From Verrucomicrobiales bacterium (GTDB taxonomy: Bacteria > Verrucomicrobiota > Verrucomicrobiia > Limisphaerales > UBA1100): a stretch of DNA of 48,176 bases. Location of the stretch: positions 1 through 48,176 of the forward strand of contig SYLI01000087.1 of NCBI GenBank assembly GCA_005809105.1, in the 5' to 3' direction. Under the pieces are notes generated by a model. The model was not told where the DNA came from, searched no databases, and worked only from the letters and a program-made list of their open reading frames with translations. How positions within the stretch are numbered: position 1 is the first letter of the stretch; the number at the start of each line of letters is the position of its first letter. The translations under genes were made by a program, and so were the position numbers. Shown one piece after another: positions 1 to 48,176 of this stretch.

Positions 1-482
1 CCCTGAAAGGGATCGATGAAGCACACGCGGAAGATGCAGTCGCCGGCCTGGGTCACCTTGGGGTTGGTGGATGCCGGCGAGACCATCGGCACGGTATTCT
101 GCTGGCAGATGGGCGCGGCCTCCAGCGAGCGGCTGCTGGCCACTTCGCCCAGCATGGCCACCACTCGCTCGCGCGCGATGAGCTTGTTCACGACCGTGGC
201 CGATTCGCCCGGCTTGGATTGAGTATCCTCAGTAACGAGCTCGAGCTTTCTTCCCAGCACACCGCCCGCGGCATTGGCTTCCTCGACGGCCAGCAACGTG
301 CCTTCATGGGAGGAAATACCGAAGGTCGCTTCCTTGCCGGTGAGCGACGCAAATTCTCCCACCTTGATTGCGCCAGTGCCTTCGCCGCTGCCGCCCGGCG
401 GCTTGCAGCTCACACTCAGCGCCAGCAACGTCAGAATCAGGCACGCGGGCAAGCGAACAACGCCGGAGGGAAATTTGCTCAT
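1..482 (-). CDS. Branched-chain amino acid type ABC transporter substrate-binding lipoprotein, C-terminus cut by window edge
   Basis: Translating the minus strand from an ATG at 482 gives an open frame to the left edge, 160 codons visible. The N-terminus is a signal peptide ending in LALSVSC, which fits a lipoprotein cleavage site. Next come IKVGEFASLTGKEATFG, AVEEANAAGGVLGRKLELV and KLIARERVVAMLGEVASS, which are hallmarks of the LivK/Peripla_BP_6 family that binds leucine-type amino acids or amides outside the inner membrane. An alternative in-frame ATG lies at 527 but would add 15 residues before the signal peptide. The gene lies downstream of alanine dehydrogenase on the same strand, so amino-acid uptake is a reasonable guess; the ligand cannot be read from this part. 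The permease and ATPase genes are presumably beyond the left edge. Confidence 0.85.
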   Translation of the reverse strand, partial: MSKFPSGVVRLPACLILTLLALSVSCKPPGGSGEGTGAIKVGEFASLTGKEATFGISSHEGTLLAVEEANAAGGVLGRKLELVTEDTQSKPGESATVVNKLIARERVVAMLGEVASSRSLEAAPICQQNTVPMVSPASTNPKVTQAGDCIFRVCFIDPFQ

Positions 483-602
483 GTGCAGATTGAGGCGCAA
501 CGTACGGCTGACCGACTCCTGTCGCATGCCGCCTCTCTCGTGCGAACGTAGGCAAAACGCGGCGCGCGTTCAACCTCCAAACTGACCGCGCGCCCTTTGG
601 CG

Positions 603-1700
603 TCAGTCCAGCGCGCCGCAGGGCAATCCATGCGCCTCTGCCACGGCCGGGCAGGTGACACGATGGCTGTGGATGTTGACCCCGCCTCGCAACGAGGGGC
701 GCGCCTGGCAGGCGCCTGCCAGTCCACGGTCGGCGATGAGCTCCACGAAGGGATGGGTGACATTGACCAGCGCCTGCGTCGCCGTGCGCGCGTAGGCGCC
801 GGGCATGTTGGCCACGCAGTAATGCACCACGCGCTCCTCGACGTACACGGGATCGCGATGGGTGGTGGGGCGCGAGGTCTCGGCGCAGCCGCCCTGATCG
901 ATGGCGATGTCCACGAACACGCTGCCGGGCCTCATGCGCCTGAGCATCTCGCGCGAGATGAGGCGGGGCGCCTTTGCGCCGGGAACCAGCACCGCGCCAA
1001 TGAGCAGGTCCACCTGGGGCAGCAGTTCCAGCAGGTGCGCGGGGCTGGAGTAGAGCGTGTGCGCCGAGTGCAGCGTGATGTCCAAAAAGCGCATGCGCTC
1101 GACGTCCACTTCCATGATGGTGACATCCGCGCCCAGACCGGTGGCCATGCGGGCGGCATTGACGCCCGCCACGCCGCCGCCCAGCACCACAACGCGCCCG
1201 GGCAGCACGCCAGGCACTCCGCCCAGAAGCGTGCCGCTGCCGCCGTGGTGCTTGGCCAAGTGATGGCCGCCGACGATGATGGACATGCGCCCGGCGATTT
1301 CGCTCATGGGTTCGAGTAGGGGCAGCCGGCCGTTCTCGCTGATGGTTTCGTAGGCGATGGCGGTGGCGCCCGATGCCAAGAGCGCGTCGGTCAGCGCGCG
1401 GTGGGGCGCCAGGTGCAGGTATGTGAAAAGAATCTGCGATGGCCGCAGCATCGGGCATTCCTCTGGCTGCGGTTCCTTGACCTTGACGATGAGGTCCGCG
1501 CACCCGAACACCTCCTGCGCGTGCCCCGCCAGGGTGGCACCCGCCGCGGCATAGTCTGCGTCGGGATATCCCGCGCCGGCGCCGGCGTTGCGCTGCACAA
1601 TCACCTCATGGCCGCGCTGGCGCAGATGGTAGGCGCCGGATGGAAGCAGCCCGACGCGGTGCTCGCCGGTCTTGATTTCACAGGGCACGCCGATGACCAT
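603..1700 (-). CDS. ald: Alanine dehydrogenase
   Basis: This 365-residue enzyme interconverts L-alanine and pyruvate plus ammonia with NAD. It starts [20 protein letters not shown], the classic N-terminus of the family. ILFTYLHLA carries the substrate-site histidine region, and [16 protein letters not shown] is the Rossmann NAD loop, followed by an acidic residue in IMEVD. The length matches the usual 360-375 residues. A longer reading frame runs upstream to 2042, but it has no family similarity before the ATG at 1700, and that extension overlaps the neighbouring PAP2 gene. The gene sits 52 bases after the PAP2 gene and 120 bases before the amino-acid binding lipoprotein, all on the minus strand. 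All landmark motifs are intact. No convincing Shine-Dalgarno sequence is visible. Confidence 0.95.
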
Positions 1701-1752
1701 GCGGCATTTGTAGCGCGGGCACCTCGCGCACGCAATCCACTCGCACGCCCCT

Positions 1753-2703
1753 TTAACCGGCGGCTTGAGCGGTGACTTGATCGCGCTCCTCAGCGGCATC
1801 CTCTTCGGGCGCTGCCGAGCTTGATCGCAGGAGCCGGTCAGCAATCCACAATCCCACCAGCGCCACGAGGAGACCGCCCAGCAAGTCGACCAGATAGTGG
1901 TAGCGCAAGTACACGGTCGACACCCACAGGCCCAAGGTCGGCACCAGCAGCCGCCAGAACCGACGACGGTGGTGGCGCCAGTCGAAACCCAGCAGGAAAC
2001 AGGTGGCACCAAAATGAATGCTGGGGAAGGCGTCAAAGCCATTGGTGTGGTCGCTCACAAAGGCACTCCCCATTTGCGTGATGATGCCGCCTGTGCGCAG
2101 TCCCAGTTGCTCGCACGGCCCAGCCGCCGGCACCAGCACGTAGCCAATGTAGCCCAGCCCGTACACGGTGAAGAATCCTCCGCCGCAGGCGATGAAACGC
2201 CGGTGGTCGGTGAAGTAATAATGGCCCGGCCCGGTGATGAGGTAGTAGAAGAAGAAGAGGTAGCAGGTCATCATGACCTCGGTCATCCACGGGCTACCTG
2301 CGTGCTGAAGCCACTCCACGGAGTTGCCGACGAGTGCGCGGTCGCAGGATTCCAAAAGGCCGTCCTTGGGGGTGAACCCAGCAAAGTACATCGCCGGCAC
2401 GGCGTGCTTCACCGAGGCATACGACAGAGTGGAGACGGCCGCGCAGCAGAGCACGCGCAGACGGGCGCGCAGCGGCGTGGGCTGACGACGCTCCCAGCAC
2501 ATCACGCCCACCCCGAACAGAAACATCGCCGCGTACAGGAGGCTCATCGGATGCAGAACGCCCGACACAAACGCCAGTCGCAACCAGCACCCGACAAGGA
2601 AGAGGCCAAAAATCCACTCGTGCGGCATGGGCGCAAGATGGGCGATGAGGCTGCTGATGCCGGGGCGCGTGAGGGGGGATGCAGCCAGCGGGTGGCGGGA
2701 CAT
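1753..2703 (-). CDS. PAP2 superfamily (Aur1/Ipt1-like) integral membrane phosphatase or phosphotransferase
   Basis: This is a 316-residue protein with about six hydrophobic segments. Two PAP2 catalytic signatures are visible: FPSIHFG (active-site His about residue 230) and STVYLRYHYLVD (His 269, Asp 273), with YVLVPAAGP about 189-196 in the first conserved block. This spacing and the two tyrosine-rich blocks resemble the PAP2_3 branch, which includes inositol-phosphoceramide synthase Aur1, rather than simple PgpB phosphatases. The likely role is transfer or hydrolysis of a phospholipid headgroup at the membrane; the substrate is not deducible. The C-terminal 30 residues are charged and glutamate-rich, predicted to be cytoplasmic. 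It precedes ald on the same strand by 52 bases, but nothing shows that they work together. Confidence 0.85.
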   Translation of the reverse strand: MSRHPLAASPLTRPGISSLIAHLAPMPHEWIFGLFLVGCWLRLAFVSGVLHPMSLLYAAMFLFGVGVMCWERRQPTPLRARLRVLCCAAVSTLSYASVKHAVPAMYFAGFTPKDGLLESCDRALVGNSVEWLQHAGSPWMTEVMMTCYLFFFYYLITGPGHYYFTDHRRFIACGGGFFTVYGLGYIGYVLVPAAGPCEQLGLRTGGIITQMGSAFVSDHTNGFDAFPSIHFGATCFLLGFDWRHHRRRFWRLLVPTLGLWVSTVYLRYHYLVDLLGGLLVALVGLWIADRLLRSSSAAPEEDAAEERDQVTAQAAG

Positions 2704-2840
2704 GACGCGGTCTTGGTTGCTTGCGGTAGCGCCCCTCTCATCGCGCTACGCTAGAGGCAAGCGCGCGGCCTCATGGGGGAAACGCCAGCGTGAGCCAACT
2801 ACTAACACAGCGCACCGGGGCCCGCAAGCGTCAACACCCG

Positions 2841-3554
2841 CTACTTGATGCCGCCCAGCCGCTCTCGCCAGATCTTGTAGAGCTCCATGGTGGCGGCAAC
2901 ATCTCGCATGCAGTACTGGGCGATGTCACGGAACCGCCCCTCCGCAACGAGGTTGCTCACATCCATGCCGGTGATCCCGTGGCTCTTGGGTGAGTCAATG
3001 CCGAATCTCTTGCAGTAGAAATCCAGATTGAACCGGCGCGACGCGCCCTCTGGCCCGCTCACGCCATAAAACGTGAGTTGGTCCGCAAGGTCGCAGTGAG
3101 GGTCGCACTGGTAGCGGTAACCCAGCCAGTCCTTGCGCGAGATGGGCACGTTGAGCAGCGCCGAGCGAAGGTAAAGAAACGGCACATCAAAGCCCCGACC
3201 GTTGAAGGTCACCACCTGCTCATAGCGCCTGGCAATCTCCCAGAAGTTGCTGAGCAGTTCGGATTCATCCATGCAGGGCACCAGTTGCAGGGGCCCTTCG
3301 GGGGATTCCTCATAATCGTCGGAGAGATACAGCGCTTGCCCACGGGCCGTGTCGGCATTGAGCATGCCAATGCACACGACCTGGGCCGTCATGGGCCACA
3401 GGCTGAACTGGCGCTGGATTTCGGCGCGGCGCGCCACCTTCGCCTCGTCGGTGGGCATCCTTTCCGCGGGCCTGAGCAGGTACTCCAACTGGGCCTCGTC
3501 AAAATGCTCTGGCGGCAGGGAGGACGTCTCGATGTCGAACACCAAACAGGCCAT
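2841..3554 (-). CDS. Predicted 3'-5' exonuclease, DEDDy ribonuclease-H-like fold
   Basis: The 237-residue product begins MACLVFDIETSS, giving exonuclease motif I (Asp7, Glu9). Motif II is VTFNGRGFDVPFLYLR. Motif III is AQYCMRDVAATMELY, in the Y-x3-D form that defines the DEDDy class. This matches the PolB-like exonuclease family (PF10108) of stand-alone proofreading-type nucleases; the in vivo substrate is unknown. A longer frame reaches 3620, but those extra 22 codons would be read through the hairpin and T-run of the upstream terminator, so I take the ATG at 3554. The preceding terminator implies its own promoter or read-through. The 137 bases between it and the PAP2 gene show nothing recognisable. 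Confidence 0.85.
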   Translation of the reverse strand: MACLVFDIETSSLPPEHFDEAQLEYLLRPAERMPTDEAKVARRAEIQRQFSLWPMTAQVVCIGMLNADTARGQALYLSDDYEESPEGPLQLVPCMDESELLSNFWEIARRYEQVVTFNGRGFDVPFLYLRSALLNVPISRKDWLGYRYQCDPHCDLADQLTFYGVSGPEGASRRFNLDFYCKRFGIDSPKSHGITGMDVSNLVAEGRFRDIAQYCMRDVAATMELYKIWRERLGGIK

Positions 3555-3584
3555 GAACACAACGCTCTCAGAGGCTGCCGCGCC

Positions 3585-3621
3585 AAAAAAGAAAAAAGAT
3601 GGCAGGGAGTCTCCTGCCATC
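3585..3621 (-). terminator. Rho-independent terminator of the lysine-rich peptide gene
   Basis: On the minus strand a perfect 9-bp stem (3613-3621 with 3598-3606, gatggcagg/cctgccatc) encloses a 6-base loop. It is followed at once by a run of T6-C-T6 (3597 down to 3585). It starts 23 bases after the stop codon of the 17-codon gene and lies before the exonuclease start, so it would end a very short transcript. Confidence 0.85.
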
Positions 3622-3644
3622 TGCTTTAAACCCTGTTGTCGGGG

Positions 3645-3698
3645 CTAGTGCTTCTTACCGCCCTTCTTCTTAGGAGCAGCCTTTTTCTTGGTCGCCAT
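3645..3698 (-). CDS. 17-residue lysine-rich basic peptide
   Basis: The minus strand encodes MATKKKAAPKKKGGKKH followed by TAG. Nine of the 17 residues are lysine and none is acidic; the rest are mostly Ala, Gly and Pro, like the tails of histone H1-type or ribosomal proteins. It is too short for ordinary gene callers. Three things support a real gene. A purine-rich Shine-Dalgarno stretch (aagggggtgag) ends about 7 bases before the ATG. A strong intrinsic terminator follows the stop by 23 bases. A 5' leader hairpin (TCCCGAT-GAA-ATCGGGA) lies upstream. So it looks like a free-standing monocistronic unit. Binding to nucleic acid is a guess from charge alone. It could instead be the visible part of a small RNA. 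Confidence 0.6.
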   Translation of the reverse strand: MATKKKAAPKKKGGKKH

Positions 3699-3727
3699 GG
3701 TTCAACTCACCCCCTTCCACTTTAAGA

Positions 3728-3744
3728 TCCCGATGAAATCGGGA
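3728..3744 (-). promoter_or_regulatory. Leader hairpin upstream of the lysine-rich peptide gene
   Basis: A perfect 7-bp inverted repeat (tcccgat, loop gaa, atcggga) lies about 30 bases upstream of the peptide ATG and outside the Shine-Dalgarno stretch. No T-run follows on either strand, so it is not a terminator. It could stabilise the 5' leader or serve as a protein site. It sits in the divergent region shared with mutS. Confidence 0.35.
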
Positions 3745-3869
3745 CGCAAGAAAAGTATTTAGTCCAAATCGCCGCTCGTGCCTAGGCTTTTTTTTGTTCC
3801 ATGGCGAAAAGTTTTCCACCGCCCTTTTTCATTTCGACCGCGCCGCCCTTCCGCTCTAGCGTCCTCGTG

Positions 3870-6405
<2,536 letters not shown>

Positions 6406-6413
<8 letters not shown>

Positions 6414-7074
6414 GCGGCCCTTCAGCCTTGTAGAGAATCACCACGCCATAATCCAGCGCGCCCTTCTCATCGGCACGATACTGGATGGTGGAGACGCGCA
6501 GAATATTGGGCTCGCCTTGCGATCGCAGAAACCCTGTCACGACGTCGTCAAACTCATCGCGGCCGTCTTTCATGCAATCGGCGTGCCGGATCGTTTTGAT
6601 GGCGAGCAGGCGTTCGCCGCGCTGTTCCTGCTCCAGGGTCACCAGCTTGCGCCCGCCAAATCCCAGTTGAATGTCCGCCGGGTTTCCGGCGCCGGGCTGC
6701 ACGACCACGGGCCCTTCGCCCTCATCCATCGCTGGCGGCGAAGAAAGCATCGCCGACATGGCGGCGGGCTTGGCGGAGGCCACGGGCGGCGGCTTGCGCG
6801 CGGGCGCAGCCCCACCGTCGGGCGCGGGATGAATCTCCGTCGGCCTTTCCTCCGGCGGCAGAGGGGCCGTCACCACCGCGCCTGAAAGCAGCGCGGCCCC
6901 CTCCTCAGGAGTGGGTGCGAAAATGACCTGTCCGCAACTGGAGCAGGGAAAACTGCCGCCGTAAGACTCCGCAATCTGATCGAGCATCGCCCCCTCGGCA
7001 CTCATGCTGGCTCCGCACTGGGCGCAATCAAATGCAACCTGACCCTCTTCAATCCGGAGATTGACGCATTTCAT
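6406..7074 (-). CDS. Hypothetical protein with N-terminal zinc-ribbon-like CxxC pairs
   Basis: I do not recognise this 222-residue protein. Two CxxC pairs (CAQC at about 17-20 and CSSC at about 44-47) about 27 residues apart suggest a zinc ribbon. A low-complexity Pro/Ala linker occupies roughly residues 65-125. The C-terminal 85 residues look folded, with a mixed alpha/beta pattern ending in YGVVILYKAEG. There is no signal peptide, so it is probably cytoplasmic. It converges on mutS with an 8-base overlap and follows murA on the same strand after a 71-base gap, so it may share a transcript with murA/prmC. The start at 7074 gives MKCVNLRIEEGQVAFDCAQC, with a third Cys at position 3. Confidence 0.7.
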
Positions 7075-7145
7075 GACGGCTGGGGATTAGTGACCCCATG
7101 AGAAGCAGGACGCCGGCCGGGAATCCAGTCCAAAATGGCGCGGCT

Positions 7146-8408
7146 TTATGAACCGGGCTCTCGTTTCACCCGCGCACCCAGACTGCGGAGCTTGTCGTCC
7201 ATTCGCTCGTAGCCACGATCCAGATGGTAAATGCGGTTCACTTGGGTGATGCCCTTGGCCACCAGGCCAGCGATCACCAACGCCGCGGAGGCGCGCAGAT
7301 CGCTGGCCATCACCTGCGCGCCGCTGAGCGGAGAGCCGCCCTTCACGATGGCGCTGGGCCCCTCGATGGCCACGTCGGCCCCCAGACGAACGAGCTCGGC
7401 GGCGTGCGTAAAGCGCGCCTCGAAGATGCGCTCGGTGATGATGCTGATGCCCGGCACGAGCGTGAGCAGCGCCAGCATCTGCGCCTGCATGTCGGTGGGA
7501 AATCCGGGGAAGGGCTGTGTCGTGATGTCCACCGGCCGAAGGCTGCGCCCGCGCTGGAAGGTGATGCCCCCCGCGTGAGACTCCACCTTCACCCCCATTT
7601 CGCGCAGCTTGTCCACCACGGCCGCCAGATGATCCAGCCGCGCGCCCGCGAGGGTCACCACTCCGCGCGTGGCCACGCCGGCGATGGCGTAGGTGGCCGC
7701 CTCGATGCGGTCGGGAATGATCTCGTGCTCCGCACCATGAAGCTCTTTAACACCTATGACTGTGACGGTGGGCCCGCCTGCACCGGACACCTTGGCGCCC
7801 ATCGCGTTGAGAAACCGGGCCAGATCGGCCACCTCCGGCTCGCACGCCGCGTTCTCGATGGTGGTCTGCCCCTCGGCCAGCACCGCCGCCATGATGACGT
7901 TGGCCGTACCCAGCACCGTGGGGCCGGCGCGCCCTCCCAGAAATATGGGTGCGCCCGCAAGCTTCGCGCCCCGCACGCGCACGTAGCCGCTTTGCATCTG
8001 CACTTTTGCGCCCAGCGCGCGCATGCCCTTGAGATGAAGGTCGATGGGCCGCATGCCGATGACGCAGCCGCCGGGTATCGACACTGTGGCACGCCGCAGC
8101 CGTCCCAGCAGCGGGCCCAGCACACAGATCGAGCCGCGCATCTTGCGCACCAGCTCGTAGTCCGCCTTGTCGGAGACGCTCGCGGCCTGCATCGCTAGCG
8201 TTCCCTCGCCCTGCTGCACCGCAGCACCCATCGTCCTAAGGATCTGCGCCATCGTGCGCACGTCCTCCAAATCGGGAACGTTGCGAATCACGCAGCGCTC
8301 CCTCGTCAGAAGCGTGGCCGCCATGATGGGCAGCACGGCGTTTTTTGCGCCGCTGATTTGAACGACGCCATTGAGCGGCCTTCCTCCCTCGATGAGCAAA
8401 CTATCCAT
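7146..8408 (-). CDS. murA: UDP-N-acetylglucosamine 1-carboxyvinyltransferase
   Basis: MurA transfers enolpyruvate from PEP to UDP-GlcNAc, the first committed step of peptidoglycan synthesis in the cytoplasm. The 420-residue product has the family length. It shows VQISGAKNAVLP, with Lys22 in the nucleotide-sugar site, and SIPGGCVIGMRPIDLHLKG, where Cys115 is the fosfomycin-sensitive catalytic cysteine in its normal position. The late motifs FPTDMQAQMLAL and DRGYERMDDKLRSLGA are also typical. A functional murA indicates that this organism makes peptidoglycan. It lies 33 bases downstream of prmC on the minus strand, probably co-transcribed. Confidence 0.97.
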   Translation of the reverse strand: MDSLLIEGGRPLNGVVQISGAKNAVLPIMAATLLTRERCVIRNVPDLEDVRTMAQILRTMGAAVQQGEGTLAMQAASVSDKADYELVRKMRGSICVLGPLLGRLRRATVSIPGGCVIGMRPIDLHLKGMRALGAKVQMQSGYVRVRGAKLAGAPIFLGGRAGPTVLGTANVIMAAVLAEGQTTIENAACEPEVADLARFLNAMGAKVSGAGGPTVTVIGVKELHGAEHEIIPDRIEAATYAIAGVATRGVVTLAGARLDHLAAVVDKLREMGVKVESHAGGITFQRGRSLRPVDITTQPFPGFPTDMQAQMLALLTLVPGISIITERIFEARFTHAAELVRLGADVAIEGPSAIVKGGSPLSGAQVMASDLRASAALVIAGLVAKGITQVNRIYHLDRGYERMDDKLRSLGARVKREPGS

Positions 8409-8441
8409 GGAAATGGCACCTCCAAGAGCCGGCCGGATTGT

Positions 8442-9299
8442 TCATGAATCCAACACCGTGGCAACCATGATTCTCGGCGTGCCATTCCAGTCGGCGTGAA
8501 CGGCCTGCACCTTCCATCCGGCAGCCACAAGGATCGCCCCAACGGCATCGGACTGGCCATCGCCCAATTCCCACATCAGACAACCACCGGGCAACAGCCG
8601 GCGCCGCGCACTCACCGCCAGCACGCGGTAGAAATGGAGCCCGTCAGGCCCGCCGTCCAGGGCCCGCCGCGGGTCGTGGTCGCGCACTTCGGGCTGCAAG
8701 GCCGCCATCTGCCCCGTGGCGATGTAGGGGGGGTTGGAAACAATGAGGTGAAAGCCGACACGCCCGGGCAGCCGGCAGCGCGCATCGCCGTGTGCCCAGC
8801 GGATGCGCGCCGATACGCGATTCCGCCGTGCATTGGCGCGCGCCACACGGAGGGCCGACTGAGAAATCTCAAGCGCAACCACCCGCGCGCCGGGCGCTGC
8901 CAGTGCCAGTGCAATCGCCAGGCACCCGCTGCCCGTGCCGATGTCCAGTGCGCGCGCCCCCGGGCCGTGCCCGCGCAACACTTCCCCCGCCAGCTCGGCG
9001 AGCCTTTCGGTCTCCGGCCGGGGAATCAGCACATGCCGGTTTACCGCCAGATCAATGCCGCAAAACGAGACCGTTCCCACGAGGTGTTGCAGTGGCACGC
9101 GCCGCACGCGCCGCGCGGCCAATGCGGCAAATGTCGCCGCCTCTCTGGCCGTCAGCCGCCGTTCCGGCTGCAATTCCATCTCCAGCCGGGGCATTCCCAA
9201 CACGTGCGCCAGCAGCCACTGTGCGTCCAGTCGCGCCGAGGGCACGCCCCCGCGCTCCAGCCGGGCCGCGTGCCGCGCAAGAGCCTGCTTCACCGTCAC
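8442..9299 (-). CDS. prmC: Peptide chain release factor N5-glutamine methyltransferase
   Basis: PrmC methylates the GGQ glutamine of release factors using S-adenosylmethionine. The 285-residue product has the helical N-terminal domain, then LIPRPETE (about 91-98), ALDIGTGSGCLAIALA (SAM-binding motif I, about 117-132) and SNPPYI with the catalytic NPPY at about 189-192. All are as expected. In many bacteria prmC follows prfA; here the upstream neighbour is a divergent LysM gene and the downstream one is murA, so that linkage is lost. The ATG at 9299 gives MTVKQALARHAARLERGGVP, a normal start for the family. Confidence 0.93.
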   Translation of the reverse strand: MTVKQALARHAARLERGGVPSARLDAQWLLAHVLGMPRLEMELQPERRLTAREAATFAALAARRVRRVPLQHLVGTVSFCGIDLAVNRHVLIPRPETERLAELAGEVLRGHGPGARALDIGTGSGCLAIALALAAPGARVVALEISQSALRVARANARRNRVSARIRWAHGDARCRLPGRVGFHLIVSNPPYIATGQMAALQPEVRDHDPRRALDGGPDGLHFYRVLAVSARRRLLPGGCLMWELGDGQSDAVGAILVAAGWKVQAVHADWNGTPRIMVATVLDS

Positions 9300-9408
9300 G
9301 CCCGCCAGCTTGGTGGTCGACGCCCGCCACTCAAGAAAAAACCCCGCGCTTCACACGGCGCCACTTTGAAACTTGAACGCACCTCCGCAAGCGCCTATTC
9401 TAGCGCCC

Positions 9409-10338
9409 ATGAGGAGAGTGTGTTTTCCCGCGGGGTTGATGGCGGCACTGCTGGCTTGTGCCTCCATGATACAGGCCCAGGACAAAGACAAGCCTGCCGA
9501 GCCCCAACCCGCCAATCCGCGGCCCGCGCCCGAGAAGCCCGGACTGCCGGAAATTCCGGATCCGGCAAAGTCTCCCAAGCCCGCGCCAAAGCCCGGCCCA
9601 ACCGCGCCCGCCGATCCCGCCAAGTCCAAGCCTGACTCAACGCCGGCCAAGCCCGAACCCGGCAATGCGGACGATCCCATCAAGCCCAAGTCGGACGGGC
9701 CCTTGCCGGTGAAGGTTCCCTCTGAATCCAATGCCACACGCCCGACTGCCGAGAAGCCGCCCGGCGACAAGCCCGCCGCCAACAAACCCTCGACGCCCGA
9801 GGATGTTCGGATGGCATACATGGAGGAGCGCTTTCAGCAATTGCGCGCCGAGATGGAGGACTTGAAGGCCGTGTATGCGTCGCAGCTTCAGAAGACGACG
9901 GACTTGATAGCCGACATCAAGTCGCTGCGCGAGGAGAACCGGAAGCTCAACGCGCACGCCACGCAGACTTTCGCCTCGCAGGATGACATCAAGATGATCA
10001 CCGAAAAGCTGCTGGAGCTGGACCGAAAGCGGCTGGCCGACCGCGAGCTCATCCTCGCCGAATTTAACAAGATGCTGCAGAAGGTGGCCGCGGCGGCGGC
10101 GGCACCGTCGCCGCCCGTCCCCACGCCTCCCACCACGGGCGGCAAGGGAATCGAGCACAAAGTCGCCAGCGGCGAGTTCCTCTCCACCATCATCGCCGCG
10201 TACAACGAGGATTTCAAACGCAAGGGCAAGAAGACCGTGACCATGCGGCAGGTGCTGGATGCCAATCCAGGCTTGAAGCCGGAACGGGTGCTGGTGGGGC
10301 AGAAGATCTTCATCCCGCTGCACGACACCAACGACTGA
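9409..10338 (+). CDS. Exported proline-rich, coiled-coil protein with C-terminal LysM domain
   Basis: The 309-residue product begins MRRVCFPAGLMAALLACASM, an export signal; LLAC could be a lipoprotein site, or cleavage could follow QAQ. A long Pro/Lys/Ala-rich stretch (about 25-135) follows, then a heptad-like charged helix (about 140-230) predicted to be a coiled coil. The last 55 residues, from IEHKVASGEFLSTIIAAYN to LVGQKIFIPLHD, form a LysM peptidoglycan-binding module. The likely role is a wall-anchored envelope spacer or scaffold. The frame extends upstream to 9373, but the ATG at 9409 gives the best signal peptide. It is 17 bases before the PepSY-like gene, so the two are probably co-transcribed. 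Confidence 0.8.
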   Translation: MRRVCFPAGLMAALLACASMIQAQDKDKPAEPQPANPRPAPEKPGLPEIPDPAKSPKPAPKPGPTAPADPAKSKPDSTPAKPEPGNADDPIKPKSDGPLPVKVPSESNATRPTAEKPPGDKPAANKPSTPEDVRMAYMEERFQQLRAEMEDLKAVYASQLQKTTDLIADIKSLREENRKLNAHATQTFASQDDIKMITEKLLELDRKRLADRELILAEFNKMLQKVAAAAAAPSPPVPTPPTTGGKGIEHKVASGEFLSTIIAAYNEDFKRKGKKTVTMRQVLDANPGLKPERVLVGQKIFIPLHDTND

Positions 10339-10355
10339 CCCGCATCCCCAGGCCG

Positions 10356-11084
10356 GTGAAAAAACTGCGGCGTGCCCACCTCTACCTCGGGTGCTTTTTT
10401 ACACCCGTGCTCGTGCTTTATTTCGTCTCCGGGTTTTTTCTGACACGGGACGAGGCGCGGCAAAAGTCGCCCGAGGAGGCACAGTCAATCCTGCAGCGGC
10501 TCTACTGGGTTCACACCTCGCAGTTCTACCCCGCCGCGGCCCTCGCGCCGGCCATCACCGAAGTCATCAGGTCCTCAGCCGAAGCCGACACGGTGACCAC
10601 CGACGTGCCCCACGGATACGCGGCGGGCCTGCCGGTGCGCATCATTGGCAGCGACCTTCCCGGCGGGCTGGAGTCCAACCTCGACTGCTTCGTGCACCCG
10701 AAAGGCCCAGACACGCTCACCCTCCATCTTAGCGAGGCCGACGCCAGGGCGGGCCGCGCCGCGCTGGATCTCAATCACACCGGCCCCGTGCGATTCCACT
10801 TGAATCCGCAGTTGCCCGCGCGCGACCGCGCCTCCTACGACCGGTCTCTCTTCAAATACCTGGCGCTGGCCATGACACTGGGGACGCTCGCCACCATGGC
10901 GCTGGGACTGGTGCTGGCCTTCCGCATCGTGCAGCCGCGCTGGCCAGTGTGGCTGGCACTCGTCTTGGGTGTGCTGGTGCCGGTGGTTTTCCTGTGGTGG
11001 GGACAAGTGCGGCAGCCGCCGGCCTCCGCGCCAGCCGGCTTGCCGGCGGCCCTGCCGCTGCCGCCGGGAAATCCCGCCCCTTGA
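10356..11084 (+). CDS. PepSY-associated-TM-like membrane protein, GTG start
   Basis: The 242-residue protein begins at GTG with MKKLRRAHLYLGCFFTPVLVLYFVSGFFL, resembling the first membrane helix of PepSY-associated transmembrane proteins (RRxHxxLG then a hydrophobic helix). The middle, about 30-165, is probably periplasmic and contains VRFHLNPQL. Two further helices at about 170-220 are followed by a proline-rich tail. PepSY-TM proteins are often linked to iron reduction or peptidase control, but most are much larger, so this is a reduced or distant relative. No haem-ligand pattern is obvious. It follows the LysM gene by 17 bases and ends 4 bases before the convergent cysteine desulfurase. 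Confidence 0.6.
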   Translation: MKKLRRAHLYLGCFFTPVLVLYFVSGFFLTRDEARQKSPEEAQSILQRLYWVHTSQFYPAAALAPAITEVIRSSAEADTVTTDVPHGYAAGLPVRIIGSDLPGGLESNLDCFVHPKGPDTLTLHLSEADARAGRAALDLNHTGPVRFHLNPQLPARDRASYDRSLFKYLALAMTLGTLATMALGLVLAFRIVQPRWPVWLALVLGVLVPVVFLWWGQVRQPPASAPAGLPAALPLPPGNPAP

Positions 11085-11088
11085 TGGC

Positions 11089-12231
11089 CTAGCCGGTCGC
11101 GGCCAGCGTGATCAACGCCTCGAGCAGCGCGGCCCAATCTTCGGGCGCGGTTTCAGGCCCGCCACTAAATCGCAGTGCGCGCCCCGCGGCCGCCGCATCA
11201 AAACCCATGGCGAGCAGCACGTGACTGGGGGACTCCTTGCCGCTGGCGCACGCGCTGCCGGTGGACACGGCAAAACCCGCCTTGTCCAGCTTCACCACCC
11301 AGCGCGACCGGCAATCGGCCTCTGGCATCACCACGCTCAGAGTGTTCCACAGCCGCGGCGCACCCGCCCCCACCACCACGCATCCGGGCAATCGCGAAAC
11401 CAGCTGGGACTCGAACTGGGTTTTCGCGTCTGAAAAGTCCCCGCTGGTCATGGCCTTCTGGCGCGCGTTAAGCGCCGCTACCATCGCCAGTGCGCCCGCG
11501 ACATTCTCCGTGCCGGCACGGCGGCCGTCCTCCTGCGCGCCGCCAAGGTGCATCGGCTCAAATCGCCCCTGAGAGGGCACCTTCAGAAAGCCCATTCCGC
11601 GCGGCCCGCCAAATTTGTGCGCGCTGGCACTCACAAAGTCGCAGCCGCCCAGCTCCTGCGCCGGCAACCGGCCCAGCCATTGCACGGCGTCGCAGAAGAA
11701 GGGCGCATCCACCCGCCGGCACAACTCCCGCGCCTCGCGCCAGGGTTGCAGCACGCCGGTCTCATTGTTGGCCGCCATGAGCGCCACCACCGCGGGCACG
11801 GCATTCCCAAGGCGCTGCTCCAACCAGTTTAGATCCGCCACACCCTCTCTCGTGACGGGGATGAAGTGATGCGTGCGTGGAAAGTGGCGGCGGGCGGCCT
11901 CGATCACGCAGGGATGCTCGATGGCTGAAAGCCACGCTTCGGTCCCCGGTGCCGCGGCGTGCGCCGCATGGTGAAACACGGCGTTCGCCGATTCGGTCGC
12001 GCCGCTGGTCCACACCAGATCGAGCGCGTCGCATCCCAATATGCCCGCCACCTGCTGGCGCGCACCTGCAAGCGCCGCCTCCGCGCGCTGACCCCACCGG
12101 TGCGGGCTGGAGGGATTGCCGGGAAATTGTTCTGAGGCCGCCAGCCACGCCTCGCGTGCGGCCGGGTGCAGCGGCGCCGTCGCGTTGTGGTCAAAGTAGC
12201 GCACGCCTTTTTTTAGGGGAGAGCGGCGCAT
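11089..12231 (-). CDS. Cysteine desulfurase, NifS/IscS family
   Basis: This 380-residue PLP enzyme takes sulfur from cysteine as an enzyme persulfide for Fe-S clusters or other thio-cofactors. YFDHNATAPLHP is the family N-terminus, SGATESANAV and AANNETGVLQP contact PLP, SASAHKFGGPRG holds the PLP lysine (about Lys206), and STGSACASGK holds the persulfide cysteine (about Cys328). The frame opens as far back as 12324, but that would overlap the divergent lipoyl-carrier gene, and MRRSPLKKGVRYFDHNATAP at 12231 is the natural start. No IscU scaffold is adjacent. It is divergent, by 70 bases, from an operon rich in Fe-S and lipoyl proteins, a setting where a sulfur donor would make sense. Confidence 0.92.
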   Translation of the reverse strand: MRRSPLKKGVRYFDHNATAPLHPAAREAWLAASEQFPGNPSSPHRWGQRAEAALAGARQQVAGILGCDALDLVWTSGATESANAVFHHAAHAAAPGTEAWLSAIEHPCVIEAARRHFPRTHHFIPVTREGVADLNWLEQRLGNAVPAVVALMAANNETGVLQPWREARELCRRVDAPFFCDAVQWLGRLPAQELGGCDFVSASAHKFGGPRGMGFLKVPSQGRFEPMHLGGAQEDGRRAGTENVAGALAMVAALNARQKAMTSGDFSDAKTQFESQLVSRLPGCVVVGAGAPRLWNTLSVVMPEADCRSRWVVKLDKAGFAVSTGSACASGKESPSHVLLAMGFDAAAAGRALRFSGGPETAPEDWAALLEALITLAATG

Positions 12232-12243
12232 CCGACAAGCCAC

Positions 12244-12274
12244 GCCCGCGCGACATCCGACTTTGCGCGCGGGC
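12244..12274. promoter_or_regulatory. Perfect 9-bp inverted repeat between the divergent desulfurase and lipoyl-operon genes
   Basis: The half-sites gcccgcgcg (12244-12252) and cgcgcgggc (12266-12274) are exact inverted copies, 22 bases centre to centre, or about two helical turns. They lie inside the 70-base region separating the two divergent start codons. It could be an operator for a dimeric regulator or a leader hairpin. Being all G/C in a GC-rich genome lowers its significance. Confidence 0.35.
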
Positions 12275-12301
12275 CCTTCTGTGGTTTGCTCTCGCCCACA
12301 C

Positions 12302-12781
12302 ATGGGTTCGAGCCGCTCCGCCACGCAACTCTACCGGCGCTCGCACTTCGTGACCCAACTGCCCGTGGCCCACCTTTTCAGCCCGTCGCATTTCTGGATT
12401 GCGCCTGCGCCCGATGAGCCGGGGCTCTGGCGCGTCGGCCTCACGAAGTTTGCCAGCCGCATGCTCGGCGAAATGGTGGATCTGGGAATCGACACGGAAG
12501 TGGATGCGCCGGTTTCTCCGGGCCAGATTCTTGGCTGGGTGGAGGGCTTCAAGGCCATCTCAGACGTGTACTGCATCGCGAGCGGCCACTTTGCCGGCGC
12601 CAACGGCGCGCTGCGATCCAACCTTGCGCTGGTTGCGAAGGACTGCCACGGCGCGGGCTGGTTTTACGCCGTGCGGGGCGAGCCCGACCCGCAGTGTCTG
12701 GACATCGCGGCGTACCGCGCGCTGCTGGACAAGACCATTGACCGCATCCTGGAGAAGCAGAAGGGGGATCAAATCCAATGA
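12302..12781 (+). CDS. Orphan GcvH-like lipoyl carrier protein
   Basis: The 159-residue protein has the GcvH fold signature: VGLTKFASRMLGEMVDLGI, then GQILGWVEGFKAISDVYCIA, where Lys84 is at the place of the lipoylated lysine, then the SGHFAGAN turn. Classic GcvH carries the aminomethyl group in glycine cleavage and is about 125-130 residues. This one is longer, with an N-terminal extension and a helical tail, and no gcvT, gcvP or lpd is nearby. Its stop overlaps the GTPase start (ATGA), so it leads a dedicated operon with Fe-S and prenyl-synthase genes. That is reminiscent of the LbpA-type lipoyl proteins of the sulfur-oxidising Hdr-like system. I infer a lipoyl carrier with a non-glycine role. 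The in-frame alternative TTG at 12263 is less likely. Confidence 0.85.
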   Translation: MGSSRSATQLYRRSHFVTQLPVAHLFSPSHFWIAPAPDEPGLWRVGLTKFASRMLGEMVDLGIDTEVDAPVSPGQILGWVEGFKAISDVYCIASGHFAGANGALRSNLALVAKDCHGAGWFYAVRGEPDPQCLDIAAYRALLDKTIDRILEKQKGDQIQ

Positions 12782-13911
12782 CCCGTTCCGATGGCAGCAC
12801 TCCTGCGCACGCGCGCTACATCATGGTGGGGGGCTTTCTGGGCGCGGGCAAGACCACGGCCATCGCGTGTCTCGCACGACATCTTGCAGTAGGCGGGCTG
12901 CGGGTGGGCCTCATCACCAACGATCAGGGCAGCAATCTGGTGGACACCGCCTCGCTCCGCGCCCGCGGCTATGCAACCGAGGAGATCGCCGGCGGCTGCT
13001 TTTGTTGCCGTTTTGATTCGCTGGTGGAGGCCGCGGCCCGGCTTTCGCGCGAGGCGCGGCCGGACGTGTTCATCGCCGAGCCGGTGGGAAGCTGCACGGA
13101 TCTGGTGGCCACGGTGTCGTATCCACTGAGGCGCATGTACGGGGCGCAATTTGCCATCGCCCCCTTGAGCGTGCTGGTGGATCCGGTGCGCGCGGCACGC
13201 GTGCTGGGGCTGGAACCGGGTGCGCCGTTCTCGGACAAGGTTCTCTACATCTACCGCAAGCAGCTGGAGGAAGCCGACCTCATCCTCATCAACAAGTGCG
13301 ACACTTTGGAAGCGGCCCGTGCCGACACGTTGCGAGCCGCCTTGGCCCGCGAGTTCCCGCAGGCCAGCCTGCTGGAAATCTCCGCGCGCACCGGCGCCGG
13401 GATGGACGCATGGTTCGCGCGTGTCACGGGCTCCGAACAGGTCGCCCGCGCCGTGATGGACGTCGACTACGAAACGTACGCTGAAGGCGAAGCACTGCTT
13501 GGCTGGCTCAATGCCACGGCAGAGCTCGACGCGCCCGGTGGATTCGACGCCAACACCGCGCTGCACCAGCTCGCGTCAGACGTGCAGGCGCGGCTTCGCG
13601 CGCAGGCCGCGGAGGTCGCCCATCTCAAGATGACGCTGAGCCCCGAAGGCGGATTGGGGGGCGAGGTTGCGGTCATCAATCTGGTGCGCACGGATTTTGT
13701 GCCAGAGCTCTCCGCGCGACTTGAAGGGCGCACGGCGCGGGGCCAGCTTATTCTTAACCTGCGCGCCGAGGCGGCGCCCGACACGCTCTCCCAAGCCGTC
13801 CGCGAAGCCTGTGCTGCCCTGTCGCAGATGGCTGGCGTGCGATGCACGCTGGAACATCTGGAGTGTTTCCGCCCCGGCAAGCCCGTGCCGACGCACCGGG
13901 TGGCGGGTTGA
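12778..13911 (+). CDS. G3E-family (CobW/HypB/UreG-like) GTPase
   Basis: The 377-residue product carries IMVGGFLGAGKTTAIACLA (P-loop, about 15-33), LITNDQG (switch region), GGCFCCRF (the CxCC metal-binding motif of CobW-type proteins, about Cys74-77) and LINKCD (guanine specificity, about 171-175). These proteins use GTP hydrolysis to load metals or cofactors into client enzymes. An unusual EPVGSCTDLVATV replaces the usual ES-G strand, marking a distinct subfamily. The C-terminal 150 residues differ from the CobW C-terminal domain. It overlaps the lipoyl carrier gene by four bases, so its client is probably encoded in this operon; which metal or cofactor is involved is unknown. Confidence 0.88.
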   Translation: MTRSDGSTPAHARYIMVGGFLGAGKTTAIACLARHLAVGGLRVGLITNDQGSNLVDTASLRARGYATEEIAGGCFCCRFDSLVEAAARLSREARPDVFIAEPVGSCTDLVATVSYPLRRMYGAQFAIAPLSVLVDPVRAARVLGLEPGAPFSDKVLYIYRKQLEEADLILINKCDTLEAARADTLRAALAREFPQASLLEISARTGAGMDAWFARVTGSEQVARAVMDVDYETYAEGEALLGWLNATAELDAPGGFDANTALHQLASDVQARLRAQAAEVAHLKMTLSPEGGLGGEVAVINLVRTDFVPELSARLEGRTARGQLILNLRAEAAPDTLSQAVREACAALSQMAGVRCTLEHLECFRPGKPVPTHRVAG

Positions 13912-13956
13912 AACCGCAGTTGCCCGCGCGCGCCCTTCCGCGCTACCCTGCGGCGT

Positions 13957-14358
13957 ATGTCCGAAGCCCCGCGCATCCTCTACTGCCACTGCGCTTATGC
14001 GCAGGTGGTGCCGGAGGAAGTGAAGGCCGCGGTTCTTCACCGGCTCTGCGCGAGTGGCGTGGCATTTGACGCCGTGGCGGACTTGTGCGAGATGGCCGCC
14101 CGCCGCGATACCACCTTGCAGCGTCTGGCCTCGGGCGGCGCGGTCAAGATTGCGGCGTGCTTTCCAAGAGCCGTGAAGGGACTTTTTCATCAGGCCGGCG
14201 CCGACCTGCCCGCCGACCGGGTTGAGGTGCTGAATATGCGCACACTCAGCGCGGAAGCCGTCTGCCAGTCCCTGGAAGGCGGCGTGTTGACGCCCAATCT
14301 GCCAGTCGAAAAATCCCCGGCGGCATTGGCGGCGGCCGCGTCACGAACCAAACCATGA
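13957..14358 (+). CDS. Small cysteine protein resembling the HdrA N-terminal domain
   Basis: This 133-residue protein begins with ILYCHCAYAQVVPEEVKAAV (Cys10, His11, Cys12), continues with a buried-helix pattern ending DLCEMAARRD (Cys44), and has VKIAACFPRAVKGLF (Cys68). The AACxPRxxxxLF pattern resembles the N-terminal segment of heterodisulfide-reductase HdrA-like proteins, which helps bind an Fe-S cluster or contact partners. The similarity is only by eye and the rest of HdrA (flavin domain) is absent. It overlaps the ferredoxin gene by four bases, suggesting that the two form one complex, perhaps a split Hdr-type electron module. The gap from the GTPase gene is 45 bases. Confidence 0.65.
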   Translation: MSEAPRILYCHCAYAQVVPEEVKAAVLHRLCASGVAFDAVADLCEMAARRDTTLQRLASGGAVKIAACFPRAVKGLFHQAGADLPADRVEVLNMRTLSAEAVCQSLEGGVLTPNLPVEKSPAALAAAASRTKP

Positions 14359-15212
14359 GCATCCGCGACCAATCCACCCTGCGGGTCATCCTCTACGAAG
14401 GCGCGGATGCCCAGCCGCTGGATTCCGGCGGCACGTACGCCGTGATGCGCAGCCTGCTGGAACGCGGCTTTGCTGTGACACGCGCAAGCCTTGGGGGCAG
14501 CGTGGCTCCGGCCGACCGCACTGAGCTGCTGGTGCTGGGGCGCTTTGCCGGCGGGCACGCGCCCAGGCTCGAGGATGCACAGGGACGGGTTGCCGTGGAA
14601 TCCCTGGACATCACCGGGCTTGATGCCGATGCGGTGGCCGGCCGCGTGGAGTCGCAGCGCGAGCTGCGCGGCGCCGCCCGCCACGGCGAGTGGAGGCCGT
14701 GGTTCCCCGTCATCGACTACGACCGCTGCACCAACTGCATGCAGTGCCTTTCGTTCTGTCTCTTCGGCGTGTACGGCGCAGACTCTGCCGGGCGCATCGA
14801 CGTGCAGTCGCCCGACCAATGCAAGACGAACTGCCCGGCGTGCAGTCGCGTGTGTCCGGAGGCGGCCATCATGTTTCCCAAGTACAAGGCCGGGCCCATC
14901 AATGGCGACGTCGTCACGGCGGCCGATCTGGGCCGCGAGCGGATGAAGGTGGACATCTCCGCGTTGCTGGGAGGCGACGTGTACGCGTCGCTACGCCAGC
15001 GCAGTGACGACGCCAAGGTGCGCTTTAGCAAGGAGCGCGACGAGAAGAAGGCGCTGGCCGAGCGCCAGAAGTGCCTCACCAAACTGGCGCAGGCCGGCGA
15101 CATTCCCGCCGAGGTGCTGATGAGCCTGCCGCCGCCCGATGAAATCCTGCGCCGCGCCCAAGAGGCCAAGGCCAAGGCCGCCGCGGCGTTGCAGGCGCAA
15201 ACGACGACATGA
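14355..15212 (+). CDS. Two-cluster [4Fe-4S] ferredoxin with N-terminal alpha/beta domain
   Basis: The product has 285 residues. Residues 1-110 form an alpha/beta domain of unknown role (RVILYEGADAQPLDSGG). PVIDYDRCTNCMQCLSFC gives Cys125, 128, 131 and 135, and QCKTNCPACSRVCPEA gives Cys156, 160, 163 and 167. This is enough for two [4Fe-4S] clusters, though the second motif has CxxxCxxCxxxC spacing. The last 85 residues are a charged helix rich in Lys, Glu and Ala. It would pass electrons within the cytoplasm, probably with the HdrA-like protein whose gene overlaps its start. Its own stop overlaps the next gene start (ATGA). The whole shape is much larger than a simple ferredoxin. Confidence 0.85.
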   Translation: MSIRDQSTLRVILYEGADAQPLDSGGTYAVMRSLLERGFAVTRASLGGSVAPADRTELLVLGRFAGGHAPRLEDAQGRVAVESLDITGLDADAVAGRVESQRELRGAARHGEWRPWFPVIDYDRCTNCMQCLSFCLFGVYGADSAGRIDVQSPDQCKTNCPACSRVCPEAAIMFPKYKAGPINGDVVTAADLGRERMKVDISALLGGDVYASLRQRSDDAKVRFSKERDEKKALAERQKCLTKLAQAGDIPAEVLMSLPPPDEILRRAQEAKAKAAAALQAQTTT

Positions 15213-15733
15213 GCCCATTCTTCCGCCACCAAGTCCTGGAAGAACTGCGGTGCCAGTGCCGCTTCGGTTTGCACGCCTACGAGCAGGTGATCGGGCACCT
15301 TCCGCTCAATGACCCGCAGGCGGTTTTCTTCTACGCGCACGCGCTGGTGCGGCACTCGCTGGATCTGGGCCGGATGCTCTGGCCGACCGATCCGGCCGCA
15401 GCCGAGCGCGGTGCGATGCTTCGCGAGGCCGTGGGCGCGCCCGCGCAACCGCCCCCGGACTGGCAGGGCTTCGCCGCGGTGGCCGATCACTTCGACACGC
15501 ACCTCATCGCCTGGTGCGGCAACGAATCCCATCGCGACGCGCAGCCGATGAATGTGATGCCGGTGGGGCCGCTGGGCGGATTCCCCACCGACCGCTTTCA
15601 TCGCAGTCTCGATCCGGATTCCATGCAGTTCCTCTTCGAAGGGCAGGCCGTGAACCTGCGTCAGATGGCAGATGTCATCCGGAATGTCGGCTCGGGCGCA
15701 GAGCGGTGGCTGCGCCGCAACAGCACCCCGTGA
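15209..15733 (+). CDS. Hypothetical mainly helical protein of the lipoyl-ferredoxin operon
   Basis: I do not recognise this 174-residue protein. The first half is helical and His-rich (HQVLEELRCQCRFGLHAYEQV, then FFYAHALVRHSLDLGRMLWP). The second half has DHFDTHLIAWCGNESHRDAQ and NVMPVGPLGGFPTDRF. Numerous His, Asp and Cys residues could bind metal but make no known motif. There is no signal peptide or membrane helix. The gene overlaps the ferredoxin gene by four bases, so it is translationally coupled and likely part of the same pathway. A gap of 113 bases with nothing recognisable follows before the DUF116 fusion gene. Confidence 0.7.
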   Translation: MSPFFRHQVLEELRCQCRFGLHAYEQVIGHLPLNDPQAVFFYAHALVRHSLDLGRMLWPTDPAAAERGAMLREAVGAPAQPPPDWQGFAAVADHFDTHLIAWCGNESHRDAQPMNVMPVGPLGGFPTDRFHRSLDPDSMQFLFEGQAVNLRQMADVIRNVGSGAERWLRRNSTP

Positions 15734-15846
15734 GGGGGCGGGCATTTTGGGTTCGACACACGGCATGCCCAGCCCCAGAGTCCCCGTTCAACACGCGATG
15801 AACCACCCTTGGTGCGCCGCAGGCTGCTGACACCCGCCACCCATTC

Positions 15847-17574
15847 ATGTCCACGCCCCTCCAGCTTGCCATCCCGCGCCCGGTGCCGACGCGCAAGCCA
15901 CGCAAGCCCAAGGATAACGTGCCGCAGACGCGCCCCGAGCGCGAACGCGCCTTGGCCGCCGTGCGTGCCTACGTGGCGGAATTTAACCCCGTGCCACCGC
16001 TGCCGGTGGAGGATCTTAAAGTGCACGCGGGGCGCGTGCTCGCCCAGCTTCAATGGCCGGAGATTTACCGCGACTACATTGGCGTGCTGATCAACAACGA
16101 GAGCTGGCGCGAGCAACTCGCCGCCGTCCCCTACGAGCGGCGGCTGCTGCTGCTGCCCAAATGCCTGCGCGTGGAAAGCCGGTGCCCGGCGCCCTTTGAC
16201 GAATTTGGCCTGCTGTGCAAGCAGTGCGGGCTGTGCACCATTCAGGATCTTCAGGCCGAGGCGGAGAAGCTGGGTTACGCCACCCTCGTGGCGGAAGGCT
16301 CGGCCATCGTCATGTCGCTCATCCAGACGGGCAAGGTTGAGGCCATCGTCGGGGTCAGCTGCCTGCCCGTGCTCGAGCGCGCCTTTCCCTACATGGAAGC
16401 GGCGGCCGTTCCCGGTGTCGCCATTCCGCTGCTGCAGGACGACTGCATCGACACCACCGTGGACGAGGAATGGATCTGGGACTACATCCACCTCACCAGC
16501 GACGACCACACCCGCCGCCTGGATCTGGGCCGGCTGCGCGACGAGGTGGCCGCGTGGTTCACGCCCGAGTCGCTGCGCACCGCGCTGGGAGAACCTCAGG
16601 GTGAATCCGAGCGCATCGCCCACGAATGGTTGGCGCGCGCCGGCAAACGCTGGCGCCCCTTTTTGGCCGTCGCCGCCTGTCAGGCGTTGCGCCCTCAGCG
16701 GGAGATGGCGCAGCTTGAGGATGTGAAACCCATCGCGCTGGCGGTGGAGTGCTTTCACAAGGCGTCGCTCATCCACGACGACATTGAGGACGGGGACGCG
16801 CTGCGCTACGGCGAAAAGACGCTGCACGCCCAATACGGTGTCGCCGTCGCGCTCAATGTGGGCGACCTCTTGATTGGCGAAGGCTACCGCTTGATCGCCC
16901 AATGCAAGGCTTCCGCAGAACAACGCGCGGCCATGCTTGAGGTTGCCGCCACCGGCCAGCGCGAGCTCTGCCGCGGTCAGGGTGCGGAGCTCTGCTGGCA
17001 GCGCTCGCCCGAACCCATGAGCACGCTGCAGGTGCTCGACATCTTCCGCAAGAAAACCGCACCCGCCTTCGAGGTGGCCTTGCAGCTTGGCGCCATCCAT
17101 GCCGGGCTTGACGCCCACGCCGCCGTGTCCGCCACCCTGCGCCAATACAGCGAGGCGCTGGGCATCGCTTATCAGATCCGCGACGATCTCCATGACCTTG
17201 TGGATTCGGACGCGCCCAATGACTTGAGCGCCATGCGCCCGAGCCTGCTTCTGGCCGTGGCGCACGAGCGGGCGAAAGACGCCGATCGCGAGCTGACGGA
17301 TGCGCTCTGGCATCGCCAGACTCCCGCCGGATACGACGCCGCAAAACTGGCGGCGTTGTGCCGCCGGCTCAAGGCGGTGGAACGCGCTGAATCTCTGCTG
17401 GCCACGTACAAAGAGGAGGCCGTGCGCGCGTTGGCGGATTTGGAAAATCCCAATCTGAAGGGGCTGCTGCGCCGGGTCATCGGCAAGATCTTTGACGAGA
17501 CCGAAATCAAGGGTTGGTGCAGCGAAGTGCAGGCATCCGAACTGCATCAGGTCCGCCGGCAGGCCATCGCCTGA
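15847..17574 (+). CDS. DUF116 domain fused to trans-polyprenyl diphosphate synthase
   Basis: The product has 575 residues. Residues about 95-235 match DUF116, a cysteine-rich domain of unknown function: LLLLPKCLRVESRCPAP, LLCKQCGLCTIQD (Cys124, 127, 130), VGVSCLPVLERAF and LLQDDCIDTTVD. Residues about 255-575 are an isoprenyl diphosphate synthase: AGKRWRPFLA, FHKASLIHDDIED (first Asp-rich motif, Asp311, 312, 315) and YQIRDDLHDLVD (second, Asp446, 447, 450). Both magnesium motifs are complete, so chain elongation of isoprenoid diphosphates is likely; product length cannot be predicted. Fusion of a putative metal or Fe-S domain to a prenyl synthase is unusual. It is followed 13 bases later by a prenyltransferase/cyclase-fold gene. 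Confidence 0.9.
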   Translation: MSTPLQLAIPRPVPTRKPRKPKDNVPQTRPERERALAAVRAYVAEFNPVPPLPVEDLKVHAGRVLAQLQWPEIYRDYIGVLINNESWREQLAAVPYERRLLLLPKCLRVESRCPAPFDEFGLLCKQCGLCTIQDLQAEAEKLGYATLVAEGSAIVMSLIQTGKVEAIVGVSCLPVLERAFPYMEAAAVPGVAIPLLQDDCIDTTVDEEWIWDYIHLTSDDHTRRLDLGRLRDEVAAWFTPESLRTALGEPQGESERIAHEWLARAGKRWRPFLAVAACQALRPQREMAQLEDVKPIALAVECFHKASLIHDDIEDGDALRYGEKTLHAQYGVAVALNVGDLLIGEGYRLIAQCKASAEQRAAMLEVAATGQRELCRGQGAELCWQRSPEPMSTLQVLDIFRKKTAPAFEVALQLGAIHAGLDAHAAVSATLRQYSEALGIAYQIRDDLHDLVDSDAPNDLSAMRPSLLLAVAHERAKDADRELTDALWHRQTPAGYDAAKLAALCRRLKAVERAESLLATYKEEAVRALADLENPNLKGLLRRVIGKIFDETEIKGWCSEVQASELHQVRRQAIA

Positions 17575-17587
17575 GCGGCTGGCGCTG

Positions 17588-18472
17588 ATGAGCCTGCGCC
17601 TCCAACTACTGCAGGTGGCGCGCCTTGCCCCGCGACTTCTGGGAGACTCCACCGAACTGGTTCGCGCCTACCTTCGCAGCCAGATGGCTGAGGGCGCAGG
17701 ACGCGACCGCGCCGGGCGCCCCGACCTCTACTACACCATCTTTGCGGTGGCCGGATTGCAGGCGCTGGACGAGCCTGTGCCCGAAGAACCTGTCGCCGCT
17801 TACTTGTTGTCGCATGGCGACGGCGCCGGGTTGGACTTCGTGCACCTCTCGGCACTCGCGCGATGCTGGGCGGCCATCGGCTCAGAGCGCATGCCTGAGG
17901 GACTCGCCGACGCGTTGCTCTCGCAACTCGAATCCTTCCGCAAACCCGACGGCGGTTACGAAGGCAACCGGACACTTTCCCACGGCAGTGCCTACGGCGC
18001 CTTTGTGGCGCTGGGTGCCTACGAGGATCTGGGCCGGCGCCCCCCGCAAATCCTGAAGCTGATCCAAAGCCTTAAACGGCTGGAGACTCCCGACCACGCG
18101 TGGAGCAATGTGCCCGGCGCCTCGGTCGGCGCCACCAACGCGACGGCGGGCGCCGTGGCGCTCATTCGATACCTGGGCTTTCCCGTCAACGACGCCGTGG
18201 GCAACTGGCTTCTGGCGCGCGCCCATGAACAGGGCGGCTTCGTGGCCGCGCCGGGCGCGCCCCTGCCCGATTTGCTCTCCACCGCCACGGTGCTGCATGC
18301 GCTGGCGGCCATGGATCGCCGCCTGCCGGCACCGTTGCACGAACGCTGCATGGATTTCATCGACAGCCTCTGGACCAACGATGGTGGCTTTCACGGGCAC
18401 TGGGCGGACGAACACGCCGATGCGGAGTACACGTTTTACGCGCTACTGGCGTTGGGACACCTGAGCCTGTGA
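17588..18472 (+). CDS. Prenyltransferase/terpene-cyclase alpha-barrel repeat protein
   Basis: The 294-residue product contains the (alpha/alpha) barrel repeats of protein-prenyltransferase beta subunits and squalene cyclases: SFRKPDGGYEGNRTLSHGSA, HEQGGFVAAPGAPLPDLLST and LWTNDGGFHGHWADEHADAE, then YTFYALLALGHL. The zinc-ligand Cys of protein prenyltransferases is not in its expected place, and the DxDD acid of squalene-hopene cyclase is absent. So it is either a different type of cyclase or an isoprenoid-binding protein. At this size it is only one barrel domain, not a 630-residue hopene cyclase. The gene lies 13 bases after a prenyl diphosphate synthase, a plausible source of its ligand. 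It overlaps the convergent symporter gene by 30 bases. Confidence 0.82.
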   Translation: MSLRLQLLQVARLAPRLLGDSTELVRAYLRSQMAEGAGRDRAGRPDLYYTIFAVAGLQALDEPVPEEPVAAYLLSHGDGAGLDFVHLSALARCWAAIGSERMPEGLADALLSQLESFRKPDGGYEGNRTLSHGSAYGAFVALGAYEDLGRRPPQILKLIQSLKRLETPDHAWSNVPGASVGATNATAGAVALIRYLGFPVNDAVGNWLLARAHEQGGFVAAPGAPLPDLLSTATVLHALAAMDRRLPAPLHERCMDFIDSLWTNDGGFHGHWADEHADAEYTFYALLALGHLSL

Positions 18473-19900
18473 CCGGCGCAGGCACGCCAGCCCGGCGGCC
18501 GTCAGGAGCGCGTTGACCATCAGCAACTCGTAGCCAAACGCGTAGCCGAACCACTCGCGCGAGTGGGCGGCCAGCGCCCAGCAGGCCAGCGGCGATGCGA
18601 CGCAGAGGAGAGGAACCCAGCGCTCATCCACAATCCATCGGGTGAAGAGCCCGACCGCAAAGAGACCCAGCAGCGGGCCGTAGGTGTATGTGGCCAGACT
18701 AAGCACGAGGTCAATGACGGCGCGCTGGTTGGCTGCCCTAAAAATCAGGATGACCAGCAGCAACAGAAGCGCGAAAGCGATGTGGGCACGCTGCCGCAGC
18801 CGGGTTTGCGCCGCCTCTGTTCGATGTGGGTCGCGTGCGATGTCGAGGCAGTAGCTGGTGGTGAGGGTCGTCAACACCGAGTCCGCACTTGAAAACGTCG
18901 CGGCGGAAAGGCCCAGCACGAATGCCACGGCGGCCATCGTGCCCAGATGGTGGAAGGCCAGCATCGGGAAGAACTGGTCGGTTCGCGCCGGCGGCTCGAT
19001 GCCTTTGGATTGTGCGAAGGCGTAAAGTAGCGCGCCTAGCAGCAGGAACAGGGCGTTGACTAGCACGATCGGAACGCTGAACCAGAGCAGGTTTTTCTGG
19101 GCGTCGCGAAGCGTGGGGCAGGAAAGGCACTTCTGCATGGAGTTTTGGTCGAGCCCCGTCATCACCACGGCGATGGCCGCGCCGGAGAGAAATTGCTTCC
19201 AGAAATAGTGCGGCGACGACACGTCCCAATGGAACACCTGCGCGTGCGGGCTGGCGCGCACTGCCGCCACGAGCCCGTCCCAATCCAGTCCCATGCCACG
19301 CGCGACAGCCACGAGCGAGAGCGCAAGGCCCAGCAGGAGAAAGGCCGACTGCCATGTGTCGGTCCACACCAGTGTCCGGATGCCGCCGCGAAAGGTGTAG
19401 AGAAGCATGAGTGCAATCATGGCGGCCACCGACACGGAGAAGGGCACGCCCCACCGATCGAACACGAAGGTCTGGAAAACGCCCGCCGCCAGATACAGCC
19501 GCGCTGCGGCCCCTAGGGTGCGAGAGAGCAGAAAAAACACCGCGCCCGTCTTCTGCGTGCGAGGCCCAAAGCGCGCCCCCAGATAGCCGTAGATGGAGGT
19601 CAGCTCCAGCCGGTAGTAAAGCGGCAGCAGCACGAAGGCGATGGCGACGTAGCCCAACACGTAGCCCAGCACCATCTGCAGGTAGGCAAACTGGTGGGTG
19701 CCCACGGAACCGGGGATGGAGATGAAGGTGACGCCCGAGAGCGAATCGCCAATCATCCCGAAGGCGACCACGTACCACGGCGAGGCCTTGTTCCCGAGAA
19801 AGTAGCTCGAAGAGTCTGCGCGCCGGCTGGTGCGCCACGCGATGGCCAGCAGCACCGCGACATACGCTGCCACACACGCGAGGATGACGGCTGGCGCCAT
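18443..19900 (-). CDS. Sodium:solute symporter family transporter
   Basis: The 485-residue integral membrane protein has about 13 hydrophobic segments and belongs to the SSS family (PutP/SGLT type), which uses a sodium gradient to bring in sugars, amino acids or similar solutes. SSYFLGNKASPWYVVAFG and GDSLSGVTFISIPG near the N-terminus, and GLSAATFSSADSVLTTLTTS further on (the Na2-site helix), are characteristic. Its substrate cannot be told. It faces away from the Gfo/Idh/MocA gene across 133 bases, which in this phylum often means sugar-acid or polyol metabolism. Its last 30 bases overlap the end of the convergent cyclase-fold gene. Confidence 0.92.
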   Translation of the reverse strand: MAPAVILACVAAYVAVLLAIAWRTSRRADSSSYFLGNKASPWYVVAFGMIGDSLSGVTFISIPGSVGTHQFAYLQMVLGYVLGYVAIAFVLLPLYYRLELTSIYGYLGARFGPRTQKTGAVFFLLSRTLGAAARLYLAAGVFQTFVFDRWGVPFSVSVAAMIALMLLYTFRGGIRTLVWTDTWQSAFLLLGLALSLVAVARGMGLDWDGLVAAVRASPHAQVFHWDVSSPHYFWKQFLSGAAIAVVMTGLDQNSMQKCLSCPTLRDAQKNLLWFSVPIVLVNALFLLLGALLYAFAQSKGIEPPARTDQFFPMLAFHHLGTMAAVAFVLGLSAATFSSADSVLTTLTTSYCLDIARDPHRTEAAQTRLRQRAHIAFALLLLLVILIFRAANQRAVIDLVLSLATYTYGPLLGLFAVGLFTRWIVDERWVPLLCVASPLACWALAAHSREWFGYAFGYELLMVNALLTAAGLACLRRSQAQVSQRQ

Positions 19901-20033
19901 GCGCGGTGATTGAAGGGGAAATCACGGCGGCGCACAACGGCAGAGGCACCTTGGGGGCCGATGTTCTGCATTGACCACGACGGCGGCCGGGCTAGTCTGG
20001 CGGCCTGATTCCACTCATCATCAACCCCGCATT

Positions 20034-21404
20034 ATGAGCCCAAAACAACCCACGCCCTCGCGGCGCGAATTCATCCAGCACACCGCTGCGGCCACCGTCG
20101 CGGCTGCCGCCGTTCCACTGTTCAAGACCCCGGTGTACGGACAGGCCAAGGCCCCCAGCGTCAATGTCGTCGGCGCCAACAACCGCATTGTTGTGGGGCA
20201 CATCGGCGTGGGCGGACAGGGCATGGCCCACGTGCGCACCGCCAAGGGGCAGGCGGCTGCCGCCAACGTGGTTCAGGCGGCCGTGTGCGATGTGTCCAAG
20301 CACCGCACGGGCGAGGCGAAGGCTTTCATTGAGAAGGACAACCCGGGCGCCAAGGTGGAAGGCTTTGCCGACTATCGCAAGGTGCTTGAGCGCGGCGATC
20401 TGGACGCCGTGTTCATCACCACGGTGGACCACTGGCACACGCGCATCGCCGTGGATGCGCTTAACGCCGGCAAGCATGTGTACGTGGAGAAGCCGATGAC
20501 CCGCTACCTAGGCGAGGCCTTCGAGATTCTCGACGCCGTCAAGAAGACCGGCAAGAAACTGCAGGTGGGCGCGCAGGGCTGCTCCGACGCCAAGTGGCAG
20601 AAGACCGCCGAGATCATCAAGTCTGGTGCCATCGGCGCGATGGTGCTGGGTCAGGGCTCGTACATGCGCAACAATCCCAAGGGCGAGTGGAACTACACCA
20701 TCCAGCCCTGGGCCAGCGCTGAGGACATCAACTGGAAGTCTTGGCTCGGCCCGGTGAAAAAGCAGGTGGGCTTCAGCGCCGACCACTACTTCCGCTGGCG
20801 CAAGTATTACCCGTACTGCGCTGGCCTGCTAGGCGACCTCTTCCCCCACCGCCTGCATCCGCTGATGCTGGCGACGGGCAACCCGCAATATCCCACGCGC
20901 GTGGTTTCGCTGGGCAGCAAGCTCATCGGGTCGGACAAGAACACGCCCGGCACCTTCGAGCGCGACGTACCCGAGACGGTGCAGCTCATCGCCGAATTCC
21001 CGGGCGGGCTCAATCTCATGGTGACGAGCGCCACCGTGAACGAGCAGGGATTGCCCGACATGATTCGCGGCCACAAGGGCACGCTCTACTTTGCCGGCAA
21101 CCGCGTGGAGCTCAAGCCCGAGCGGCCCTTCGCCGAGGAGATTGACCCGCAGGTGTGGGAAAACCTGCAGCCCGGCGAGAGCGTGCAGGTGCATGAAAAG
21201 AACTGGTTTGACTGCATCCGCAGCGGCAAGGAACCCAACGCGGGCATTGATCTGGCCGTGAAGGTGCAGACCGTCATCTCGCTGGCCGAGATGAGCGAGC
21301 GTCTGAGCGTGATGTGCCTCTTCGATCCCAAGACCCGCAAGGTCACCGACGGCACCGGCCGGGAAATCAAGCCCATCACCTACGGCAGCACCGACCTGTC
21401 CTAG
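20034..21404 (+). CDS. Tat-exported Gfo/Idh/MocA family oxidoreductase
   Basis: The 456-residue protein starts with a twin-arginine signal (PSRREFIQHTAAATVAAAAV), which means it is folded with cofactor before export to the periplasm. Then come the Rossmann loop GHIGVGGQGMAHVRT, VFITTVDHWHTRIAVDAL and YVEKPMTRYLGEA, the EKP motif of the family. Members oxidise or reduce sugars and inositols with NAD(P). Tat-exported versions occur in many copies in Verrucomicrobia and Planctomycetes, and some act as glycosidase-like enzymes through a redox cycle. The frame is open to 19971, but the ATG at 20034 puts the RR motif at the right distance. A strong terminator follows. Confidence 0.93.
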   Translation: MSPKQPTPSRREFIQHTAAATVAAAAVPLFKTPVYGQAKAPSVNVVGANNRIVVGHIGVGGQGMAHVRTAKGQAAAANVVQAAVCDVSKHRTGEAKAFIEKDNPGAKVEGFADYRKVLERGDLDAVFITTVDHWHTRIAVDALNAGKHVYVEKPMTRYLGEAFEILDAVKKTGKKLQVGAQGCSDAKWQKTAEIIKSGAIGAMVLGQGSYMRNNPKGEWNYTIQPWASAEDINWKSWLGPVKKQVGFSADHYFRWRKYYPYCAGLLGDLFPHRLHPLMLATGNPQYPTRVVSLGSKLIGSDKNTPGTFERDVPETVQLIAEFPGGLNLMVTSATVNEQGLPDMIRGHKGTLYFAGNRVELKPERPFAEEIDPQVWENLQPGESVQVHEKNWFDCIRSGKEPNAGIDLAVKVQTVISLAEMSERLSVMCLFDPKTRKVTDGTGREIKPITYGSTDLS

Positions 21405-21422
21405 GCGCCGCCAACATTCACC

Positions 21423-21460
21423 ACCGGGGCTTCGCCACGAAAGCGAGGCCCCGGTTTTTT
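21423..21460 (+). terminator. Strong Rho-independent terminator after the Gfo/Idh/MocA gene
   Basis: A 13-bp stem (accggggcttcgc with gcgaggccccggt, one G-U pair) and a 7-base loop are followed by a run of six T (21455-21460). It begins 18 bases after the stop codon and ends just two bases before the ApbE start codon. Confidence 0.9.
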
Positions 21461-21462
21461 GC

Positions 21463-22425
21463 ATGCCGCTCATCACTCTTGCGCGCCACGCGATGGGCAC
21501 CCGGTTCGAGGTTGCCCTGCATGGCGGCGATCCATTGCGCCTGCGCGCCGCAGCAGAGGAGGCGCTCGATGAGATCGGGCGACTCGATGCGCTGCTGAGC
21601 TTTCATGCGCCCTCCAGCCAGCTCGCTCAAGTCAACGCCCGCGCCGAGCGCGAGCCTGTGCCGGTCTGCGCCGAAGTGTTTTCATTGCTCAAGCACTGCG
21701 ACCGGCTCACGGCCGAAACTCGCGGCGCCTTCGACATCACTATCGCGCCTCTGCTGCGCTGCTGGAAGTTCATCGGCCAAACTGGCGCCACGCCCTCCGA
21801 TGCGGAGTTGGATGCCGCGCTCCAATGCACTGGCTGGCGCCACGTGGAACTGGATGAACGCGCCAGCACCGTCCGGATTCGCCGCAGCGGTGTGCAACTG
21901 GATTTGGGCTCCGTCGGCAAGGGCTACGCGCTAGGAGTGGCCATCGACCGGCTGCGCGAACTGGGCGTGCCCCACGCGTTGATGCATGGTGGCACCAGCA
22001 CGGTCTGCGCCTTGGGCCTGCAACCCGATGGCAAGCCGTGGCGTGTGGCGGTGGACCATCCCGCCGCAACGATCGAATCACCGCAGGCCCCGCTCGCCGC
22101 CGTCACGTTGTGCGGCGACACCCTCTCCGTGTCCGGTGTTAAATCAAAGAGCTTCACAGACGAAGCGGGCCGACTGCAGGGGCATGTGCTCGATCCGCGC
22201 ACAGGCCGCCCCACCCAAGCGGCACGACTGGCGGCCGTGCTGCTGCCCTCGGCCACCGAGAGTGACGCGTTCTCGACCGCGTTGCTGGTGGACGGCGAGG
22301 CTGGACTAACCACACTGCGCACGGCGCGACCTCATCTGCGGGCGCTGGTCGCCGCCCCGCAGGCGCAAAGGTGGCGCATCCATTCGGTGGGATTGCAAGA
22401 CGGGTTACTCGCCGGGGAATGCTGA
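21463..22425 (+). CDS. apbE: FAD:protein FMN transferase ApbE
   Basis: ApbE attaches FMN covalently to threonine of target proteins such as Na+-NQR and Rnf subunits. The 320-residue product shows HAMGTRFEVAL, RLDALLSFH, ETRGAFDITIAPLL, LDLGSVGKGYALG and GHVLDPRTGRPT, then TESDAFSTALLVDG, which together mark the family and its Mg-FAD site. No N-terminal lipoprotein signal is present, so this form may be cytoplasmic, unlike the usual exported ApbE. The start at 21463 lies two bases beyond a terminator T-run, leaving no room for a ribosome-binding site outside the hairpin; the ATG at 21493 (MGTRFE) would remove the first strand. It converges on the helicase gene with a 21-base overlap. Confidence 0.92.
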   Translation: MPLITLARHAMGTRFEVALHGGDPLRLRAAAEEALDEIGRLDALLSFHAPSSQLAQVNARAEREPVPVCAEVFSLLKHCDRLTAETRGAFDITIAPLLRCWKFIGQTGATPSDAELDAALQCTGWRHVELDERASTVRIRRSGVQLDLGSVGKGYALGVAIDRLRELGVPHALMHGGTSTVCALGLQPDGKPWRVAVDHPAATIESPQAPLAAVTLCGDTLSVSGVKSKSFTDEAGRLQGHVLDPRTGRPTQAARLAAVLLPSATESDAFSTALLVDGEAGLTTLRTARPHLRALVAAPQAQRWRIHSVGLQDGLLAGEC

Positions 22426-24408
22426 CCTCAGCCGCCACGCCTCCATGAGTTCCTCGGGCACCTCCGTCAGAAATCGCGAGGGCTCCAGAAACACACCCTC
22501 GCCAGAAGCTGCCGCCATCGAGCGCATGTAGGGATGGCAGAGGTGCAGCCATTCCTTGGCACGCGTCGCCGCCACGTAGAACAGGCGGCGCTCCTCCTCC
22601 AGAGAATCCTCCGTGGCGCGCGCCGAGGGGAACATTCCTTCGCAGAGCATGATGACAAACACGACCTGAAATTCCAGCCCCTTGGCCTGATGGATCGTGC
22701 TGAGCCGAAGCCGGTCGGCCTCCGTGTCCCCCGACCGCTCCTCTTGCGACTCGATGTTTGAGAGCAACGCCAGCTCAGCCAGGAATGACTCGGCTGATTC
22801 ATGTCGCTGCGCAAAGACCGCCAGCTCCTCCAGTTCCTCCAGCCGCGCGGCCGCGCGATCGTAGCTGGCGGTGACGTACTCCTTGTAACCCGATTCTAAA
22901 ATGATCCGGACCAGCCCCCCCACGTCGTGGCACTCTCCGGCCGCTTCCAGCTTTGCCATCATTTCCACAAGCTGGCCCCATCCACTCTGCGCCTTTTGGG
23001 GCACGCCGCAGCAGCCTTTGAGCGCCGCTGCCCGGGGCGTCCCTGCAACGCAGTTGGAGTGAAGCGAACGCCACAGTTTCTGTGCCGCCTTTGGGCCGAT
23101 GCCCGGCAGCATCAGCGCCAGCCGCACAAACGCCACCTCGTCGAGGGGGTTGGTGAGCCACCGCAGATAGGCCACCACATCCTTCGCATGCGCCTGCTCA
23201 AAAAACCGGATGCCGCTGGTGATGCTGAAGGGAATGCCCCGGCGGGTCAGCTCCATCTGCAGTTCCAACGAGTGAAAATGCGACCGGTACAGCACGACCA
23301 TCTCGCGCAATGGAATCCCCTGCTGCTGCAGCTCCACCGCGCGTTGGGCCACAAAGCCCGACTGTTCCGCCGCGGAACCGCAGGCCACCAAGGCCGGCTT
23401 CGCGCCTGAGGGGCGGGCGGCCACCAGGGCCTTGGGAAGCTGCTGCGTGTTGCCGGCGATGACGGCGTTGGCCAGCGCCAGGATTTCAGGCGTGCTCCGG
23501 TAGTTGGTCTCGACTTTGTACACCTGCGCTCCGGAATGGCGCCGGGCAAACCCGAGGATGTTTTGAAAGTCTGCGCCGCGCCACGAGTAGATGCTCTGCG
23601 CGTCATCGCCCACCACCATCAGGTTGCGGTGGCGAGCGGCCAGCAGGTCGATGAGCTGCGCCTGCAGCGGGTTGGTGTCCTGATACTCGTCCACCAGGAT
23701 GAACTGGAACCGCTGCTGATAGTGGTCCCGCACATCCTCCGAGTCCCTCATCAGCTTGAGCCACAGCACCAGCAGGTCGTCGAAGTCCATCATGCCCTGC
23801 GTCCGCTTGCGCGCGGCGTACCGTCCTTGGATCGCCTCCAGGGTTTCGGCGATGGCGATAAACCACGGATATTGTGCTTCCACCAGCGTGCGCAGCGGCT
23901 CGCACTTGTTGACCGCCAGCGAGAAAAGATCGCCCAGCACCTCGGGCTTGGGAACCTTCGCCCCCTTGGGTTCCAGCCCGGCCTCGGCGAGGCAGGTTTT
24001 AAGGATGGCCTTCGCATCATCGCGGTCCTGGATGGTGAACCCCGAAGGAAATCCGGCTGCCTCGGCGTGCCTGCGCAGGATGCGATTGCCGATGGCGTGG
24101 AAGGTCCCCCCCCAGAGCCCGGGGATTTCATGCCCCATGAGCTGCGCCACCCTTCGCATCATCTCACCCGCCGCCTTGTTGGTGAAGGTGAGCAGCAGGA
24201 TTCGTTCTGGCGCGATGCCCTGTTCCAAAAGGAACGCCACGCGGTAAATGAGCGTTCGCGTCTTGCCCGATCCCGCGCCGGCGATCACCAGCGCAGGCCC
24301 CGGCGGGGCGGTGACGGCGGCGAGCTGCGCGGGATTGAGTTCCTGCGCGTAGTCGATGCGCGAGCTTGGCGTGGACTGCCCGGCTTGGACCAGATATTCG
24401 CGCACCAT
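22405..24408 (-). CDS. UvrD/Rep-family superfamily 1 DNA helicase
   Basis: The 667-residue ATP-dependent 3'-5' helicase has ELNPAQLAAVTAPPGPALVI (Q motif), AGAGSGKTRTL (motif I), LLTFTNKAAGEM (Ia), LVDEYQDTNPLQ (II), VVGDDAQSIYSWRGAD (III), VETNYRSTPEI (IV), STIHQAKGLEFQVVF (V) and VAATRAKEWLHL (VI). The likely role is repair or replication restart. It is a little shorter than UvrD or PcrA (about 720) and lacks their C-terminal tail that binds partners. The frame is open to 24471; I chose the ATG at 24408 (MVREYLVQAGQS), leaving a 107-base divergent gap to the ABC exporter. The start at 24435 is an alternative. Confidence 0.93.
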   Translation of the reverse strand: MVREYLVQAGQSTPSSRIDYAQELNPAQLAAVTAPPGPALVIAGAGSGKTRTLIYRVAFLLEQGIAPERILLLTFTNKAAGEMMRRVAQLMGHEIPGLWGGTFHAIGNRILRRHAEAAGFPSGFTIQDRDDAKAILKTCLAEAGLEPKGAKVPKPEVLGDLFSLAVNKCEPLRTLVEAQYPWFIAIAETLEAIQGRYAARKRTQGMMDFDDLLVLWLKLMRDSEDVRDHYQQRFQFILVDEYQDTNPLQAQLIDLLAARHRNLMVVGDDAQSIYSWRGADFQNILGFARRHSGAQVYKVETNYRSTPEILALANAVIAGNTQQLPKALVAARPSGAKPALVACGSAAEQSGFVAQRAVELQQQGIPLREMVVLYRSHFHSLELQMELTRRGIPFSITSGIRFFEQAHAKDVVAYLRWLTNPLDEVAFVRLALMLPGIGPKAAQKLWRSLHSNCVAGTPRAAALKGCCGVPQKAQSGWGQLVEMMAKLEAAGECHDVGGLVRIILESGYKEYVTASYDRAAARLEELEELAVFAQRHESAESFLAELALLSNIESQEERSGDTEADRLRLSTIHQAKGLEFQVVFVIMLCEGMFPSARATEDSLEEERRLFYVAATRAKEWLHLCHPYMRSMAAASGEGVFLEPSRFLTEVPEELMEAWRLRSAFPGE

Positions 24409-24515
24409 GATCGGGTGGAACCCTAACGAGCGCATCTGCCGCGGGAAAGCCTTACCACATGGTTTTGCCACTTGGCCGGAACCTGCTGCGCCGTTATCCT
24501 CGCCGTTTTCGTTCC

Positions 24516-26339
24516 ATGTCGCATCACGGACATCACGCCCCGGCCGGCGAGCCCCTCGCCGCCAGCAAAAGGTCCACGGTCGAAATCATCCGCCGTGTGT
24601 GGGTGTATTTGCGCCCCTATCCCTGGCTCGCGGCCGCCACGGTGGGATGCGCCGTGGTGTCGCTGGCCGCCTCGTTTGCCTTCCCCAAGCTCACGCAGAT
24701 GATCATCGATGAGATTGTGAAGGGGCGTCGTGTGGATTGGCTGGGAGGCGCGGCGCTGGCGCTGGCGGGCGCGTTCGTTCTGCGCGACGCCTTCAACAGC
24801 CTGCGCATCCGCCTCAACAATCACTTGGAACAGCGCGTCATCTTCGACATGCGCCGCGACCTTTTCGCCCGCCTGCAGCGTCTGCCCGCCGGCTACTTCG
24901 ACAAGCGCGCCTCGGGCGACCTCATGACCCGCGTCGTGGAGGACGTCAACAGCGTCGAGCGAATCCTGATTGATGGCGCCGAGCAGGGCGTCGTGGCTGT
25001 CTTGGGCATCGTCGGCGTGGCGGTGATCCTCTTCTTCTCCAACCCCACACTGGCGGCCGTGGCGATGGCGCCGTTGCCGCTGCTGGCCGGCGGGGCGCTC
25101 TGGTACACGATGACGGCTCACAAGCGTTATCGCCGCCAGCGCGAGGCGGCCAGCGCGCTCAATGCTCATCTCATGGACAGTCTTCAGGGCATCCGGCAGA
25201 TCAAGATGTTCGGCCGGCAGCCGCACGAGGATTCGCGGTTTTCCGAACATGCCGAGGCCCTGCGCCAGGGAACGCTGGGCATCATGCGGGCCTGGGCCAA
25301 CTACAATCCGGCGATGAGCCTCATCGCCGCCTTGGGTTCCGTCCTCGTGTTGTGGCTGGGCGGGCGCCAAGTACTGGCGGGCACCATGACGGTGGGCGAG
25401 CTGGTGGGGTTCCTGTTTTACCTCGCGCTGTTCTTTGACCCGCTGGCCCGGCTGCACTCGCTCAATCAGATTCTCCAGGCGGGGCGCGCAGCCGGCGAAC
25501 GGGTGTTTGACATCCTCGACCACGAGCCTGAGCGCGAGACCGGCCGGACGGAGTTGTTGCCGCGCGGCCTGCGCGGCGAGGTTCGGTACGAGCGCGTGTC
25601 CTTCGCCTACGAGACCGGCCGCCCCGTGCTGCAGCACATCACACTGCATGCACGGCCCGGGGAGACCGTCGCACTGGTTGGCCCCACCGGCGCGGGCAAG
25701 TCCACGCTGGTGAATCTGATGTCGGCGTTGTACGAACCCGATGAGGGGCGCATCCTGATTGACGACTGCGACACGCGCACGGTGACATTGGAATCGCTGC
25801 GCGGCGCCATTGCAGTGGTGAGTCAGGAGCCCTTCCTGTTTAACGGCACCCTTCGCGAGAACATCCTCTACGGCCGCTTGGACGCCACCGAGGCCGAGAT
25901 GGTGCAGGCCTGCAAGGCGGCCAACTGCCACGAATTCATCACGCGCCTGCCCGCCGGATACGACAGCGCGGTGGGCGAGCGGGGTGTGAAGCTCAGCGTA
26001 GGCGAGAAGCAGCGCGTGAGCATCGCGAGGGCGTTGTTGCGCAACGCGCCCATTCTTCTGCTCGATGAGGCCACTGCCAGCGTGGATACCGTCACCGAGA
26101 AGCTCATTCAGGAGGCGCTGGAGCGACTCGTGTCGGGGCGCACGTCCTTCGTCATCGCCCACCGCCTCTCCACCATCCGCAAGGCGCACCAGATCCTCGT
26201 GCTGCAGCATGGGCAGATTGTCGAACGGGGCACTCACGAAAGCCTACTGGAGGCAGACGGGCTGTACGCAAAGCTGGCGCGCATTCAGAACGCCGCGTCC
26301 ATTGAGGAGCGCTTTGAGGCGATGGGCGAACCCTCCTAG
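24516..26339 (+). CDS. ABC exporter half-transporter, MsbA-like (TMD-NBD fusion)
   Basis: This is a 607-residue homodimer-type exporter. Residues about 25-340 form the six-helix membrane domain, with MRRDLFARLQRLPAGYFDKR as the typical coupling region. The nucleotide-binding domain has LVGPTGAGKSTLVNLM (Walker A, about 389), VVSQEPFLFNGTLRENILYG (Q loop), LSVGEKQRVSIARALL (signature; LSVGE replaces the standard LSGGQ), ILLLDEATASVD (Walker B) and VIAHRLSTI (switch His). The family moves lipid A, lipids or drugs out of the inner leaflet. A His-rich N-terminus (MSHHGHHAPAGE) marks the chosen start; the frame is open back to 24459. No lipid A genes are adjacent, so the substrate is uncertain. 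Confidence 0.92.
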   Translation: MSHHGHHAPAGEPLAASKRSTVEIIRRVWVYLRPYPWLAAATVGCAVVSLAASFAFPKLTQMIIDEIVKGRRVDWLGGAALALAGAFVLRDAFNSLRIRLNNHLEQRVIFDMRRDLFARLQRLPAGYFDKRASGDLMTRVVEDVNSVERILIDGAEQGVVAVLGIVGVAVILFFSNPTLAAVAMAPLPLLAGGALWYTMTAHKRYRRQREAASALNAHLMDSLQGIRQIKMFGRQPHEDSRFSEHAEALRQGTLGIMRAWANYNPAMSLIAALGSVLVLWLGGRQVLAGTMTVGELVGFLFYLALFFDPLARLHSLNQILQAGRAAGERVFDILDHEPERETGRTELLPRGLRGEVRYERVSFAYETGRPVLQHITLHARPGETVALVGPTGAGKSTLVNLMSALYEPDEGRILIDDCDTRTVTLESLRGAIAVVSQEPFLFNGTLRENILYGRLDATEAEMVQACKAANCHEFITRLPAGYDSAVGERGVKLSVGEKQRVSIARALLRNAPILLLDEATASVDTVTEKLIQEALERLVSGRTSFVIAHRLSTIRKAHQILVLQHGQIVERGTHESLLEADGLYAKLARIQNAASIEERFEAMGEPS

Positions 26340-26357
26340 GCGGCACGCCCCCGCCGG

Positions 26358-28505
26358 TCAACCAAGCGCCTTCTCCAGTTCGCGGTGGTTGATTTTGCCG
26401 CTGCCCAGCACAGGGATCTCACTGACCACACGCACTTCCCTCGGGACGGCGAAATTAGGCAGGCCCTTTGCCTGCAGGACGCGGCGCAACTCGCCCACAT
26501 CCAGCCGCGCCTCGTTGGTGATGGCCACCAACGACTCGCCCTTCTCCGCATCGCTGCGGGAGAGAACGGCGATCTGACAGTGCTCTCCAAACTGCGGGAA
26601 CGCGCCGGCCAGCGCATCCTCCACCGCCGTCAGACTCACCATTTCGCCGCCCACCTTGGCGAAGCGCTTCGCGCGGCCGCGAATGTAGATGAACCGGTCC
26701 GCATCCACATGCGCGATGTCGCCGGTGTCGTACCAGCCGCCCAATGCCGCGAACGCCGCGTGCGCATCCGGGTTGAGATAGCCCTTCATGATGTTGGGCC
26801 CGCGCAGGAACAAGCGCCCACCCTCCGCCACGCCGTCCACGGGCTCGATGCGATAATCCATCGCCGGGAAAAGACGCCCGACGGAACCAGCGCGCGACTC
26901 GATCACGGTGTTGACGCTCGCCACAGGGCTGGTTTCGGTGGCGCCGTAGCCCTCGTGAATGCGAACCCCAAATTCGCGCGCCCAGAGTTCGCGCGTCGCC
27001 TCCTGAACCTTTTCGGCGCCGCAGATGAGATAGCGCAGTCGGGCAAAGTCCGCCGGGTGCGCCGCGCGCGCATAGCCCGTCACGAAGGTGTTGGTTCCCA
27101 GGAGCACCGTGCAGTCACGGTCGTAAAAGGCCGCGGGAATCTGCCGGTAGGACAGCGGTGAAGGAAAGAGGTAGGCGTACATGCCGCGCACGAGCGGCAG
27201 CAGCAACCCCACCGTCAGCCCGAAGGAGTGGAAGAGCGGCAGACAGGTGAACACCCGATCCCTGTCCTGCAGGTCGATCACCGCCGCGCACTGCCTCACG
27301 TTCGCCAGGAGGTTGCGATGTGTGAGCTCCACGGCCTTGGGCTGGCCTTCGGACCCGCTGGTAAAGAGAACCACGGCCGTATCGGCGGAGGGCGGGCAGG
27401 GCCCCTCCCACGCGCAGCACCGGTGGCGCAGCGCGCACAGCAGCCGCGCCGACGCAGAAATCCCATCGCGAATGTCCTCGATGAACACCAGCGTGATCCC
27501 CGATTTCACCAACAGGGCAAGATCGAGCTTGGCTTTTTCAACAAACGAACGGGAGGTGATGATGTGGCGCAGTCCTGCGATCTGGGCACACTGCAGCATC
27601 GCCGCCGTGCCTGCCGAATAATTGAGCAGCGCAGGCACGCGGCCGGCCGCCCACAGGCTGCACAAGGTTGCCGCATGGACGTTGGCATTGGGCAACAGCA
27701 CTCCCACACGCCCGCCTTCGCTCACCGGCAGCGACTTCCACTGCCTGGAGAGCAGGTCGGCGCCCATCATCAATTCACGGTAGGTGAGCACCCTGCCACT
27801 CGTATCCTCCAGCACGACATGGCGGGGCTGCTGCCGGGCCATTTGCGCCACGGCCTTAAGGAGGGTCACCGGCCCATGTTCCATCTCGACTTCAAATTGC
27901 TGACTCACCATTCGGTCGCGCGCCCACTGGGTCAGCCGCCCTCGCGCTTCCCCCGAGTCGATCCCCGGATATGCGGGCGGGGCGGTGGGATCGGAGAAGT
28001 GCGTGGTGACTTTGGGAAACCACTTCGTCCAGCCCGCGTGCGGCGACCGGGCCACGCGCTGCGCCCCTCGCAGGTGGCAAAAGATCACGCGCGCTCCCGT
28101 CTTGTGCAGTAGAAAGCCCGTGCCGTCGAAGAGCCGCTGCAGGGTGCCCGTGCGCGACATTCGCCCCTCGGCGAAAAGCACGAGCTTGCCCCCGGCCTCC
28201 AAGTGCTCGGCCATGTGCTTGGCGGCGTAGGGCGAGCCTTCGTCGATGAGGATGATTCGGGGATTGGAGAGGATCCACGCATGCAACCTGCTGACCCGCG
28301 CCGGCAGCGACGACGCCACGAATTTCCAGTCGGGTTCCAGCGCCAGCCCCACGAACAGCCAGTCAATCCAGGAGAGGTGATTGGGCACCAGCAAGAGCGG
28401 GCCTGGTGCGCGCGCGGCCCGCGCGTTCACCGCACTCCAGCGAAAAAGCACGCGCAGCACCCCGCGCATCATCGCCAGGAACAGCCGGTTGGCCCACGGG
28501 TTCAT
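26358..28505 (-). CDS. aas: Aas-type fusion: 1-acylglycerophosphate-like acyltransferase plus acyl-ACP synthetase
   Basis: The 715-residue length matches E. coli Aas (719). Residues about 1-190 are a PlsC-type acyltransferase: LVPNHLSWIDWLFVG carries the HxxxxD catalytic motif and VLFAEGRMSRTG the lipid-phosphate motif (FAEGR for the usual FPEGR). Residues about 215-715 are an AMP-forming ligase: VLFTSGSEGQPKAVELTHRN, GYGATETSP, GWYDTGDIAHVD and VLGSGKINH, with the adenylation lysine. Aas re-acylates lysophospholipids at the membrane using fatty acids activated on ACP, for phospholipid repair. The typical lysophospholipid flippase LplT is not adjacent. The ORF converges on the ABC exporter with an 18-base gap and is divergent from the APC permease. 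Confidence 0.88.
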   Translation of the reverse strand: MNPWANRLFLAMMRGVLRVLFRWSAVNARAARAPGPLLLVPNHLSWIDWLFVGLALEPDWKFVASSLPARVSRLHAWILSNPRIILIDEGSPYAAKHMAEHLEAGGKLVLFAEGRMSRTGTLQRLFDGTGFLLHKTGARVIFCHLRGAQRVARSPHAGWTKWFPKVTTHFSDPTAPPAYPGIDSGEARGRLTQWARDRMVSQQFEVEMEHGPVTLLKAVAQMARQQPRHVVLEDTSGRVLTYRELMMGADLLSRQWKSLPVSEGGRVGVLLPNANVHAATLCSLWAAGRVPALLNYSAGTAAMLQCAQIAGLRHIITSRSFVEKAKLDLALLVKSGITLVFIEDIRDGISASARLLCALRHRCCAWEGPCPPSADTAVVLFTSGSEGQPKAVELTHRNLLANVRQCAAVIDLQDRDRVFTCLPLFHSFGLTVGLLLPLVRGMYAYLFPSPLSYRQIPAAFYDRDCTVLLGTNTFVTGYARAAHPADFARLRYLICGAEKVQEATRELWAREFGVRIHEGYGATETSPVASVNTVIESRAGSVGRLFPAMDYRIEPVDGVAEGGRLFLRGPNIMKGYLNPDAHAAFAALGGWYDTGDIAHVDADRFIYIRGRAKRFAKVGGEMVSLTAVEDALAGAFPQFGEHCQIAVLSRSDAEKGESLVAITNEARLDVGELRRVLQAKGLPNFAVPREVRVVSEIPVLGSGKINHRELEKALG

Positions 28506-28603
28506 GGGGCCGCAGGATAGGCCGCCCCCCGGCCCGTGGCGAACCCATTCATGCCGGAAGGATTGCCGCAGCGGCCGTGACTGTGTTAAATGCTCCGCTT
28601 GGC

Positions 28604-29947
28604 GTGAGCAGCGTCCCCCAATCCCCCCGAAAAATCGGATTCTACTCCGCCACGGCTGCGGTGATCGCCTCGATGATTGGCGCGGGCATCTTCGGCTCCA
28701 CGGGCGGATTTGCCTACAAGCTGGGGAACGAAGCTGACGTGCTCTTGGTGTGGCTCTTCTGCGGGGGCTTCGCGCTGGCCGGCGCGCTCTCGCTGGGTGA
28801 GATGGCGGGCATGATGCCTCGTGCCGGCGGCTGCTACCTTTTCAACCGCGAGGTGTACGGCGCCACCGTGGGCTACCTCAGCGGCGTGCTGACCATCCTG
28901 CTGGCGTTCATTGGCGCACTCGCCTTCATCGCGCTGCTGCTCGGCCACTACGTCGGCGAATTCGTCCCCAAGGCGCCGCCCGCCGCCACGGCCGCCCTCG
29001 CGGTGGCGATGTTCAGTCTGGTTCATTGCGCGGGACTGGAAATGGGAACGCGCGTGAATGACGCGTTCACCGTCTTCAAGCTGGGCGTGTTGGCCGCGTT
29101 CGTCGTGGCCGGGCTGTCTGCGAAGGACATGGCGGCGCCGTTGGAGATTCCCCCGCAGGGCTGGCCCGGCGTGTTCTCCGCCCCCTTTGCCGCGGCGATG
29201 GTTTCTGCCAGTTTCGCCTACATGGGATGGGAGACCACGACCTTCATCAGCAGCGAGGTGCGTTTCCCCGAGCGCAATGTCCCGCGCTCGCTGCTGGCGG
29301 GCACGCTCGTCGTGACGGCCACCTACCTTCTGGTCACCTGGGTGTATCTGCGGGCGCTCTCCCCCACCGAGATGGTCGCGCGCGCGGCCGACGGAACGGT
29401 GTCGGGCGTGTTTGACGTGGGCCTCCGGGCGGCGCGCCGCCTCTTTGATGGCGATGTGAGGGTGTGGTTTAATTCCATGATCCTCATCGTGCTGCTGTCC
29501 ACGCTGAGCACGGTGACGATGGTGGGCGCACGCGTGTTGCGCGCCATGTCCCAGGCCGGGCAACTGCCGGCCGCCCTTGACCACCTGAACGCGCGCGGAG
29601 CCCCGGGGCGGGCGCTGATCGTCCAGGGGGCCGGCACGATTCTCTTCATCGTGGCCGCGCGCAGCTTTCAAAATGCCGACACGCTGCTGCAGTACATCGG
29701 CCTGCCGCTCACCCTCGTGATGGGTGCCGCGGTCCTGGGCGTCATCGTCCTGCGCCGGCGAGACCCCGGCCGCCCCCGGCCATTCCGCGTGCCGCTCTAC
29801 CCGCTTCCTCCGCTGCTCTTTGGCGCGCTGGCGTGCTGGATGGTGGTTTCTTCGGTGCGGGAAAACCCCGCCGCCGCGCTGGCGTCGGCCGGCACCATCG
29901 CCCTGCTGCTCCTGCTGAGGCCCGTGCTCTCCCGGCCCGTACGTTAG
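28604..29947 (+). CDS. APC-superfamily amino acid permease, probable GTG start
   Basis: The product, about 447 residues with roughly 12 membrane helices, shows KIGFYSATAAVIASMIGAGI, the GxG-containing first helix of amino acid-polyamine-organocation permeases. GALSLGEMAGMMPRAGGCY and FIGALAFIALLLGHYVG follow, with ASFAYMGWETTTFISSEV in helix 6. It probably imports or exchanges an amino acid by a proton- or amine-coupled mechanism. The open frame extends to 28406, but this would overlap the divergent aas gene and encode a proline/arginine-rich leader. I therefore choose GTG at 28604; GTG at 28583 or 28577 is possible. It ends 2 bases before the convergent oxidoreductase gene. Confidence 0.85.
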   Translation: MSSVPQSPRKIGFYSATAAVIASMIGAGIFGSTGGFAYKLGNEADVLLVWLFCGGFALAGALSLGEMAGMMPRAGGCYLFNREVYGATVGYLSGVLTILLAFIGALAFIALLLGHYVGEFVPKAPPAATAALAVAMFSLVHCAGLEMGTRVNDAFTVFKLGVLAAFVVAGLSAKDMAAPLEIPPQGWPGVFSAPFAAAMVSASFAYMGWETTTFISSEVRFPERNVPRSLLAGTLVVTATYLLVTWVYLRALSPTEMVARAADGTVSGVFDVGLRAARRLFDGDVRVWFNSMILIVLLSTLSTVTMVGARVLRAMSQAGQLPAALDHLNARGAPGRALIVQGAGTILFIVAARSFQNADTLLQYIGLPLTLVMGAAVLGVIVLRRRDPGRPRPFRVPLYPLPPLLFGALACWMVVSSVRENPAAALASAGTIALLLLLRPVLSRPVR

Positions 29948-29949
29948 GG

Positions 29950-32034
29950 TCACTTCACCTTGCGGAATTGCACGGCGTCGCAGACGACGTAGCCGTCGGC
30001 GGCCTTGTTGGACACCGTCACCATCGTGGCCTTCCCCGCCGGCAGCGTGAACCGGCCCAGAACACTGCCTCCGGCAGCGCGCGCATCGCGCTGGTTCACC
30101 TTCACCGTCCGGGGCGCCGCGCCCGCCACCGCGATGGCGACCGGCGTGTTCGTGGCTCGATTTGCAAAGGGGGGAAAGTGCAGCACGATTTCGTATTCTC
30201 CCGCCTCCTTGAGGTCGGGGGTGAAGGTCAGTTCCATCGCCCCATTGCGGCTGTCGCCATCATGCACATAGCCTTCGCCGACCTTCCAGGGTTGCGAGCG
30301 CGACGGCGTCCAGTCGCCCATGGCGCGCGCCTCGCCCTCGTCCATCACCACGCCCTCGAGTTTCACATCCAGGCGCGCCGCGGCTCCCCCGGCTTTGGGG
30401 CCTTTCCACTCCAACACCTGTTGGTCGGCCGAGAGGCGGGCGCGCAGCTTGGGATAGTTGATGCGCTGCACCGCCACGTGCTCGTCGATTGCCTGCAGTG
30501 CCGCCGTCGCGGCCGTTTGCCCAAGCACCATGAAGACCGGCTCCATGCGGATCGAGCCGTAGGCAATGTGCGTGGCCGAGAGGCAGACCGGCACGAGAAG
30601 GTTGACGCATTCGGTTTCCTTGGGCACCAGGGCGCGGTAGCTGATGGGAAAGGGCGAAAAGCCGCCCACCTGCACGTCGCCTTCATTGCGCACGTGCCCG
30701 GCCGCGTCCACATGGCGCTGGGTGTGGTGCGAGTCCATGGTGTACGCCGCCAGTCCCGCCGGATCCTCCACCACTTCGCGGCCCTGGCAGTGGTGCTGCG
30801 TCATCACATAGGCACCCACCATGCGCCGCGCCTCGCGCACATAGAGCTGCTCGGGCCAATGGCCGGTGTCGGCAAATTCATCCCTGCACCGGCCCCAGCG
30901 CGAAACTTCCTGGCGCACCGCCTGTGGCACGCGCGGATGGTTGGCCAGCGTCCACATGAGTCCCTGCTGATAGTCGCGGTGCCGCGCGGTGATCTTCCCG
31001 CGCTCCGCATGGCTGGCCGCGGGGTAGTCATAATTCTGGCCGATGAAGTCGGTGGAGAACCCATGGTTGTTGTTGATGTCCGTCTTGCGGTTGGGCATGG
31101 CGGAAAAACTCCACGGCACGCCCTTGTACCCGGCCTCGTAGTTTCGGAAGAGCAGCTCGTACCAGCGTTCGTCGTATCCCGCCGGCTTCTCCCATGCGAG
31201 GCGATTGTCCGGATGATCGGTGAGGCACATGCGAAAATTGTAAGCCTGCACGCGCACATCTGCAGCGCCCTCGACGCCGGGCCCGTTGGGGTCGATGAAA
31301 GGCAGCAGGCCGCTGGCCGTGTCGCCCCGCTTCACGTAGGGATCCACACCCACCACGAATTGGTGGTGCCTTGCGTTCTTGGTCTGCACCCCGTTGAGCG
31401 TTTCCTTGAACTGGCTGTTGGCCTCGCGCCCGATGACATGACTGGTGCCGGCCGCCGCCATGAGATCGCCCTCGTAGGTGGCATCGATGAACACCTTCGC
31501 CCGAAACACGCGCCCCGACTCGGTCGCGATCGACACGATGCGCGTGGCGTCTTTCACGACTCCCTCCTTTTGACGGAGCCGCTCGCCGCGCACCACCTCC
31601 ACGCCCGCCTCGCGCGCCCATGCCTCCAGCACGAGCAGGGCGGCACTCGGCTCGAAGGTCCACATGGCGTCCTCGGCCAAGCCCGTCCTGCTCTGGCCGC
31701 CATCACGGTACGCCTCGCGCTGCTGCCAGCGCCACGAGTCGGGCTTTGTGTAGTGCGTGCGAATCCGCTGGTAGAACTCCCGCGAAATGCCGCCAATCGC
31801 GGCCTTGTTGCCAATGTCCGTCTGTCCCAGCCCACCGGTGGTGAGCCCGCCAATCCGGCGGGTTGGCTCGATGAGAACCACCGTGCGCCCCATGCGCCGC
31901 GCTTGCACCGCCGCGGCCACGCCGCCCGACGTGCCGCCGTAAATGCACAGGTCAGGTTCGGCGGCCGCCGAGACTCCCACGATGAACAAGGCTCCCGCAA
32001 CGACACCCCAGCCTTGAGGATGCATGGCTTTCAT
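29950..32034 (-). CDS. Secreted FAD-dependent oxidoreductase with C-terminal beta-sandwich domain
   Basis: The product has about 694 residues. It begins with an export signal (MKAMHPQGWGVVAGALFIVG, cleaved near SAAA). PDLCIYGGTSGGVAAAVQARRMG is the dinucleotide-binding loop, followed by VVLIEPTRRIGGLTTGGLGQ, typical of the FAD_oxidored family (PF12831) common in Planctomycetes and Verrucomicrobia. The last 135 residues (from WTPSRSQPWKVGEGYVHDGD to VVCDAVQFRKVK) form a beta-rich domain like the C-terminal modules of xanthan-lyase-related proteins, perhaps for binding glycans. The substrate is unknown; oxidation of sugars or polyols from polymers is the usual guess. The ATG at 32043 is the alternative start. 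Confidence 0.88.
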   Translation of the reverse strand: MKAMHPQGWGVVAGALFIVGVSAAAEPDLCIYGGTSGGVAAAVQARRMGRTVVLIEPTRRIGGLTTGGLGQTDIGNKAAIGGISREFYQRIRTHYTKPDSWRWQQREAYRDGGQSRTGLAEDAMWTFEPSAALLVLEAWAREAGVEVVRGERLRQKEGVVKDATRIVSIATESGRVFRAKVFIDATYEGDLMAAAGTSHVIGREANSQFKETLNGVQTKNARHHQFVVGVDPYVKRGDTASGLLPFIDPNGPGVEGAADVRVQAYNFRMCLTDHPDNRLAWEKPAGYDERWYELLFRNYEAGYKGVPWSFSAMPNRKTDINNNHGFSTDFIGQNYDYPAASHAERGKITARHRDYQQGLMWTLANHPRVPQAVRQEVSRWGRCRDEFADTGHWPEQLYVREARRMVGAYVMTQHHCQGREVVEDPAGLAAYTMDSHHTQRHVDAAGHVRNEGDVQVGGFSPFPISYRALVPKETECVNLLVPVCLSATHIAYGSIRMEPVFMVLGQTAATAALQAIDEHVAVQRINYPKLRARLSADQQVLEWKGPKAGGAAARLDVKLEGVVMDEGEARAMGDWTPSRSQPWKVGEGYVHDGDSRNGAMELTFTPDLKEAGEYEIVLHFPPFANRATNTPVAIAVAGAAPRTVKVNQRDARAAGGSVLGRFTLPAGKATMVTVSNKAADGYVVCDAVQFRKVK

Positions 32035-32052
32035 CGGCTCCACAGTGCCGCT

Positions 32053-32075
32053 GGGTTTGCCTCCCTGTCAAACCC
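32053..32075. promoter_or_regulatory. 7-bp inverted repeat in the divergent region before the DUF1549 gene
   Basis: gggtttg (32053-32059) and caaaccc (32069-32075) are exact inverted copies in the 107-base gap between the divergent FAD oxidoreductase and DUF1549/1553 genes. A second small palindrome, ggacgc-atgga-gcgtcc, lies at 32107-32123, 18 bases before the ATG. Either could be a regulator site for a shared control region; no promoter elements can be named. Confidence 0.3.
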
Positions 32076-32141
32076 GCCCCGGCACGCGAAGCCCCAAATG
32101 CAGGCTGGACGCATGGAGCGTCCCCGCGCCATCCTAAGGGC

Positions 32142-34562
32142 ATGTTCCGCAGACTGCGCCCCGCATTGCCGGCCATGGCATTGATGGCGCTTGGTGCGCA
32201 GGCCGCACCGGTGGACTTTGCGCACCAGATCGTGCCGATCCTGCGCGAGCATTGCACCCAGTGCCATGCGGGAGACAAAAAGAAGGGTGGGCTCTCGATC
32301 AACACGAGGGCCGAATTGCTGGCGGGCGGAGAGAGTGGCAAGGCGCTGGTGCCGGGCAGCGGCGCCAAGTCGCGATTGATCGAGGCCGTCCTGTCGGCAG
32401 ATCCCGACCGGCGGATGCCTCAGAAGGGAGCGCGGCTTCCGGTTGAGAAGGTGAATTTGTTGCGCCAATGGATCGATGAAGGCGCGGCGTGGCAGGATGG
32501 ATTCACCTTCAAGCCGCCCGCCTACGAGCCACCGCTTCGGCCCCGGCGTCCGGTGTTGCCGCCGGCAAGGGACGGACGCACCCATGCCATCGACCGCATC
32601 CTTGACGAGTACGCCACCCAGCACCGGTTGCCCCGGCCTCAGCCCTTGGCAGACGAGGCGTTCGCCCGGCGTGTGCACCTGGACTTGGTGGGCCTGTTGC
32701 CAGAGCCCGACGCGCTGGACCGGTTTCTCGCGGACACCTCGCCGGACAAACGCGCCCGGCTCGTGCGGGCATTGCTCGCGCAAGACACCACGTACGCCGA
32801 ACACTGGCTGACGTTCTGGAATGATCTGCTTCGGAACGACTATTCAGGAACGGGCTTCATCACCGGGGGGCGCAAGCAAATCACGGGCTGGCTCTACCGG
32901 GCGCTCGTGGAAAACAAGCCCTACGACCAGTTCGTTCGCGAGCTGATCGCCTATTCGCCGGAAAGCGAGGGCTTCGCTGCGGGCATCAAGTGGCGCGGTG
33001 ATGTGAGCGCGGGCGCGACCACTGAAATCCAGTTTGCCCAGTCCGTCGGGCAGGCGTTTCTGGGCATCAACCTCAAGTGCGCTTCCTGCCACGACAGCTT
33101 CATCGACCGGTGGAAACTGGACGAATCCTTCGGACTGGCGGCGATTTACGCCACCGGCAGGTTGGAGATTCACCGGTGCGACAAGCCGGTGGGCAGAACG
33201 GCAAAGGCGTCCTGGCTGTTTCCTGAACTGGGCCAGGTGGACGCGGGCGCGCCGCAGCCGCAACGGCTCAAGCAGCTCGCCGCGCTGATGACTCACCCGG
33301 ACAATGGGCGATTGACGCGCACCATAGTGAATCGCATGTGGCACCGGCTCATGGGCCGTGGCGTTGTGCATCCCACCGACGCGATGCAGACCGAACCGTG
33401 GAGCCATGATCTGCTCGACCATCTGGCGGTGCATCTGGCGGACCAGAAGTTTGACCTCAAGCAAACGCTGGAGCTGATCGCCACATCTGCCGCCTATCAG
33501 TCGCACGCCGAGGTGATGGGCGCCGATGCTGCAGAGCGGGGCTACCAGTTTGCCGGTCCCCGCGCCAAGCGTCTCACCGCGGAGCAGTTCGTGGATGCCG
33601 TGTGGCAAATCACCAGCACGGCGCCCGCGCGCCACGACGCGCCCGTGGTTCGTGGCCGTGCGAGCGTTTCAGCCCCGCAGGACGCGACGACCACGGCGCG
33701 CTGGATTTGGTCCCACGCCAACGCCACCCGCGCGCCCGCGGGCGAAGTGCTCGTGGCGCGCGCCAGAGTGAACCTCAAGTCTGTACCGCTCCGGGCCGGC
33801 GCGGTGGTCACGGCCGACAACAGTTTCGCGCTCTACGTCAATGGAGCGGCGGCCGGTGCCAGCGAGAATTGGGAGAGCCCCGTGGCGTTATCTCTGGCTG
33901 CGCGCCTGAAAGCCGGAACCAACGAGATCGTGCTCGTGGCAAAAAATGGTGGCGCGGGCCCGAATCCGGCGGGGGCGTTCTTCGAGTCAAGAATCCAGCT
34001 CGCGGGCGGGGAAACCGTGACCGTTGGGACGGACACCACATGGCAGGTGACCCAGACCGTTCCCGATAACCGCGGCCGATTCAAGACGGAGCCTGCGGAT
34101 TGGCGTCCGGCCGTGGCGGTGCCCGACGCCTCGGTTTGGCATTCGAGCATCGGCAGACAATTGGGCGCGCAGCTCGCACAGGCAGCGACCAGTCCTCAGC
34201 CCATGGTTCGCGCCTCGCTCATGAAAAATGACTTTCTCATGCGCGGCTTGGGGCGGCCGCACCGGGAACAAATCGTGAGCGTGCGGCCGAGCGACTTGAC
34301 GACGCTGGAAGCGATCGACCTCAACAACGGCCCACTGCTCGCGGCGCGGCTGGAGCAGGGCGCAGCGCACATCCTTGCAAAGCCGTGGCCGGACGCCGAC
34401 GCGCTCGCGCATTGGATTTTCAAATTTGCGCTCTCGCGCAGTCCCGGACCGAAGGAGCTGGCGTCGTGCCGCGATCTGCTGGGCAGGACGCCCACGGCAC
34501 AAGGCGTCGCCGACCTGCTTTGGGCGGTGTTGATGCTGCCAGAGTTCCAACTCGTCAGATGA
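32142..34562 (+). CDS. DUF1549/DUF1553 protein with PSCyt1-type CxxCH and an inserted beta domain
   Basis: The 806-residue secreted protein has a signal peptide (to about residue 22), then VPILREHCTQCHAGDKKKGG, a planctomycete-type cytochrome motif (PSCyt1) with CTQCH at 38-42. The DUF1549 region (AFARRVHLDLVGLLPEPDAL) contains a second CxxCH, CASCH at about 313, in LGINLKCASCHDSF. The DUF1553 region starts near LTRTIVNRMWHRLMGRGVVH. An extra domain of about 125 residues (about 520-645, WIWSHANATRAPAGEV to TWQVTQTV) interrupts it; its pattern LYVNGAAAGASENW suggests a galactose-binding-like fold. These proteins are thought to act in extracellular polysaccharide use in this phylum; no enzymatic activity is proven. 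The DUF1501 gene follows after 4 bases. Confidence 0.9.
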   Translation: MFRRLRPALPAMALMALGAQAAPVDFAHQIVPILREHCTQCHAGDKKKGGLSINTRAELLAGGESGKALVPGSGAKSRLIEAVLSADPDRRMPQKGARLPVEKVNLLRQWIDEGAAWQDGFTFKPPAYEPPLRPRRPVLPPARDGRTHAIDRILDEYATQHRLPRPQPLADEAFARRVHLDLVGLLPEPDALDRFLADTSPDKRARLVRALLAQDTTYAEHWLTFWNDLLRNDYSGTGFITGGRKQITGWLYRALVENKPYDQFVRELIAYSPESEGFAAGIKWRGDVSAGATTEIQFAQSVGQAFLGINLKCASCHDSFIDRWKLDESFGLAAIYATGRLEIHRCDKPVGRTAKASWLFPELGQVDAGAPQPQRLKQLAALMTHPDNGRLTRTIVNRMWHRLMGRGVVHPTDAMQTEPWSHDLLDHLAVHLADQKFDLKQTLELIATSAAYQSHAEVMGADAAERGYQFAGPRAKRLTAEQFVDAVWQITSTAPARHDAPVVRGRASVSAPQDATTTARWIWSHANATRAPAGEVLVARARVNLKSVPLRAGAVVTADNSFALYVNGAAAGASENWESPVALSLAARLKAGTNEIVLVAKNGGAGPNPAGAFFESRIQLAGGETVTVGTDTTWQVTQTVPDNRGRFKTEPADWRPAVAVPDASVWHSSIGRQLGAQLAQAATSPQPMVRASLMKNDFLMRGLGRPHREQIVSVRPSDLTTLEAIDLNNGPLLAARLEQGAAHILAKPWPDADALAHWIFKFALSRSPGPKELASCRDLLGRTPTAQGVADLLWAVLMLPEFQLVR

Positions 34563-34566
34563 ACGC

Positions 34567-36012
34567 ATGAAGGGCATGCCACACGAATCCCCGGACACCC
34601 GCCGCGAGTTTCTCAAACAACTCGCCGCCGCTGGCGCAGCGACCCTGGCGATGGGCGAGCCCCGGCTACGGGCCGATGAGGGGGTGGCGCGCCCGGCGGC
34701 CACGGCCGATGCGTGCATTCTCCTGTGGATGGCGGGTGGCATGGCCGCGCCGGAGACTTTTGATCCCAAGCGATATCAGCCCTTCGAAAAGGGAGTGCCG
34801 GCCAAAAACATTCTCAGCACGTTCCCGTCCATTCCGACGGCGGTGGACGGCGTGCGCATTTGCCAGGGGCTTGAGCATCTGGCCAGGGTGATGGATCGGG
34901 CCACGCTCATCCGCAGCGCCGTCCAGCCGGACTTGGGGCACATCCTCCACTCGCGCCATCAGTACCACTGGCACACGGGCTATGTGCCGCCGCAGACCGT
35001 GGCGTGCCCGCATCTGGGCGCGTGGATGGCCCGGGTGCTGGGCCCGCGCAACCCCGTGATGCCCGCCTTCATCAACATCGGACAGCGGCTGGAGGGGGTG
35101 GGAGAGCAGGAGGAGTTGAAGGCCTTCACCACGGGCGGATTCTTTGGCAGCGAGTTTGGCCCGATGAATCTGCCCTACCCGGACGACGCGGCGCAGTCGG
35201 TGCGCCCGCCCAAGGGGATGGAGCCGGGCCGGTTTTCGAACCGGCAGAAACTCTTCCGCGCCTTGCTGGATGGCAATCCGCAGCGGGACCAGATGAGTGA
35301 CCACCAGCAGCAATCGCTGCTGCGCTCGATGGAGAACGCGCACCGGCTGCTCAGCTCCCGGGAGCGCGCGGCGTTTGACCTCACGCTCGAGCCGCGGGAG
35401 AATTTCGACGCGTACAACACGGGCCGGTTTGGTCAGGGTTGCCTGCTGGCGCGCCGACTGGTGGAACAGGGCGCGCGCTTCGTCGAGGTCACCACCGAGT
35501 ACGTGCCCTTCCTGCATTGGGACACGCACGCCAACGGCCACGAAACCGTGGCCCGCCTTCACCGCGACATGGACCGGCCCATCGCCCGGCTCGTGCTGGA
35601 TTTGGAACGGCTCGGGCTGCTCGACCGCACGTTGGTGGTCATCGCCAGTGAATTCAGCCGCGACGCCCTGATCGAGGGGGTGCCCGGCTCCAACGCCCGC
35701 GATCAGGCCACCGCACCCAGCGACACCCTGCAGGAGGCCAAGCACTACGGGCTTCACCGGCATTGGACCGGCGGCACCAGCGTCGTGCTCTTTGGCGGCG
35801 GAATGAAGCGCGGCTATGTGCACGGCGCCACATCCGATGAGCGTCCCTTGGTCGCGGTGAAGAATCCCGTGAGTGTGAGCGACCTGCACGCGACACTTTT
35901 CACCGCGATGGGCATCAGCCCAAAGACCTCGTTCGATGTCGAGCGCCGGCCCTTCTACGCCACTGAGGACGGCAAAGGCCGCGCCGTCCGCGAGGTGTTT
36001 GCGCGGGGCTGA
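34567..36012 (+). CDS. DUF1501 family Tat-exported sulfatase-like protein
   Basis: The 481-residue protein has a twin-arginine signal (PDTRREFLKQLAAAGAATLA) and belongs to DUF1501, which shares the alkaline phosphatase/sulfatase fold. ACILLWMAGGMAAPETFDPK is the family opening, followed by HSRHQYHWHTGYVPPQ, EYVPFLHWDTHANGHE, VVIASEFSRD and VSVSDLHATLFTAMGI. It is nearly always encoded directly after a DUF1549/1553 gene in Planctomycetes and Verrucomicrobia, and here the spacing is only 4 bases, so the pair is one transcript. The catalytic residue equivalent to formylglycine is not visible as C-x-P-x-R, so it is not a standard sulfatase. A second in-frame ATG at 34576 is an equally good start. 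Confidence 0.92.
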   Translation: MKGMPHESPDTRREFLKQLAAAGAATLAMGEPRLRADEGVARPAATADACILLWMAGGMAAPETFDPKRYQPFEKGVPAKNILSTFPSIPTAVDGVRICQGLEHLARVMDRATLIRSAVQPDLGHILHSRHQYHWHTGYVPPQTVACPHLGAWMARVLGPRNPVMPAFINIGQRLEGVGEQEELKAFTTGGFFGSEFGPMNLPYPDDAAQSVRPPKGMEPGRFSNRQKLFRALLDGNPQRDQMSDHQQQSLLRSMENAHRLLSSRERAAFDLTLEPRENFDAYNTGRFGQGCLLARRLVEQGARFVEVTTEYVPFLHWDTHANGHETVARLHRDMDRPIARLVLDLERLGLLDRTLVVIASEFSRDALIEGVPGSNARDQATAPSDTLQEAKHYGLHRHWTGGTSVVLFGGGMKRGYVHGATSDERPLVAVKNPVSVSDLHATLFTAMGISPKTSFDVERRPFYATEDGKGRAVREVFARG

Positions 36013-36055
36013 TTTGGGTTTGATTGGCATCCGGCCCCGCCCCATCATCGCGGCC

Positions 36056-37210
36056 ATGGAACTCTCCAACGCCCGGCTCGTGCTTCCCGGCGGCATCCGG
36101 CATGGCGGACTTTCGGTGAGCGGGGGCCGCATCCGACGGCTCACTCCGGGGCGCACAACCCGCAATGCCCTGGATTTGCGCGGGGGGTTTCTGGCGCCCG
36201 GGTTTGTCGATCTACACATCCACGGCGCCCTTGGGCACGACACCATGGAGGCGACGCCGGCGGCGTTTCGCGCCATCACCGATTTTCACCTGCGCGGCGG
36301 CACCACCTCGCTGACGCTCACCACTCTCACCGCACCCCACGCGGACATCCTGCGCGCGCTCGAGGCCTTGAAGCCCCTGCGCAATGAGTCGCTGGGGGGC
36401 TCCCGCATTGTCGGCGTGCACGTGGAAGGCCCGTATCTCTCGCCCCTGCGCGTCGGCGCGCAGAACCCCAAGTATGTGCGCCCGCCCGACCGCCCGGCCG
36501 AGTGGCGGCAGATTCTGCGCTACGGCAAACTCATTACTCAAATGACGCTGGCACCGGAGGAGAAGGGTGCGCTGGCCCTCATCCGGGCGCTGCGCAAGAA
36601 TGGCAGCATCGCCAGCGGCGGCCACACCGACGCCAATCACGAGCATCTCATTCCCGCGCTGCGCGCCGGGTTGAATCAGGCCACCCACACGTTCAACCAG
36701 ATGAGCACCATCACCAAACGCGGGCCGTACCGCTGGGCGGGGATGATCGAGTTCTCGCTGGCTCACGACGAGATCGCCTGCGAGCTGATTTCCGACGGCC
36801 AGCACGTGCCTCCCATCATCATGAAGATGCTCTTCAACGCGAAGGGGCCGCGCGGCGTGTGCCTCATCACCGATGCCACGAAGGGCGCCGGGCTGCCCGC
36901 GGGCACGGAGTTTGAGCTCTTTGGGATGCGCGCGCGCTCCACCGCGCACACGGCGGAATTGGTGGATGGCTCCGGGCTGGCCGGCAGCACGCTCACCATG
37001 ATGCGGGCGGTGCAGACGGCCGTGGAGCAGGGCGGCCAAACGCTTGAAGACGCCGTGCACATGGCCTCGCTCAACCCCGCCCGTCAACTGGGGCGCGACG
37101 ATGAATTTGGCGATCTGTCCGCCGGCAAGCGCGCCGATCTCGTGTGGTTCGACTCCAGGTTCCGCGTGCGCGGCGTGTGGCTGGACGGCGAGTTGCGCTT
37201 TCGCGTCTGA
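36056..37210 (+). CDS. nagA: N-acetylglucosamine-6-phosphate deacetylase
   Basis: NagA removes the acetyl group from GlcNAc-6-phosphate, the first cytoplasmic step of amino sugar catabolism and recycling. The 384-residue product has the amidohydrolase signatures: APGFVDLHIHGALGHDT (first metal site), VHVEGPYLSP (metal-binding Glu), ASGGHTDANHEH, ATHTFNQMS, ISDGQHVPP and CLITDATKGAG with the catalytic Asp. The late segment, AGSTLTMMRAVQTAV and SLNPARQLG, is also typical. The longer frame from 35936 overlaps DUF1501, so the ATG at 36056 is preferred. It is 43 bases after DUF1501 and could be in the same operon. No nagB or transporter is in view. Confidence 0.93.
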   Translation: MELSNARLVLPGGIRHGGLSVSGGRIRRLTPGRTTRNALDLRGGFLAPGFVDLHIHGALGHDTMEATPAAFRAITDFHLRGGTTSLTLTTLTAPHADILRALEALKPLRNESLGGSRIVGVHVEGPYLSPLRVGAQNPKYVRPPDRPAEWRQILRYGKLITQMTLAPEEKGALALIRALRKNGSIASGGHTDANHEHLIPALRAGLNQATHTFNQMSTITKRGPYRWAGMIEFSLAHDEIACELISDGQHVPPIIMKMLFNAKGPRGVCLITDATKGAGLPAGTEFELFGMRARSTAHTAELVDGSGLAGSTLTMMRAVQTAVEQGGQTLEDAVHMASLNPARQLGRDDEFGDLSAGKRADLVWFDSRFRVRGVWLDGELRFRV

Positions 37211-37233
37211 GCCCAGCGCACAAGGCTGCCCCC

Positions 37234-38838
37234 CTACTTGTCCGCGGCGCCGCCCAACGTCACGCTGATCTTGTACTTGGTCTGCAGGTGGGCGTGCGCG
37301 GTGCTGGCCTGATTGGATTTGGGATACAGCTTGCAGGTCTGCTGGAACCACTTGATGGCATTCTCCATCTGCGCCGCCTCTTCGTACGTGTAGCCGATTT
37401 GAAGCGCCGCCTCCGGCGCAACGCCGCCTTCTGCCCGCGCCTGATTGTAGAGGACGAGCGCCTCGTTGTGCTGCTTGAGTTTGCGATGACACTGCGCCAT
37501 GCGAAAATACGCCCCCGGAAATAAATTGGAGGACCGGAAGGACTGGATGGCCTCGCCGTTCTTGCCGGCCGCTTCGTAGCATTCGCCCATGCCCCAGTTC
37601 CAATCGCCCGACCGTTCCGGCAGCACCTTCAGGAGCACCTGATACGTCGCGATGGCGTTGTCCCATTTGCGGGCGTAGCGCCACGCCGTAACGATGAGCT
37701 GCTGCCATTCGCCCTCTCGATCCTTCGCGGACACAATCAGCTGGTTGTACACGGCGACGGACTGGTCGTACTTTCCCTCCTCGCGAAATGAGAGGGCGGC
37801 CGCTTGCTGCCCCGCGATGGGATCCTTGTACTGCGCGTACACCTTGCGGGCCTCCTCATAGCGCGCGCGCGCCTGATGCCACGCCGCCACTTTGGCGCGG
37901 ATGCCGTCATCCATGCCGATGAGCTTGCCCAGTTGATCCAACGCCTCCAGGCCCTCCTTGTCGCGACGCGCGTAGTGGTGGAGGCTGGCAATGTGGTAGT
38001 AGCAGGCGCGCAGGCGCTGCCGCGACGCGTCATCGGCCGCCACCGGCGCCTGCGCGCGCATAAACTGGTTGGCGTCGTCGGCCACCTTCAATCCCAAGGG
38101 CGCCTTTTCCGTGGTGCCGGTGAGCGTATGGATGGGACTTGCCGCGATGTCATGCACGGCATTGACCAGGCCCTGATCCTTGTAGGTCGTTTGCAGTGCG
38201 CGCAGCCCCTCGGCGAAATTGCCTGCCAGAAAATGGTGCTCTGCCAGAAAGCGGCTGGCCTGCACCGCGTAATGGCTGTTGAGCCCGTCGCGATTCGTGT
38301 TGTACGCAAGCTCCTCCCACAGCTTCGCGCGCTCTGCCGGGCGGTTGCGAACCCGGTGGATGTCCGCCAGATCCCACTTGGCCAGCACGGCCACATGGTG
38401 CGCCGCGTGTGCCGCGATGACCCTGGCGTACGCCTTCTCGGCGTTCTCCGACTCACCGATGTCGTGGTAGGACTTGCCGATGAGGTAGGCCGCCAGCGTC
38501 GCCTCGTGCGATCCGGGCCAGTAGTCGATCACCGACTGGAACCCGTCCTTGATGGCGGTGTACACCTTGCGCTGGCGCGCGACACTGTGGCTCCACATGA
38601 GCTGCGCGTACGCCGCGCCGACGCTGCGGTCGTAGAGCGTGAGAAACTTTTCGTACTCCGACGCCGCCACCTTGTACTCGCCCGTCAGATAAAACTTCTC
38701 GGCCACCTTGAGCTGGTAGCGCTCTGTCTCGCGCATCTTGGCAAACGTGTCCACGGGCATCTGCTCGAGGTAGGTGAGCGGCGCCGCCCGCAACACGCCC
38801 GCCATCAGGATGAGAATCGCACCACCAACGCGTTTCAT
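37234..38838 (-). CDS. Exported tetratricopeptide-repeat protein, last gene of the Exb-type envelope operon
   Basis: The 534-residue protein has a signal peptide (MKRVGGAILILMAGVLRAAP) and then TPR-like helical repeats throughout, such as YLTGEYKVAASEYEKFLTLY, AYLIGKSYHDIGESENAEKA, ALSFREEGKYDQSVAVYNQL, MGECYEAAGKNGEAIQSF, FRMAQCHRKLKQHNEALVLY and QIGYTYEEAAQMENAIKWF. TPR proteins are scaffolds; this one is predicted to be periplasmic. Its start overlaps the stop of the DUF4159 gene by four bases, which couples their translation. It resembles the C-terminal TPR part of the giant protein that begins the operon. The upstream-extended frame to 38961 is a shadow within the DUF4159 gene. Confidence 0.85.
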   Translation of the reverse strand: MKRVGGAILILMAGVLRAAPLTYLEQMPVDTFAKMRETERYQLKVAEKFYLTGEYKVAASEYEKFLTLYDRSVGAAYAQLMWSHSVARQRKVYTAIKDGFQSVIDYWPGSHEATLAAYLIGKSYHDIGESENAEKAYARVIAAHAAHHVAVLAKWDLADIHRVRNRPAERAKLWEELAYNTNRDGLNSHYAVQASRFLAEHHFLAGNFAEGLRALQTTYKDQGLVNAVHDIAASPIHTLTGTTEKAPLGLKVADDANQFMRAQAPVAADDASRQRLRACYYHIASLHHYARRDKEGLEALDQLGKLIGMDDGIRAKVAAWHQARARYEEARKVYAQYKDPIAGQQAAALSFREEGKYDQSVAVYNQLIVSAKDREGEWQQLIVTAWRYARKWDNAIATYQVLLKVLPERSGDWNWGMGECYEAAGKNGEAIQSFRSSNLFPGAYFRMAQCHRKLKQHNEALVLYNQARAEGGVAPEAALQIGYTYEEAAQMENAIKWFQQTCKLYPKSNQASTAHAHLQTKYKISVTLGGAADK

Positions 38839-40859
38839 TTTTTCCTTTGGGTTTGCAGCCACTTGCTGTACTCCGCGTGCGCGTACAGCATCACGTTTCC
38901 TCCCAGCCGGTAGCTCGCCTCCCAGATGCCCCGCGACACCCCGGAGTGGCCGTCGGCCCACGCGTCGCCAATGTCACCCGGATGGTAGTAGGCGGCCAGC
39001 CGGCCATCAATCATCCATCCATAAGCCGTGCTGCCTCCGTGCGGCGCGACGATGGGAATGGAAACCAGCCCGGCGTGGATGGGGTGATCCATCGGCACCG
39101 GCCGGGGCCCCACTCTTGGCAGCACCTGGTTCATCAGGCTGAAGAACTGGCTGTGCCAGCCGCTGCTGCCGCCGTTGTCCGCAAAAAGCATCCCGCGCTT
39201 TTCCAGCAGGTAATCGCGCAGTGTCTCGATCTCCAGCGGCGACAACGGCAGATTGCGCTGGCCGGTGAGATAGACCAGCGGTGGGCTTTTCCCGACGGGA
39301 AACGTGCGCAGCTGGGCGATGCTGAGCACTTCGGGCTTCGGCGCCGTCCTGTGCCCGGTGTTGGCGGCGTACCAGATGAGCATGTTGAGATCGGAGTTAA
39401 GCTCCATGTCCTGATCCCAGTCGCCGTCGGCGTAACGCAGCCGGATGAACCGCACCATGCCCAGGCCCGTGCCGCCGGCAAATCCCGCGCCCTGCCCCTC
39501 GCCCTGTCCGGCCTGATACACATGCTGTGTCAGTGCTTCGAGCTGCAGTCTCACCTGATCAATCGGAGGCGGGTTGAACAGGATGGAGCTGAACGGATTG
39601 ACGACAAACTTCTTCCGGATCACCTGCTTGATCACCTGCACCTTCTGCGGCACGAAGGGCTTGCCGCCGCCTGCGGGCAGCTCGTAGATCTGCTGGCAGC
39701 CCGTGAGGTTGGAGAGCACCGTCAAAATGCACAGGAAGAGCAGGCTGTAACCGCAGAGCGCGCCCAGCGATTGTTTGAGCTTCTGATTGTGGGCACCGTA
39801 GTACCACGCGTTCAAATCAAAGGGGCTTGCCACATGGCCCGGCGCGCGAACGGCCGAATGATCCATCGCTTCCAGGGGGCTGACGGCCGAGCGGCGCGCC
39901 TGCTCGGGGGACAGGCTGGCCAGAACCCGCCGCCTGCCACCGGCGACATACCTGCCCGACGTCAGCAGCCATAAGTCTGCCAGCCACCAGCCTGCCGCCG
40001 TCGCATACAAGAGTGCCGGCCATGGACTCTTGAGCCGGACCGACAGCCACACCGATCCGGCGATGGCCAACATCTTGGCAAGCCCCAGCCCCCACCGGCG
40101 CGCATACCACCTGTCCGCACCGGCAAATCCCGCAATGAGCGCCAGCGTGACCGTGATTTTGAAAGAGCACGCGCTCTGCTCTTGCGATGCGCCGGCTGCA
40201 GCACCAGCTCTCTGCGATTCTTCGCGCCGCTGCGTTTGCGTCTCGACCACCCATAAGGTCCATAGCAGGCCCACGCAAAAGACGACGACGGCTCCACCCC
40301 ATCCCAGCGTCGAACGCCACTGGGCGCTGCCGGCCGATTCAAGCGCGTAGAGCAACAGCTGCCAGAAAGGAAGCAGCGCCACCGAGGCCACGGCCCACAG
40401 GGACCAGCCGGGCCAGCCGCAGTGGGTTCTTAGCCAACGGCCTCCCAGCAGCACCGCGAATGGGAGCGAGACTCCGAAGAGAAATCCTGTCCAGTACAGG
40501 TGTGCAGGCATGTCCGCGTTTCGCGTCTGCGCCGCATACCAAATAAAGCACCATGTCACGACACACCCCAGAACCGATGGCGCGGCAGCCCCAAGGATCC
40601 ACCCATTGCGGGCGCGAACGCTCATGAAGCCGATGCCGCCCACGCCGGCCGCCTTGCGTCCAAGGGCCGCGAGCACGCCCGCCTGTGCCGCCAAAGCCCC
40701 GCCGCCCAATCCCAACGTGAGCCAAACGGGCAGATGGCGCTGGCCCAGGCCGTCACTCAAGAGCCAACCCCAGAAAGCGAGAGCCCACGCACCCCAGCAC
40801 CACTTAAAATGGCGCTCGCAGCTGCCCGCCAGCCATCGGAGTCGCGCGCTTGGAGTCAC
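38835..40859 (-). CDS. Multi-pass membrane protein: TM2-like segment fused to DUF4159
   Basis: The product has 674 residues. Residues about 20-210 carry several membrane helices. Residues about 237-305 look like a TM2 domain (LIAGFAGADRWYARRWGLGL, then WWLADLWLLTSGRYV), here with DR in place of the usual DRFY core. After another helix, residues about 470-674 are DUF4159, a flavodoxin/GATase-like domain of unknown function seen in envelope operons: VRFIRLRYADGDWDQDM, KSPPLVYLTGQRNLPLSPLE, LRDYLLEKRGMLFADNGG and MDHPIHAGLVSIP. The domain probably sits in the periplasm. It overlaps the GYF_2 gene before it and the TPR gene after it by four bases each. I have not seen this exact fusion and order described. 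Confidence 0.85.
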   Translation of the reverse strand: MTPSARLRWLAGSCERHFKWCWGAWALAFWGWLLSDGLGQRHLPVWLTLGLGGGALAAQAGVLAALGRKAAGVGGIGFMSVRARNGWILGAAAPSVLGCVVTWCFIWYAAQTRNADMPAHLYWTGFLFGVSLPFAVLLGGRWLRTHCGWPGWSLWAVASVALLPFWQLLLYALESAGSAQWRSTLGWGGAVVVFCVGLLWTLWVVETQTQRREESQRAGAAAGASQEQSACSFKITVTLALIAGFAGADRWYARRWGLGLAKMLAIAGSVWLSVRLKSPWPALLYATAAGWWLADLWLLTSGRYVAGGRRRVLASLSPEQARRSAVSPLEAMDHSAVRAPGHVASPFDLNAWYYGAHNQKLKQSLGALCGYSLLFLCILTVLSNLTGCQQIYELPAGGGKPFVPQKVQVIKQVIRKKFVVNPFSSILFNPPPIDQVRLQLEALTQHVYQAGQGEGQGAGFAGGTGLGMVRFIRLRYADGDWDQDMELNSDLNMLIWYAANTGHRTAPKPEVLSIAQLRTFPVGKSPPLVYLTGQRNLPLSPLEIETLRDYLLEKRGMLFADNGGSSGWHSQFFSLMNQVLPRVGPRPVPMDHPIHAGLVSIPIVAPHGGSTAYGWMIDGRLAAYYHPGDIGDAWADGHSGVSRGIWEASYRLGGNVMLYAHAEYSKWLQTQRKK

Positions 40860-41524
40860 GGGTTCTTCTTGAGAAGATCGTCCTTCAGGTCAAACGGGTT
40901 GATTTCCTTCGGCTTGCCCGACCTCTGATCGCCGACACCCAGCACGTCGGTGATGGCTTTGGGTTTCCCTCCGGGCGTCGTGCCGACGGGAATGGCGGCG
41001 GCGGGCGTGCCGGACTTTTCGGCAGGCCGATTCTCCGCCGACGGCGCCGGTGCAGCCTGTTTCTTCGGCGGTTGCGGCGTGCTGGTCAATGCCGCCGAGG
41101 CGGCGAAAAGCAACAGAAAGAAGGCCGTGGAAACCACCAGGCCCTGCACCAGCGTGCTCTGGGCAATGGCGCCCAGCATCTCCTTGGGGGAACGACCGCG
41201 CAACTCGCCCATGAACGCCCGCAGTTCGCCGGCCGTCACGGAGGTGTTTCCCTTGAGTCGGGACACCTCACGCGAAAAACCCGAAGCCAGGGGCAGCGTC
41301 GCCAGCGGCTCCCCCGGGGTCTTCCCCCCGCCCCCTTTGGATGCACGCCTGCCTTGGTGTGCCGGCGGCGCATCGGCGAGCGTGGACAGCGGCGCCCAGC
41401 CCGGCGCGCCCTCCAGACAGGCGAGATCGGTCGGCAACAACTTGCCTGCGGCGAGAAGATGGCGCACCTCGGCCAGTTCGAGGGGCCCCAGCGTCTCACC
41501 ATTCTTTAACACGTAGAGTTCCAT
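40856..41524 (-). CDS. GYF_2 domain membrane protein
   Basis: The product has 222 residues. Residues 1-50 (MELYVLKNGETLGPLELAEV, then LACLEGAPGWAPLSTL) match the GYF_2 (DUF4339) domain, a small fold thought to bind proline-rich peptides. A cytoplasmic linker follows, then one membrane helix (LVQGLVVSTAFFLLLFAASA, about 124-143) and an extracytoplasmic Pro/Ala-rich tail ending INPFDLKDDLLKKNP. GYF_2 and TM2 segments are often in one protein; here the TM2-like segment is in the overlapping next gene, so a functional pair is likely. The gap to the ExbD gene before it is 20 bases. Confidence 0.85.
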   Translation of the reverse strand: MELYVLKNGETLGPLELAEVRHLLAAGKLLPTDLACLEGAPGWAPLSTLADAPPAHQGRRASKGGGGKTPGEPLATLPLASGFSREVSRLKGNTSVTAGELRAFMGELRGRSPKEMLGAIAQSTLVQGLVVSTAFFLLLFAASAALTSTPQPPKKQAAPAPSAENRPAEKSGTPAAAIPVGTTPGGKPKAITDVLGVGDQRSGKPKEINPFDLKDDLLKKNP

Positions 41525-41544
41525 GGTCCTAGTCGGAGGGGAGG

Positions 41545-41973
41545 TTATTTCTGGGTTTCCTCAAGGACGTGGTGCAACTCGCCCCCGGCGGCACTGACGG
41601 CCTCAATCACCGGCTCAAAGAACTGCGCCGTGGCGTCCTTGTGAATCTTCAAAAGCACCGTGCGGCGCCCGGCCGGCACGTTGTAGAGCAAACCCTTGTC
41701 GCCCGCCCCTTCGGGGTTCCACAGCGCGGGCCCCAGCTGTTCATGCGAAATCCTCTGGCCGTTGAGATAGGTGACGTTGTCGCGGTCGATGGCCACGCTG
41801 ATGCGCATCGTGGCGGGCTTGGAGAGGGAGGCGCCGCTTGCCGGCACCCACGCGATGTGGCTGTCGTCACGCGCCCGCGCGAGAATCACGAAGAAGATGA
41901 GCAGCAGGAAGGCAATGTCCCCCATCGCGACGGAGGGCACCTCGGCGATGTGTTTGCGGCGGGGCAGGGGCAT
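41545..41973 (-). CDS. ExbD/TolR-family biopolymer transport protein, second copy
   Basis: This 142-residue protein has a short cytoplasmic N-terminus, one membrane helix (VAMGDIAFLLLIFFVILARA) and a periplasmic domain with VAIDRDNVTYLNGQRIS and VLLKIHKDATAQFFEPVIEA, followed by AGGELHHVLEE. The MGDIAFLLLIFF helix carries the conserved Asp used for proton movement in ExbD and TolR. The family works with an ExbB-type pump to turn the proton gradient into mechanical work on the envelope. It lies 4 bases after the first ExbD. The two copies differ considerably, so they probably form a heteromeric pair. Confidence 0.92.
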   Translation of the reverse strand: MPLPRRKHIAEVPSVAMGDIAFLLLIFFVILARARDDSHIAWVPASGASLSKPATMRISVAIDRDNVTYLNGQRISHEQLGPALWNPEGAGDKGLLYNVPAGRRTVLLKIHKDATAQFFEPVIEAVSAAGGELHHVLEETQK

Positions 41974-41977
41974 AAAG

Positions 41978-42394
41978 TCACTGCACGTTCACGCGCTCTT
42001 CGCGCACCAGGGTCACGATGCCCCCGGCCTGCTCAATCGCGCCTGACACATTCATCCAATGCGCGTAGGGCACGTCGGGCTTGCATTTGATGCCGACGAT
42101 GCGGTCCTCCTCGCGCGCCTTGTCGGCGAGCGATCCCCGAATCTGCTTCTCAAATTGCGCCACGGTGAGCGGGTTGCCATTGAGGAACACGGCCGTGCGG
42201 GTGAGGTCCACCTCGAGGTGCTTGGTCTGCTGCTGGCGGCTTTCCTTCTCGGCGCGGGGAATGACCTGCGCCCGGCCCTGTTCCGGCTCGACCGACGCGC
42301 AGACGAGGAAGAACACGATGAGATTGAAGGCGATGTCTCCCGTGGCCACCGCCGGCGGCTCTACGAGCAGCTTGGTCTGGCGGCGGAACTTCAT
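41978..42394 (-). CDS. ExbD/TolR-family biopolymer transport protein, first copy
   Basis: The 138-residue protein has a basic N-terminus, a single helix (AVATGDIAFNLIVFFLVCAS) with the conserved functional Asp, and a periplasmic domain, LEVDLTRTAVFLNGNPLTVA, ending in GIVTLVREERVNVQ. It matches ExbD/TolR. It overlaps the ExbB gene by four bases (ATGA), so synthesis of the pump and its partner is coupled. The helix has Asn after the Asp-Ile-Ala-Phe where the second copy has Leu, a difference near the proton path that may matter. Confidence 0.92.
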   Translation of the reverse strand: MKFRRQTKLLVEPPAVATGDIAFNLIVFFLVCASVEPEQGRAQVIPRAEKESRQQQTKHLEVDLTRTAVFLNGNPLTVAQFEKQIRGSLADKAREEDRIVGIKCKPDVPYAHWMNVSGAIEQAGGIVTLVREERVNVQ

Positions 42395-43374
42395 GTCGCC
42401 TCTTCGCCCTTGCCGGCCTTCGCACCCTTCTGCAGGGTGAGCTGCAAGGACACCGCCTCGACCAGCTCCGACGCCGTCTCCTCCACCTCCAGCACAAAGC
42501 CATTGATGACGCTGGTGAAGTAGTTGTACGCCGAGAAGGCCGGGATGCCGACGATGAGCCCCAGGCAGGTCGTCAAGAGCGCGATGCGGATGCCGGCGGC
42601 CGCGGCCGTGACAATGTTGGTGCCGCCGCCGCCCTGATCGAGCAGCACGATGTCATCGAAGGAGACAATCATGCCCGCCACCGTGCCCAAGAATCCAATC
42701 ATGGGTGCGACGCTCGACACGATCGCGAGGATCGGCAGGTGCCGCTCCATCGCCGCCACCACGTGCACGCCGTATTTTTCCATGCTGTTCACGACCTGTT
42801 CCTCGATGCGCCCGGCGTCGTAGCCCAGCCGCTTGAGCACGATGTATTTCCGAAGCCCGTTGGCGAGAATCGCCGCCACCGGGCCGCGCTCACGGTCGCA
42901 CCGCTCCAGCGCCTGTTCGGCGCGGTCGTTCGTCAGGTCGTCCAACACCGCCTGCCGCAGCGCCTCGCTGTCGGCGTTTAACATCTTGAGGCTGCGCCAC
43001 CGCTCGATGATGACGGCCATCGCCAGGATGCCGCAGCCCAGAATGGGCCACATGAATTCTCCGCCGTCGAACATGTACTTGAGCAATCCACGCCGGGCCA
43101 GGTCATTCACCCACGACGACTTTTCCTCCGCGGCGGGAGGCGCTTCCGTCTTTTCCGGAGCGGGCGGTGTAGGCGCGGGCGCCGAAGCATTTCCCGTCGC
43201 ATTGGAAACGCCCTCCGCCGGCTCCTGCGTGGCGGCGCCCTTGGCGGGCGGCTCTGCGGCGCGCATCGTCGCCATCCCCAGCGACAGCCCGGCGCACAGA
43301 GCCAAGATGGGAGCGTAACGGGCGAACAGGGAAATGCCTCGGGGCAGATTGAGTCGGGCGGCGGGAATCGTCAT
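42391..43374 (-). CDS. MotA/TolQ/ExbB proton-channel family protein with N-terminal extension
   Basis: The product has 327 residues. An N-terminal signal-like helix (ISLFARYAPILALCAGLSLG) is followed by a Pro/Ala/Glu-rich linker, unlike the compact E. coli ExbB (244 residues). The core begins near MFDGGEFMWPILGCGILAMA, continues with cytoplasmic helices, and ends with SSVAPMIGFLGTVAGMIVSF and IALLTTCLGLIVGIPAFSAY, the two helices that line the channel in this family, with the conserved Thr/Pro features. The long frame reaching 43866 is a shadow of the giant gene; the ATG at 43374 overlaps the stop of that gene (43371) by four bases. It would form the pump with the two ExbD proteins. Confidence 0.92.
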   Translation of the reverse strand: MTIPAARLNLPRGISLFARYAPILALCAGLSLGMATMRAAEPPAKGAATQEPAEGVSNATGNASAPAPTPPAPEKTEAPPAAEEKSSWVNDLARRGLLKYMFDGGEFMWPILGCGILAMAVIIERWRSLKMLNADSEALRQAVLDDLTNDRAEQALERCDRERGPVAAILANGLRKYIVLKRLGYDAGRIEEQVVNSMEKYGVHVVAAMERHLPILAIVSSVAPMIGFLGTVAGMIVSFDDIVLLDQGGGGTNIVTAAAAGIRIALLTTCLGLIVGIPAFSAYNYFTSVINGFVLEVEETASELVEAVSLQLTLQKGAKAGKGEEAT

Positions 43375-46300
43375 TTGTTCTCCAAGTCGGCTTCGCGCTC
43401 GAATTGCGCCAGCATTTCGGGCAGCGCCAACCGGCCCCGGGCGTACTTGGCGGACTCGCTCTCGGGATAATCCCAGCGGCAGCGGTTGTAACGCCGGAAT
43501 GCCAGCGGCACATTGTTGGCCATGCGGAAGCTCTCGCCGGACCAAAAGAGCGCTTCGGGTGCGAGCCCGTCGTCGGGGAATTTCTTGCCGAACAGATCGA
43601 AGACCATGGCGGCCTTGGCAAACTGGTCGTCCTTGTAATGGCACTGGCCCCACCGGAACGCCATGCGCGGCGCGTGCTCGTGCGACTCGAACCGGTCGAG
43701 GAATTTCTCCGCCACCTTGGCGGCGATGGAGTACTCCTTGCGTTTGTAGAAGTACTCGTTGATGCGGATCATGACATTGGGCACCAGCGGGCTCTTGGGA
43801 TAGGTGGCCGCCAGCGTGATGTACTCCTCCAGCGCGCGGTCGAAATCCCCGGCCTCCTCGAAGCATTGCGCCAGCTTGTACTGCGAGTCCGGCGCGAGCG
43901 TGTGCATGGGATGCTGGCGCACGATGAGCGCGTAGTGATGGGCCGCCTCGTTCCAGTCCTTGAGCTCCTGGGCAAACTGGCCGGAGAGATAGGCGATCCT
44001 TGGCAGGTGCTTGGGGTCGGGGTAGTCGACCATGATCTCCTTGAGAATGCGCCGGCCGGCAAGCAGCGCCTTGTCGGCCTCCTCGCGCCGTTCCAGCTTC
44101 AGGTTGTTCTTGAAGAGCTCAAAGTAGCTCTCCGCGATGAAAAACTGCGTCTGCGCCGCCAGCTGCGCATTGCCAAACACCTTGCTGAAGGCGGCCACGA
44201 CGCCGTCGGTGCCCACCGCCACGGGCAGATCCAGCGCCAGCGCACTCACCGGCTGGTCGCTGCGCGCATCGGCGTACTGCACCTGCAGTTTGTCGCCAAA
44301 GAAACACTCCACCTCGCGCGCCGTTGCGTTGTGATTGCCCGGCGTGGGCTTCTCGCTCACCCGCAGCACGAGCGCGGCGGTGAACACGCCACTGTGGCTC
44401 AAGGTCTCATCGAGCCGCACCTGCTCGCGCTCGCCCGACTGACTCTGCACAATGACCACCGCGCTGTCGCGATCGTCTGAGACATCCAGATCGGGATCAT
44501 TCACGACGATGAAGAGCTTCTCGCCGACGTGGAGCAGTTCCACGGGCTTGTCGTAACCCTCGTCGGTGACACCCAGCGTGCCTCCCGTGGAGAGGCGCGC
44601 TCTGGCATCCCGCTGCGCGGGCGCGGCCTCCGGACGCCGGTCGTCCGCATAAGTGGCGGTGGCGGTGGCATTGCCCGTCAAGTTCAGCACGGTGTAGAGC
44701 AGGCGGTCGGTGTCATCGGCCGCTTCCGGTTTTTCCCCCGATGCCCGCACCTGTCCCAAAAGCACCTGCGCGTCACCCAACACCCGCGGGATCCTGGTCG
44801 GGCTGTCCGCGCCACCCAATTGCATCCGCACCTGTCCGATGAACCGGCCCGCCAGCAGCGCGGGATTCATCTGCCCGGGATCCGCCACGCCCATCGCGCT
44901 GAACTGGGTTGAAAGCTCGCACCACACATCCACCGCGTTGGTGGTGCCTGCATCAAGCCGCACTCTGACGCGGCTGCGGCTGTCCTTGGCGGCGTCAGGA
45001 TCGATCACTTCGATGGTGAGCGGCACATGGTAGTTGACCTGCGCCGCGGAATCCTCCGCCGCGACCTGCGCCTCCGGAAGATAGACCGGCTGCGGCGCGC
45101 CCTTGACACCCGCCGGAGGCCGCACAAGGCGCGTCTCGATGAAGCGGATGCGCGCGGCGGAAGGCTCGGTGACCATCACAAGGCCCTCGCGATCGACGCT
45201 GTGGCCGGGAAACGTGTTCTGCACGTCCCGGTACCGGCAGAAGATCCGGTCGCCGGGTTTCACCGTGATCTTGCCCGGCGCCGGCGCTGCGCTGGTGTCG
45301 CACTCGATGCGGAATGTGCCGGAGAAGTCCTCCGTTTCCGTTGCGTTGAGCTCGGCCCATTTCTGGCCGTTCAGCCAGATCGTGACCGGCACCGTGTCGC
45401 GCTGCCCGGTCTGATCCATGTCGTAATCCGCGATTTCAAAGGTGACGCGCTCCCCCGGATCAAGCCGCAGTTGTTCCTTCCGAAACTGCTGCACGCCCCC
45501 CGCATTGTCCCGGTTGAAGTCAAAGCTGATGGGCACCACCGACGCGTCGTGGTAGGTCGCGGTGAGCTGCGTGGAGAGCAGCCGGCTGCCGCCCTGCGTG
45601 GCAATCGCCGTCTCGTCGGTGTAGCTGACGGTGATGCTGTCGCCCCCGGCAATTTCAAGAATGCCGTTCTTGGCCAGTGTGCTGACATCCTCCTTGGTGG
45701 GGATGAGCGGCGCGCCCGGCTGCGGCCCGCGCACCTCCACATGGTTCACGGCCACCGAGTCGCCCGTGTACTCATCCACCTGAAACCGAACGTAGCGCAG
45801 GGAGAGTGGGTCGAAGAAGAATTCCCAGGCGCGGTCGCGCAACACCACGGTGGCGCCGGCCGCCGGGCGCAGTTCGATGCCGCCCAGCACCATCAACGGG
45901 CCGCCCGCCAGATCCAGCGGGGTCAGCAGGAGGGTTTTCTCGCCGGCCTCCTCCACATGCAGCGAGCCGATCTTCTGTTGCTGGAACGTCTGCCAGCTGC
46001 CCGTGTTGGGGGCGATGCCGTCCATGATCTGATCGCCCCATTGCGCCCGAAACCGCGTGCCCCCCGCCGCGTGCGCCAAGTTCAGCCAGAGTTCATAGAC
46101 GCCCGGCTGGGCCACGGCCACTTTCCATTGCAACACATCCTCCAGCGCCGACCAGTTGCCCACCCACTTCACCTCGGGCTTGGATCCCGGCACGAGGCCG
46201 AAGGTGGGCGTCTTCTTTGTGAACGACACCTGCTTCTCGAAATCCGCCACGACGGACGCGCCCGCCACCCGTTCCTGTGTCGCGCCCGCGCCGCCGAAGA

Positions 46301-48176
46301 GCCGGGCGGCGTCCTGCAGATCAAAGTCGCCCTTCACGAACGGCGAGGGTCGCGGCACGCTGCTGCTCAAGTTGGACCGCGCGCGCAAGGCCGTGGCGCC
46401 CGACTGCGCCGTCTTGAGCGCCACGAAAACCGCCACGTCGTGCAATCCCGCCCGCAGCCACACATCCGCGGATTTGGGGCCCGCGGCCGGCAGGATTTCC
46501 ACCACGCCGTCCACCGCCAGGGCGACCAAGTCGCCCGACAGATCCACCCGCAGGGCGCCCTCGCGCGCCTGCACAAGCTTGCCATGCCACATCACGGCAT
46601 GGGGTTGATTGGCGCCGGGCTGCCCCGCCTCGATGCGCCAGCTCAGTTCAGTGGCGTTGGATTCGGCGGCCACCTTGCCGGCGCGCCCCAGCGCGGCCAC
46701 CTGGGCCCATGTCTTGTAGCCGGTGTAGTCGCCCGTGAACACCCGCCGGGTCATCCCGCCTGATTGGGCCGCGGGAAAATCCGCGCGGGGCCGCGGAGGC
46801 TGCGACGCCAGGGTGAACCAGTACACGCCATCGTGGCTGCCCAAGAGCGAGCCGCGCACGGGCGCGTGCTCGGCCGGGCTGGGCGTGGAGACACGCACGC
46901 GGCCCACGTCGTGCAGGTGCTTCATGTCCACCGTCAAGAGCTTGGGCGTCGCGCCATCGGGCGCGCTTTGCCAGTACGTGTCGCGGCTGTGGTCGATGGC
47001 CATGAGCGGGCTGTGGTCGATGGCGGCGTCGGTGGCCGCCGCGCCGGCCGGCAGTTCCGCCGTCGCGATGGTGGCGTTAAACATGCCGGTGTGCGGGCCC
47101 GTCTCCATGAGCTCAATCTGGACTTGGTCGCCGCTGGAGGATTGAAGTTTGACCAGCACCCGGTCGGGATCGTTGCCCAGATCGCGGTCGGCGTCCTTGA
47201 CCCTCAGGAAAACCCGGTTGCCCGGCTTCACCTGATTCTGCGGGCGCCCCTGCGACCGGCGATTGTCCACGTTCTCACCCGTCTGTTGCTCGCGGCGGAG
47301 GCGCTGGGTCAGCGTCTCTCGTTCCTCGTCGGAAATCTCGCTGCTGGCCGCCGCAAATTCCGCATCGGCCGCGACGCGAATCTCCACGTCGGAGAGCGGC
47401 ACGGTGCGAAACTGCGCCTTGAACTCCGCGGGGTAGTCGCTCTCGATGACGTCCTTGCCGGTGAGCTGCAGCACGCCATCACCGGCGGCCGCCGCGCCCA
47501 GCGCGGTGGCGACCTCGCCACGGAACAATCCCTTGCCCGCACCGGCGGCACTCTGCAGGTACACCATCTCGCGGTCGCCTCCGGGGCGCGTGGTGACGAT
47601 GACCGGGATGCGGCTCTGTCCACGGCTCACACCCAGATCACGGTCATGCACGACAAACGACAGCGCGCGCCCCGGCGTGTGCAGCCGCTTGCTGTGCTGG
47701 CCCAGCCGGCCCACGGTGCGCAGCAGGTTGAGCTGCTCCAGGTAGCGCTGCTCCAGCCCGTAGATTTCCGAGAGGCTAAAGAGCGTGCGGTTGGCCAGCT
47801 CCACATCGGGCACCCGCTCGAGGATGCGCTGGAAGAGATCGCGGGCCTCTTCGCGCTGATCCTGCCGGAATGCCAAGAGGCCGGTGAGGAACTGCGCGCG
47901 GATGGAGATGGTGAGGTCGGGATTTTCCTCCAGCTCCTTGAACGACAGCGCGGCCTGATCATAGATGCGCTGGGCCATGAACGCCTCACCGATGCCAAAG
48001 CGCGCCTCGATGGCGTGCGGCGTGCCCGCGTAGCGGTTGGTCACGGTGGAAAACTCGACACGCGCCACCTCGTAACGCTGGCCGCGGATATAGCTGCGAG
48101 CCAGAAGCAGCTGCAGCCGGGCCTTGGCGTCCTCGGTCTGCTCGCGGCTCTCGGGCTTGTCGGGATCCGTGAACCG
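43371..48176 (-). CDS. Giant envelope protein: TPR repeats, beta-sandwich repeats and discoidin-like domains, 5' end beyond window
   Basis: The frame is open from the right edge to its stop, 1601 residues visible and the start not seen; the first internal start-like codon (GTG, 48068) is not the true start. Residues about 1-130 and 1330-1601 are TPR-like (AEKFLDRFESHEHAPRMAFR, KLAQCFEEAGDFDRALEEY). The middle holds repeated beta-domains with acidic starts, for example VHDRDLGVSRGQSRIPVIV, KDADRDLGNDPDRVLVKLQS and NDPDLDVSDDRDSAVVIVQS, then SGDQ/SGER and ETGPHTGMF/ETLSHSGVF. A coagulation-factor-5/8-like segment lies near residue 389 (AIDHSRDTYWQSAPDG). It is presumably the surface or periplasmic arm moved by the ExbB/D pump encoded just downstream. 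Confidence 0.85.
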   Translation of the reverse strand, partial: RFTDPDKPESREQTEDAKARLQLLLARSYIRGQRYEVARVEFSTVTNRYAGTPHAIEARFGIGEAFMAQRIYDQAALSFKELEENPDLTISIRAQFLTGLLAFRQDQREEARDLFQRILERVPDVELANRTLFSLSEIYGLEQRYLEQLNLLRTVGRLGQHSKRLHTPGRALSFVVHDRDLGVSRGQSRIPVIVTTRPGGDREMVYLQSAAGAGKGLFRGEVATALGAAAAGDGVLQLTGKDVIESDYPAEFKAQFRTVPLSDVEIRVAADAEFAAASSEISDEERETLTQRLRREQQTGENVDNRRSQGRPQNQVKPGNRVFLRVKDADRDLGNDPDRVLVKLQSSSGDQVQIELMETGPHTGMFNATIATAELPAGAAATDAAIDHSPLMAIDHSRDTYWQSAPDGATPKLLTVDMKHLHDVGRVRVSTPSPAEHAPVRGSLLGSHDGVYWFTLASQPPRPRADFPAAQSGGMTRRVFTGDYTGYKTWAQVAALGRAGKVAAESNATELSWRIEAGQPGANQPHAVMWHGKLVQAREGALRVDLSGDLVALAVDGVVEILPAAGPKSADVWLRAGLHDVAVFVALKTAQSGATALRARSNLSSSVPRPSPFVKGDFDLQDAARLFGGAGATQERVAGASVVADFEKQVSFTKKTPTFGLVPGSKPEVKWVGNWSALEDVLQWKVAVAQPGVYELWLNLAHAAGGTRFRAQWGDQIMDGIAPNTGSWQTFQQQKIGSLHVEEAGEKTLLLTPLDLAGGPLMVLGGIELRPAAGATVVLRDRAWEFFFDPLSLRYVRFQVDEYTGDSVAVNHVEVRGPQPGAPLIPTKEDVSTLAKNGILEIAGGDSITVSYTDETAIATQGGSRLLSTQLTATYHDASVVPISFDFNRDNAGGVQQFRKEQLRLDPGERVTFEIADYDMDQTGQRDTVPVTIWLNGQKWAELNATETEDFSGTFRIECDTSAAPAPGKITVKPGDRIFCRYRDVQNTFPGHSVDREGLVMVTEPSAARIRFIETRLVRPPAGVKGAPQPVYLPEAQVAAEDSAAQVNYHVPLTIEVIDPDAAKDSRSRVRVRLDAGTTNAVDVWCELSTQFSAMGVADPGQMNPALLAGRFIGQVRMQLGGADSPTRIPRVLGDAQVLLGQVRASGEKPEAADDTDRLLYTVLNLTGNATATATYADDRRPEAAPAQRDARARLSTGGTLGVTDEGYDKPVELLHVGEKLFIVVNDPDLDVSDDRDSAVVIVQSQSGEREQVRLDETLSHSGVFTAALVLRVSEKPTPGNHNATAREVECFFGDKLQVQYADARSDQPVSALALDLPVAVGTDGVVAAFSKVFGNAQLAAQTQFFIAESYFELFKNNLKLERREEADKALLAGRRILKEIMVDYPDPKHLPRIAYLSGQFAQELKDWNEAAHHYALIVRQHPMHTLAPDSQYKLAQCFEEAGDFDRALEEYITLAATYPKSPLVPNVMIRINEYFYKRKEYSIAAKVAEKFLDRFESHEHAPRMAFRWGQCHYKDDQFAKAAMVFDLFGKKFPDDGLAPEALFWSGESFRMANNVPLAFRRYNRCRWDYPESESAKYARGRLALPEMLAQFEREADLENK

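Follow-up and report, generated by a model that had tools for sequence, protein, structure and literature searches.

The window analysed here, a 48,176-nucleotide stretch from a Verrucomicrobiales bacterium (contig SYLI01000087.1), contains seven tightly packed, co-directional plus-strand genes between positions 12302 and 18472, referred to below as A to G. Gene A (12302–12781) encodes a GcvH-like lipoyl-carrier protein of 159 amino acids (Pfam GCV_H), B (12778–13911) a G3E/CobW-type GTPase with a GGCFCC motif (Pfam cobW, 82 bits), C (13957–14358) an HdrA-N-like domain protein, D (14355–15212) a ferredoxin-like protein with two [4Fe-4S] motifs (Pfam Fer4 families), E (15209–15733) a helical protein of 174 amino acids, F (15847–17574) a fusion of DUF116 (118 bits) with a polyprenyl synthase (polyprenyl_synt, 155 bits), and G (17588–18472) a single α-α toroid (Prenyltrans, 43 bits). 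Neighbouring genes overlap by 4 bases at A/B, C/D and D/E, and 45, 113 and 13 bases separate B from C, E from F and F from G, respectively. Upstream of A, in divergent orientation, a minus-strand gene (11089–12324) encodes a NifS-type cysteine desulfurase (TIGR03402, 252 bits, below the cut-off of 531), and a sodium:solute symporter gene lies downstream of the operon on the opposite strand. The initial annotation had described the seven genes and their ATGA overlaps, all of which were recovered at the same positions, and its family readings of A (as a GCV_H fold), B, D, F and G were matched by Pfam or NCBIfam; C and E have no family match in either collection. E was found beside the other genes only in the window and at two further loci (L081 and L088), in the window's genus and one other member of the order, and it was set aside as a component of the module described below, given that it does not recur at other loci.

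The operon belongs to a wider module, inherited together and comprising five proteins or more: C/D (C and D are fused in many relatives), a radical-SAM enzyme (c4), F, G and a protein of the squalene-hopene cyclase (SHC) family (c6). C, D and F belong to its core and G to the core of its gene order. Of 388 genomes searched in the phylum, 64 have F, 61 C/D, 61 c6 and 60 c4; these carriers add up to 65 genomes, 55 of which have all four. The pairwise overlaps range from 56 to 61 genomes, versus about 10 expected, with the proviso that genomes within families are related, so the co-occurrence p-values are too small and overstate independence. The carriers span many families, several of which mix carriers and non-carriers. 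The order of the cluster, established from 40 neighbourhoods in the phylum and 80 named loci, is C/D, radical SAM (c4 or a second family, n9), F, G and c6. An alignment scan with C/D returned at least 544 relatives, and the 80 named loci examined were among the matches listed. Of these, 51 have at least 5 kb downstream of C/D, and F was present there in 45, c6 in 42, G in 40 and a radical-SAM gene in 36. The C/D-F-G order is held across phyla, far above chance. Homologous clusters extend to Planctomycetota, among other groups, and the named loci include Lentisphaerae, Kiritimatiellae, Verrucomicrobia, Phycisphaerae, Brocadiia, Holophagae (Sulfidibacter corallicola and Acanthopleuribacter pedis), Bacteroidales (Parabacteroides sp. 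PF5-9), Pontiella sulfatireligans, one Desulfobacterales and one Omnitrophota MAG. At seven loci (L071, L074, L078, L079, L095, L099 and L100), PQQ-type propellers and a Tat NHL-like protein recur beside the module, as do a small Tat-type protein, a NapG-like ferredoxin and a NapH-like membrane protein.

In the window's genome c4 and c6 lie off the operon, whereas in other genomes they lie within the cluster. Their location on other contigs placed two core proteins out of view of the initial annotation. Genomes of family f9 keep all four genes, with F apart from the other three. This scatter, a refuting condition set by the initial annotation, speaks against the operon as a unit but not against the pathway, the genes of which still occur together. 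The proposal of an undescribed conserved pathway joining Fe-S proteins to isoprenoid synthesis is supported by this co-inheritance and by the conservation of gene order across phyla.

Twelve cysteines are invariant in the Fe-S proteins, eight of them in D, which is a 4Fe-4S dicluster protein according to Pfam, and four in C, where they follow the pattern of the HdrA N-domain (CxC...DLC...AAC) and probably form a [4Fe-4S] site. The relation of C to the HdrA-N profile is weak (hhalign P 5e-4, probability 31%), with a score of 26.3, the highest of 50 column shuffles being 16.4, and a profile search returned no PDB match for the C domain. At several loci (L109, L113, L114, L116, L165, L180 (Phycisphaerae) and L218:2157-7126), genes for a NuoE-NuoF fusion and for 2Fe-2S/GltD-like proteins are found upstream of C/D; some of these loci also have genes for a Tat ferredoxin and a NapH-like protein, still further upstream. 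The NuoEF-like and GltD-like proteins preceding C/D suggest NADH as the source of the electrons that C and D would supply to the pathway. A BioB-like radical-SAM gene lies directly upstream of C/D at L095:6957-7883.

The polyprenyl synthase part of F (Pfam E 3e-45) contains both DDxxD motifs, the second of which ends in Glu in three of 49 sequences, and the modelled C-terminal part of F has its structural matches in GGPP and decaprenyl-PP synthases (Z 32–34). Motifs and fold together identify F as a trans-polyprenyl diphosphate synthase. Small residues before the first DDxxD motif point to a long-chain product in prenyl synthases; the residues at this place in F, A306 and S307, are small and suggest a long-chain product here too. 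F would, then, make an all-trans polyprenyl diphosphate, probably a long one. All 49 sequences compared keep seven cysteines in the DUF116 part. When the complete F model was used for a fold search, prenyl synthases were the only matches listed; a search of a viral structure library made no addition, and no literature on DUF116 was found among open-licence PMC articles. The DUF116 half probably binds Fe-S clusters and may alter the product of F, for example by a reductive step.

The gene for c6 lies on contig C69 of the window's genome, unlinked to the operon. The c6 profile matches squalene-hopene cyclase structures with an E value of 4e-40, its PDADDT aligning with the catalytic PDVDDT, and DxDDT is present in 58 of 60 c6 ORFs, including the copy from the window's genome. 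As judged from its sequence, c6 belongs to the class II terpene cyclase superfamily and has an intact DXDD acid motif, through which it would protonate a prenyl chain and close rings. The copy in the window's genome scores 65 bits against the SHC equivalog TIGR01507, far from the cut-off of 431. No match to PF00494 (squalene/phytoene synthase) turned up in 20 of the 22 carriers searched, the complete Sulfidibacter genome and three further isolates among them; the search covers the known squalene-synthase families, many of the carriers are MAGs, and seven of 14 control genomes gave a match. In most carriers, the substrate of c6 thus does not come from known squalene synthases, and F, encoded close to c6, would be its obvious source. 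For this reason, c6 probably cyclises a polyprenyl compound made by F. The window's genome also has separate hopanoid genes, for a canonical SHC, HpnD and HpnH, on contigs C14 (L198) and C16 (L199), and HpnD and the canonical SHC imply that squalene is available in this organism, which has two class II cyclase-family proteins (the canonical SHC and c6). Two further polyprenyl synthases are encoded in this genome, one of them, by eye, near cytochrome bc genes.

The model of G (pLDDT 97) matches the β subunit of RabGGTase (Z 26, 2.7–2.8 Å over 265 residues, 18% identity), and its fold is related to those of protein prenyltransferase β subunits and terpene cyclases. The zinc ligands of RabGGTase β are D238, C240 and H290, and its diphosphate-binding residues R232 and K235. 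In a PDB profile alignment, D238 is kept in G as D228, C240 is replaced by L230, and R232 and K235 are without a counterpart; by inspection, the position of H290 is occupied by Y281. Seven residues of G are invariant in 38 sequences (D46, Y48, Y49, D228, D278, E280 and Y281). The loss of zinc and diphosphate-binding residues led to the rejection of G as a protein prenyltransferase β subunit, and argues instead that it is probably an isoprenoid enzyme or binder, one that would bind or process the same isoprenoid as c6 and F.

The c4 gene of the window's genome is split between the end of one contig (G000:C20:38710-39219) and the start of another, which holds its C-terminal part (G000:C81:1-168), a split that is likely to reflect an assembly break inside one gene. 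The c4 protein of locus L095 scores 46 bits against the HpnH equivalog TIGR03470 (cut-off 225), whereas the separate HpnH of the window's genome scores 357. The second radical-SAM family, n9, is weakly similar to the B12-binding TIGR04013 and is present at 20 loci (L109:10858-12453 and 19 others). In Phycisphaerae and in an Omnitrophota MAG, it occupies the place of c4, between C/D and F. The role of c4, and of n9 in Phycisphaerae, would be to decorate the product or the substrate.

Protein A scores 52 bits against Pfam GCV_H (cut-off 22) and 51 against the GcvH equivalog TIGR00527, below the cut-off of 115.85. E81 and K84, from the E-x-x-K motif, are invariant among its relatives, and A can be placed among the lipoyl carriers of GCV_H fold, with Lys84 as the predicted lipoyl site. 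The statement in the initial annotation that no glycine cleavage genes are present is true of the window but not of the genome, in which a canonical GcvH is encoded on contig C51, adjoined (by eye) by a GcvT-like ORF. The associated claim, that A is not the H protein of glycine cleavage in this genome, holds, given this separate GcvH and the equivalog score. The A subfamily was found in 12 of 378 genomes, every one of them a module carrier, with scores of at least 167 bits as opposed to at most 126 for other GcvH proteins; the canonical GcvH of the window's genome scores 160 because it was included in the alignment. A adjoins c4 in five genomes (G012, G118, G065, G066 and G218), overlapping it by 4 bases in two, an arrangement that connects A with the radical-SAM step, as an accessory of the module. 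At L216:8259-9961 and L217:8715-10465, the c4/A pair with its 4-base overlap is remote from the rest of the module. B, also accessory, is present at 22 loci, and at 14 loci the accessory NifS, which probably supplies Fe-S clusters to the module, is found next to A/B. In some of the hosts, A, B and NifS may all serve c4 or its cofactors.

Taken together, gene content, order, co-occurrence, motifs and folds, and the missing PF00494 matches, suggest, with a probability of about 0.55, that the module is an undescribed and widespread squalene-independent pathway to a cyclic isoprenoid (polyprenoid) involving Fe-S and radical-SAM enzymes, for which the operon would encode most of an anaerobic-type route bypassing squalene. 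The squalene available in the window's own organism and the low SHC equivalog score of c6 weigh against this reading. Several other functions can be envisaged. The module might make or remodel the prenyl tail of a quinone or of another membrane redox carrier, with F making the tail, the cyclase and radical-SAM enzymes modifying it, and the adjoining Fe-S and NapH-like proteins using it in respiration. F does come from a family that makes quinone tails, and NapH/NosR-like Fe-S membrane proteins, Tat ferredoxins, PQQ-type propellers and NuoEF-like proteins flank the cluster in many phyla. However, no UbiA-type head-group prenyltransferase was noted in any of the neighbour clusters that recur, respiratory-looking genes are missing near the window and at many other loci, and the window's genome has two other polyprenyl synthases, including the one near cytochrome bc genes, so that a role in tail synthesis seems possible but rather improbable. 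A divergent hopanoid or triterpene route, in which squalene would be the substrate of c6, as it is of SHC, and the remaining genes would encode tailoring enzymes, is consistent with the membership of c6 in the SHC superfamily and with the HpnD of the window's genome, but it appears quite improbable given that 20 of the 22 carriers gave no squalene/phytoene synthase match and that this genome already has a canonical SHC. The module resembles the hopanoid (hpn) pathway in combining a class II cyclase of the SHC family bearing DXDDT with a radical-SAM enzyme (HpnH in the hpn pathway). It differs in that most of its carriers are without squalene synthase, in its dedicated F, C/D Fe-S proteins and toroid G, and in the scores of c6 and c4, far under the SHC and HpnH equivalog cut-offs.

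The initial annotation favoured a lipoyl-bound intermediate that would be processed by an Fe-S module akin to that of Hdr-like sulfur oxidation and would connect to a prenyl product. A keeps its lipoyl lysine, occurs in module carriers only and adjoins c4 in several genomes, C resembles the HdrA N-domain, and the LbpA protein provides a precedent (PMC6067878). Like Hdr-like sulfur oxidation with LbpA, the module has a lipoyl carrier resembling but distinct from GcvH, a domain that may be of HdrA type and radical-SAM genes nearby (PMC6067878), but its core consists of isoprenoid enzymes and its GcvH-like protein is confined to a minority of module genomes. A lipoyl intermediate at the core fits poorly with an A subfamily in 12 of 378 genomes when C/D, c4, F and c6 each occur in about 60 of 388, about four fifths of the carriers being without A. 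No HdrB, HdrC or lipoate-protein ligase was found among the annotated proteins of the operon and its flanks or among the recurring neighbour clusters, and the sulfur-oxidation analogy comes down to a single shared domain type; this reading is unlikely. Prenylation of a protein or peptide, with G as a bacterial counterpart of the prenyltransferase β subunit transferring the prenyl diphosphate of F onto a thiol, seems very unlikely: G shares the fold of the RabGGTase/FTase β subunits, as its structural match indicates, but the losses of zinc and diphosphate-binding residues are conserved across 38 sequences and no α subunit was seen.

For the preferred squalene-independent pathway, the gromomycins of Streptomyces provide a precedent, being bacterial triterpenes formed from hexaprenyl diphosphate independently of squalene, by a proposed acid-initiated cyclisation (PMC12105684). 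The cyclase is a different one, GroF having DLADPD where c6 has DXDDT, and the gromomycin system is that of an aerobic actinomycete with Rieske oxygenases, whereas the module has radical-SAM and Fe-S proteins (PMC12105684). No description of the module was found in open-licence PMC articles on DUF116, cheilanthane cyclases or SHC/radical-SAM clusters. Tricyclic terpanes (cheilanthanes) in rocks and oils are “orphan biomarkers”, the source of which is not established and for which tricyclohexaprenol is the postulated precursor (PMC9247107). They are a speculative product class for the module, and it is doubtful, at long odds, that the module cyclises regular polyprenyl chains (hexaprenyl or longer) to tri- or polycyclic membrane lipids in anaerobes and is the source of cheilanthanes.

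A cyclase of the SHC family whose acid motif is intact is co-inherited with its own polyprenyl synthase, mostly in genomes without squalene synthase. This points to a new class of cyclic isoprenoids, which would span several bacterial phyla and include cultured species among its producers. If this is true, DUF116 would gain its first function, bacteria would have a further way to polycyclic terpenoids without squalene, and the orphan terpanes of sediments would have a candidate source open to testing.

Follow-up and report, generated by a model that had tools for sequence, protein, structure and literature searches.

A conserved gene module in Verrucomicrobiota predicted to encode a proton-driven trans-envelope machine with two ExbD subunits and a giant TPR protein

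An eight-gene operon of a Verrucomicrobiales bacterium encodes an ExbB subunit, a heterologous ExbD pair, two membrane-anchored proteins and three exported TPR proteins, and these components co-occur strictly in other genomes of the phylum. The locus probably represents a dedicated trans-envelope machine powered by proton motive force, and its status as a distinct machine of this proton-driven type is well supported. The evidence comes from gene content and order, co-occurrence across genomes, conserved residues and comparison with described motor systems.

Organization of the operon

The window analysed here is the whole of contig C80 (48,176 nucleotides), from a metagenome-type assembly of 2.99 Mb in 106 contigs that is 96% complete. 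Minus-strand genes fill positions 37,234–48,176. The initial annotation had placed seven there, and all are present at the right place and on the right strand, in the order giant TPR protein (cut), ExbB, ExbD1, ExbD2, GYF_2 protein, TM2-DUF4159 protein and TPR protein. Four of the six junctions had been described as ATGA overlaps. Four overlaps do exist, but only those of giant/ExbB, ExbB/ExbD1 and DUF4159/TPR are ATGA, the GYF/DUF4159 overlap being GTGA. Gaps of 4 nt and 20 nt separate ExbD1 from ExbD2 and ExbD2 from the GYF gene, respectively. Promoter and terminator scans of the locus gave nothing informative, and a plasmid search returned no match.

The protein of over 1600 residues has 1,601 residues in the window, but it is not complete, as the contig edge cuts the 5' end of its gene. 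Residues 1–1044 are encoded on contig C20 (C20:1–3134, minus strand) and are 74% identical to the full protein of a neighbour species. Judged from that homologue, about 4 bases are lost between C20 and C80, and the full giant has about 2,646 residues. Before the giant gene lies an eighth gene (C20:3155–5542), encoding an exported TPR/Ig-like protein of about 795 residues, here called UP, which is 81% identical to that of a relative. Since C20 carries both the N-terminus of the giant and UP, the operon comprises eight genes, all of which form one unbroken run in the sister genome.

Upstream of the operon, at a distance of a few genes, contig C20 also encodes a second GYF_2 protein (L061:11406–12650, 414 aa). 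Elsewhere in the window, a PSCyt1-PSCyt2-PSD1 + DUF1501 gene pair of a type common in the superphylum (32,142–36,012) adjoins a FAD_oxidored-Golvesin_C gene (29,950–32,043).

Distribution and co-occurrence of the module

The module is conserved in about 40 loci, with the same content and rearranged gene orders. Window-type loci read UP-giant-ExbB-ExbD1-ExbD2-GYF/tail-DUF4159-TPR. A second type within the same taxonomic order has a single ExbD (UP-giant-tail-DUF4159-ExbB-ExbD-TPR), and other classes of the phylum show giant-TPR-UP-ExbB-ExbD-ExbD-tail-DUF4159 or UP-giant-(unassigned ORF)-ExbB-ExbD-ExbD-tail-DUF4159. The tail-protein profile was rebuilt from the loci then known, and its matches in L127–L139 (63–120 bits) lie outside the training set. 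In G310 and G386, the motor set and the giant are encoded at separate places, the giant of G310 sitting with TPR and UP.

Co-occurrence was assessed with a profile of the DUF4159 core (A1) and a second, independent profile that covers the C-terminus of the giant (A2). A1 matched 24 of the 387 genomes sampled across the phylum and 15 of the 217 sampled from the order, while A2 matched 23 and 17, respectively. Both components were found in 23 genomes of the phylum sample, DUF4159 only in one, the giant only in none and neither in 363 (Fisher p 4e-36); the corresponding numbers in the order sample were 15, 0, 2 and 200 (Fisher p 3e-21). All three exceptions are contig ends: in G436, a fragment of the giant (238 aa) sits at a contig edge, G006 reads giant-ExbB-ExbD-ExbD up to the edge, and G520 giant-tail. 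The module is strict in content and patchy in distribution, being present in 6–8% of the sampled genomes (about one in fourteen) and missing from many good genomes of the window's own family. A DNA-pattern scan of the genome collection had a single match, the sister genome (a Pedosphaera MAG from Baikal). Some genomes carry more than one giant gene: the complete 5.7 Mb genome G376, of the same class, has three, two of them in neighbouring sets (L094 and L147; contig C1, 283–319 kb), and G327, G225, G116 and G381 have two each.

The co-occurrence and the conserved content rule out a chance gene cluster. DUF4159 as a generic orphan domain was likewise rejected: score and coverage set the form found in the module apart from other DUF4159 proteins. 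Proteins outside the module in relatives are mostly frames of about 270–420 aa with low scores, matched over the DUF4159 domain only, and with others (e.g. in Caulobacter) this domain is what is held in common. Pairwise gene-tree distances were correlated for all component pairs (r 0.60–0.99; none of 200 permutations was as high), which fits inheritance as a unit; such congruence also follows from simple co-inheritance and is no proof of interaction. Literature searches on ExbB/ExbD with GYF, Verrucomicrobia, planctomycetes and giant proteins found no account of this operon, nor any paper naming DUF4159, most subscription papers lying outside the search. Conservation across the phylum, as opposed to scattered homologues, and the lack of a published description among the papers searched both favour the initial reading of the locus as something new.

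A predicted motor with two different ExbD subunits

ExbB (327 aa; 42,391–43,374, minus strand; PF01618, E 2.5e-23) begins with an ATG overlapping the stop of the giant gene. It is followed by ExbD1 (138 aa; 41,978–42,394, minus strand; PF02472, E 9.7e-15) and ExbD2 (142 aa; 41,545–41,973, minus strand; PF02472, E 2.6e-13). With PF01618 and PF02472 matched above cut-off, the operon contains motor subunits of the TolQ and TolR type. The only PDB matches to ExbB are ExbB and TolQ, and TolQ is its best NCBIfam model, at a score under the cut-off. The N-terminal extension of ExbB is missing in most relatives outside the window's clade. Both kinds of residue expected of the 5:2 motor superfamily of ExbB-ExbD and TolQ-TolR are present. 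Thr231 and Thr269 of ExbB (window numbering) are invariant (100% in the alignment), and the transmembrane, proton-binding Asp, kept in ExbD1 and ExbD2, is found in 67 of 67 ExbD sequences.

In a tree of these 67 sequences, the ExbDs fall into a first-position (n = 30) and a second-position group (n = 28), with ultrafast bootstrap values of 90 and 97, and the single-ExbD types form a third group (98). The tree points to ExbD1 and ExbD2 as an anciently duplicated, heterologous pair that has been retained as a pair. Such an old duplication, kept paired, would be expected of a heterodimeric axle.

Several other motors are encoded in the genome. Contig C93 carries a complete Tol-Pal cluster, TolQ-TolR-TonB_C-TolB(PD40)-Pal(OmpA), C2 an ExbB-ExbD-TonB_C locus, C51 a further ExbB locus and C89 flagellar genes next to a match of MotA type. 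In the operon proteins, neither a TolB propeller nor a Pal lipoprotein domain was detected with Pfam and NCBIfam, nor was a TonB C-terminal domain (PF03544/PF13103), which is present at other loci of the genome. The absence of TolB, Pal and TonB that had been claimed is thus true of the operon and not of the genome. Replacement of Tol or Ton is ruled out, as the genome has both; the proposal of a new energised envelope machine is supported as regards a distinct machine conserved across the phylum, with surface motility, polymer transport and envelope integrity as possible outputs. Given separate Tol-Pal, TonB and flagellar genes, the module is an additional motor.

The module shares with Tol-Pal and TonB-ExbB-ExbD the type of motor, SxxxH-type helices in relatives and a TPR accessory protein. 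It differs in having two different ExbDs, a giant TPR-Ig scaffold and no TolB, Pal or receptor, and its two putative transducers carry GYF, FHA, Zn-ribbon or TM2 together with DUF4159, and not the C-domain of TonB or TolA. One could suppose an envelope-integrity system akin to Tol-Pal, in which the motor tensions the outer membrane via the giant TPR proteins. The top score of ExbB against TolQ, TPR subunits resembling YbgF/CpoB and the TolA-like transmembrane helices of the relatives' transducers would suit such a tether. We nevertheless consider it unlikely, since the conserved set has no TolB or Pal homologue, a complete Tol-Pal cluster lies elsewhere in the genome, and a module of such low frequency, which many members of its family lack, is unlike housekeeping envelope maintenance.

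Two transducer-like proteins

Protein 1 (40,856–41,524, minus strand; PF14237, E 9.9e-9) is bitopic, with a cytosolic GYF_2 domain, a conserved juxtamembrane stretch, one transmembrane helix and a periplasmic tail of about 70 residues ending NPFDLKDDLLKKNP. In relatives, this slot is occupied by a small protein, likewise bitopic, whose transmembrane helix carries SxxxH, e.g. VSTVIHVVVLGGTSF. The GYF and small transmembrane proteins are joined by slot, helix and tail motif, their sequence homology being modest. The His is found at one column in 30 of 39 rows, and Ser, Ala or Thr occupies position −4 in all. Protein 2 (38,835–40,859, minus strand; PF13709, E 1.1e-25) has a multi-TM, TM2-like N-terminus (the TM2 match is weak), a last transmembrane helix ending Gly-Cys, a Lys-rich linker carrying VNPFSSILFNPPP, and a C-terminal DUF4159, a domain that occurs once in the window's genome. 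SxxxH is present in the last helix of the DUF4159 protein in 25 of 43 rows, in most followed by Gly-Cys and then by a linker rich in Lys that bears a V/INPxS motif. A remote match to PDB 4i66 was the only one for DUF4159, and AlphaFold2 prediction of this part from one sequence gave no usable fold (pLDDT 35).

TolA and TonB bind their motors through a Ser/His/Leu/Ser (SHLS) transmembrane motif, of which SxxxH is a part (PMC12204202); the counts given here cover the Ser-to-His part only. The TolA/TonB-like SxxxH of the relatives makes both anchored proteins look like force transducers. This part of the motif, found in most relatives of both proteins, is absent in the window's own clade, where the His is missing from both (0 of 8 and 0 of 9 rows); this is the same clade that has the longer ExbB N-terminus. 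Here, either docking to the motor must differ, or one or both proteins are not transducers.

The closest published idea is a family of TPR-tolQ-tolR-tolR-vWA operons with vWA force transducers, described in 2025. These operons share with the module a heterologous tolR pair, a TPR gene, a distribution in PVC bacteria and, as far as the SxxxH part in relatives goes, an SHLS-type transmembrane transducer (PMC12204202). The two could be one and the same if DUF4159 were the so-called vWA fold. The common logic of motor, TPR protein and transducer, SxxxH in the transducers and the report of vWA operons in Verrucomicrobia (PMC12204202) are in keeping with this identity. No Pfam vWA match was found in the operon proteins scanned, however, and most DUF4159 proteins of the module are multi-TM. 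The C-terminal domain in the module is DUF4159, which comes with a second transducer and two giant or large TPR-Ig proteins, and the published account makes no mention of a giant, an approximately 800-aa partner or a GYF/tail protein (PMC12204202). We regard identity with the vWA operons as improbable.

Cytosolic domains vary among loci: GYF_2 in the window, a weak Zn-ribbon on transducer 1 at L098, and an N-terminal FHA domain on the DUF4159 proteins L095:5170–7482 (E 7e-15) and L103:11085–13154 (E 7e-17), as in myxobacterial GltG. This variation looks like a changeable control input.

Other features of these loci were noted. In many DUF4159 proteins, the Gly-Cys at the end of the last helix sits in a lipobox-like context (LTGC, LSGC, IPGC); if lipoprotein-type cleavage took place there, the DUF4159 domain would come free of the transmembrane part. 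At L052:3536–9181, the DUF4159 protein has expanded to 1,881 residues and holds some three TM2 repeats as well as numerous predicted transmembrane helices. In one sub-group (L105, L107, L110, L111 and L138), the DUF4159 gene is followed by a gene for another membrane protein (366–935 aa) with a similar N-terminus and no Pfam match above cut-off. At L098:272–7587 (minus strand; genome G167), a second motor cluster adjoins the module, encoding a 1,091-aa TPR protein, a 269-aa TPR protein, ExbB, ExbD, ExbD and a 497-aa protein. The last of these combines a SIVIH transmembrane helix with a squalene-hopene-cyclase-like C-terminal domain and is apparently another kind of transducer.

Exported TPR proteins

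By inspection, the giant, UP and the smaller TPR protein all start with apparent Sec signal peptides without an evident lipobox. The smaller protein (37,234–38,838, minus strand; TPR_6, E 6.2e-17) has 534 aa from an ATG overlapping the DUF4159 stop; its repeats are YbgF/CpoB-like, and its score against the YbgF model is below that model's cut-off. In the giant (C-terminal 1,601 residues at 43,371–48,176, minus strand), TPRs, of YbgF/BamD type at the C-terminus, are combined with Ig-like stretches that weakly resemble an anammox S-layer protein model, and with F5/8C-type and CBM35/DUF5077-like matches near threshold. AlphaFold2 modelling of its C-terminus was confident for the TPR part only (mostly >90 pLDDT), the best PDB matches of which were consensus TPR proteins and BamD. 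As these matches are generic, no function was deduced from them. The conserved gene set showed neither an outer-membrane barrel nor an adhesin nor a TonB C-terminal domain.

Verrucomicrobiota are known polysaccharide degraders, and this general background, together with the F5/8C-type and CBM35/DUF5077-like matches, would accord with energised, Ton-like uptake of a large polymer, the carbohydrate-binding-like modules of the giant catching glycans. No TonB-dependent receptor, SusD or glycosidase was recognised among the conserved partners, and the genome has a separate TonB locus, which leave polymer uptake with little likelihood.

Comparison with the gliding machinery of Myxococcus

The Agl-Glt and Agl-Nfs machineries of Myxococcus, which serve gliding and the spore coat, resemble the module in having one TolQ and two TolRs, transmembrane proteins bearing FHA and GYF/Zn-ribbon domains, and a giant TPR protein with further exported TPR proteins (PMC3169522, PMC3858216). 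GltI is a TPR protein of 4,132 aa and GltG combines FHA with TonB (PMC3169522). The AglR plus AglQ/AglS layout is matched, as a comparison of layout only, by a single ExbB accompanied by two ExbD paralogues that are ancient and retain the Asp. The module differs in containing DUF4159 and in having no TonB_C, Glt outer-membrane proteins or MglA. The models of GltG (FHA-TM-TonB) and GltJ were matched via FHA or GYF only, far below cut-off. The window's genome yielded no MglA, its only PF00025 match lying in an 835-aa frame. These results rule out membership of Agl-Glt, which is kept as an analogy of architecture only.

The module could still be a Verrucomicrobiota counterpart of Agl-Glt/Nfs, with an AglR/AglQ/AglS-like motor, GltG-like (FHA) and GltJ-like (GYF/Zn-ribbon) transducers and a GltI-like giant, with gliding or the movement of a surface polymer as its task. 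Besides the single TolQ with two TolRs and the giant TPR protein, points in its favour are the FHA domain that transducer 2 carries at two loci, the weak Zn-ribbon of transducer 1 at a single locus, and the several module copies of some genomes. For the GYF_2 of the window, GltJ was the only NCBIfam match (E 0.049) and the GYF domain of GltJ (AgmX) the best PDB match (E 0.32). All these domain matches are generic, however, likeness to the Glt models being limited to FHA, GYF and TPR domains, and neither a TonB_C domain nor Glt outer-membrane proteins nor, in the window's genome, MglA were found. Overall, this counterpart is conceivable but rather unlikely. According to a 2011 study of Agl-Glt, many bacteria without documented gliding have a core complex of no known function, so shared architecture does not imply gliding.

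Proposed machine and its implications

We propose that ExbB and ExbD1/ExbD2 would assemble into a 5:2 motor with a heterodimeric axle, moved by proton flow through these subunits. Both anchored proteins would sit on the motor like TolA or TonB and pass force across the periplasm to the giant and its smaller TPR/Ig-like partner, a putative periplasmic or surface scaffold that would be pulled or moved. The swappable cytosolic domains (GYF_2, Zn-ribbon and FHA) may switch the motor on and off. By analogy with Agl-Glt/Nfs, the most likely output would be to move some structure of the envelope or surface, or to put it under tension, rather than nutrient import, a view that we hold weakly; motility is possible. 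Tentatively, the module may represent an undescribed class of proton-driven trans-envelope machine, with a heterodimeric-ExbD motor, two different switchable transducers and a TPR-Ig scaffold of about 2,650 residues, spread as a unit across Verrucomicrobiota, in which the window's sub-lineage would couple force without the canonical transducer His.

To our knowledge, only a few jobs are known for 5:2 proton motors, namely flagella, Ton, Tol, gliding and type 9 secretion. The module is a defined gene set for asking how the cytosol regulates such motors, whether heterodimerization of an ExbD axle can be obligate and how force is passed through the wall. It also provides DUF4159 with a context, and uncultured Verrucomicrobiota with a concrete candidate for either surface movement or transport in the envelope.
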